The position numbers and the translations under genes were made by a program. Below are positions 1 through 35,573 of a DNA stretch of 35,573 nt, in pieces. The notes below the pieces were generated by a model, which made no database searches, was not told the DNA's origin, and saw nothing but the letters and a program-made list of their open reading frames with translations. Source of the stretch: Devosia sp. (lineage in GTDB: Bacteria; Pseudomonadota; Alphaproteobacteria; Rhizobiales; Devosiaceae); NCBI GenBank assembly GCA_030680995.1, contig JAUXUM010000110.1, positions 1 through 35,573 on the forward strand, in the 5' to 3' direction. Each line of letters starts with the position of its first letter. The first letter of the stretch is position 1.

Positions 1-37
1 GAAAAGCGCCCCGTGGGTTCGAATCCTACCGCCTCCG
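1..37 (+). tRNA. tRNA-Ser, 3' part only
   Basis: The window opens inside a class II tRNA. Bases 1-12 are the end of a long variable arm (GAAAA loop, then GCGC). The T arm is GTGGG-TTCGAAT-CCTAC at 13-29. The acceptor strand CGCCTCC is at 30-36 and the discriminator G at 37. A long variable arm with G73 and an acceptor pairing to GGAGGCG fits tRNA-Ser. The anticodon lies outside the window, so the isoacceptor is unknown. The bases after G37 are CCG, so CCA is apparently not encoded. Confidence 0.8.
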
Positions 38-50
38 CCGACGACCTAAA

Positions 51-87
51 GTGCCCCGCACCTTAGCTGATGTGTGATGCGGGGCAC
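51..87. terminator. Bidirectional hairpin terminator between tRNA-Ser and metZ
   Basis: GTGCCCCGCA (51-60) and TGCGGGGCAC (78-87) form a perfect 10-bp stem with a 17-nt loop. Read on the minus strand the stem is followed by TTTAGG, so it can end metZ transcripts. Read on the plus strand it lies 14 nt past the tRNA. The T-run is short, so the strength as an intrinsic terminator is uncertain. Confidence 0.65.
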
Positions 88-133
88 AATCATTTCGACC
101 AACGTTTCTCCGCGGCCTCCCGTCACGTCTCCC

Positions 134-1336
134 TCACACCCCCAGCCCGAACTCCAGATCCGCGATCAAATCCTCCGCCGCCTCCAGCCCCACCGATAGC
201 CGCAACAGCCCCGGGGCGATCCCGGACTCCAGCCGGATCTCCTCGCTCAGCCGCTGATGCGTCGTCGTCCGCGGGTGGGTGATGATGGATTTGGCGTCGC
301 CCAGATTGTTCGAAATCAGGATCACGCTCAGCGCATCGGCCACCTTGAACGCCGTTTCCTGCCCGCCCTTGACCTCGAAGGCGACCAGCGTCGAGCCGCC
401 CTGCATCTGGCGCTTGCCCAATTCATATTGCGGATGCGCCTTGTGGTGCGGGTAGAGCACCTTGGCCACCTTGGGGTGGTTGCCCAGGAACTCGGCGATC
501 CTGCCGGCGCTCTCGGTCGATTGGCGCACGCGCAGCGGCAGCGTTTCGAGGCCCTTCAGCAGCACCCAGGCATTGAACGGGCTGAGCGACGGACCGGTCT
601 GGCGGATGAAGGTGTGGATGTCGCCGCCGATCAGCTCCTGGCTGCCCAGGATCGCCCCGCCCATCGCCCGGCCCTGGCCGTCGATATGCTTGGTCGCCGA
701 ATAGACCACCAGATCGGCCCCCAGCTTGAGCGGCGACTGCAGGACCGGCGTGGCGAAGACGTTGTCGACCACCCGCCTGGCCCCGTGCGCATGCGCGATC
801 TTCGCCACGGCGGCGATGTCGACCAGTTCCAGCGTCGGGTTGGTCGGGGTTTCGAGGAACACCGCCTTGGTGTTGGGCCGCATCGCCTTTTCGAAATTAG
901 CGGGATCCTTGCCGTCGACCAGGGTCGAGGCGATGCCCCAGCGCGGCAGATAGTCCTCGACCACGTAGCGGCAGGAGCCGAACAGCGCCCGCGCCGAAAC
1001 CACGTGGTCGCCGGCGCGCACCAGGCTCATCAGCGCGGTGGTGACCGCCGCCATGCCGGTCGCCAGCCCGCGCGCCGCCTCGGCGCCTTCGAGCAGCGCC
1101 ATGCGCTGCTGGAACATCTCCACCGTCGGGTTGGAGAAGCGCGAATAGATGTAGCCGGGATCCTCGTTCTTGAAGCGCCGCTCGGCCGCCGCCGAAGAGG
1201 GATAGACATATCCCGAGTTGAGGAACAGCGCTTCGGAGGTTTCCCCGTGCTGGCTGCGCACGGTGCCGCCATGCACCAGCTGCGTCTCGGGCGCGCGCTT
1301 TTTGGGATCGCTCAGCGGATTCTTCGACCTGGGCAT
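134..1336 (-). CDS. metZ: O-succinylhomoserine sulfhydrylase
   Basis: A 400-residue PLP enzyme of the Cys/Met metabolism family. It makes homocysteine from O-succinylhomoserine and sulfide, the direct sulfhydrylation route of methionine synthesis in the cytoplasm. The PLP-lysine motif YSATKHIDGQGR is present, as are YIYSRFSNPT near the N-terminus and the C-terminal LRLSVGLE. The GQGR sequence after the lysine is typical of MetZ rather than of cystathionine synthases or lyases. The ATG at 1336 is chosen because GAGG lies 8 nt upstream. A possible TTG at 1405 falls inside the 3' strand of the SAM-II aptamer and is rejected as a start. The gene has its own promoter and riboswitch and is a stand-alone unit divergent from dcd. 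Confidence 0.93.
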   Translation of the reverse strand: MPRSKNPLSDPKKRAPETQLVHGGTVRSQHGETSEALFLNSGYVYPSSAAAERRFKNEDPGYIYSRFSNPTVEMFQQRMALLEGAEAARGLATGMAAVTTALMSLVRAGDHVVSARALFGSCRYVVEDYLPRWGIASTLVDGKDPANFEKAMRPNTKAVFLETPTNPTLELVDIAAVAKIAHAHGARRVVDNVFATPVLQSPLKLGADLVVYSATKHIDGQGRAMGGAILGSQELIGGDIHTFIRQTGPSLSPFNAWVLLKGLETLPLRVRQSTESAGRIAEFLGNHPKVAKVLYPHHKAHPQYELGKRQMQGGSTLVAFEVKGGQETAFKVADALSVILISNNLGDAKSIITHPRTTTHQRLSEEIRLESGIAPGLLRLSVGLEAAEDLIADLEFGLGV

Positions 1337-1391
1337 TGCTAGAACCTCGAAAACAAAACACCGGCGCGCAATTCCGCGGCCGGTGAGCACT

Positions 1392-1448
1392 GGTCCCTTT
1401 AGCAAGTTGTTTTAAGTGGCTGCAATCAGACCGGCCAAATCACCACTT
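1392..1448 (-). promoter_or_regulatory. SAM-II riboswitch (metZ leader)
   Basis: On the minus strand the leader reads AAGTGG-TGATTTGGCCGG, then TTGCAG-CCACTT, then AAAACAACTTGCTAAAGG. The first stem pairs 1443-1448 with 1414-1419. The conserved GATTTG, TGCAGCCAC and GCTAAAGG blocks match the SAM-II pseudoknot consensus known from alphaproteobacterial met genes. GGTC in the loop can pair with GACC at the 3' end (1392-1395). The aptamer ends 55 nt before the metZ start and would lower expression when S-adenosylmethionine is plentiful. Confidence 0.92.
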
Positions 1449-1451
1449 GGA

Positions 1452-1496
1452 GCGCTCTCAGCCGAAGTGCCTTGCGGTTCGGCGGTTCGAGAGCGC
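1452..1496 (-). promoter_or_regulatory. Long hairpin immediately 5' of the SAM-II aptamer
   Basis: GCGCTCTC (1452-1459) pairs perfectly with GAGAGCGC (1489-1496), and inside it CCGAA (1462-1466) pairs with TTCGG (1478-1482). In the metZ transcript this stem ends 3 nt before the first aptamer stem and starts about 15 nt after the predicted transcription start. No T-run follows, so it does not look like a terminator. It may insulate the aptamer or stabilise the 5' end of the RNA. Confidence 0.6.
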
Positions 1497-1517
1497 GACC
1501 ATATATATTGCCCGGGG

Positions 1518-1546
1518 ATATAAGGCCGTTTGCCGCTTGGCGTCAA
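1518..1546 (-). promoter_or_regulatory. Sigma-70-type promoter of metZ
   Basis: On the minus strand TTGACG (1541-1546) and TTATAT (1518-1523) are separated by exactly 17 bp, close to the ideal housekeeping promoter. Transcription would start near 1511, leaving room for the hairpin and SAM-II aptamer in a leader of about 175 nt. Confidence 0.75.
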
Positions 1547-1627
1547 TTGCGCCGGTTGCTAGTGAGTGAAGCGCGGCGCTGAACGCGGCGAGCATGGCGA
1601 GCCGCCAGCAGGAAGTTGCGGGGTACG

Positions 1628-2737
1628 ATGGCAGAGAGCGAGCTTTGGGCGAAGGGCGTGTTTCCCGCCCGCTTCATCGAGCGGCTGGCACAGCACGGCG
1701 CCATCATCGCCCCGCCTTTCGATGCCGATCAGGTGCAGCCGGCGAGCCTCGATCTGCGGCTCGGCGACGTCGCCTACCGCATCCGTGCCAGCTTCCTGCC
1801 CGGACCCGACCACAAGGTCGCCGAGCGCATCGAGACGCTCAAACTCCATGAGCTCGATCTGCGCGAAGAGGCGGTGCTGGAGCGCGGCTGCGTCTACCTG
1901 GTGCCCCTGCAGGAGAGCCTGAAGCTGCCCCCGAGCGTTTCCGCCGGCGCCAATCCCAAATCGTCGACGGGGCGGCTCGACGTCTTCCCCCGGGTGATCG
2001 GCGACCGCACGCGCGGTTTCGACACCCTGCCGGCCGGCTACGAGGGCCAGCTCTACCTCGAGATCAGCCCGCGCACCTTTCCGGTCAGGGTGCGCCGGGG
2101 ATCGCGGCTTTCCCAGATGCGGTTCCGGGTCGGCGACACGCGGCTGAGCGTCGCCGAGCACAGGACGCTGCACGAGGTCGAAACCCTGGTCTTCGATCCC
2201 AACGAGGAGGTGGGGGAGGGGGTCTCGCTCTCGATCGACCTGAAGGGCGAGGGGCGCAATGGCCTCATCGGCTTCCGCTCCAAGCGGCACACCGCGGTCA
2301 TCGACATGGATTTGAAGGATACCCTCGATGTGCTCGACTACTGGGAGCCGCTGATCAATCGGGGCTCCGAGCAGTTCATCCTCGATCCGGACGAGTTCTA
2401 CATCCTCGTCTCCCGCGAAAGCGTGCACGTGCCGCCCGCCTACGCCGCCGAGATGGCGCCGTTCGATCCGCTGGTGGGCGAGTTCCGCGTCCACTATGCC
2501 GGCTTCTTCGATCCCGGCTTCGGCCACTCCGCCGCCGGCGGCACCGGCAGCCGCGCCGTGCTCGAAGTGCGCAGCCGCGAGGTACCGTTCCTGCTCGGCC
2601 ACGGCCAGACCATCGGCCGGCTGATCTACGAGCGGCTGGCCGAGCCGCCCGACCGGCTCTACGGCGCCGGCCTGGGTTCCAACTACCAGGCTCAGACGCT
2701 CAAATTGAGCAAGCATTTCAAGCCCTATTCGGCATAG
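1628..2737 (+). CDS. dcd: 2'-deoxycytidine 5'-triphosphate deaminase (long alphaproteobacterial type)
   Basis: A 369-residue protein of the dCTP deaminase/dUTPase fold. It converts dCTP to dUTP for thymidylate synthesis. It is about twice the length of the E. coli enzyme and looks like two fused domains. The first contains the nucleotide-binding block PKSSTGRLDVFPRVIGDRTR near residues 110-130. The second contains FRSKRHTAVIDM and the C-terminal half. PASLDLRLG near residue 40 is the usual N-terminal Dcd signature. The ATG at 1628 is preferred over an in-frame TTG at 1616; AGGAAG lies upstream. metZ and dcd as divergent neighbours is a plausible rhizobial arrangement. Its last codons are echoed at 3992-4017. 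Confidence 0.9.
   Translation: MAESELWAKGVFPARFIERLAQHGAIIAPPFDADQVQPASLDLRLGDVAYRIRASFLPGPDHKVAERIETLKLHELDLREEAVLERGCVYLVPLQESLKLPPSVSAGANPKSSTGRLDVFPRVIGDRTRGFDTLPAGYEGQLYLEISPRTFPVRVRRGSRLSQMRFRVGDTRLSVAEHRTLHEVETLVFDPNEEVGEGVSLSIDLKGEGRNGLIGFRSKRHTAVIDMDLKDTLDVLDYWEPLINRGSEQFILDPDEFYILVSRESVHVPPAYAAEMAPFDPLVGEFRVHYAGFFDPGFGHSAAGGTGSRAVLEVRSREVPFLLGHGQTIGRLIYERLAEPPDRLYGAGLGSNYQAQTLKLSKHFKPYSA
2699..2725 (+). repeat. dcd 3'-end repeat, copy 1 (inside dcd)
   Basis: This stretch near the end of dcd shares the core TTGAGCAAGCAT, plus flanking CTCAA and GCCC, with 3992-4017. The two copies differ by two substitutions and one gap over about 27 bases. This copy encodes the residues LKLSKHFK. 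Confidence 0.75.
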
Positions 2738-2775
2738 CGTCAGCTCGCAGTACGAGACAACACAGGGATACATCG

Positions 2776-3306
2776 ATGCTTCGGCTGATGCTTCTTCGTC
2801 ACGCCAAAGCCGGGAGACCCGGGGGCGCCGGCGACCACGAGCGGCCGCTTGCCGGACGCGGAAGGGAGGACGGCGCGAGAATGGGCCGGTATATGGCGGC
2901 CGAGGGACTGCTGCCTGACCTTGCCGTCGTCTCGTCGGCCCGCCGGGCGCAGGAAACCTGGAGCCACGTATGCCCGGCTTTCGCGCGCGGTGTCGCCCTG
3001 CGCAGCGATCGCCGCATCTACGAGGCCCCGGCGGGGACGATCCTCGAGGTGATCGGCGATACCGGACCCGGTGTGGCGGCGCTCCTGCTCGTCGGGCACA
3101 ATCCGGGCTTCCATGATCTGGCTCTTCGGCTCGCCGGCAAGGGCAAGCAGGCCGACCTGGACCGGCTTCACCAGGAGTACCCGACCGCCGGCCTCGTCGT
3201 CGTCGACTTCGATGCCGGGAGCTGGCGTGAGCTATTCGACGGCCAAGGCCGGCTTGAGCGGTTCGAAACGCCCGGATCGATCGGCAAGGCGACGGGCACC
3301 GGCTGA
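2776..3306 (+). CDS. SixA-like histidine phosphatase family protein
   Basis: A 176-residue member of the histidine phosphatase superfamily, SixA branch. LLRHAKA at residues 6-12 supplies the catalytic RH(G/A) motif, and VGHNPG near residue 110 supplies the second conserved histidine. SixA proteins dephosphorylate phosphohistidine on phosphotransfer proteins such as ArcB or, in E. coli, the nitrogen PTS protein NPr; the target here is unknown. It starts 38 bp after dcd on the same strand and may be cotranscribed. A GGCCGG-CGC-CCGGCC hairpin at 3308-3322, without a T-run, follows the stop codon. Confidence 0.85.
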   Translation: MLRLMLLRHAKAGRPGGAGDHERPLAGRGREDGARMGRYMAAEGLLPDLAVVSSARRAQETWSHVCPAFARGVALRSDRRIYEAPAGTILEVIGDTGPGVAALLLVGHNPGFHDLALRLAGKGKQADLDRLHQEYPTAGLVVVDFDAGSWRELFDGQGRLERFETPGSIGKATGTG

Positions 3307-3401
3307 CGGCCGGCGCCCGGCCGGCGGACATTGTCGATGCACTCCTTGCAGGTTGAGCACGTCGATCGCAGCGCCGCCGCCAGAGCGCGGAGCCTGGCCA
3401 G

Positions 3402-3421
3402 GGATTGACGTGAATCAATCC
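3402..3421 (+). promoter_or_regulatory. FNR/FixK-type operator upstream of the CBS gene
   Basis: GGATTGA (3402-3408), 6 bp, TCAATCC (3415-3421) is a perfect 20-bp dyad containing TTGAC-N4-ATCAA. This matches the TTGAY-N4-RTCAA anaerobox bound by FNR, FnrL and FixK regulators. Its centre lies about 78 bp upstream of the ATG at 3490. A start site 41.5 bp downstream (class II geometry) would fall near 3453, but no strong -10 hexamer is obvious there. Confidence 0.7.
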
Positions 3422-3489
3422 TCCGCCGGCGATTTCGATGCACTCTGCATTTCGCGGTGACCAAATCGCGCGGCTTGAGGGAGGGGCAA

Positions 3490-3918
3490 ATGACTACCGT
3501 GAGGCAGTTGCTCAAACAGAAGGGGCCACTTATTTGGTCCATCGGTCCAGACGCAACGGTCTTCGATGCCATAGCGAAAATGGCCGAAAAAGACATTGGA
3601 TCGCTGCTTGTGATGGACGGCGAAGAACTGGTCGGCATCATCACCGAACGACACTATGCACGAAAAGTCGTTCTGAAAGGAAAGACCTCTCCGAAGACCC
3701 GGATCAGAGAAATAATGGAGAAGAAGGTCTTGTTCGTGCGTCCGGATCAATCCGTCGAGCAATGCATGGCCATCATGGGCCAAAAGCGGTTACGACATCT
3801 CCCCGTGCTCGAAGGAAAAAAGGTCGTAGGCGTGGTTTCGATCGGAGATCTGCTCGGAAGCGTTATCAGCGATCACAAATTCACAATCGATCAGCTCGAG
3901 CAATATATCCACGGGTAG
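3490..3918 (+). CDS. Tandem CBS-domain protein
   Basis: A 142-residue protein that is almost entirely a CBS pair, with repeats at about residues 10-65 and 75-132. GSLLVMDGEELVGIITERHYARK and RLRHLPVLEGKKVVGVVSIGDLL are the diagnostic halves. Such stand-alone modules usually bind adenine nucleotides and act as energy or redox sensors of unknown partners. The ATG at 3490 has GAGGGG 4 nt upstream and is preferred over an in-frame upstream start at 3457. An FNR/FixK-type dyad precedes the gene, so expression in low oxygen is likely. The coding sequence looks more AT-rich than its neighbours, and it lies inside the segment bracketed by the dcd 3'-end repeat, which allows for acquisition by transfer. 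Confidence 0.9.
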   Translation: MTTVRQLLKQKGPLIWSIGPDATVFDAIAKMAEKDIGSLLVMDGEELVGIITERHYARKVVLKGKTSPKTRIREIMEKKVLFVRPDQSVEQCMAIMGQKRLRHLPVLEGKKVVGVVSIGDLLGSVISDHKFTIDQLEQYIHG

Positions 3919-3991
3919 GGCTGGCGCGCGCGCCGCGGCGGTCTTCCCGCTTCACCTCGCCAGTCCCGGCTCCTGCTGTCCGGCGCGAAGC

Positions 3992-4017
3992 CTCAAGTTG
4001 AGCAAGCATCTCAGCCC
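3992..4017 (+). repeat. dcd 3'-end repeat, copy 2 (remnant before tRNA-Gly)
   Basis: This noncoding copy of the dcd tail (core TTGAGCAAGCAT) lies 95 bp upstream of tRNA-Gly and 74 bp after the CBS gene. The sixA-like and CBS genes lie between the two copies. It looks like a leftover gene end from an insertion or duplication. Confidence 0.7.
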
Positions 4018-4111
4018 GCTCACGGCCTGGTTTCCGTTCATTTGCGGTTCATCATTGTGGCGAAGGAGAGGTGTTGACGCCCAATCCCTTTTGCCGCAGA
4101 TAGGAGCGCAT

Positions 4112-4185
4112 GCGGGTGTAGCTCAATGGTAGAGCAGCAGCTTCCCAAGCTGAATACGAGGGTTCGATTCCCTTCACCCGCTCCA
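4112..4185 (+). tRNA. tRNA-Gly (anticodon CCC)
   Basis: A 74-nt cloverleaf with CCA encoded. The acceptor GCGGGTG pairs with CACCCGC. The D arm is GCTC-AATGGTA-GAGC. The anticodon loop TTCCCAA (4142-4148) gives CCC, reading GGG codons. The T arm is GAGGG-TTCGATT-CCCTT. The last pair of the anticodon stem is a G-A mismatch. Confidence 0.97.
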
Positions 4186-4217
4186 GCCTCCGCCACATCG
4201 GCAAGCCGCCCAGCGCG

Positions 4218-6797
4218 TCAGGAGGCCTCGCGCCAGCGCTCCGTGCGCAGCAGCGCTTCCAGCGCATCGGCCGGCATCGGCCGCGCAAAGGCGTAGCCCT
4301 GTACGATGTCGCAGCCGAGCTCCCGCAGGATGTGGGCCTGCTCCATGGTCTCCACCCCTTCGGCCACCACGATGATTCCGAGCGACTTGCCGATGTCGAT
4401 GAGCGAGCGGACCAGGCGGCGTTGCGTTTGCGACGTGGCGATCGCCGTGAGGAACTGGCGGTCGATCTTGAAGCGCCGCGGATTGAGCTTGAGCAGACTG
4501 ACGATCGAGGCGTGGCCGGTGCCGAAGTCGTCGATGTCGATGGCGATGCCTAGCTCCCTGATCTGGTCGAGGTTCCAGCTCACCGACTCGTCCGGTTCGT
4601 CCAGAAAGATCGACTCCAGGAGTTCGAACGAGAGCGTCCCGGGTTCGATCCGTAGGCCGCGCAGACTATCGACCAACTGCTGATCGTGGAGGCGCCGGAA
4701 TGAGACGTTCACCGATACGGAAGCCACGGGCAGGCCGGCGGCGGACCAGCGGCCGTAATCCGCCAGCGCCTGCTCCAGAATCAGCCGGTCGATATCGGTC
4801 AGGGCGTTGAGATCTTCGGCGATCTTCAGGAACGATGCCGGCGCCAGGGTTCCCTCGGTTGGATGCTGCCAGCGGGCCAGCGCCTCGACGCCGACAATGT
4901 CGAGCGTCTGCGCGTCCAGCAGCGGCTGATAGAACGGCACGAACTCGTTCTGCTCGATGCCGCGCAGGATGTCGTCGGCGACCCGCTTGGTGTTGACCGC
5001 CTCGGTCTGCAGGGCCTCCGAAAAGAACTCATAGCGGTTCTTGCCGCGGCCCTTGGCGCGATAGAGCGCGATGTCGGCATCGATCAGCAGGAGCTTCGGA
5101 TCGATGGCGGCGCCGCTCTGGGTGGCGATGCCCACGCTCGCGCCGAACCGGCACAGATGGCCCTCGTACGGGATGGGCCGGCGCACCTGTTCGATGATCG
5201 ATTCGGCAAGCGCGGTCAGGCGCTGACTATTGCCGGCAAAGGGGCAGACCACGACGAATTCATCGCCGCCGACACGGGCGACGAATTCGCCGCCGCCAAG
5301 ATTGGCCCGCAGCAGCTTTGCCACATGCACCAGCATGGCGTCGCCCGCCGCATGTCCGAGCGTGTCGTTGATCTGCTTGAAGCGATCGAGGTCGATGTGC
5401 AGCAGCGCGATGCTGCCGCCGTGCTTGGCGCGCGAGGCGGCGTGTTTGCTCAAAATCCCGTCGAGGTAGCGCCGGTTGGGCAGCCCGGTCAGCGTGTCGT
5501 GCAGCGCATTGTGTTCGATGCGGGCCCTGACGGCCTCCAGTTCGACGTTACGTGCTTCCGCGAGGGTCTTGGCCCGCTCCAGATCGTGCTGGGCCGCCAC
5601 CTCCGCCGTCACGTCCCAATTTGCGCCCAGCACTTTGCGCCGCCCATCGGCATCCCGGTAGAAGACGCCCCGCGTTCGTATGGTACGGATCTCGCCGTGC
5701 GGCCGGACGATCCGGAATTCGAAATCGTATTGCCCCTGCCTTTCGACCGCGTCCCGAACCAGGGCCTGCGCCCTTTCCGCGTCCTCCGGATGCAAGCTCC
5801 GTTCCCAGTCGACGGGGCCGATTTCCGACCCATCGCAGGGAACTCCGTACATCTCGCGGACACGATTGTCCCAGAACACGCTGCCGTCCTCGAGATCGGC
5901 CTCGAACACCCCAGTGCGGGAAACCTCGAGCGCCAGTTCGAGGCGACGCGACAGCCGGGCCATGTCCGCTTCGGCCAGCTTGCGCTGGGTGATGTCGGTG
6001 TCGGTCCCGATGATCCTTTTCGGCTTGCCGTCAGGCCACCATTCGATCGGAGCGCCCCGGCTGGATATCCATATTTGGTGGCCGTCACGGTGCCGCTCGC
6101 GATATTCGAGATACACACGCTCGAGTTCGCCCTTTTGCTGCCGCGCAATGAGCTCGAGGATCCGGTCGCGGTCGTCCGGATGCAGCCGCTCGAGCCAGGC
6201 CGCATGTGTGTCACCGCGCTCGTCGTCGGCATCCATGCCCCGCAGCAGCCGCCAAGTGCGGGAATGGTGGACGGTCCCGGTGGCGAGGTCGAAGTCCCAC
6301 ACGCCCTGGCGGGCGGTCTCGAACGCCATCTCCCAGCGGCTCTCGCTGCGGTCGAGCGCAACCTTCACGCCGCGCGTGGCGGTGATGTCCTGACAGCTAC
6401 CCCATGACACGACGCGGCCGTCGCAGGCCGATCCGGTGCGGATGCTGGCGCTGAGGATGCGTCCTTCGCCGTTGCCGCCCTTCAGCCGGAACTCGAAGCT
6501 GCCGCTCCCGCCCGTCCGCTGCGCCTCGCGGATCCGCGCGAAGACGTTCCGGCGATCTTCGGGGAGGATGTATCTGAAACAGGATCGCAGGGATGCTTCC
6601 GTGGCAAGACCACCGCAGTCGGCGAGCCGCATCAGCCCCGCGGAGCATGAAAGGTTTCGCTCGCCGCTCCGCCAGGTCCAGCTTCCGAGGCCGGCCAGCC
6701 GTTCCGCCTCCGCGAGTTGTGAGGCCGCTCCGTCGAACACTGTTTGGTACCCGAGGTCCGGATTGGCGCACAGCGGTTGCTGGAAATCGAGCTTCAT
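4218..6797 (-). CDS. PAS-PAS-PAS-GGDEF-EAL protein (cyclic di-GMP turnover)
   Basis: An 859-residue signalling protein with three N-terminal PAS domains (roughly residues 25-140, 150-275 and 280-405), a short coiled linker, GGDEF (about 430-590) and EAL (about 605-855). The diguanylate cyclase motif GGDEF near residue 510 is intact. The inhibitory I-site position five residues before it reads GGGE instead of RxxD, so product feedback at that site is unlikely. The phosphodiesterase motifs are all present: EALARW near 636, SVNVSFRRL, DDFGTG, KIDRQF and EGVET. Both activities are therefore possible. No membrane segment is seen, so it is probably cytosolic. The ATG at 6797 is preferred over an in-frame TTG at 6851, though its ribosome site is weak. 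It converges on tRNA-Gly. Confidence 0.92.
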   Translation of the reverse strand: MKLDFQQPLCANPDLGYQTVFDGAASQLAEAERLAGLGSWTWRSGERNLSCSAGLMRLADCGGLATEASLRSCFRYILPEDRRNVFARIREAQRTGGSGSFEFRLKGGNGEGRILSASIRTGSACDGRVVSWGSCQDITATRGVKVALDRSESRWEMAFETARQGVWDFDLATGTVHHSRTWRLLRGMDADDERGDTHAAWLERLHPDDRDRILELIARQQKGELERVYLEYRERHRDGHQIWISSRGAPIEWWPDGKPKRIIGTDTDITQRKLAEADMARLSRRLELALEVSRTGVFEADLEDGSVFWDNRVREMYGVPCDGSEIGPVDWERSLHPEDAERAQALVRDAVERQGQYDFEFRIVRPHGEIRTIRTRGVFYRDADGRRKVLGANWDVTAEVAAQHDLERAKTLAEARNVELEAVRARIEHNALHDTLTGLPNRRYLDGILSKHAASRAKHGGSIALLHIDLDRFKQINDTLGHAAGDAMLVHVAKLLRANLGGGEFVARVGGDEFVVVCPFAGNSQRLTALAESIIEQVRRPIPYEGHLCRFGASVGIATQSGAAIDPKLLLIDADIALYRAKGRGKNRYEFFSEALQTEAVNTKRVADDILRGIEQNEFVPFYQPLLDAQTLDIVGVEALARWQHPTEGTLAPASFLKIAEDLNALTDIDRLILEQALADYGRWSAAGLPVASVSVNVSFRRLHDQQLVDSLRGLRIEPGTLSFELLESIFLDEPDESVSWNLDQIRELGIAIDIDDFGTGHASIVSLLKLNPRRFKIDRQFLTAIATSQTQRRLVRSLIDIGKSLGIIVVAEGVETMEQAHILRELGCDIVQGYAFARPMPADALEALLRTERWREAS

Positions 6798-7051
6798 GAC
6801 CGGCGGGCCCTGTTCGGGACGGTTTCCGGAACATCGGCAACCGTTCCACAAGCATGGGGCGCGGCGCTTTACATTTCATTACAGACTGGATGCAGATTGT
6901 CGGCGGCCGGCAGGTCCGGAGCCAGAGCCCGGACAGCGGGCGGGACTGACGTACCAATACCGGCCCCGGCGGCGCCAACAACTGCGGTTGCGCGGCGCGC
7001 CGGCTTTGAGTAGGTTGCGCACCGTTCGCGCCGTCCATTTTGGCCGAAGCG

Positions 7052-7128
7052 GCACCCGTAGCTCAGCTGGATAGAGCGTCGCCCTCCGAAGGCGAAGGCC
7101 CCGCGTTCGAATCGCGGCGGGTGCGCCA
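7052..7128 (+). tRNA. tRNA-Arg (anticodon CCG)
   Basis: A 77-nt cloverleaf with CCA encoded. The acceptor GCACCCG pairs with CGGGTGC. The D arm is GCTC-AGCTGGATA-GAGC. The anticodon stem TCGCC/GGCGA holds the loop CTCCGAA, giving anticodon CCG. The T arm is CCGCG-TTCGAAT-CGCGG. Confidence 0.97.
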
Positions 7129-7237
7129 TTTTGCAGTGTTCATTCCAAAGTCGGGGTGCTGGAACTCGGCATTGTTCTCGACTGAGGCTTAGCAGGCCAC
7201 TTCCGCTATGGCTTTCGTGTTGACGAAATTGTCGGAT

Positions 7238-7261
7238 CTCGCGCTTGAGCGGTGGCGGCAC
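7238..7261. repeat. rpiR 3'-end direct repeat, copy 1 (noncoding)
   Basis: This 24-bp block (core GCGCTTGAGCGGTGGCGG) is identical to 7353-7376, 115 bp away; the similarity continues as TGTTGT with a single-base gap. Copy 2 is the last coding part of the RpiR gene. This copy lies beyond its stop codon, about 110 bp from tRNA-Arg. Confidence 0.85.
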
Positions 7262-7285
7262 TGTTGTCGCGCATCAGTCGGACAA

Positions 7286-7306
7286 TGCCGGCCCGACAGG
7301 CCGGCA
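7286..7306 (-). terminator. Possible terminator hairpin downstream of rpiR
   Basis: TGCCGGCC (7286-7293), a 5-nt loop and GGCCGGCA (7299-7306) form a perfect 8-bp stem 38 bp past the rpiR stop codon. On the minus strand it is followed by TTGTCC, a poor T-run. Confidence 0.45.
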
Positions 7307-7343
7307 ACGGGAAAGCACGAACGAGACGCTTGGGCCGGCCCTG

Positions 7344-8207
7344 TTATGTTTCCTCGCGCTTGAGCGGTGGCGGCACCTGTTGTTCGACCTGTCGTCGCCT
7401 TTCGGCCAAGCCCTCGGACAGGTTGAGAGAATGCCCGGTGCACAGGATATCGATGATGATCGACTGCCGGTAGCGAACCGCCGACTGGGCGAACATCTCG
7501 ACCGGACTGCTGTTCCTTACGACGAGGTGGGTGCCGGAAAAGGCCTGCCCGCGATTGAGGGAAGGCGCGATGAGGATGACTCCGGCGTCCTGAATGCCGA
7601 CGAGATCGATGAGATCGGCCAGGTCGGGATTGCCACCGTCCGCGGCAATGACGATCAGAGCGTTCGTCTCCCGCGCGATCCCCGCCATCATTCGCTGTTC
7701 CTCGACCGCGAAATGAACCGAAGACTCGATGCCCATGCGCAGCAGCCGCACATGGGCGTCGAGCGCAATGCCCTGTGACCACTGGTCGACGGGGAGCACG
7801 CTGACATGGCGTGCCGAGGCGATGATGTCGAGGGCTTCGGGAAACGCGGTCGGGGAGAGGTCGCTGTTTATGTCGGAGAGGGCAGTTGTGAGCGCCCCCG
7901 TCAGCGAGGCCACAAGTTCGGAAAAGGAGTCCGTGCGGACGACCGAATTGGCCATGAAGTGGGCGTTGACCGCCAGGTTCTGCGCGACACAGAGCTTGAA
8001 TTCACGCAGCCCCTTGAATCCGAGAGCCCGGCAGAAACGGGTGATCGAAGTGGCCGAAACATTCGCGCGCTTGGCAAGCTCGGTCGTGCTCGCCGTGGTG
8101 GCAAACTGCTGATCCGCCAGGACGACGGTAGCAACCTGCTGCTCCGACTCCCGCAATGACCGCATCGAGCCGTTGATAAGGTCGACGATGTCGACAACGA
8201 TCGTCAT
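7344..8207 (-). CDS. RpiR-family transcriptional regulator (HTH plus SIS domain)
   Basis: A 287-residue regulator. The N-terminal HTH_6 domain (about residues 1-80) includes the motif ASTTELAKRANVSATSITRF. The C-terminal SIS sugar-phosphate-binding domain spans about 120-260. RpiR proteins sense phosphosugars and control sugar catabolic operons. The ATG at 8207 overlaps the TGA of the GH20 gene as ATGA, so the two genes are translationally coupled. Context suggests it controls the divergent hexosaminidase and ABC transporter units, probably from the 10184-10362 intergenic region. The last 23 bases of its coding region form half of a duplicated 24-bp repeat, and TAA at 7344 ends the gene just beyond it. 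Confidence 0.9.
   Translation of the reverse strand: MTIVVDIVDLINGSMRSLRESEQQVATVVLADQQFATTASTTELAKRANVSATSITRFCRALGFKGLREFKLCVAQNLAVNAHFMANSVVRTDSFSELVASLTGALTTALSDINSDLSPTAFPEALDIIASARHVSVLPVDQWSQGIALDAHVRLLRMGIESSVHFAVEEQRMMAGIARETNALIVIAADGGNPDLADLIDLVGIQDAGVILIAPSLNRGQAFSGTHLVVRNSSPVEMFAQSAVRYRQSIIIDILCTGHSLNLSEGLAERRRQVEQQVPPPLKREET
7353..7376. repeat. rpiR 3'-end direct repeat, copy 2 (coding)
   Basis: Identical over 24 bp to 7238-7261. On the minus strand it encodes the PPPLKRE tail of the RpiR protein. Confidence 0.85.
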
Positions 8208-10183
8208 GCCAGCGTCTCCGCAGCGCGATTGACCTGCGCGGTCGAGAATTTCAAGCGGGTCAGGAAGCCTTCGAAATCCTTCGTGGTCCTGTCGATCCAC
8301 GCGCGTTCGGCATAGGCATAGATGCGCGGAAACACCAGAGTGTCGAACCGGCTCCGGTCGACCATGTGCTCCCCCCAGATGCAGGCCTGCACACCACGGA
8401 GCTTGGGCAGCAGTTCCGCCGGCCAGCCAAGACCCGGCTCGAAATCGTAGGTCTGTTCCAGGGAAACGGGTCCGGCCCAATGTCCGCCGGGCGAGCGCCA
8501 TTCCGAAGACGACGCCATATCCAGATAGTAGGCATTGCCCGGCGCAAGCACGACATCGAACCCTCGCTCGGCGAGTTCGAACGCGCGTTCCGGGTGCTGC
8601 CAGACGACAGCGGTCGTGGTTTGCGGGTCAAGCGAGGCGCTTCGCAGCGCGTCCTCCCAGACGACCGTACGCTTGCCCATTGCCTTCAGTTTCACATGGA
8701 CGTTGTCGATGATCAGTGCCTGCAGGTCGCCAGTGCGCTTGAGGCCGCGTACGCCGATCGCCGCCTTGACCGCCGGGGACTGCGCCCAGGTGTCGGCGGC
8801 GATTTCATCGCCGCCGATGTGGATGAGATCAGAAGCGAACCGCGACGCCACCGAGGTGAACACGGCATCCAGAAAATCATAGGTGGCCGGAAGGCAAGGG
8901 TTCAGGGCGTTGCCGAAAAAACCCTGTATGCTGTGATAGCCACCACCATCGCCGGGTTCGCGAAGCTGCGGCAGTGCAACCAGCGCGGCATGGGCATGCC
9001 CAGGGATATCGACCTCGGGGACGAGGGTGATGCCGAACTGGTCACCGTGCTTCGTGAGATCCCTGATCTCGTCGGCCGAGTATGCGCCACCATAGGGCGA
9101 ATGCGGACTGCCAAGCAGCGGCGGAAGCGGCAAGTCATGGCCGCGCCAGGCGGCGATTTCCGCGATCTCGGGATAGCCATCGACCTCGATGCGCCAACCT
9201 TCATCGTCGGTGAGGTGCAGATGCAGGACGTTCAGCTTCAGCCAGGCCTGGACGTCCATGATCGATTTGAGTTCGGCGACCGGATAGAAGGTTCGCGCGA
9301 CGTCCACCTCCAGCCCACGCCAGTCGAAGCGAGGTACGTCCGCGATCGTTCCGCGCACCGGAAACCCAAACCGGTCTGGGGCAGTGCGGGCTCCGATGAT
9401 CATCTGCGCCAGCGTGATCAGCCCATAGGCGAACCCCGCTTTGGTCTGGGCCTCCATCTGGACCAGCACGCCGTCGAAGGTCAGCTTGTACCCGTCGCGC
9501 CCCAATCGCTGGTCGCTCGCCTGACTCAGCACCAGACGGCGGAAGCCACTCCGGCCGCTTTCGGCGGCGACGAAGATGGGGGCCTGATGGTGGGTCACCC
9601 GGCGCGCGAGAGCATCAACGGCGGTGGAAAGCGCATAGGCGCCGGTGTCGGCCTCGTCTCCCAACTCGATGGCAAGATCGCCTGCCGGCAGCGGCGATAT
9701 AGCCACCGAAGCAACGTTCGGGAATGGAATGACGGAGAGGGACATCGGAGGACGATCGCGGGCATCCACGGGATTCCCGCGTCTGGCTGGCTTCGAAAGC
9801 GTCCCGACATTCGATGCGCTATGGCTGCGTGTCATCGGTTGGACGCCCACCTCGATGATCTCGCCACTCGAAAGCCGGACATAGGCCGACTTGGCGCCAT
9901 CGCCGGAATGCCGCGGCCATTCGTTGAGTCCCGATATGGCGAACGTCCAGACATTGGCCAGTTCCAGGACGTCCGGCTTGATCTCGATGAAATTGGAGAG
10001 TGAGCGAACCACCGTGCCGCCACGCACCGAGCCCTGACCGGTCAGCCAAAGCGTTCCTGTGAGGCAGAATGTGAAGTCGCTGATGGCGGTTTTGCCATTA
10101 TTGTAAAGGCTGTAGTGCAGTTCCCGAACGCCTTCGGGGCCGTGCCAAACTGATACCAGCCGCAAGTCACTGCCCGATGCCAT
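8204..10183 (-). CDS. GH20 beta-N-acetylhexosaminidase, probably cytoplasmic
   Basis: A 659-residue glycoside hydrolase family 20 enzyme that would release terminal GlcNAc or GalNAc by substrate-assisted catalysis. The N-terminal region (about residues 1-150) resembles a carbohydrate-binding accessory domain. A GH20b-type domain follows. The catalytic barrel starts near residue 285 with RFDWRGLEVDVARTFYP. HIGGDE holds the catalytic pair D459-E460, and VVWEDA and CIWGEHM are further active-site blocks. No signal peptide or lipobox is seen, so the substrate should be an imported oligosaccharide. The ATG at 10183 has GGAGAAAG about 11 nt upstream. It is the first gene of the leftward unit and is coupled to rpiR by ATGA. 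Confidence 0.9.
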   Translation of the reverse strand: MASGSDLRLVSVWHGPEGVRELHYSLYNNGKTAISDFTFCLTGTLWLTGQGSVRGGTVVRSLSNFIEIKPDVLELANVWTFAISGLNEWPRHSGDGAKSAYVRLSSGEIIEVGVQPMTRSHSASNVGTLSKPARRGNPVDARDRPPMSLSVIPFPNVASVAISPLPAGDLAIELGDEADTGAYALSTAVDALARRVTHHQAPIFVAAESGRSGFRRLVLSQASDQRLGRDGYKLTFDGVLVQMEAQTKAGFAYGLITLAQMIIGARTAPDRFGFPVRGTIADVPRFDWRGLEVDVARTFYPVAELKSIMDVQAWLKLNVLHLHLTDDEGWRIEVDGYPEIAEIAAWRGHDLPLPPLLGSPHSPYGGAYSADEIRDLTKHGDQFGITLVPEVDIPGHAHAALVALPQLREPGDGGGYHSIQGFFGNALNPCLPATYDFLDAVFTSVASRFASDLIHIGGDEIAADTWAQSPAVKAAIGVRGLKRTGDLQALIIDNVHVKLKAMGKRTVVWEDALRSASLDPQTTTAVVWQHPERAFELAERGFDVVLAPGNAYYLDMASSSEWRSPGGHWAGPVSLEQTYDFEPGLGWPAELLPKLRGVQACIWGEHMVDRSRFDTLVFPRIYAYAERAWIDRTTKDFEGFLTRLKFSTAQVNRAAETLA

Positions 10184-10256
10184 AGTCCAGCTTTCTCCAA
10201 ATGCACGCCGGCGACGATCTGGATCGCGCGCGGTATGAAGGTGTAAGCGAGCCCAT

Positions 10257-10320
10257 GTGAATAATCAACATCTAGCTTGCGTGTGAATAACCAACATGAT
10301 AGCCAGCATCTGTGTGAATT
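10257..10320. promoter_or_regulatory. Repeated GTGAATAAYCAACAT boxes in a divergent promoter region
   Basis: GTGAATAATCAACAT (10257-10271) and GTGAATAACCAACAT (10283-10297) are direct repeats 26 bp apart, and a shorter GTGAATT follows at 10314-10320. They lie between the divergent GH20 and ABC-ATPase genes in an AT-rich patch. On the minus strand the first box contains TTGATT, with TACACC 17 bp downstream as a possible promoter for the GH20-rpiR unit. They are good candidates for operators of the adjacent RpiR regulator. Confidence 0.55.
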
Positions 10321-10362
10321 AGCGTCTACGGTCATGCCGGAGGCGAACGGGAGACAGGCGCA

Positions 10363-11184
10363 TTGTCCACGGCGTCCGAAGGCATAGGCGAACGGCGGTA
10401 TGTCGGCGGCGTGGAAGCGGCCACCCCAAGGTCCATTTTGTCGGTTTCGGATGTGTCCCGGTATTTCGGCGGCGTGACCGCGCTCGAGAACGTGTCCATG
10501 GCGCTGAATGCCGGCGAGATCACCGGTCTCGTCGGGGACAACGGCGCGGGCAAATCCACACTGGTCAAGCTCATCAGCGGAGTGATCCCCCCGAGCGCCG
10601 GCCATATCGAGTTCGATGGCCGCCCAGCGGATTTCGCCAGCCCGTCGCAGGCGCGCACCGCTGGAATTGAGACGGTTTACCAGGACCTGGCTCTGGCCGG
10701 CAACATGACGGTCTGGGCCAATGTCTTCCTCGGGCGCGAGCGCTTCCGGGGCCCGCGCTTCCTGCATCTGCTCGACAAGAAGGCGATGATTGTCGCGGCG
10801 CGCGAAATGCTGGGCAGGTTCCAGATGAACGTGCCGCCGATCGAAGGCAATGTCGACGGACTGTCGGGCGGACAGCGGCAGCTGATTTCCATCGCCCGCG
10901 CCGCTGCGTGGGGTTCCAAGCTGATCATCATGGACGAGCCCACTGCGGCGCTCGGCGTCGCCGAGACCCAGGCGGTCGAGGGCGTCATCCGCACGTTGAA
11001 GGATAGAGGTTTCAGCGTACTGATCATCAGCCACAACCTCGATCAAGTCTTCCGTCTGACCGATCGCATCTGGGTATTGCGGCGCGGTCGCATGATCGGC
11101 GAACGGCGAACGGCGGCGACGGATCCGAACGAGATCGTCAGCATGATTACCGGTGCCCGCGCCGGCAACGGCGAGGTCGCATGA
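10363..11184 (+). CDS. Sugar ABC transporter ATP-binding protein (single-domain, RbsA-like)
   Basis: A protein of about 273 residues with one ABC domain: Walker A GDNGAGKST near residue 58, Q-loop VYQDLAL, signature LSGGQRQ, Walker B LIIMDEPTAALG and H-loop ISHNL. Ribose-type transporters often use an ATPase with two fused ABC domains; here there is one, as in the FrcA-like branch. The start is uncertain. TTG at 10363, with GGGAGACAGG upstream, gives the longest form, and GTG at 10411 is an alternative. Its stop overlaps the permease start as ATGA. It is the first gene of the rightward uptake unit. Confidence 0.88.
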   Translation: MSTASEGIGERRYVGGVEAATPRSILSVSDVSRYFGGVTALENVSMALNAGEITGLVGDNGAGKSTLVKLISGVIPPSAGHIEFDGRPADFASPSQARTAGIETVYQDLALAGNMTVWANVFLGRERFRGPRFLHLLDKKAMIVAAREMLGRFQMNVPPIEGNVDGLSGGQRQLISIARAAAWGSKLIIMDEPTAALGVAETQAVEGVIRTLKDRGFSVLIISHNLDQVFRLTDRIWVLRRGRMIGERRTAATDPNEIVSMITGARAGNGEVA

Positions 11185-12152
11185 TGGCACAGTCGATGGC
11201 GGGGCCGCAGCAATCCACGAGCAGTTTCAGCCAGGGACTTCGGCGAAACGGCATACTGGGCGCCTTCATCATTGTCGTCGTCGCTCTCGCGCTGACCAAA
11301 CAGCAATTCTGGTCGATCGAGAACATCACCAACATCCTGCAGCAGAACTCGGTGATCGGCATCATCGCCTGCGGCATGACGTTTGCCATCATCATCGGCG
11401 GCTTCGATCTGTCGGTTGGCGCGACAGCGGCCATGGCAAGTGTCGTCTGCGCGGTGGTGATGACGACCAGCGGCCAGTTTGGCGTACCCCTTGGCGTCGG
11501 CGCAGCGATCGCCGCCGGCATTATGGTCGGTGCGATCAACGGGGCACTGATCGCGTATTTGCGGATCAATCCATTCGTCGCGACGCTCGGCATGATGACG
11601 ATCATCCGCGGGCTGGTTTACGTGTCCACCAACGCCACGCCGGTGTTCGGTGTGCCGTACGAGTTCACCAATCTCGGGCTCGGCAAGATCTACGGCGCGC
11701 CGATCGTCACGCTCATTTTCGCTGCGATCGCCCTGCTGCTCGGGGCGGTGCTGCAACTGACCCGCTTCGGGCACCACGTCTATGCGACCGGGGGAAACGC
11801 CAGGGCCACGTCGGTCATGGGCATCGACCCCGATCGCCTGCGCTTTCTGACCTACGTCCTCGTTTCCGTCTGTGCCGCGATCTCCGGAGTCCTGCTGGTC
11901 GGGCAGACTGCGAGCGGCCAGCCGCAAGCCGCGATGGGCTACGAGTTGACCGCCATTGCGGCGGTCATCGTTGGCGGCGCGTCGCTCGGCGGCGGCTATG
12001 GCCGGATGTTCGGAACCGTTATCGGCGTCCTGCTTCTCGGAGTGGTGTCGAATGGTCTCAACCTCTTTGGCGTGTCGCCATTCTGGCAACCCGTCGCAAC
12101 CGGGGTAATTCTCATCCTCGCAGTCGGTCTGGATCGAACCCGGCGCGACTAG
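11181..12152 (+). CDS. Sugar ABC transporter permease (RbsC-like)
   Basis: A 323-residue integral membrane protein of the BPD_transp_2 family with about nine or ten hydrophobic segments. GGFDLSVGATAAMASVVCA and the later VIVGGASLGGGYGRMFGTVIG are the usual conserved blocks. It probably acts as a homodimer with the upstream ATPase. The ATG at 11181 overlaps the ATPase stop by four bases. The substrate is probably a sugar or amino sugar, given the GH20 and RpiR neighbours. Confidence 0.9.
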   Translation: MMAQSMAGPQQSTSSFSQGLRRNGILGAFIIVVVALALTKQQFWSIENITNILQQNSVIGIIACGMTFAIIIGGFDLSVGATAAMASVVCAVVMTTSGQFGVPLGVGAAIAAGIMVGAINGALIAYLRINPFVATLGMMTIIRGLVYVSTNATPVFGVPYEFTNLGLGKIYGAPIVTLIFAAIALLLGAVLQLTRFGHHVYATGGNARATSVMGIDPDRLRFLTYVLVSVCAAISGVLLVGQTASGQPQAAMGYELTAIAAVIVGGASLGGGYGRMFGTVIGVLLLGVVSNGLNLFGVSPFWQPVATGVILILAVGLDRTRRD

Positions 12153-12182
12153 CAGGACATGCAATTTCGGCAACTACCATAA

Positions 12183-12208
12183 GCCGGACGACAGCGAACC
12201 CGTCCGGC
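12183..12208 (+). other. Hairpin between permease and binding-protein genes
   Basis: GCCGGACG (12183-12190), a 10-nt loop and CGTCCGGC (12201-12208) form an 8-bp stem in the 94-bp spacer. No T-run follows. Such stems before a binding-protein gene often mark RNA processing or stability differences; that role is inferred. Confidence 0.5.
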
Positions 12209-12246
12209 ATTGGCGAAGCTTTTGGTTCGCGATGGAGGATTGAAAG

Positions 12247-13290
12247 ATGCAGAACTGGCTGGACAAAACCATCCACCGCCGCCGCCTGCTCAGGCAAACG
12301 ATGATGGCCCTGCTCGCGGGTTCGGCACTCGCGGCGACTGGATCGGCGATGGCTGCCGAGTTGACATGCCCGGCGGCCGCACAAGAGGCGACTGTCGCGG
12401 ACATCGCGCCGGCCAACAAGCGGATCGCCGTCAGCGTGGCCTATCTGAAAGTACCGTTCTATGCCAATTTCAAGCTTGGGCTGGAAGACGGCGCCAAGCA
12501 GTTCGGCTTTACCTACGACCTGTTCGACGGCAATAGCGGCGATTTGGCCACTGAACTGGCAAACCTGCAGAACTTCGCGGCGCAGAAATACGACCTCGTG
12601 CTGCTCACGCCGTCGGGTGAAGGTATCCTCCCCGGGATCAAGCAGCTCAACGAGGCAGGCATTCCGGTGATCGAGGTCAACAACAAGGCCGGCTTCGGGC
12701 GCGACGACGTTGATGTCGTAACCTATGTCGGTGCCGACGACGTCGAATTCGGCAGGCTGCAGACCGATCTGGTTTCCGCCCATTTCGGCGGGAACCCGGT
12801 CAAGGTGGCATACGTGATGGGCCCGCTTTCCACGCCGGCCCAGGTGCTGCGCGCCCGGGGCTGGGACGTAGGGCGCGGTGAACATCCCGAGATCGAGGAG
12901 ATCGCCCGAGTCTCGGACGATTTCGACAGCGCCAAGGCCCTCGCCGTGGTGCAGGACCTGCTGAGCCGGTTCCCGAAAGGCCAGATCGATGCCATCGTAA
13001 TGCAGGGACCTGAGGGCGCTGCAGCGGTCGACTACGCGCTTCGCATCGGCCGTGACGACGTCGTCTTCTTTGCCGGCGACTACCCCGCCGACGTCCGGCA
13101 ACTGATTTATGATGGCAAGATAGCCGGAACCGTCAACCAGAATCCCTACCCTCAAGCCTACCACGCCATGGAGATGGCCTACGACTATCTGATGGGCAAG
13201 GAAGCTGACATCAAGAGGCCCTATTTTCTCCCCCTGCCGCTCATCACCCAGGAAAACGCTGAGTCGGTGCCGCCCGCCTGGGGCTGCTGA
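12247..13290 (+). CDS. Sugar ABC transporter substrate-binding protein (periplasmic)
   Basis: A 347-residue Peripla_BP_4 (ribose-type) binding protein. The N-terminus has an RRRLLRQ stretch, a hydrophobic core and GSAMA before AEL, so it is exported; the arginine pair also allows a Tat signal. The mature fold begins with RIAVSVAYLKVPFYANF, and the later AIVMQGPEGAAAVDYAL block is typical of the sugar-binding cleft. GGAGG lies about 8 nt upstream of the ATG. It completes the ATPase-permease-binding protein unit. The ligand cannot be read from sequence; hexosaminidase next door favours an N-acetylated sugar or short oligosaccharide. Confidence 0.9.
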   Translation: MQNWLDKTIHRRRLLRQTMMALLAGSALAATGSAMAAELTCPAAAQEATVADIAPANKRIAVSVAYLKVPFYANFKLGLEDGAKQFGFTYDLFDGNSGDLATELANLQNFAAQKYDLVLLTPSGEGILPGIKQLNEAGIPVIEVNNKAGFGRDDVDVVTYVGADDVEFGRLQTDLVSAHFGGNPVKVAYVMGPLSTPAQVLRARGWDVGRGEHPEIEEIARVSDDFDSAKALAVVQDLLSRFPKGQIDAIVMQGPEGAAAVDYALRIGRDDVVFFAGDYPADVRQLIYDGKIAGTVNQNPYPQAYHAMEMAYDYLMGKEADIKRPYFLPLPLITQENAESVPPAWGC

Positions 13291-14065
13291 CTCGCGCGGT
13301 GTCGGCGCCCGGTTCTCCCATCCGGGCTGCCGGCACTGCCGGGGGTTTCCGCGCTACTGCTCTTTCGCGTGGAACAAGGTGGCCGGTTTCAGAGGCGTCG
13401 AATGGCATGGCGTGTTGATCGCCAGAAATCTATCGACACTTCAATGACATACGAGTGCCCACTTTCATTCTCTCCGGTGCGCCAATAAGATCAAAGACTT
13501 ATGTGCTTTTGAGATTTGTTGAGCTAGAAACACTCGCCAAAACTCACCAGGAAAATTCGTACGGGCGAGACCCCCGTGGCGGCAAATCGCGGGACAGCGA
13601 GTCGGATCATTGTCCTTGGACGAACGCTGCTCAACCATTGCGCCCGGCTTTAGGTGCCGGGGCGTTCATTCGGCATCAGGATATCGAGAAGATCGACCTG
13701 GAACGTCCCTGCGTCAGATATCTGGATCGCTGATCGTTACTATCGCCGTGAACGGAACGCCTCCCTCGGGCGCTGGATGCGCGAAGTCCTCTTCTACCAT
13801 GCGCTAGAGACGCTTGAGCGGGGCGGCGGTCGCCGCCGGTTGGGCGACAGTCACGGTACCGCGGACCGCTGGAGGGACGTCGAGACGGTTGTCGCCATGA
13901 CCGCGACAAGCCGCCTCATGTCCCGTGGATCAAGTTAAAGGTACATTCCAAATACTGCTTTTAGTCCACTAGGCGAACACACGCGCGCCGGAACGGTGGC
14001 TGGTGACGCGCCGGTTCGTCCGGATGAGTGCGCAAGAACGTTGCCAGTGGTTGAAGGAAGATTGG
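13291..14065. other. 775-bp region without a convincing gene
   Basis: A weak GCCCGG/CCGGGC stem (13307-13327) follows the binding-protein gene. 13430-13560 is notably AT-rich. Three short plus-strand reading frames (13455-13733, 13610-13807, 13654-13938) overlap one another. None has a good ribosome site or a family I recognise, although the last contains a plausible-looking run around RYYRRERNASLGRWM. No complete FNR/FixK dyad (TTGA-N6-TCAA) was found ahead of ccoN, only isolated ATCAA half-sites (near 13492 and 13929). The region may hold a decayed gene plus the ccoN promoter. Confidence 0.5.
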
Positions 14066-15715
14066 ATGGCTTCGCAACTGACCAGGAACGAACGGCTTTT
14101 GGGGATGGCAATCGCGCTCGTTCTGACAGCCAGCGGCGTGGCGATGGCCGCCGCCGGCCGTGGCGATCTGCTCGGTACCCACGGGTGGATGATTGCCGTC
14201 CTGGCAGGAGCCGCGGTCATTGCGCTCATGCGCGGCCTTGATGCACCAGAGCCGGACCCCGGCCGGCTGAATGAGTACTACGACGCGCCCACCAAGGTCG
14301 GAATCGGGCTGACGATGGTCTGGGGCGTGATCGGCATGTTCGTCGGTGCCTGGGTCGCCTGGCTTCTGGTGTTTCCCGACATGACGTTCGATGCGCCCTG
14401 GGCAAGCTTCGGCCGTCTCCGTCCGGTTCACACCAGCGGCGTGGTCTTTGGCTTCGGCGGCAATGCCTTGATTGCCACATCCTTCCATGTCCTGCAGCGC
14501 ACCACTCGGGCCCGGCTGCCTGACCAGTTGAGCCCCTGGTTCGTGCTCCTGGGGTACAATCTTTTCTGCATCATCGCAGCCAGCGGCTATCTCATGGGGC
14601 TTACACAGTCTCGGGAGTATGCCGAGCCCGAATGGTACGCGGACATCTGGCTGGTGATTGTCTGGGTCACCTATTTCAGCATCTACATCCGCACCCTGAA
14701 GCGCCGCAAGGAACCCCATATCTACGTCGCCAACTGGTACTACATGGCCTTCATCCTGGTGGTGGCGATCCTGCACATCGTCAACAATCTCGCCGTGCCG
14801 ATCTCGCTTGGCAGCGCCAAGAGCTACTCGCTGTTTTCCGGCGTGCAGGACGCGATGACCCAGTGGTGGTATGGCCACAATGCCGTGGCCTTCTTCCTCA
14901 CCTCCGGGTTCCTGGGCATGATGTACTACTACCTCCCCAAGAAGGCCGGCCGGCCGATCTTCTCCTACCGGCTATCGATCATCAGCTTCTGGGGCATCAC
15001 CTTCATGTACATGTGGGCAGGCTCCCATCACCTGCACTACACGGCGCTGCCGCAATGGGTGCAGACCCTGGGGATGACCTTCTCGATCATGCTCTTGGTG
15101 CCGTCCTGGTCGTCGGCGGCCAATGCCCTTTTGACCCTTAACGGCGCCTGGCATCGCGTGCGCGACGACGCCACGCTGCGCTTCATGATGATGGCGGCGG
15201 TGTTCTATGGCCTCTCGACCTTCGAGGGTTCCTTCATGGCCATTCGTCCGGTCAACTCCCTCTCGCACTATACCGACTGGACGGTCGGGCACGTGCACGC
15301 CGGAGCGCTCGGCTGGGTGGCGCTCATCACCTTCGGATCAATCTATGCGGCAGTTCCCTGGCTCTGGAAGAAGCCCGCGATGTACTCGGCGAAACTCGTC
15401 GAAGTGCACTTCTGGCTCGCCCTGGCCGGTACCCTGATCTACGTGTTCGCCATGTGGAACTCGGGCCTGACCCAAGGCCTGATGTGGCGCACCTACAACG
15501 AGTCCGGAACGCTCTCCTACTCGTTCATCGACTCCCTGGTTGCGATGCACCCCTACTACGTCGCCCGGGCGATCGGCGGCACGCTGTTCCTGCTCGGCAC
15601 CCTGGTCGGCAGCTACAATATCTGGATGACCGTTCGGTCGACCGTTCCACACCCGGTCGACGCCACTGCCGATCTGCCCGCTCCGGCTGCGCCAACCGTC
15701 CTTGCCGGAGAGTAG
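14066..15715 (+). CDS. ccoN: cbb3-type cytochrome c oxidase subunit I
   Basis: The 549-residue catalytic subunit of the high-affinity oxidase that reduces O2 to water at low oxygen and pumps protons. About twelve transmembrane helices are visible. Metal ligands are recognisable: RPVHTSG and the FHV region, WWYGHNAVAFF (CuB histidine), GSHHLHY (two CuB histidines) and VGHVHAGALGW (haem histidines). The tyrosines of GMMYYYLPK match the crosslinked tyrosine region of cbb3 enzymes. In-frame starts exist at 14003 (GTG) and 14024 (ATG). The ATG at 14066 has AGGAAG 6 nt upstream and gives the usual family length. It heads the ccoNOQP operon. The assembly genes ccoGHIS are not in the window. Confidence 0.95.
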   Translation: MASQLTRNERLLGMAIALVLTASGVAMAAAGRGDLLGTHGWMIAVLAGAAVIALMRGLDAPEPDPGRLNEYYDAPTKVGIGLTMVWGVIGMFVGAWVAWLLVFPDMTFDAPWASFGRLRPVHTSGVVFGFGGNALIATSFHVLQRTTRARLPDQLSPWFVLLGYNLFCIIAASGYLMGLTQSREYAEPEWYADIWLVIVWVTYFSIYIRTLKRRKEPHIYVANWYYMAFILVVAILHIVNNLAVPISLGSAKSYSLFSGVQDAMTQWWYGHNAVAFFLTSGFLGMMYYYLPKKAGRPIFSYRLSIISFWGITFMYMWAGSHHLHYTALPQWVQTLGMTFSIMLLVPSWSSAANALLTLNGAWHRVRDDATLRFMMMAAVFYGLSTFEGSFMAIRPVNSLSHYTDWTVGHVHAGALGWVALITFGSIYAAVPWLWKKPAMYSAKLVEVHFWLALAGTLIYVFAMWNSGLTQGLMWRTYNESGTLSYSFIDSLVAMHPYYVARAIGGTLFLLGTLVGSYNIWMTVRSTVPHPVDATADLPAPAAPTVLAGE

Positions 15716-15716
15716 G

Positions 15717-16451
15717 ATGTTCGGATTCCATTACAAGCTCGAGCGCAATGCCATCGGTCTGGTGGTGGCGGTGATCATCGCCGCCAGCATTGGCGGCTTC
15801 GTGGAGATCGCGCCGCTCTTCACCATCGGCGGGACCGTAGAGAAGGCACCCGACATGCGGCTCTATACCCCGCTCGAAGTGGCGGGGCGCAACATCTATA
15901 TGCGCGAGGGCTGCTACGCCTGCCATTCGCAGATGATCCGCACGCTGCAGGACGAAGTCGAGCGCTACGGGCCATATTCGCTCGCGGTCGAGTCGCAATA
16001 CGATCATCCTCACCTGTGGGGATCCAAGCGGACCGGGCCGGACATCGCGCGCCTCGGTGGCAAGTACTCGGACGCATGGCATGTCGCGCACCTGACCAAT
16101 CCGCGCGACGTGGTACCGGAGTCCAAGATGCCGCGCTACGCATGGCTGGCCCGGACTCTGCTCAAGATCGATGACCTTGGTCTGCATCTGAACGCTCTGC
16201 AGACGACCGGAGTACCTTACACCGGGGAGATGATCGCGCATGCCTCGGCCGACGCCTTCGGCCAGGCAACGCCGGACGATGCGAGCGCGGCCGGGGTCAG
16301 CCAACGCTATGGCGAAGCGACCCAGGTCCGCCTTTTCGACGGCGATGCGCGGACGGTGACCGAGATGGACGCGCTGGTCGCATATCTGCAGATACTCGGT
16401 CGCTTGTCGGACGTGGCCTACGCGGCGGCCGACCCTTCGAAGGTTGAGTGA
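15717..16451 (+). CDS. ccoO: cbb3-type cytochrome c oxidase subunit II (mono-haem cytochrome c)
   Basis: A 244-residue subunit with one N-terminal transmembrane helix (about residues 12-35) and a periplasmic cytochrome c domain. The haem motif CYACH is at residues 66-70, and a methionine such as the one in ESKMPRYAW is a likely axial ligand. It passes electrons to CcoN. The ATG at 15717 begins one base after the ccoN stop and has GGAG upstream. An in-frame start 15 bp earlier would overlap ccoN and is less likely. Confidence 0.95.
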   Translation: MFGFHYKLERNAIGLVVAVIIAASIGGFVEIAPLFTIGGTVEKAPDMRLYTPLEVAGRNIYMREGCYACHSQMIRTLQDEVERYGPYSLAVESQYDHPHLWGSKRTGPDIARLGGKYSDAWHVAHLTNPRDVVPESKMPRYAWLARTLLKIDDLGLHLNALQTTGVPYTGEMIAHASADAFGQATPDDASAAGVSQRYGEATQVRLFDGDARTVTEMDALVAYLQILGRLSDVAYAAADPSKVE

Positions 16452-16452
16452 C

Positions 16453-16620
16453 ATGGACCTGCACGACGCGCTGATCGGTTTCTCCAAGTCCTTCGGCCTC
16501 TTCTATCTGATCGCTCTGTCGCTGGCGGTGCTGGTCTACGCATACTGGCCGTCCAACAAGAAATGGTTCGACCAGGCTGCCCGGAATGTGGTTTCGGATG
16601 AGGACCGGCCATGTCGGTAG
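16453..16620 (+). CDS. ccoQ: cbb3-type oxidase small subunit
   Basis: A 55-residue protein translated from the ATG at 16453, one base after the ccoO stop. It starts MDLHDALIGFSK, has one hydrophobic helix (about residues 14-32, LFYLIALSLAVLVYAYWP) and a charged tail ending in DRPCR. Size, single helix and position between ccoO and ccoP identify CcoQ, which stabilises the complex. Its end overlaps the ccoP start by 10 nt. Confidence 0.9.
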   Translation: MDLHDALIGFSKSFGLFYLIALSLAVLVYAYWPSNKKWFDQAARNVVSDEDRPCR

Positions 16621-17492
16621 GAGAACGCGATCCCCACACCGGCCACATGACGACCGGGCATGAGTGGAACGGCATCAAGGAGCTCAACACCCCGGTTCCG
16701 AAGCCGGTCTGGTTCTTCCTCGTGGCGACCTTCACCTTCGCGGTGATCTACTGGGTGCTCATGCCGGCCTGGCCCTATGGCGTGAATTATACTCGCGGTC
16801 TGCTGGGGCTCGATCAACGAACGATCGTCGCCGAGAACGTCCGGTCCGCGGCAATCGAGCGTTCCGTCTGGACCGACAGGATCGCGGCCGCGAACCTTCG
16901 GGAAATTCAGGCCGACCCGCGGTTGATGCAGGTCGTGCGGGAAGCGGGCCATGCCCTGTTTGGAGACAATTGCTCGGTCTGCCACGGCACCGATGCCGGA
17001 GGTGGACCCGGCTTCCCCAATCTGGCTCAGGCTCCGTTTCTCTGGGGCGGCGATGAGGAAACTGTTCAGGAGACCATACGCGTCGGCATCAACTCCGAGC
17101 ATCCGGAGACGCGGGTCTCACAGATGCTTGCCTTCGGGCGTGACCAGATGCTGGCGCGGGACGATGTGAAGCGCGTCGCCACCTATGTTCGCTCGCTGTC
17201 GCAACCGGAGATCGCGTCGATGGCCGACAAGGACGAACTGGCGGCCGGGGCCCAGTTGTTTCTCGACAACTGCGCTGCCTGCCACGGCGAGAACGCCAAG
17301 GGTAGCACTGACGCCGGCGCCCCCGATCTCACCGACCGGTTCTGGGTTTACGGTGGCGACGAAACGACGGTCACTGCATCGATCCATGGCGGCAGGATGG
17401 GTCAGATGCCGTCGTGGGAAGGGCGACTGTCGGACGTGCAGCGCAAGCTGTTGACGCTGTACGTTCTCGACCTGCGGACGCGACAGCAATGA
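16611..17492 (+). CDS. ccoP: cbb3-type cytochrome c oxidase subunit III (di-haem cytochrome c)
   Basis: A 293-residue subunit with an N-terminal membrane helix (about residues 34-55, including WFFLVATFTFAVIYWVLMP) and two cytochrome c domains. The haem motifs are CSVCH at 121-125 and CAACH at 221-225. It takes electrons from soluble donors and passes them to CcoO. The ATG at 16611 lies inside the end of ccoQ. The stop overlaps the next small gene as ATGA. Confidence 0.95.
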   Translation: MSVGERDPHTGHMTTGHEWNGIKELNTPVPKPVWFFLVATFTFAVIYWVLMPAWPYGVNYTRGLLGLDQRTIVAENVRSAAIERSVWTDRIAAANLREIQADPRLMQVVREAGHALFGDNCSVCHGTDAGGGPGFPNLAQAPFLWGGDEETVQETIRVGINSEHPETRVSQMLAFGRDQMLARDDVKRVATYVRSLSQPEIASMADKDELAAGAQLFLDNCAACHGENAKGSTDAGAPDLTDRFWVYGGDETTVTASIHGGRMGQMPSWEGRLSDVQRKLLTLYVLDLRTRQQ

Positions 17493-17683
17493 GCGGGGCG
17501 ATCCCCAGGCGGAGGCATGCCGCCCAGCTTGTCTGGCTGCTCGTCGGCGTAACGGCGCTGCTGCTCGGACTGGCCAACGCACATCTCGTCTATGTCGCCT
17601 TCCAGTCCCAACCGGTGTGCCTCGACCACTCGAAGTCGCCGCAGGCGGGGGGCGCCTTCCAGGCCGCGAAATCGGCATGTTGA
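17489..17683 (+). CDS. Small single-helix membrane protein of the cco operon (unknown)
   Basis: A 64-residue protein starting at the ATG at 17489, which overlaps the ccoP stop. It has an arginine-rich start (RRRH), one transmembrane helix (about residues 14-33) and a periplasmic tail with SQPVCLDH and a C-terminal AAKSAC. Two cysteines, at about residue 44 and the very last residue, could form a disulfide or bind a metal. The tight coupling implies a role with the oxidase, as an accessory subunit or assembly helper. I do not recognise a named family. Confidence 0.75.
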   Translation: MSGAIPRRRHAAQLVWLLVGVTALLLGLANAHLVYVAFQSQPVCLDHSKSPQAGGAFQAAKSAC

Positions 17684-17705
17684 GCTACCTGCTGAAGAGG
17701 GCAGA

Positions 17706-18491
17706 ATGACCAAGATTCCAGAACTGGTGCCGCCGCTTCCCGCCGGCCGCGCGTGGAGCCGCAACTTGCGGGTGACGAGCGCGATCGACTGGCTGAAGGC
17801 GGGCTGGCGCGACCTCCTCGTACAGCCCGGCCTCAGCCTCGCCTACGGCCTCGCGGTGTTCCTGGCTTCGGTGGCCATCGTGTACTGCATCCTCAACTTC
17901 GAGTGGGACTACATACTCTTCCCCGCTCTGGCTGGCTTCATGGTCGTCGGCCCGGTGTTGGCCGTGGGTCTCTACGAAAAGAGCCGGCGGCTGGCCGCCG
18001 GCGAGAAGGTGACTTTGGGCCGGATGATCCTCGTCGACTCCGGCCCCGGCGGCCAGGTTCTGTTCATCGGCGCCCTGCTCTGCGGCTTGATGCTCCTGTG
18101 GATGCGTGCCGCGGTACTGCTGTACGCGCTGTTCTTCGGTGTGAGGCCCTTTCCGGGCCTCGATCATATCGCCACCATACTGGTCACAACTCCGACCGGG
18201 CTGGCCTTGTTGCTGACCGGCAGTATCGTCGGGGGATTGTTCGCAGCCTTCGCCTTCGCCATCAGCGCCTTCTCGGTGCCCATGCTGCTCGACAAGCGTG
18301 TCGATGCGTTCACGGCCATGGGAACCAGCATGGTCCTGGTATGGAGCAATCTGCCGGCGCTGCTGGGATGGGGCATCGTCGTGCTGGGGCTCACGGTCCT
18401 GAGCCTCCTGACGGGTTTGATCGGACTCATCGTCGTATTCCCGTTGCTCGGACACGCCACCTGGCACGCCTACGAATCCGTGCGGGGTTGA
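17706..18491 (+). CDS. DUF2189-type polytopic membrane protein
   Basis: A 261-residue protein with about six hydrophobic segments. It begins with a soluble stretch, then AWSRNLRVTSAIDWLKAGWRD, a start that resembles DUF2189 (COG5473) membrane proteins of alphaproteobacteria. GAAGAGGG lies 4 nt ahead of the ATG at 17706. It follows the 64-residue gene by 22 bp, so it probably belongs to the cco transcript. The function is unknown; position suggests respiration or membrane adaptation at low oxygen. Confidence 0.8.
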   Translation: MTKIPELVPPLPAGRAWSRNLRVTSAIDWLKAGWRDLLVQPGLSLAYGLAVFLASVAIVYCILNFEWDYILFPALAGFMVVGPVLAVGLYEKSRRLAAGEKVTLGRMILVDSGPGGQVLFIGALLCGLMLLWMRAAVLLYALFFGVRPFPGLDHIATILVTTPTGLALLLTGSIVGGLFAAFAFAISAFSVPMLLDKRVDAFTAMGTSMVLVWSNLPALLGWGIVVLGLTVLSLLTGLIGLIVVFPLLGHATWHAYESVRG

Positions 18492-18590
18492 TCAGCATGG
18501 ATCTGGAGGCACGCCCCGTCCGGTCCCCCCCATGCGTGTTTGCGGCCAGCCATGCTCTCCGACTTGGCGATCGTCCGGCGCGCCAATGGG

Positions 18591-18623
18591 AGTTAAAAAT
18601 GTATATTGCATACATTTTTAACT
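18591..18623 (+). promoter_or_regulatory. Perfect 14-bp inverted repeat, probable NsrR operator
   Basis: AGTTAAAAATGTAT (18591-18604), 5 bp, ATACATTTTTAACT (18610-18623) is a perfect dyad. Its centre, AAATGTAT-N5-ATACATTT, fits the known NsrR operator layout (AAGATGYAT-N5-ATRCATCTT). An NsrR gene lies 0.66 kb downstream. The site immediately precedes the pseudoazurin remnant, so it should once have silenced that gene in the absence of nitric oxide. Confidence 0.8.
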
Positions 18624-18659
18624 TGGATGGCGTGATCGGGACTGTTGATCAAGCGGGTG

Positions 18660-19039
18660 ATGGCGCTGGCGATTGCCGTTTGTGCCATGGAATCTCGTGG
18701 CGTAGCTGTGGCCGCCAATTTCGAGACGCTGATGCTCAACAAGGGGACGGACGGGAACACAATGGGATTCTCGCCGTCATTCCCGCAGGTCGAGCCCGGG
18801 GATACCGTGACGTTCGTCCCCGTGGACAAGGGACACGGTGCGGAGACGTCCTGGAAGCGGCTCCCGCCTGGAAGGGCAAGACCGATGAGCAGTTCACTGT
18901 TACGCTGGGTGTTCCGGGACTCCATGGCTTCAAGTGCCAGGCGCATCTCAACATGGGAATGGCGGGGTTCATTCAGGTGGGCGGTGACCGGTCCAACCTT
19001 CCCGTATCGATGGGCGTCAGGCTCCCCGGGAAGGTGTAG
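18660..19039 (+). pseudogene. Pseudoazurin, frameshifted
   Basis: A blue copper electron carrier gene broken by a frame change. The first frame, from about 18660 (an in-frame TTG at 18645 is also possible), encodes a signal peptide ending AVAA, then NFETLMLNKG, VEPGDTVTFVPVDKGHG and AETSW. The homology then continues in another frame with WKGKTDEQFTVTLGVPG and KCQAHLNMGM, to a stop at 19037-19039. The copper ligands (His of KGHG, then Cys, His and Met of the last block) are all still readable. About 13 bases seem to be missing at the join (18850-18875), where CCTGGAAG occurs twice. The C-terminus is also short for the family. A sequencing error cannot be excluded. Confidence 0.8.
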
Positions 19040-19278
19040 GCCCGCATGATGGGGCTGTTTGCCAGGACCTCACCGCGACAGCGGAGCCGCAGGCTCCCGG
19101 CATCACTCGGAGTGGTTCCCGGACGGGTGGGCGACGAGCGTAGCTGAGATTTTCCTCGCCGCCCTTCATCCCGGCGCCCAGAAAATTTCGCAGGATCCGC
19201 GCTGGTCACCGAAAAGGCTGTCCGCCCGAGCGCGGAAAGTCTAAAAGCAGTGCCCTCGCGTTCAGATTTGGAGCTCAC

Positions 19279-19731
19279 ATGCGGTTGACGCTCTACAGCG
19301 ACTATGCTCTTCGCCTGATGATGTACCTGGCCGTCAGGCCGGATGGACTCGCGACCATTTCGCAGGTCGCCAAGGCTTACGGCGTTTCGGCCAACCACAT
19401 GATGAAGGTGGTCCATCAACTGGGCCAAGCGGGTTATTTGGAGACGGTTCGCGGCCGCAGCGGCGGCATACGACTGGCAAAGCCCCCGGAGGCCATTGGC
19501 CTCGGAGAACTTGTGCGATTCACAGAACCAGACATGGACATCGTTCCCTGCTTCCAGCCGGAGAACGAGGATTGTCCGCTGCGGCGGACCTGCCGACTGA
19601 AGGGGGCTCTTGACCGCGCCAGGCTGGCCTTTCTTTCCGTGCTCGACGAGTACACTCTGGCGGACCTGACGTCGCCGTCCGGCCCGATGCGCTCGTTTCT
19701 CGGCCTTGCTGTCGGGGCTTCCGCCACTTAG
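19279..19731 (+). CDS. nsrR: Rrf2-family nitric-oxide-sensing repressor
   Basis: A 150-residue winged-helix regulator. The HTH spans about residues 25-62 (ATISQVAKAYGVSANHMMKV and the wing VRGRSGGIRLAKPP). Three cysteines, C91, C99 and C105, plus Asp8 match the iron-sulfur ligands described for NsrR proteins. C-terminal LDEYTLADL also matches NsrR rather than IscR or RirA. NO damages the cluster and relieves repression. A perfect NsrR-type dyad lies upstream of the neighbouring pseudoazurin remnant. No equally clear site is seen directly ahead of nsrR itself. Confidence 0.9.
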   Translation: MRLTLYSDYALRLMMYLAVRPDGLATISQVAKAYGVSANHMMKVVHQLGQAGYLETVRGRSGGIRLAKPPEAIGLGELVRFTEPDMDIVPCFQPENEDCPLRRTCRLKGALDRARLAFLSVLDEYTLADLTSPSGPMRSFLGLAVGASAT

Positions 19732-19744
19732 GGCAGGGTGCCCT
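19730..19744 (+). terminator. Short hairpin at the nsrR stop codon
   Basis: AGGGCA (19730-19735), 3 nt and TGCCCT (19739-19744) form a 6-bp stem overlapping the nsrR stop. Only TT follows. It lies in the convergent spacer with the TDT gene and is a weak terminator candidate. Confidence 0.35.
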
Positions 19745-19965
19745 TCCGAACATCACAGGGGGCAGCGGCCGGACACCGTGCTTCTCGGTGTTGATCGTGT
19801 CGTCGGTGAACACGGGGCTTGGGGAAACTCAGCTGCTCGAAGCCATCGGTACAAGCCAGGGGGTTGATCTCGCCGGCGGTGAGCCCGATGCCCATGTTGC
19901 AGGCGACCCGCCTCCCGCATGCGATCCCGTGACGGTCGTCAGGCCGCGTGGCTTCAAGCCGCGCG

Positions 19966-21078
19966 TCATTCGCCGTTCTGAACGCGCGCCCTTATCGTCA
20001 CGGCGCTTCGGTAAATATGCAGAAGAAGCCCCGCCATGGTCGCCACCCAGGCGGCCAGCGCCACGTAGATGAAGACCTGGGGCACGACCTTGAGGAACTC
20101 GAAGCCCATCGCCCGGCTCAGCTGGAGCGTGCTCGTGGTGTACATGCCCAGAGGAAAGACCATCCCCCACAGCGCCGGTTCATAGGCCAGCCGATCCCTT
20201 TTCCACAAGTATCGCCACACCATGAGCGTCAACAGAAACGGGATCCACCAGGTCGCCACCGACCAGAAGAACATGGTGAATCCGAGCAGGAAGGGGAGGA
20301 AAGGCTTGATCAGGGGCCAGGTTTCCGCGCGCATGATCAGCGTTGCGCCCGCCAGCGTCGATATGGCCACGGCCCCCATGTTGATCCAGTAGGGCGGGCT
20401 GAAATCCCGCGAGCTCAGCCGCACGAAGGTAAGCCGGTAAAAGATTAGGGGGATGATCGCCAGATAGAGCATGCTGCCGATCATGAACATCATGAGGGCG
20501 ATGAACTGGATCGGCTCGGGCGGCGTGGTCCCGGCGTCCAGCGCGCCCCGCAACACGACGATCGACTGCGTCGCCACGGCGCCGATCAGCCACGCGCCAT
20601 TTATCCCCATCGCCAGCGACGGCTTGCGGGCACGGATGGTGACGGCGGTGAAGAAACCGTACATCACGACGATCCAGAGGCCCAATCCGAACCACCACAG
20701 CAGGGTGGCCACGATCCTGGCATCGGCAACGACGATGTTCTGCGTTCCGAAGACGCAGGTCCCCGCCACCAGCGTGAAGAACCCGGGCGCCCGTTGATGG
20801 TCCGATATATCGCCCGCAAGCTGGCGCCGGAAGGCCGCCACCCGGACGAGGGTGAGGCCCCAGAGCGAGGGATAGGCGATCCAGTTGATCACAAGCAGGG
20901 TCCATGCAATCGGCTGCATGCCCAGCAATGCGGAGGCGATCGACACCACGCCGGTCGCCATGGTCAGCGCGAAGTAGCCCGGAAACAGGGTCTCCGCCGC
21001 GCCGAGGATGATTGTGCGGACAGTTCCCCTTTCTGCAGCGGCGCCGGCGGTGCGGGGCAGGTCCTCATTTCCCCGCAT
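19966..21078 (-). CDS. TDT-family transporter (TehA/SLAC1-like)
   Basis: A 370-residue protein with about ten hydrophobic helices. FPGYFALTMATGVVSIAS near residue 30 is the typical start of the tellurite-resistance/dicarboxylate transporter family, which includes anion channels such as TehA and SLAC1. PLGMYTTSTLQLSRAMG near residue 330 is the matching C-terminal block. The substrate is unknown. The ATG at 21078 lies inside the last codons of the upstream 137-residue gene (14-nt overlap), so the two are cotranscribed. It converges on nsrR. No NsrR-type operator was found ahead of this pair. Confidence 0.87.
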   Translation of the reverse strand: MRGNEDLPRTAGAAAERGTVRTIILGAAETLFPGYFALTMATGVVSIASALLGMQPIAWTLLVINWIAYPSLWGLTLVRVAAFRRQLAGDISDHQRAPGFFTLVAGTCVFGTQNIVVADARIVATLLWWFGLGLWIVVMYGFFTAVTIRARKPSLAMGINGAWLIGAVATQSIVVLRGALDAGTTPPEPIQFIALMMFMIGSMLYLAIIPLIFYRLTFVRLSSRDFSPPYWINMGAVAISTLAGATLIMRAETWPLIKPFLPFLLGFTMFFWSVATWWIPFLLTLMVWRYLWKRDRLAYEPALWGMVFPLGMYTTSTLQLSRAMGFEFLKVVPQVFIYVALAAWVATMAGLLLHIYRSAVTIRARVQNGE

Positions 21079-21478
21079 AGCGGACCCAGAGCTCCAGCTG
21101 CAGGAAGAACACGACAAGCGCCGCGTTGGCAGCCCAGGGGACGGTCAGCAGCTTGGCCAGCACCCCCCAGAATGGTTCCGCGGCCGACGAACAGCGCCAG
21201 ATCGAAACCAGGACCCAGGCCGTGTAGAACCCGAAACCGATCAGCAGTGCCTGCTCCAGGAACACCTGTCCGCGGTAGATGCTTGTAGCAAAAAGCGTGA
21301 TCAGCACGGAACTGACGAGCACACCGTGCACCCAGAACACGGCCGACAGCCTGGCTTCTCCGCGCCAGGCGCGGAACTCCGGTGCGAAAAACGCAGTCAG
21401 GCCAGACCGCAGGCTATGGGTAGGTTTCGACTGATGCACCAGGTGCGTGTCCTCTGCGCTTGGCGTGAGCGGTCTCAT
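21065..21478 (-). CDS. Small membrane protein cotranscribed with the TDT transporter (unknown)
   Basis: A 137-residue protein with three hydrophobic segments: about residues 43-63, 72-92 (EQALLIGFGFYTAWVLVSIW) and 108-130. It has a soluble N-terminal 40 residues. IWRCSSAAEPFWG between the second and third helices is a distinctive motif. Its stop overlaps the TDT start, so the two proteins probably work together. I do not recognise a named family. The ATG at 21478 is preceded by AGCTGG, a poor ribosome site. Confidence 0.75.
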   Translation of the reverse strand: MRPLTPSAEDTHLVHQSKPTHSLRSGLTAFFAPEFRAWRGEARLSAVFWVHGVLVSSVLITLFATSIYRGQVFLEQALLIGFGFYTAWVLVSIWRCSSAAEPFWGVLAKLLTVPWAANAALVVFFLQLELWVRYAGK

Positions 21479-21823
21479 ACTGCCAGCTTCGCCACGGCGT
21501 CGAATTCTAACTCCGTTTCACAAGACCCACAAATCACCCCAATTCATAAGAACCCGCCTCAACGCCCCATGCGCATTGGCAATGCCTTGCGATACGCCGG
21601 CAACAATATCATGTCTAAACTAAAGCTGTTATTGGTGTCACTCGGCAGACGGAGAGCCAAGGCTTCATAGCGGCCCGTTTGACCCAGGGATCGCCACAAA
21701 CGCTTATGCCGAAATAGTGTCCTCGCTCTTCACCCAGTTCTTGACGAACGCGAGTATTTGCGTCGAAGCAGCGTCAACTGCCGGATCCGCTCAACCGCCG
21801 GTCCTGCCGCTGCTGGGCTCAGG
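21479..21823. other. 345-bp spacer between the TDT pair and the DHA kinase operon
   Basis: Both flanking units run leftward, so this region should hold the end of the dha operon and the promoter of the TDT pair. The stretch 21500-21660 is AT-rich. No convincing promoter, operator dyad or T-tailed terminator was found, and no supported gene. Confidence 0.4.
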
Positions 21824-22813
21824 TCAGACACCCCAGCGCAGCGCCGGGGTGTGCACCGGCGCGTCCCATAGGCGGGTGGATTGCTCGTCGAGCAGCGAAA
21901 GCGTGATGGAGCAGCCGGCCATGTCGAGCGAGGTGACATAGTTGCCCACCAGCGAGCGGGCGATGGAAACGCCGCGCCGTTCGAACAGCATCCGGGCGCT
22001 GTTGTACATCAGGTAGAGCTCCATCAGCGGCGTGCCGCCGAAGCCGTTGACGAAGAGCAGCGCCTCTTTGCCTTCGATGCTGCCGAAATCGCCCACGATG
22101 GCGTCGCAGACTTCCGTTGCGATCTCATCGGCACTTCTGAGCCTGTCGCGGCGGCGGCCGGGCTCGCCATGGATGCCGACGCCGAACTCCATTTCGCTTT
22201 CGCCGATTTCGAAGGTCGGCTTGCCGGCGGCGGGCACTGTGCAGCTGGTGAGTGCCACGCCCATCGAACGGGTTGCGGCGTTGACGGCATCGCCAAGGGC
22301 CTTCAGACCGGCCAGGTCCATGCCCGTCTCGGCGGCCGCGCCGACGATCTTTTCGACCACCAGCGTACCGGCCACGCCGCGCCGGCCGGTGGTGTAGGTC
22401 GAATCCTCGACCGCGACGTCGTCGTTGGTGATGATCCGCTCGGCCTTGCCGTCGGCCATTTCCGCGGCCATGTCGAAATTCATCACATCGCCCTCGTAGT
22501 TCTTGACGATGAAGAGGACGCCCGCGCCGGTATCGACCTCGGCGGCGGCCTCGAGCATCTGGTCGGGGGTGGGCGAGGTGAACACCTGCCCGGGACAGGC
22601 CGCATCCAGCATGCCGAGGCCGACAAATCCCGCGTGGAGCGGCTCATGGCCCGAGCCGCCGCCCGAGATCAGCGCCACCTTGCCCGGCTTCAGCGTCCCG
22701 CGGCGGACGAATTTATGGCCGCCGCCCAGCGTGACGATGTCGCCATGTGCGGCAGCGAAGCCATCGAGGCTTTCAGTAAGGACATTCTCGACCGCGTTGA
22801 TCAGTTTCTTCAT
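21824..22813 (-). CDS. dhaK: PTS-dependent dihydroxyacetone kinase, substrate-binding subunit
   Basis: A 329-residue DhaK. The protein binds DHA covalently through a histidine, here H215 in GVGIHGEPG. ISGGGSGHEPLHAGFVG near residue 55 forms the second part of the site. The length matches the PTS-dependent form rather than the ATP-dependent kinase that carries its own nucleotide domain. DhaL and DhaM are present as separate genes upstream in the same operon. The start overlaps the stop of the preceding HTH gene as ATGA. It is the last gene of the twelve-gene operon. Confidence 0.94.
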   Translation of the reverse strand: MKKLINAVENVLTESLDGFAAAHGDIVTLGGGHKFVRRGTLKPGKVALISGGGSGHEPLHAGFVGLGMLDAACPGQVFTSPTPDQMLEAAAEVDTGAGVLFIVKNYEGDVMNFDMAAEMADGKAERIITNDDVAVEDSTYTTGRRGVAGTLVVEKIVGAAAETGMDLAGLKALGDAVNAATRSMGVALTSCTVPAAGKPTFEIGESEMEFGVGIHGEPGRRRDRLRSADEIATEVCDAIVGDFGSIEGKEALLFVNGFGGTPLMELYLMYNSARMLFERRGVSIARSLVGNYVTSLDMAGCSITLSLLDEQSTRLWDAPVHTPALRWGV

Positions 22814-23244
22814 TCGTTCCCTCCCGATTTCTTCATCAGCCCGGCCATCTTCTGGATGAACTCACCGACAGCCTTGTCGAAGGCAGCATTGTGCTTGTCG
22901 TCGCCCAGATCGGGTACCAGCAGCGTCAGGTGCCGCGTCTTGCGCGCAGCATCCCCGATATCGAGCCTCCCTTTATGGGCCCTGCGATAGGCGGCCATGA
23001 AGGCGTCCCGCTCGGCCTGGCTGAAGTGGCAGACCGTGAACACGGTCGCGAGGTGCTTCTGCGGAATGGGCGTCGCGTAGCTGGGGCTGGTGATTTGCGT
23101 CACGAAACTGCGGTGCTTGCCCAGCGCATCGGCGAGCCGCTGGCGCGTGCCCGAGGGGCGCTGCTCCAGGACCTTGAGCAGCAGCATCTTGTAGGCGCGG
23201 ATATGGGCTTCCGGCCGCGACGGTTCGCTCTCGGGTCTATCCAT
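22810..23244 (-). CDS. HTH-like protein within the DHA kinase operon (unknown regulator)
   Basis: A 144-residue protein. The central part looks like a Cro/CI-type helix-turn-helix: TRQRLADALGKHRSFVTQIT (about residues 32-51), then PIPQKHLATVFTVCHFSQAERDAFMAAY. The C-terminal 50 residues are charged (LVPDLGDDKHNAAFDKAVG) with no family I recognise. The ATG at 23244 overlaps the ptsI end by eight bases, and its stop overlaps the dhaK start by four. Such tight packing suggests it senses or regulates this pathway. A direct DNA target is not known; the operator repeats at 31982-32024 are a candidate. Confidence 0.75.
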   Translation of the reverse strand: MDRPESEPSRPEAHIRAYKMLLLKVLEQRPSGTRQRLADALGKHRSFVTQITSPSYATPIPQKHLATVFTVCHFSQAERDAFMAAYRRAHKGRLDIGDAARKTRHLTLLVPDLGDDKHNAAFDKAVGEFIQKMAGLMKKSGGNE

Positions 23245-24829
23245 GGAGCGAGGCCCGCGCGATTGCCGCCTTGGCGAGCGGCAACTGCGCCGGGGCGACC
23301 GAGAGCTGACGCAGCCCGGCGCGCAGCAGGAACGGGATGGCCTGCGGATCGCCGCCAGCATCGCCGCAGAGACTGACGGAGATGTCGTTGGCCGCTCCGT
23401 ATCGAGTCACTTTCTCGATGAGTGCCAGGATCGCGGGATGGCGCACATCGCTGAGCGCGGCGACCGCCCCGTTGTCGCGGCCCGCGGCCATCACATACTG
23501 GGTCAGATCGTTCGAGCCGATGGAAAAGAACGCCACGTCGGCAAAGGCCTCCGGCGCGATGGCGACCGCCGGCACTTCGACCATGATGCCGAGCGGCGGC
23601 ATCTTGTGCGGGACGCCCGCCGCGGCAAGGGCCGCCGTCTCCTCATCGAACAGCGCCTTGGCCGCGGCATACTCCGACGCGAGGCTGATCATCGGGAACA
23701 TCACCTTGAGGTTGCCGATGACCGCGGCGCGCAAGAGCGCCCGGATCTGCACGCGGAACACTTCCGGCCGCGACAGCGAGAGCCGGATGCCGCGCAGGCC
23801 GAGGAACGGATTGGTCTCCTCGACCGTGAAGCCGCGCACCGGCTTGTCCCCGCCGGCATCGACGGTACGGATGGTAACCGGCCTGTTTCCTGCCCATGCG
23901 AGCACGTGGCGGTAAGCCGCGTACTGGGTTTCCTCGTCGGGGAGACCGTGGTTGAACAGGAACTCCGTCCGCATCAGCCCGACGCCGGCGCAGATTTCTG
24001 GATCGATGCGGTCCACGTCGGTCGGCTCGGCGACGTTGACGAGCACCTCGATGGCCGCGCCATCGGCGGTGACCGCGGGCTCACCCATCTGCGTCCGCGC
24101 CAGATTCATCAGTTGCAGATGCGCGGTGCTGGCCTTGAGGAATTCGTGGCGCTCGGCCGCATCGGGCAGCACCGTCACCTTGCCGTGCTCGGCATCGACG
24201 AGGACGAAATGATCATTCGCCGCCTGCAGGTCACCGACACCGACCAGCATCGGAATGCCGCGGGCGCGGGCGAGCATCGCCACGTGGCTCGTCGTGCTCC
24301 CCCGCAACAGCACGATGCCGCCACCCTTGGCCCAATCGGTGGCGAGGAACTGGGTGGGGGAGAGATCCCGGCCGAACAGCACCGCGCCCGCGGGCGCGCG
24401 CAGTGCCGCGGCGCCGGTCAAGGCGCGCAGTACTCGGTCGTGGATATCGCGGAGATCGGCGCCGCGGGCGCGGAAATAGCTGTCCTCGGCCGTGTCGTAG
24501 CCGTCGATCTCCTTGTTGAGCGCGGCGATCCATGCGTTGGCCGCATCATTCCCACCGCCGATGGCGGCGAAGGCCGGCGCCGCGAGGCTCTCGTCCTCCA
24601 TCATCGCCATCTGGAATTCGAGGATCAGCGCACTGTCGTCATCGGCCGAACTCATCAGCGTTGCGACTTCCGCTCTCGCCTGGGCGATCGCCGCATGCAG
24701 CCGCGCCGCCTCGGTGTCGGGCGCGCCGTTCGCGACATAGGTACCGGTCGCGGCGTCGATCAGGAAGAGCGGACCCGACGCATAGCCGACCGAGGCAACG
24801 ATGCCCTTGGCGCTAAGCGGAGTGAACAT
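23237..24829 (-). CDS. ptsI: PTS enzyme I (phosphoenolpyruvate-protein phosphotransferase), dha-dedicated
   Basis: A 530-residue enzyme I. The phosphorylated histidine is H182 in GSTTSHVAMLARARGIP. The PEP-binding barrel is complete, with GLMRTEFLF, FFSIGSNDLTQY and the C-terminal SLCGDAGGDP containing the conserved cysteine. It takes phosphate from PEP and passes it to HPr. In E. coli the DhaM protein is a fusion that includes a truncated enzyme I; here a full-length enzyme I gene sits in the operon. The ATG at 24829 has GGACGGAAAG upstream and is preferred over the ATG at 24844. It overlaps the HPr gene by 17 bases. Confidence 0.92.
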   Translation of the reverse strand: MFTPLSAKGIVASVGYASGPLFLIDAATGTYVANGAPDTEAARLHAAIAQARAEVATLMSSADDDSALILEFQMAMMEDESLAAPAFAAIGGGNDAANAWIAALNKEIDGYDTAEDSYFRARGADLRDIHDRVLRALTGAAALRAPAGAVLFGRDLSPTQFLATDWAKGGGIVLLRGSTTSHVAMLARARGIPMLVGVGDLQAANDHFVLVDAEHGKVTVLPDAAERHEFLKASTAHLQLMNLARTQMGEPAVTADGAAIEVLVNVAEPTDVDRIDPEICAGVGLMRTEFLFNHGLPDEETQYAAYRHVLAWAGNRPVTIRTVDAGGDKPVRGFTVEETNPFLGLRGIRLSLSRPEVFRVQIRALLRAAVIGNLKVMFPMISLASEYAAAKALFDEETAALAAAGVPHKMPPLGIMVEVPAVAIAPEAFADVAFFSIGSNDLTQYVMAAGRDNGAVAALSDVRHPAILALIEKVTRYGAANDISVSLCGDAGGDPQAIPFLLRAGLRQLSVAPAQLPLAKAAIARASLHG

Positions 24830-25106
24830 GCTTTCCGTCCTCATCGAAATCGCGCTTGATCAGCGAGACCAGCGCGTCGATGGCATCCTGGGCATCCTCG
24901 CCCTCCGCGCGCAGGAACAGGATCGAGCCCTTGGGCGCCTTGGTGGCCATCACCTTGACGATGCTCTTGGCATCGATCCACGGCCCCTCTGCGCCCAGGG
25001 CCAGATCGATGCGCGCCACAAACCCCTTGGCGAGTTTGGTAAACTTCACCGAGGGGCGGGCGTGCAGACCCACGTCGTGGGTGATGAGGACCTGTGCTTC
25101 AGCCAA
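24813..25106 (-). CDS. HPr-family phosphocarrier protein, dha-dedicated
   Basis: A 97-residue HPr. The phosphohistidine is H15 in GLHARPSVKF. S48 in DAKSIVKVM corresponds to the regulatory serine region. It shuttles phosphate from enzyme I to DhaM. Translation appears to start at TTG (25106), with AAGGAA about 11 nt upstream; no in-frame ATG gives a complete protein. It starts 16 bp after dhaM. Confidence 0.92.
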   Translation of the reverse strand: MAEAQVLITHDVGLHARPSVKFTKLAKGFVARIDLALGAEGPWIDAKSIVKVMATKAPKGSILFLRAEGEDAQDAIDALVSLIKRDFDEDGKHVHSA

Positions 25107-25122
25107 AACGCAACTATTCCTT

Positions 25123-25512
25123 CTAGGCCGGTGAGAGTTCTTCGGCGGTGGCGCACACTGCGGCGAGCGAGGCGCCGCCCGAGGCTTCGGTCGCCGCCAT
25201 CACCGCGCCCTCGACCACCGGGGCATTGCAGACGACGATGCGGCCGGCCTTGTCGGCGCCCAGCATTTCGATGGCCATCTCCGAATTGGTTTCGGCGCCG
25301 CCCAGATCGACGAGGATGGCGACCCCGGCCTCGGACCAGGCGCGGTCGATCGCCTGCATGATCGCCTCGACGCTCGTGCCCAGCCCGCCCCCCGGGTCGC
25401 CGCCGCACCAGGCCAGCGGCACTTCATCGCCCACCATCTGGCGCACCATGTCGGCGGCGCCTTCGGCCACCAGCGGCGAATGCGAAACGATGACGATGCC
25501 GACCTTGTTCAT
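25123..25512 (-). CDS. dhaM: DHA kinase phosphotransfer subunit DhaM (EIIA-Man domain only)
   Basis: A 129-residue EIIA-Man-type domain with the active histidine H11 in IVIVSHSP. ILVDLGGAETNSEMA near residue 65 is the usual DhaM block. It receives phosphate from HPr and rephosphorylates ADP bound to DhaL. It is the short form, without the HPr and enzyme I domains fused in E. coli DhaM; those functions are the next two genes. The ATG at 25512 overlaps the dhaL stop as ATGA. Confidence 0.92.
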   Translation of the reverse strand: MNKVGIVIVSHSPLVAEGAADMVRQMVGDEVPLAWCGGDPGGGLGTSVEAIMQAIDRAWSEAGVAILVDLGGAETNSEMAIEMLGADKAGRIVVCNAPVVEGAVMAATEASGGASLAAVCATAEELSPA

Positions 25513-26108
25513 TGCAGCGCCCCCGCCACAGCCTCGACGATCAGCGCACTCGAGCGGGCGCCGGGATCGACATGGCCGACCGACCGCTCGCCAAGAAACG
25601 AGGCGCGGCCACGGATCGCCTTGACGTTGCGCGTCGCTTCGGCCGCCGCGGCGGCGATTGCCGCGATTTCGGCGCCGCTGCGGTTGGCGTTGAGCGCATC
25701 GGCGACGGGGTAGAGCACGTCGAGCATGGTCTTCTGGCCCAGTTCGGATTTGCCGCGCGCCGCCACCGCATCCACCGCCTTGGCCATCGCTCCAGCGAGG
25801 TCGGCAGAGGCCGGCGGCGCATTGGCGAGTTCCTTGCCCAGGGTCAGGAACAACGTGCCGTAGAGCGGCCCCGAGGCGCCGCCCACGGTCATCACCAGCT
25901 TGGTCCCGATGGCCTTGAGCGCTTCGGGCAGCGGCTTTACAGCGATGCTTTCGAGATCGCTCAGCACCGCCTCTACCCCGCGCCTCATATTGTGGCCGTG
26001 GTCGCCGTCCCCGATTGCCGAATCGAGCGCGGTCAGTTCCTCCGCATGCGCGGAGATCGTCCCGGCGGCAGCGGTGACCAGAGCGCGGAACAGCGCCTCG
26101 TCGATCAT
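25509..26108 (-). CDS. dhaL: DHA kinase ADP-binding subunit DhaL
   Basis: A 199-residue DhaL. D29, D34 and D36 in LDSAIGDGDHG are the Mg-ADP ligands. TVGGASGPLYGTLF near residue 75 is the second conserved loop, and GHVDPGA near residue 180 is the closing one. The bound nucleotide acts as a phosphate relay from DhaM to DHA on DhaK. The start overlaps the upstream ATPase stop as ATGA, directly coupling transport genes to the kinase. Confidence 0.94.
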   Translation of the reverse strand: MIDEALFRALVTAAAGTISAHAEELTALDSAIGDGDHGHNMRRGVEAVLSDLESIAVKPLPEALKAIGTKLVMTVGGASGPLYGTLFLTLGKELANAPPASADLAGAMAKAVDAVAARGKSELGQKTMLDVLYPVADALNANRSGAEIAAIAAAAAEATRNVKAIRGRASFLGERSVGHVDPGARSSALIVEAVAGALQ

Positions 26109-27130
26109 TGCGCCCTCCCTCCCAGCCAGTTGCCGTCCGCATCGAAGCAGAGCGGATTGTTGTAGCGGATCATTACCTTGTCGCCCGGGGCAAGAGGGGT
26201 ATCAGGCGGCGACAGCGTGATCAACTTGCGGTCTCCCAGTTTCACATGCAGGTGGTTCTGGTCGCCCAGATGCTCAATCCAGTCGACGACGCCGTCGGCT
26301 TGCCCATTCGCCGATTTCTCGATCCGCAGATGCTCGGTACGGGCGCCGACGGTCTTAGTTCCAGCGGGCAGGCCGGCATCGGGGAGGAGGCCCTGGGGCA
26401 GCAGGTTGATCGCCGGCTGCCCGAGCCGGGTCGCCACATGGGTGTTGCGCGGCTCGGTGTAGATCTTGCGCGGCGTACCGATCTGGATGAGCTCGCCGTC
26501 TTTCAATATGCCGATGCGGTCGGCCATGGTCATGGCCTCGATCTGGTCGTGGGTAACATAGAGCAGCGTCGCCCCAAGCTCCTGCTGGATGCGCTTGAGT
26601 TCGAGCCGCATCTCCGCGCGCAACTTCGCATCGAGCGAGGAGAGCGGCTCATCCATCAGATAAATCGCCGGCTGCCGTACCAGCGCCCTGCCGATCGCGA
26701 CGCGCTGCATCTCACCGCCGGAGAGCCGCGTTGCCCGGCTCTCGAGCTTGTGGTCGATGCGGACCAGCTTTGCCGTTGCCTCGACGCGTCGCTTGATCTC
26801 GTCCTTGCCCATCCGCCGGGCGGGCGATCTGAGCGGGAAGGCGAGGTTTTCGTAGACCGAAAGGTGCGGGTAGAGCGAATATTGCTGGAAGACAAAGGTC
26901 ACGTCGCGCGCCGAAGGCGGCGCCAGCGTCACGTCCTCGCCGCCGATCAGCACCCGGCCCGCGTCGGGCCGTTCGAGCCCAGCGACAAGCCGCAGCGTCG
27001 TGGTCTTGCCCGCCCCGGTCGGCCCCAGCAGCACGACGAACTCGCCATCGGCGATGGTGAGGTCCAGCCCCTCGATCGCCCGGGTCTGGCCGAAGCTCTT
27101 GGCGACCCCCCGAAGCATGACCTCAGCCAT
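26105..27130 (-). CDS. Carbohydrate ABC transporter ATPase 2 (UgpC/MalK-like)
   Basis: A 341-residue ATPase with Walker A GPTGAGKT, Q-loop FVFQQYSLYPH, canonical signature LSGGEMQRVA, Walker B YLMDEPLSSLDA and H-loop YVTHDQ. A C-terminal TOBE-type domain follows (about residues 235-341). The ATG at 27130 lies 8 nt inside the end of the other ATPase gene. With that gene it forms a heteromeric pair, as in the rhizobial glycerol transporter GlpST. The substrate is inferred from the kinase genes: DHA, glycerol or a related polyol. Confidence 0.9.
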   Translation of the reverse strand: MAEVMLRGVAKSFGQTRAIEGLDLTIADGEFVVLLGPTGAGKTTTLRLVAGLERPDAGRVLIGGEDVTLAPPSARDVTFVFQQYSLYPHLSVYENLAFPLRSPARRMGKDEIKRRVEATAKLVRIDHKLESRATRLSGGEMQRVAIGRALVRQPAIYLMDEPLSSLDAKLRAEMRLELKRIQQELGATLLYVTHDQIEAMTMADRIGILKDGELIQIGTPRKIYTEPRNTHVATRLGQPAINLLPQGLLPDAGLPAGTKTVGARTEHLRIEKSANGQADGVVDWIEHLGDQNHLHVKLGDRKLITLSPPDTPLAPGDKVMIRYNNPLCFDADGNWLGGRAQ

Positions 27131-28220
27131 GAGCGGCCCCCTCGAACAGCGCTGTCTCGATGGCGCGGCCGGACGTCCGGTCGAAGACCGAGAGGTGGCC
27201 GCCACTCAAGGCAAGGCCCACCTGCTCTCCGGTGGTGACATGCTCATCGGCAGGAATGCGCGCCTTGAGCAGGCCACCGGGCGTTTCGACCGAGACGATC
27301 TGGGTGGTGCCCAGATATTCGGCCCCCAGGATCTCGCCACGGATCGGTGAGGCATCGTCAAGCCTTATGTGCTCGGGGCGGACGCCCAGCGCCAGTTCGG
27401 CCAGCGGCACGTCCTCGCGAATCTGCGGCACGGCGATCTTTGCGCCGAGGATGGCGACGGTGCTGTCGCCCTTGGCGAGGCCGGAACTGAAGCTCAGGAA
27501 ATTCATCGGCGGCGAGCCCATGAAATCGGCGACATACATGGTGCGCGGTCGGTCGTAGATTTCGCGCGGCGTGCCGAACTGCTCGATCACGCCATGGTTC
27601 ATCACCGCGATCTTGTCGGCCATCGACATCGCTTCCATCTGGTCGTGCGTCACATAGACCGTGGTGGCGCGGATGCGGTTGTGCAGCTCTCTGAGCTCGT
27701 GGACCATCAGATCGCGGAACTCGGTGTCGAGCGTGCCCAGCGGCTCGTCCATCAGGAAGCACTTAGGCCGCCGCACGATGGCGCGGCCAAGCGCCACGCG
27801 CTGGCGGTCGCCACCGGCCAGGCCCGAGACCGGACGGTCCAGCAGGTGGTCGATGCGCAGCAGCTTTGCCACCTCTTCGACGCGCTGCCGGATTTCGGCG
27901 CCCGGCATGCCCTGCGCGAGCAGCGGAAAGCCGATGTTCTTGCGCACATTCATGTGCGGATAGAGGGCGAAGAGCTGGAACACGAAGGCGATGTCGCGCT
28001 CGCGCGCCCGGCGCATGGTGACATCCTCGCCGTCGAGCAGGATGCGGCCCGAGGTCGGGAGTTCGAGCCCGGCGATCATGCGCAGTGTCGTGGTCTTGCC
28101 GCAGCCGGAGGGGCCGACCATCACAAAAAACTCGCCATCCTGAACGGTAAATGACGAATTCTGAACGGCGGTGAAACCGGAGAATTCCTTCCGCAGCTGT
28201 TCGATCCGGATCTCAGCCAT
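27123..28220 (-). CDS. Carbohydrate ABC transporter ATPase 1, unusual signature motif
   Basis: A 365-residue ATPase with Walker A GPSGCGKT, Q-loop FVFQLFALYPH, Walker B CFLMDEPLGTLD and H-loop YVTHDQ. The signature reads LAGGDRQRVA instead of LSGGQ. With the paired ATPase carrying a normal signature, one of the two ATP sites may be weak. A TOBE-type C-terminal domain contains LALGVRPEHIRL. It starts 3 bp after the 59-residue membrane protein gene. Confidence 0.9.
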   Translation of the reverse strand: MAEIRIEQLRKEFSGFTAVQNSSFTVQDGEFFVMVGPSGCGKTTTLRMIAGLELPTSGRILLDGEDVTMRRARERDIAFVFQLFALYPHMNVRKNIGFPLLAQGMPGAEIRQRVEEVAKLLRIDHLLDRPVSGLAGGDRQRVALGRAIVRRPKCFLMDEPLGTLDTEFRDLMVHELRELHNRIRATTVYVTHDQMEAMSMADKIAVMNHGVIEQFGTPREIYDRPRTMYVADFMGSPPMNFLSFSSGLAKGDSTVAILGAKIAVPQIREDVPLAELALGVRPEHIRLDDASPIRGEILGAEYLGTTQIVSVETPGGLLKARIPADEHVTTGEQVGLALSGGHLSVFDRTSGRAIETALFEGAAHG

Positions 28221-28223
28221 CGC

Positions 28224-28403
28224 TCACTCCGGGAACTTCGAAACGACGATGAACATGAGCGTGCCGACGAGCAAGGTGATGAAGCTGTACGAGTAGAGCT
28301 CGAGCATGAAGGGCTGGAACAGCATCGCGAAGCCAGCGCCGATCAGGGCGATGGCAATGGCTTCCATGGGCTTGCGGCGGAGCAGGCGGGGCCAAACGTT
28401 CAT
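28224..28403 (-). CDS. 59-residue two-helix membrane protein in the ABC operon (unknown)
   Basis: Starts at the ATG at 28403, overlapping the permease stop as ATGA. The N-terminus is basic (PRLLRRKP). Two hydrophobic helices follow: AIAIALIGAGFAMLFQPF (about residues 15-32) and SFITLLVGTLMFIVVS (about 39-54). It ends KFPE. Rhizobial glycerol transporter operons also carry a small membrane protein gene (glpU), but this one seems shorter and I cannot equate the two. Likely an accessory subunit of the transporter. Confidence 0.8.
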   Translation of the reverse strand: MNVWPRLLRRKPMEAIAIALIGAGFAMLFQPFMLELYSYSFITLLVGTLMFIVVSKFPE

Positions 28404-29350
28404 TTCCGCACCGCCCCGAACGTAATCCCGCGCAAGAGCTGCTTGCGCAGGAGAATCGTGAACACCAGGATCGGCACGAGGAAGATCGTCGTGCCCGAGG
28501 CGACGGCCGGCCAGTCCAGCCCGCCCTCCCCGATAATGGTCGGGATGAAGGGCGGCGAGGTCTGCGCCGAGCCGGAGGTGAGGATCACCGCGAAGGCATA
28601 TTCGTTCCAGGCGAAGATCAGGCAGAAGATGGCGGTGGCGGCGATGCCGGTCGTCGCCTGCGGCAGAACCACCTTCCAGAACGCCCGCAGCCGCGTATAG
28701 CCGTCGATCATCGCGGCTTCCTCGTACTCGCGCGGGATTTCGTCGATGAAGCCCTTGAGCAGCCAGACCGCGAGCGAGACATTGACCGCCGTGTAGAGGA
28801 GGATCATCCCCAGCGCCGAGTCCGAAAGCCCGAGTTCGCGGTACATCAGATAGATCGGGATGGCGACCGCGATCGGCGGCATCATCCGGGTCGAAAGGAT
28901 GAAGAACAACAGGTCGTCGGCCAGCGGCACCTTGAAGCGCGAGAAGCCGTAGGCGGCGAGCGTCCCCAGCGACACCGCGAGAAAAGTCGACCCGAAGGCG
29001 ATGACCAGCGAATTGATGAAGCGCGGCCAGTAGTTGGACGGTCCGGCGATCACCATGTTGCGCCGGCGGGTGATCTCGTCGCACAGCGTCGTCGCCGGTC
29101 CCAGCGCATCCACATATTCCCGGGTCTGCCGGGTGCGGGTGGTGAAGAGGTTGCAATAGCCCTCGAGACTGGGCTGGAAGATCACCTTGGGCGGGTACGA
29201 GATCGAGTCGGGAGGCGTCTTGAAGCTGGTCGCAAAGATCCAGAACAGCGGCACCATCGAGATCAGCGCATAGGCGACGACGATCGCCCCGGCGATGCGC
29301 TTGCTGGTGCGGGTCGGCTCGATGACGGAATGGGCGGTGGTGAGGCTCAT
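28400..29350 (-). CDS. Carbohydrate ABC transporter permease 2 (MalG-like)
   Basis: A 316-residue permease with six transmembrane segments and the EAA loop EYEEAAMIDGYTRLRAFWKVVLP. Between helices 1 and 2 there is a long periplasmic insertion of about 60 residues (NLFTTRTRQTREYVDALGP onward, with CDEITRRR), longer than in typical MalG proteins. The ATG at 29350 overlaps the stop of the first permease as ATGA. Confidence 0.92.
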   Translation of the reverse strand: MSLTTAHSVIEPTRTSKRIAGAIVVAYALISMVPLFWIFATSFKTPPDSISYPPKVIFQPSLEGYCNLFTTRTRQTREYVDALGPATTLCDEITRRRNMVIAGPSNYWPRFINSLVIAFGSTFLAVSLGTLAAYGFSRFKVPLADDLLFFILSTRMMPPIAVAIPIYLMYRELGLSDSALGMILLYTAVNVSLAVWLLKGFIDEIPREYEEAAMIDGYTRLRAFWKVVLPQATTGIAATAIFCLIFAWNEYAFAVILTSGSAQTSPPFIPTIIGEGGLDWPAVASGTTIFLVPILVFTILLRKQLLRGITFGAVRK

Positions 29351-30315
29351 CGCTGCTTCACCCGGTTGAGCGCTTTGACATAGATGTTGGCGAGGCCGAA
29401 CACCGCGACAAAAAGGATGATGGCGAAGGCGGACGAATAGCCGGTGCGCCACTTCTCGAAGGCCTCACGCTTGAGCGTGATCGAGGCAACTTCGGTGGTC
29501 GAACCCGGCCCGCCGCCGGTCAGGAGGTTCACCATGTCGAACATCTTGAAGTTCTCGATGCCGCGGAACAGCACCGCCAGCATGATGAAGGGCAGCGCCA
29601 TGGGCAACGTGATCGACCAGAACTGCCGCCACGGCGAGGCGCGGTCGACTTCTGCCGCCTCATAGATGTAATCGGGGATCGAGCGCAGCCCCGCGAGGCA
29701 GATCAGCATCACGTACGGCGTCCACATCCAGGTATCGACAATGATGATCGCCCAGGGCGCCAGTTGCACCGAGCCCAGCATCTCGAAGCTCGAGGGCGGG
29801 ATGCCGGTAAAGAACGAGACGATGTAATTGAAGAGCCCGATCTGCGGCTGGTAGAGGAACCGCCAGAAATTACCGACCACCGCCGGCGACAGCATCATCG
29901 GCACCAGGATAATGGTGGTCCAGAAGGCGTGGCCGCGGAACTTGCGGTCGATGAGGAAGGCGAGGCCGAAGCCGATCACGGTCTGCAGCGCGATGGTCCA
30001 GAACACGAAATTGGCCGTGGTCTGCATGGCGATCCAGATGTCCGGATCGGTGAGGATGCGCTCGTAGTTGCGCAGCCCGACGTTGGCGATGGCCTCATTT
30101 GGCCGATTGGCGCGGTAATTGGTGAAGCTCAGCCCGATCGCCCAGAACAGCGGGAAGATGTTGATGGCCAGCAGCAGCGCCATGGTGGGCGCGATGAACA
30201 GCCAGGCGACCGCGCGGTCCGAGAGACCCTCGACCTTTTTGGCCAGCCTCCGCGGCGTCTTCAGCACCGCGGCCTCTGCTGCGCGATCGAGCATCGATGT
30301 TCTGGCGTCGGTCAC
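29347..30315 (-). CDS. Carbohydrate ABC transporter permease 1 (MalF/UgpA-like)
   Basis: A 322-residue permease with six transmembrane segments and the EAA-type loop YIYEAAEVDRASPWRQFWSITLP. The first helix is WLFIAPTMALLLAINIFPLFW. Translation may start at GTG (30315) or at ATG (30294, eighth codon); neither has a strong ribosome site. It is separated from the binding-protein gene by 215 bp containing two strong hairpins. Confidence 0.92.
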   Translation of the reverse strand: MTDARTSMLDRAAEAAVLKTPRRLAKKVEGLSDRAVAWLFIAPTMALLLAINIFPLFWAIGLSFTNYRANRPNEAIANVGLRNYERILTDPDIWIAMQTTANFVFWTIALQTVIGFGLAFLIDRKFRGHAFWTTIILVPMMLSPAVVGNFWRFLYQPQIGLFNYIVSFFTGIPPSSFEMLGSVQLAPWAIIIVDTWMWTPYVMLICLAGLRSIPDYIYEAAEVDRASPWRQFWSITLPMALPFIMLAVLFRGIENFKMFDMVNLLTGGGPGSTTEVASITLKREAFEKWRTGYSSAFAIILFVAVFGLANIYVKALNRVKQR

Positions 30316-30401
30316 GATTGGGCAATCCCATTCGGTTCATACCAGCGCCGCACATTACCACGTGGCGCCCATTTCGAGAGACCGCGAGCCCCCACCCTCG
30401 A

Positions 30402-30423
30402 TCCCTCCCCGCGAGGGGAGGGA
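30402..30423. repeat. Intergenic palindrome 1 (binding protein/permease spacer)
   Basis: TCCCTCCCC (30402-30410), loop GCGA and GGGGAGGGA (30415-30423) form a perfect 9-bp stem. Together with the second palindrome it lies directly downstream of the binding-protein gene. It resembles the short GC-rich palindromes scattered between genes in many alphaproteobacteria. Confidence 0.75.
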
Positions 30424-30478
30424 GGCGGGAGCCCGCGTTCCGAGTTCACCACAAGCATTGTGATCGAGGTTCCTTCGT

Positions 30479-30504
30479 CCCCCTCCCCCTCGAGGGGGAG
30501 GGGG
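30479..30504. repeat. Intergenic palindrome 2 (binding protein/permease spacer)
   Basis: A perfect 26-bp palindrome, each half CCCCCTCCCCCTC, centred on the CGAG of CTCGAG. It starts 27 bp past the binding-protein stop codon. A stem here would shield the upstream binding-protein mRNA and reduce read-through, as REP elements do after malE. This role is inferred. Confidence 0.8.
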
Positions 30505-30530
30505 TGGGGGTGGGGATTACGCCACGGGCA

Positions 30531-31856
30531 CTAGAGCTTGCCGTCGTCCTCGAAGACTTCGGTCCAGTCCTCGATCAGCAGGTCGAGCGCTTCCTTGGCC
30601 GTGCCCTGGTCGGCGACGACGTAGTCATGCATGCGCTTCTGCATGGCCTGCAGCAGCGAGGCGTAGCTCGGCTCCTGCCAGAAATCCTTCACGTTGTTCA
30701 TGGCCGCAAGGAAATCGGCCGCGAACGGCGAGGACGTCGGATAGGAGGGGTCATTGAGCACCGCCACATGGCAGGACGATCCGCCCAATGAATACCACTT
30801 CTTCTGCACGTCGGCCTGGGCGAACCACTTGATGTAGTTGAGCGCGCCTTCCATGTTGTCGGTGTTGGCGACCACCGAGATGCCCTGCCCGCCCAGCGTC
30901 GAGCCTTCGACGTTCTGCCCGGGATTGACGAAGAAGCCGATCTTGTCGCCGCCGACATTCTCGTCCTTGTACATGCCGGGCCAGAACGCGAACCAGTTCA
31001 TCATCATGGCGACCTGGCCGGATTTGAAGGCGTCGAGCCCCTGGTCCATGTAGCTGTCGGAGTACCCCGGCGGCGTGCAGCACTTGTAGACGGCCTTGTA
31101 TTTTTCCAGCGCGGCCACGGCTTCGGGCGAATTGACCGCGCCCTCCATGTCGTACTTGCCGGGCGTCATCTCGTATTTGAAGCCATAGGGATAGAGCGCC
31201 GAGGTGATGCCCATGGTGATGCCTTCGGACCCACGCTCGGTGAAGATCGCGGCGCCATAGACGGTTTTGCCGTCGATCTCGCGTCCCTGGAAGAACGCAG
31301 CCACTTCCTGCAGCTCGTCCCAGGTCTTGGGCGGGGTGAGGTCGCGGCCGGCCTTGGCCTTGAATTCGGCGGCGACCTCGGGATTCTCGAACCAGTCCTT
31401 GCGGTAGACCCAGGCATTGGCGTCGCCCATGGCGGGCAGCGCCCAGTAGTTCGGCGTGCCCTTGGGCCAGGTGGAATAGGCATAGACGGTCGCCGGAGCG
31501 AAATCGTCCATGCTGATCCCTTCCTTGTCGAAGAAATCGTTGAGCTTGACGTAATAGCCGTTCTCGGCCGAGCCGCCGAGCCACTGGCTGTCCCCGATCA
31601 AGAGGTCGCAGAGCTTGCCGCCCGAATTGAGTTCGTTGAGAATGCGGTCGGCGAAATTGGGCCACGGCACGAATTCGAAACTCATCGTGGTGCCGGTCTG
31701 CGCGGTAAAATCCTTGCTCAGCTCGACCAGGGCATTTGCCGGGTCCCACGCCGCCCAGCAGAGCGTCAGTTCATCCGCCTGCGCCCCGGCAGGCATCGCC
31801 GCAGCGAGCATCATGAACGATGCCGTCGCTGCCGCGGTCTTCAGACCTACGTGCAT
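30531..31856 (-). CDS. Carbohydrate ABC transporter substrate-binding protein (periplasmic)
   Basis: A 441-residue extracellular solute-binding protein of the family 1 (MalE-like) class. A signal peptide of about 26 residues ends PAGAQA before DELTLCW. The fold includes WPNFADRILNELNSGG and a run of tryptophans and tyrosines expected to stack on a sugar or polyol. The ATG at 31856 has AGGGAGGAG about 5 nt upstream, the strongest ribosome site of the operon. It is the first gene of the operon. The ligand is inferred from the kinase genes and remains unproven. Confidence 0.92.
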   Translation of the reverse strand: MHVGLKTAAATASFMMLAAAMPAGAQADELTLCWAAWDPANALVELSKDFTAQTGTTMSFEFVPWPNFADRILNELNSGGKLCDLLIGDSQWLGGSAENGYYVKLNDFFDKEGISMDDFAPATVYAYSTWPKGTPNYWALPAMGDANAWVYRKDWFENPEVAAEFKAKAGRDLTPPKTWDELQEVAAFFQGREIDGKTVYGAAIFTERGSEGITMGITSALYPYGFKYEMTPGKYDMEGAVNSPEAVAALEKYKAVYKCCTPPGYSDSYMDQGLDAFKSGQVAMMMNWFAFWPGMYKDENVGGDKIGFFVNPGQNVEGSTLGGQGISVVANTDNMEGALNYIKWFAQADVQKKWYSLGGSSCHVAVLNDPSYPTSSPFAADFLAAMNNVKDFWQEPSYASLLQAMQKRMHDYVVADQGTAKEALDLLIEDWTEVFEDDGKL

Positions 31857-31981
31857 AGTCTCCTCCCTGAAATGGAACCGGCACCCGGCTCCGCGAAGGG
31901 CCGTCTTCACGACCCAAATCCTCCCGCGCCCTGTTCACTGACCGGCTTGCCCCGGCTCTTTGCGACTGCGACCATTGGCGC

Positions 31982-32024
31982 ATGTTTAGTGATCATGTTT
32001 AGTAAAACGCAAATTACTAAACAT
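31982..32024 (-). promoter_or_regulatory. Operator cluster: three ATGTTTAGT half-sites
   Basis: ATGTTTAGT occurs at 31982-31990 and 31995-32003 and, inverted (ACTAAACAT), at 32016-32024. The latter two extend to a perfect 11-bp inverted repeat, ATGTTTAGTAA-N8-TTACTAAACAT (31995-32024). The cluster covers the predicted promoter of the ABC-dha operon from the -35 element to about the +10 region, the usual place for a repressor. The regulator is not identified. Confidence 0.75.
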
Positions 32025-32029
32025 TGCAA
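32001..32029 (-). promoter_or_regulatory. Predicted promoter of the ABC-dha operon
   Basis: On the minus strand TTGCAA (32024-32029) and TTTACT (32001-32006) are 17 bp apart. Transcription would start near 31994, about 138 nt upstream of the binding-protein start. The elements are moderate matches, and overlap with the inverted repeat supports the assignment. The rest of 31857-32256 holds no supported gene. Confidence 0.5.
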
Positions 32030-32256
32030 GAGGGGATGCGCAGGCGGGTACGAGGCATGCGCGTGAGGTTTCATCTGGCGGCAACAAGACAAGAGGCCAG
32101 GCGTTGGACGCGCATCGGAGCCCGGGCCACCGTTGCTCTCGATATATGCGCGGGGCGCCGGCCCGCAGTCCTGGCGAGTGAAGGCGGAGGGCGCTGTCGT
32201 CCCCCGCGAAAACCGCCTTGCAACCTCCGCGCATTTGGACTTGATTGCCAGGTCCA

Positions 32257-33720
32257 ATGCTCCAGTTGATGCCAGGCCGCAGAACGGCAGTCTCGGGAAG
32301 GCCGATCCACAGGGCGCGCCTCGCGGCCTATCGGCTGACGCGCTATCTGACGCTCTCGCAGCGCTTCCTGCTGGCGGCGGCCATCGTGGTGGCGCTGGCG
32401 ATGGCCGTGCTCGGCAACTGGATCGGCTACTATCTGCAATCGAGCATCACCAGGGGGGTGGCCAGCTCCGCCGCCGCCAGCATCGATTCGCTGATTTCAC
32501 ACCAGTTCGACATTCTGGGTCCCGATCGTCCGCTGACGGAAGAGGACCGCGCGAAGCTGGACGAGGTTTTCGAGATCGGCAACGACGCCGACTCCACCCG
32601 CCTGCTGCAGATCCAGATCCGCAACCTCGACGGCTCGATACTCTATGATTCGTTTGGCGGGCTGATCGATGAAATCGAGACCGAGAACTTCATCGCCGCC
32701 GCGCGGCAAGGCACGGTCGTCTCCAGCATCCGCAATCTGCCCCTCGAGCCCGTCGGGCCGCTCGACGGGCATTCGATTTCGGTGCTCAAGATCTATACGC
32801 CGCTGCACCGGCCGGTAACCGAGGAGATATTTGCCGTCGCCGCGCTCTACTACAGCGCCAAGGCACTCCTCGCCATCCAGTTCCGCGCGCAGCTCGATGT
32901 GTGGGTCCTTGTCGGGCTGATCGGCCTGGGCGTGATCGGCGTGCTCTTCGTCCTCGTCGACCGGGCGAGCCGGACCATCGTTTCGCAGCGCGCCCGCCTG
33001 GCGAGGAACCTCGTCGCCTCCCGAAAACTGTCCGAGGAGAACCACAAGCTCCATGCGGCATCCGAACAGCTGCGGCTCGATGCCAACTTCGCCAATGAGA
33101 GCCTGCTGGCCCAGGTCGGCTCCGACATCCATGACGGACCGATCCAGTTGCTCACCCTGATCATATTGCGGCTGACCGGGGCCACCGGCGCCGTCGCCGG
33201 CGGCAAGGGGCAACCATCGCCGGACTTGGCCGCAACCGTCCAGCTGGCCACCGACGCCATGGAGGAATTGCGCAACATCTCCACCGGCCTCGTCCTGCCC
33301 GAACTCGCCGAGCTGAGCCTCGAGGACGCCATCCAGCTCGCCATCTCCAGGCACGAGGAAGCGACCGGGACCCTTGTGAAGCACGCGCTGCAAGAGCTGC
33401 CCGGGACCACTTCCATGGCCGTCAAGGTCTGTGCCTACCGCATCGTCCAGGAGGCGCTGAACAACGCCTTCCGGCACGGCGGCGCATCGGACCAGTTTGT
33501 CGCGGCGGCTGCCGGCAGCGCCACATTCACCGTCGCCATCACCAACTCGGCGCGCGGGAGGCGTGTGCCGCACTCGAACGAGGAGAACTCGCTGAAGCTG
33601 GGATTGCGGGGCATGCGCTTCCGCGTCGAGTCGCTGGGCGGCGTCCTGCGCGTGGACATCGGCTCCTCCTCCAAGACCACCATCTCCGCCGAGATTCCGT
33701 TGGCCGTGGCCGAGGGCTAG
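32257..33720 (+). CDS. NarX-type sensor histidine kinase (HisKA_3)
   Basis: A kinase of 487 residues. An N-terminal helix (about residues 38-60) and a second helix (about 208-232) bracket a periplasmic sensor domain of about 145 residues. A short coiled segment leads to the dimerisation block SDIHDGPIQLL with the phosphorylated H292. The ATPase domain has RIVQEALNNAFRHG and GLRGMRFRVESLGG. Start codons at 32257 and 32269 are both possible, and a TTG at 32245 is less likely. It is divergent from the ABC-dha operon, and its stop overlaps that of the convergent response regulator. The signal is unknown. Confidence 0.9.
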   Translation: MLQLMPGRRTAVSGRPIHRARLAAYRLTRYLTLSQRFLLAAAIVVALAMAVLGNWIGYYLQSSITRGVASSAAASIDSLISHQFDILGPDRPLTEEDRAKLDEVFEIGNDADSTRLLQIQIRNLDGSILYDSFGGLIDEIETENFIAAARQGTVVSSIRNLPLEPVGPLDGHSISVLKIYTPLHRPVTEEIFAVAALYYSAKALLAIQFRAQLDVWVLVGLIGLGVIGVLFVLVDRASRTIVSQRARLARNLVASRKLSEENHKLHAASEQLRLDANFANESLLAQVGSDIHDGPIQLLTLIILRLTGATGAVAGGKGQPSPDLAATVQLATDAMEELRNISTGLVLPELAELSLEDAIQLAISRHEEATGTLVKHALQELPGTTSMAVKVCAYRIVQEALNNAFRHGGASDQFVAAAAGSATFTVAITNSARGRRVPHSNEENSLKLGLRGMRFRVESLGGVLRVDIGSSSKTTISAEIPLAVAEG

Positions 33721-34415
33721 AGTTCGCCTTCGAGGGGATCGATGTCCTCGAGATCCGGCAGATCGTGATCGCGCCGCAGGGCCTGTGCCGCCAGCACCAC
33801 CTCGAGCCGGCTGTTCACCTTGAGCTTGTTCATCAGGTTCGTCATGTAGTGCTTGACGGTCTTTTCGCTCAACTGCAGCGTCCGCGCGATTTCCTTGTTG
33901 GTCTTGGCCTGGAACAGGCAATCGACCAGCTGCATTTCGCGCGGACTGAGCCTTGCCGACTTCAGCTCCTTTTCGCGCTTCGAGCGATTGCGGAACCCGG
34001 CCATGAGCCTCTGCGAGAAGTCCGGCGAAACGAACAGTTCGCCCGACAGGACCACCCCGATGGCCGAAAACAGCTCTTCGGACGGCCTGCCCTTGAGCAC
34101 GAAGCCATGCGCTCCGGCATCCAGCGCCTTCAGCGCCAGGTCGATATTGGCGTAGGCGGTGAAGATGACGATCCTGGTCTTTGCCGGGCTGTCCACGATG
34201 GTCCGGATGGCGGCGAAGACATCGCCCGGCATGCTGAGATCGAGAATGAGGATTTCCGGTTCGACCCGCGCGGCGAGTTCCACCGCTTCGTCCGCGGACG
34301 TTCCCGTGCCGACGATCTCATAGCGCTCGTCCGCCGAAAACAGGGAGGCGATACCCTTGAGCAGGGTTGGGTGATCGTCGACGAAGGCGATACGCGTTGC
34401 GGTCACGGTGTCCAT
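33717..34415 (-). CDS. NarL/FixJ-type response regulator
   Basis: A 232-residue regulator. The receiver domain (about residues 7-125) has D13 and D14, the phospho-acceptor D59 in ILDLSMPGD and the conserved lysine of GFVLKG. The C-terminal LuxR-type HTH (about 155-215) contains LSPREMQLVDCL, then TNKEIARTLQLSEKTVKHYM. The ATG at 34415 is chosen because it starts the receiver fold cleanly. It most likely pairs with the convergent NarX-type kinase, since the two share the CTAG where their stops overlap. It may be cotranscribed with the FecR-like gene 70 bp upstream. Targets are unknown. Confidence 0.92.
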   Translation of the reverse strand: MDTVTATRIAFVDDHPTLLKGIASLFSADERYEIVGTGTSADEAVELAARVEPEILILDLSMPGDVFAAIRTIVDSPAKTRIVIFTAYANIDLALKALDAGAHGFVLKGRPSEELFSAIGVVLSGELFVSPDFSQRLMAGFRNRSKREKELKSARLSPREMQLVDCLFQAKTNKEIARTLQLSEKTVKHYMTNLMNKLKVNSRLEVVLAAQALRRDHDLPDLEDIDPLEGEL

Positions 34416-34485
34416 GTCTCTTTGTGCTTCATAACGCGGACTTGGCGCTGTGGCGATGGGGACCCGGCCATCCGGCGGCGGCATG

Positions 34486-34965
34486 TCACTCCTCGGCGCC
34501 CCCGCCGTTCCCGTTCCCACCGGTTTTGCCGCTGTCCACCTGGACCCGGACCGCCTCTCCGTCGAGCGCCACGGAAACCGCGCCGCCCGAAGTCACCACC
34601 ACCAGGATCGGGGTTTCGATCGTGAGATATGCCCGCTGCCTCCCGGCCGCCCTGACGGCGGCGGCCCCGGAATATTGCGTCACCTTCGTGGACGAACCGT
34701 CCGCGCCGCCGTCGATCCGCAGTGCCGTATTGGGCCCCAGGCCGATGCTCGCGTCCCCTCGCCGCAGTTCCGCCCGTCCGCTTTGCGGCGTCCGCGCCGG
34801 CTGGCCGCCGGAAACGGCATCGCCCCGCCCAAGCTCCTCCCATTGCGCGCCGGCGAGCGCAATGACGGTGCCGTGGACCCCGGCGGCCGCGGCCGGGCTT
34901 GCCGCGCAGTCTTGCAGCGCGGCAACCGCCATCGACCTCATCGCCCTGGAAACAGCAGACCGCAT
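34486..34965 (-). CDS. FecR-domain-like exported protein
   Basis: A protein of about 159 residues. The N-terminal 28 residues (MRSMAVAAL and then ASPAAAAG) look like a signal peptide. The mature part resembles the FecR domain: VHGTVIALAG, then a region like GRAELRRGDASIGLGPNTALRI, and repeated short beta strands up to a Gly/Asn-rich tail (GGNGNGGGAEE). No sigma factor or TonB receptor lies nearby, so it is not a classical FecIRA system. The start is uncertain; ATG at 34965 is chosen for the signal peptide. It precedes the response regulator on the same strand. Confidence 0.6.
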   Translation of the reverse strand: MRSAVSRAMRSMAVAALQDCAASPAAAAGVHGTVIALAGAQWEELGRGDAVSGGQPARTPQSGRAELRRGDASIGLGPNTALRIDGGADGSSTKVTQYSGAAAVRAAGRQRAYLTIETPILVVVTSGGAVSVALDGEAVRVQVDSGKTGGNGNGGGAEE

Positions 34966-35386
34966 GGCATGCCCGAACTTTCGAATTGGCCGGCTGGCGG
35001 GCCTCGCCGTCCCAAAATACGGTGGGCCGCGTCGCCCGCCTATATTGTGGCATTCGTCCCGTTCTTGCAAACGCCCGTGCCCCGCGGCGCTTGCCCCGCC
35101 AAATTCCCCCGGTCCCGTGGCGGCGCGTGCGCTCCTCATTCCAAAATCATGACCGCGCGCCGTTAACTATAAATTGGTATTCACCGGCAATGCCGCCGGC
35201 AATTACTGTTCCTGAGACGCCATCCAACATGATTGTGTTCGCGGAAGCTGTGGCGCCTGCGCTGTTAACCTTTACAACAACTGCCAATGGCGACTTCAGA
35301 CGGTATGGAAATAGCGACCAAGGTCCGTAACGGATCACCCCGCAAATATGCTTTCCTGAACGTTAACGCGTACAGGAGTAATTATA
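34966..35386. other. 421-bp region, AT-richer edge, no firm gene
   Basis: GC content falls visibly after about 35150. A minus-strand frame of 63 codons (35147-35338, GTG start) encodes a glycine- and alanine-rich piece including ASANTIMLDGVSGTVIAGG. It could be a real small or truncated gene, but has no family I recognise and only a distant AGGAAAG upstream. Nothing else is supported. Confidence 0.4.
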
Positions 35387-35455
35387 ATGAAAATTAAAAT
35401 AGTTTTACTGAGCCTGGCGCTCTTGGCCGGCTCCCAGGGCTGTTCAACGCTTTAG
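35387..35455 (+). CDS. 22-residue micro-ORF resembling a lipoprotein signal peptide
   Basis: The ATG at 35387 is preceded by AGGAG with 8-nt spacing, one of the best ribosome sites in the window. The product begins MKIKIVLLSLALLAG and ends SQGCSTL at TAG 35453-35455. It is a basic start plus hydrophobic core with a cysteine at residue 19, like a lipoprotein signal, although the -3 to -1 residues (SQG) are a poor lipobox. It may be a truncated lipoprotein (entericidin-like start), a leader peptide or a real micropeptide. Confidence 0.45.
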   Translation: MKIKIVLLSLALLAGSQGCSTL

Positions 35456-35498
35456 ACTGGAGGCTGGAGCGGAGTGTTTCGCGTGATATGATTTTTCG

Positions 35499-35515
35499 CT
35501 TTTCGTGACGAAAAG
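35499..35515. repeat. 7-bp inverted repeat near the right edge
   Basis: CTTTTCG (35499-35505), TGA, CGAAAAG (35509-35515). It sits between the micro-ORF and the gene cut by the window end. It could be part of an insertion-sequence end or an operator; no mobile element can be named from this fragment. Confidence 0.5.
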
Positions 35516-35530
35516 TCTGTGAATCTATGG

Positions 35531-35557
35531 GGAGCAACCCGAATCGGAGGTTGCTCC
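35531..35557 (+). promoter_or_regulatory. Hairpin enclosing the ribosome site of the last gene
   Basis: GGAGCAACC (35531-35539) pairs perfectly with GGTTGCTCC (35549-35557). The loop and second strand contain the GGAGG at 35546-35550, and the ATG follows immediately at 35558. Folding would hide the ribosome site, a design known from some transposase genes. Confidence 0.5.
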
Positions 35558-35573
35558 ATGACACCGACAATTG
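35558..35573 (+). CDS. Partial gene cut by the window end (first five codons)
   Basis: ATG at 35558 with GGAGG 7 nt upstream, reading MTPTI before the window ends. The hairpin over its ribosome site and the inverted repeat upstream make a transposase gene a reasonable guess, but five codons cannot identify it. Confidence 0.35.

Follow-up and report, generated by a model that had tools for sequence, protein, structure and literature searches.

On the minus strand of a Devosia contig, genes for an ABC importer are followed by genes for a dihydroxyacetone (DHA) kinase and a phosphotransferase system (PTS) relay, which raises the question of what compound enters the cell by this route and how its uptake is controlled. 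The window analysed here is the whole 35,573-nt stretch of contig JAUXUM010000110.1 from Devosia sp. On balance, the operon is probably a DHA scavenging pathway that combines ABC import with phosphorylation by a soluble PTS, under predicted control of an HTH protein acting via TGTTTAGT half-sites.

An ORF check recovered the twelve consecutive genes named in the preliminary description, in the order SBP-P1-P2-U-A1-A2-dhaL-dhaM-HPr-EI-HTH-dhaK, all on the minus strand and inside 21824-31856 (Table 1). Its remark that most junctions are short also holds, as ten of the eleven are overlaps or gaps of under 20 bp, with SBP-P1 (+215 bp) the sole exception. Calculated from the coordinates, the others are P1-P2 -4, P2-U -4, U-A1 +3, A1-A2 -8, A2-dhaL -4, dhaL-dhaM -4, dhaM-HPr +16, HPr-EI -17, EI-HTH -8 and HTH-dhaK -4 bp. 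The consensus scan listed no terminator-like site in the SBP-P1 gap, and the hairpins there may form an mRNA-stabilising element. Across 21500-32300, terminator-like sites were fewer than in shuffles, and the scan's single sigma-70-like site is on the plus strand.

Table 1. Features of the operon and its upstream region (positions within the window)
Feature	Coordinates	Strand	Evidence or remark
SBP, periplasmic sugar-type binding protein, 441 aa	30531..31856	-	Pfam SBP_bac_8 8e-25, SBP_bac_1 8e-24; predicted DHA-binding
P1, MalF/UgpA-like permease, 322 aa, GTG start	29347..30315	-	BPD_transp_1 9e-20
P2, UgpE/MalG-like permease, 316 aa	28400..29350	-	BPD_transp_1 7e-19
U, 59-aa hydrophobic micro protein	28224..28403	-	conserved between P2 and A1; 43-78% identity in relatives
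A1, MalK/UgpC-like ATPase with TOBE domain, 365 aa	27123..28220	-	ABC_tran 5e-34, TOBE_2
A2, second MalK/UgpC-like ATPase with TOBE domain, 341 aa	26105..27130	-	ABC_tran 5e-32, TOBE_2
DhaL, ADP-binding kinase subunit, 199 aa	25509..26108	-	TIGR02365 212 bits, cut-off 138
DhaM, EIIA domain only, 129 aa	25123..25512	-	TIGR02364 136 bits, cut-off 98
HPr, 97 aa, TTG start	24813..25106	-	PTS-HPr 3.5e-21; GLHARP motif
Enzyme I (EI), 530 aa, three domains	23237..24829	-	TIGR01417 358 bits, cut-off 342
HTH protein, 144 aa, predicted operon regulator	22810..23244	-	presence tracks operator
DhaK, DHA-binding kinase subunit, 329 aa	21824..22813	-	TIGR02363 479 bits, cut-off 406
Predicted operator, TGTTTAGT-N12-ACTAAACA plus third half-site 13 bp on	31984..32023	-	about -165 to -128 from SBP start
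SBP-P1 gap, 215 nt, strong hairpins	30316..30530	-	fold z-score -4.76

An ABC importer beside a split PTS relay

By profile matching, the importer consists of an SBP_bac_1/8 binding protein, two MalF/MalG-like permeases and MalK-like ATPases with TOBE domains, the make-up of a CUT1-type carbohydrate ABC importer. A search of PDB sequences with the SBP matched only distant sugar-binding proteins, the nearest solved relatives being annotated for trehalose/maltose or other larger sugars. Deducing the ligand from the SBP structure was abandoned because the model (six sequences) had a mean pLDDT of 44.7.

DhaK, DhaL and DhaM all exceed the NCBIfam cut-offs for subunits of the PTS-dependent dihydroxyacetone kinase, and EIIA-man (in DhaM), PTS-HPr and the three EI domains lie above the Pfam cut-offs. 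In alignments, the operon DhaL shares GDxDHG and GERSxGHxDPGA with E. coli DhaL, DhaK shares SGHEP, GD and GIHGEPG with E. coli DhaK, and DhaM shares VIVSHSP with L. lactis DhaM; EI retains its TSH and CG motifs and, at 530 aa versus 573-575 aa in solved EIs, has all three domains. The intact aligned residues include the DhaK histidine that binds the substrate, the DhaK general base, the aspartate cluster of DhaL and the phosphorylated histidine of DhaM, and the active-site histidines of EI and HPr are likewise intact in the conserved TSH and GLHARP motifs. The PTS had been described as fully split and self-contained, which is borne out here, as the operon EI has a PEP-binding domain, which is missing from the E. 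coli-type DhaM model (Pfam/NCBIfam). No EIIB or membrane EIIC/EIID was found among the operon proteins (ten scanned with Pfam, DhaL and DhaK scored against NCBIfam instead); the membrane parts are BPD_transp_1 permeases, and the operon is thus not a classical sugar PTS with an EIIB/EIIC permease. The same Pfam scan matched no family to U or to the 144-aa HTH protein.

In the pathway we propose, SBP would bind periplasmic DHA (or a closely similar small ketose), and the P1-P2 channel with ATPases A1 and A2 would import it at the cost of ATP, U possibly serving as an accessory subunit. Phosphoryl groups would pass from PEP to EI, HPr and the EIIA protein DhaM, which would rephosphorylate the ADP held by DhaL; DhaL would then hand the phosphate to DhaK-bound DHA, yielding DHAP for glycolysis. 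The kinase steps in this scheme are established knowledge for DhaKLM. The soluble PTS would thus carry out phosphorylation, with the ABC importer replacing a PTS permease for transport, and, if the proposal is correct, ABC import and soluble PTS phosphorylation belong to one pathway that has no PTS permease.

Compared with E. coli DhaKLM, the operon proteins are alike in the motifs of DhaK and DhaL, and DhaM passes the cut-off for the EIIA domain, but DhaM is EIIA alone, HPr is separate, EI has three domains and an ABC importer is linked; dhaK is last here, whereas it is first in E. coli. The single-domain DhaM is shared with L. lactis, which relies on its general HPr and EI, whereas both are encoded inside this operon.

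Distribution of the operon and its pairing with DHA kinases

The importer is joined to the split PTS in 44 of the 65 other DhaM loci of the order, so that the gene neighbourhood proposed for checking does recur, and the cluster, treated as unusual in the preliminary description, is in fact widespread. All twelve genes are present in the same order in 41 of these loci and three more lack one gene, a conservation that exceeds chance; in another 13 the split PTS core stands without such an importer beside it. Four of the 65 loci are cut by contig ends. The set of relatives comprised the best 80 of 117.

By annotation alone, B. diazoefficiens blr3566-blr3577 has the same twelve genes in the same order, and all twelve are up 4.2- to 24.3-fold in a blr7984 mutant and lower in bacteroids (PMC5017801). 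The gene set was therefore already in print; the portion of that source available to us gives no substrate test, no operator and no role for blr3576, and substrate and switch had not been worked out in it. Mesorhizobium dha genes are discussed in PMC4777399, in whose main text the word ABC is absent. Among the matches listed by a literature search, no ABC importer was assigned to DHA.

What accompanies the importer points to its substrate. When loci were sampled by the SBP, a DHA kinase directly followed A2 in all 20 loci examined from the class (20 of 21, G326 being left out). Four kinds were represented: the split PTS, an ATP-type kinase either with a PTS or by itself, and DhaL plus DhaK alone. 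In a plasmid survey in which 60 of 185 records were listed, all 51 records with an SBP of at least 60% identity, many of them closely related, carry a DHA kinase; 47 have a two-domain kinase within 8 kb, and the others are a Ruegeria DHA kinase (by annotation), a Microvirga PTS set, and dhaL plus dhaK in Caballeronia and Paraburkholderia. Ruegeria, Alloyangia and Rhizobium rosettiformans have the same six importer genes (SBP 68-77% identical), but a two-domain kinase stands in place of the PTS set, and neither an HTH match nor a pair of operator half-sites was found. Where gaps of over 350 bp at the 44 importer-bearing loci of the order contained a recognisable gene (partly read from ORFs), it coded for a second DHA kinase, a TIM-barrel protein, a small protein of unrelated kind or a further DhaL-like match, the last three once each; no dehydrogenase was recognised there.

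Because a DHA kinase adjoins this importer clade at every locus sampled while the kinase type varies, the substrate narrows to DHA, which, judging by association, is the best candidate for the SBP and importer. Conserved gene order across many families, the co-induction in B. diazoefficiens and the importer-kinase pairing all favour the earlier suggestion of a single uptake-and-phosphorylation unit. The suggested physical coupling of importer and PTS relay is not established by these data: as the kinase type varies, importer and kinase can be paired without the relay. If DHA is indeed the substrate, the clade offers a testable DHA ABC importer across Hyphomicrobiales, other Alphaproteobacteria and two Burkholderiales plasmid cases, with interchangeable kinases.

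Alternative substrates and roles

The preliminary description had left the choice among glycerol, DHA and a related compound, and of these glycerol fares poorly. An importer serving glycerol, with an unlinked dehydrogenase making the DHA that the operon kinase phosphorylates, would fit the resemblance to the rhizobial glycerol importer GlpSTPQUV, which likewise pairs two ATPases with a small membrane protein in a sugar-type importer. Upstream of one importer-less core lie an MIP channel gene and the end of a GlpK gene, an arrangement that also fits the DHA reading. However, U is not DUF2160, and contig C10 of this genome already holds DUF2160 and GlpK together with, by ORF reading, GlpD and a Glp-type importer, to whose SBP the operon SBP is only 24% identical. 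No dehydrogenase was recognised within the operons, and none of 20 other window ORFs scanned matched DUF2160 or a glycerol kinase or dehydrogenase. Since the genome has separate glycerol genes, we rejected glycerol as the main substrate and regard this route as improbable. A larger sugar or polyol is a somewhat less remote candidate, although still an unlikely one: a Gfo/Idh/MocA oxidoreductase gene adjoins 15 of the 65 DhaM loci, 13 of them with a TIM-barrel gene as well, so that the imported compound might need processing by these enzymes before the DHA-type kinase phosphorylates the product, for instance erythrulose or released DHA. In two genomes of 1.4 Mb and in Ruegeria, both genes adjoin the importer, xylose genes are adjacent in Ruegeria (annotation) and two others (ORF reading), and MocA relatives (E<=1e-80) occur in 50 of 64 importer-positive versus 21 of 64 DhaM-negative genomes, controls that were hand-picked and unmatched in size or lineage. 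Yet the pair lies outside the core, on either side or missing, the operator falls between MOCA and SBP in the sole case laid out (L259), 14 of 64 importer-positive genomes lack a MocA relative, all three same-family controls have a MocA gene without a DhaM match, and DhaK scores above its equivalog cut-off. Given the unmatched controls, MocA and TIM were set aside as core members and retained only as a rival.

We give very little credence to a chiefly regulatory relay, in which the importer or the HTH regulator would be gated by the phosphorylation state of DhaM, HPr and EI, a role that PTS proteins play in other systems. The MalK-like TOBE domains of both A1 and A2 would suit such a role, and the PTS-Ntr of R. 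leguminosarum is reported to inactivate ABC transport (PMC3665714), but DhaL and DhaK are complete in this operon, and in 10 of the 20 class loci the importer accompanies an ATP-type or DhaL plus DhaK kinase with no PTS genes in the stretch covered, the contig ending soon after the kinase in L240, L243 and L247.

A predicted operator and its candidate regulator

What is new here is a predicted regulator-operator pair, in which the 144-aa HTH protein would bind the TGTTTAGT half-sites upstream of SBP and control the operon. Its AlphaFold model (mean pLDDT 70) has an N-terminal five-helix domain, for which the best PDB folds were C-proteins and lambda repressor, with probabilities up to 0.98 and E>=0.32 (not significant); a PDB sequence search gave chance-level matches only. 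Of 62 importer operons that have the HTH gene, 52 are preceded by a cluster of half-sites; this count dropped loci whose first gene has less than 250 bp of sequence ahead of it or whose SBP match starts after residue 60, so that most Mesorhizobium relatives and most order loci with an extra two-domain kinase fall outside the 62. Two half-sites were found in none of 21 loci without a detected HTH gene, three of them contig-cut: L240, L243 and L247 end 1450, 252 and 192 bases after the kinase, which makes absence of the gene uncertain in those three. TGTTTAGT-N12-ACTAAACA occurs in this genome at a single site, the one preceding the operon, even when up to two mismatches are allowed; when at most one is allowed, it occurs 32 times in 297 genomes, 31 of them at this operon. 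This strict pattern is found once per genome where present and, like the 0/21 count, is as expected of a local regulator.

The sites might instead be bound by a regulator encoded elsewhere, the HTH protein having another role. We think this unlikely in view of the two distributions just described, even though the fold match is weak, at least two half-sites precede dhaL in just 6 of the 15 HTH-positive loci that are importer-less or contig-cut, the strict pattern is missing from 28 of the 59 genomes with the HTH gene (this one included), and in G029 a strict site lies away from a core in which no HTH gene was detected. Extending the local-regulator reading to a closed one-metabolite circuit, with a DHA importer, a new HTH regulator family and a once-per-genome operator, is speculative and seems doubtful to us; here the regulator would sense DHA flux via the operon's own kinase or relay (DhaL, DhaK or DhaM phosphorylation), not by binding DHA. 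The operator-HTH pair itself suggests a function for a 144-aa protein without a Pfam family and offers a direct reporter for the natural inducer.

Layout and phosphoryl relay of the operon

The twelve consecutive minus-strand genes listed in the preliminary description were found in the same order: binding protein (SBP), two permeases (P1, P2), a micro protein (U), two ATPases (A1, A2), dhaL, dhaM, HPr, enzyme I (EI), a 144-aa predicted regulator (HTH protein) and dhaK. They lie on contig C180 of a 3.14-Mb genome in 257 contigs. The short junctions claimed for them are present as overlaps or gaps of <20 bp at 10 of 11 positions, SBP and P1 being 215 bp apart; this 215-bp stretch forms strong hairpins in a fold computation (z -4.76), and none of the region's three terminator-like sites falls inside it.

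Pfam and NCBIfam assign every operon protein except U and the HTH protein. Compared with solved relatives, the active-site motifs are intact in DhaK (SGHEP, GD, GIHGEPG), DhaL (GDGDHG, GERSVGHVDPGA), DhaM (VIVSHSP), HPr (GLHARP) and EI (TSH, CG). DhaM matches the start of the NCBIfam E. coli-type DhaM model (473 positions), the end of which matches EI at residues 18-218 only; EI additionally has a PEP-binding domain beyond this match, and the relay is therefore self-contained, as had been proposed. It is not the sole source of HPr/EI-type proteins in the genome, which encodes one further HPr and three further PEP-utiliser C-domain proteins (open frames of 758-812 aa) that, judged by length, are probably EI-Ntr, PEP synthase and pyruvate phosphate dikinase.

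U, a hydrophobic protein without a Pfam family, sits between P2 and A1 in almost every relative and also in a 42% outgroup importer (locus L255), and is a possible new ABC accessory subunit. Further genes of the window are listed with the operon below.

Features of the window and of one related locus
Feature	Position	Strand	Remark
Twelve-gene operon	31856 to 21824	minus	SBP to dhaK
U (59 aa)	28224-28403	minus	between P2 and A1
Three half-sites (predicted operator)	31984-32023		upstream of SBP
Histidine kinase gene (HisKA_3)	32245-33720	plus	divergent, upstream of operon
RpiR-family regulator and GH20 hexosaminidase-type gene	7344-10183	minus	adjacent to each other
MocA + TIM genes	L191:1311-3576		beside DHA operon in locus L191

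Occurrence of the gene set

The cluster is real and widespread in the order (Hyphomicrobiales/Rhizobiales). DhaM (TIGR02364) scores above cut-off in 66 of 297 order genomes, the window genome counted, and the flanks of all 65 other DhaM loci were fetched and searched by tblastn. The complete set lies in order in 41 of these, including L134, where HPr was found in one tblastn run and fell below the score used in another; the rest lack only a detectable U (two; L122, L131) or a detectable HTH gene (one; L124), carry the split PTS core without an adjoining importer (13), are interrupted by contig ends (four) or encode a fused, E. coli-like DhaM (four). The long fused DhaM occurs in dhaK-dhaL-dhaM order (L138, L161, L162, L163), and both architectures, split and fused, are found within one order. 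A two-domain DHA kinase lies in or beside the unit in 12 of 44 importer-bearing order loci, and in loci L143, L150, L174, L179 and L236 such a kinase coexists with all the PTS kinase genes in or next to a single operon.

The HTH protein as query returned 117 relatives, of which the best 80, mostly from Mesorhizobium with a few from Devosia and others, were kept; among these 80, the closest come from Devosia and other Hyphomicrobiales. The same gene order is present at their loci wherever contigs permit. The A2-dhaL distance exceeds 1 kb in 58 of the 75 loci having both genes, the insert being a two-domain kinase in the four loci read out; the two-domain kinase of L014 has Dak1 and Dak2 domains.

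The gene set is already in print. In the part of PMC5017801 consulted, Bradyrhizobium diazoefficiens blr3566-blr3577 are annotated as SBP, two permeases, a small hypothetical protein, two ATPases, DhaL, EIIA, HPr, EI, a hypothetical protein and DhaK, a list and order identical to the window's, the likeness being one of annotation. In a blr7984 mutant all these genes are induced, by factors of 4.2 to 24.3; in the wild type they are lower in bacteroids, at 0.17-0.60 of free-living levels (PMC5017801). Among the matches listed in the literature searched, we found no substrate or regulator assignment for the set.

Importer-kinase pairing and the imported compound

Our best reading is that the ABC importer would take up dihydroxyacetone (DHA), the dedicated soluble PTS would phosphorylate it and the local HTH regulator would control the operon; what is new and testable here is the importer-kinase pairing and the predicted operator. 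Sampled through SBP, independently of the kinase, the importer has matches at E<=1e-60 in 22 of 385 class (Alphaproteobacteria) genomes, the window genome included, the other 21 showing 62-82% identity. In all 20 loci fetched from these 21, a DHA kinase directly follows A2: the split PTS type in nine (dhaK inverted in L238), a two-domain kinase with PTS in one, a two-domain kinase alone in seven and DhaL plus DhaK without DhaM in three. Contigs end 192-1450 bases past the kinase in three of the ten PTS-less loci (L240, L243, L247), leaving later PTS genes possible. A same-strand two-domain kinase lies within 8 kb in 47 of 51 plasmid records with SBP of at least 60% identity, many of them closely related; Ruegeria has one by annotation, Microvirga a PTS set and Caballeronia and Paraburkholderia dhaL and dhaK beside the importer. 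The constant feature is importer plus DHA kinase, and the kinase type varies. No DHA kinase adjoins a 42%-identical importer of the same six-gene layout in Rhizobium leguminosarum, the one such case examined.

In L247 (contig-cut), L248, L249, L253 and L254 the importer is followed by dhaL and dhaK only, the sequence fetched containing neither DhaM nor HPr nor EI; the L248 and L249 genomes measure 1.4 Mb. The window genome has a second DhaK-DhaL pair (contig C67) whose neighbours, by ORF reading, are an ABC importer of Rbs type, an SDR, an RpiB-like gene and a SorC-like regulator, a set resembling a tetritol pathway. On contig C155, a third DhaK-type gene (662 aa) with DhaL-like and TIM-barrel-like genes follows, by ORF reading, an ABC importer of another type.

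Gaps of >350 bp in the 44 importer-bearing order loci contain a second DHA kinase, the TIM-barrel protein of L157, the unrelated small protein of L134, the second DhaL-like match of L144 or, in some, no convincing ORF, and ORF reading found no dehydrogenase in them. In genome G266, an importer-less core has the end of a glycerol kinase gene and a MIP channel gene in front of it. Because the constant pairing, the gap contents and these neighbours fit it, the cargo may well be the kinase substrate itself, DHA. Glycerol appears less likely, since contig C10 of the window genome has its own DUF2160 and GlpK genes and, by ORF reading, a Glp-type importer and GlpD, and the two binding proteins are 24% identical. 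Of the substrates originally suggested, glycerol, DHA or a related compound, the pairing favours DHA, and the separate C10 genes speak against glycerol.

A live rival is that the cargo is a precursor processed to DHA before the kinase acts, because a Gfo/Idh/MocA oxidoreductase gene (MocA) and an AP_endonuc_2 TIM-barrel gene (TIM) adjoin the operon in some loci and MocA relatives are commoner in the importer-positive genomes compared. MocA adjoins 15 of 65 DhaM loci, 13 times together with TIM (none was seen in L166, and the stretch fetched for L182 excludes that side), and the pair adjoins the importer in the 1.4-Mb genomes and in Ruegeria. At E<=1e-80, 50 of 64 importer-positive genomes have a MocA relative, versus 21 of 64 DhaM-negative genomes, although the negative set was hand-picked and the two are unmatched; the gene is, however, also present in all three same-family DhaM-negative genomes. 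The window genome has a 60% MocA relative and a TIM gene on another contig. The pair lies beside DHA operons in several families (L191, L202, L223 on contig C29 of the window genome, L248, L249), sometimes accompanied by xylose genes.

The HTH protein and the predicted operator

In the model of the HTH protein (mean pLDDT 70), five helices form an N-terminal domain. Its best matches in the PDB are C-proteins of restriction-modification systems and lambda repressor; because these reach E 0.32 or worse, the predicted HTH fold is suggestive only. The simplest reading of the upstream sequences is that this protein would bind the predicted half-sites.

The motif was first noticed in the window and afterwards tested elsewhere, as at least two ACTAAA/TTTAGT hexamers within 400 bp upstream. 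Such hexamers precede 52 of 62 importer operons with an HTH gene (window 1/1, HTH-relative loci 13/14, order 27/34, class and plasmids 11/13; ~0.3 expected in shuffles), versus none of 15 importer operons without a detected HTH gene, contig-cut L240, L243 and L247 included, and none of six importer-less cores without it, four of the fused-DhaM type. Fisher tests, uncorrected for relatedness, give 1.8e-12 for 52/62 versus 0/21 and 1.3e-11 versus 0/19 with two contig-cut loci dropped. The 42% outgroup importer (0/1) has none, and six of 15 HTH-positive loci without an importer in the fetched stretch have them, at least three of the 15 being contig-cut, where the DNA searched does not represent the promoter. 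By hand count of families, the hexamers occur in 13 of 15 HTH-positive order families, six of six further class families and none of seven HTH-negative class families; f87, one of these seven, and f74 rest on a contig-cut locus. A G, unused in finding the half-sites, precedes the hexamer in 98% of them, and the spacing is fixed, inverted pairs being 18 apart in 25 cases and direct pairs 12-13 apart in 23.

The window genome has a single exact copy of the pattern TGTTTAGT-N12-ACTAAACA, the next sites having three mismatches and being no more numerous than the control. Across 297 whole order genomes, at most one mismatch allowed, it gave 32 sites in 32 genomes, all DhaM-positive, and none in the 230 genomes without a DhaM match; the reversed control matched in 10 genomes. 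Thirty of the 32 sites lie within 9 kb upstream of the genome's own dhaM. The site in G130 is just upstream of SBP, on the contig carrying the remainder of a split operon; in G029, whose core lacks a detected HTH gene, the site is elsewhere, none of the query genes being near it. Counting against this link, the strict pattern is absent from 28 of 59 HTH-bearing genomes, the window genome counted among the 59, though many of those lacking it have single or differently spaced half-sites.
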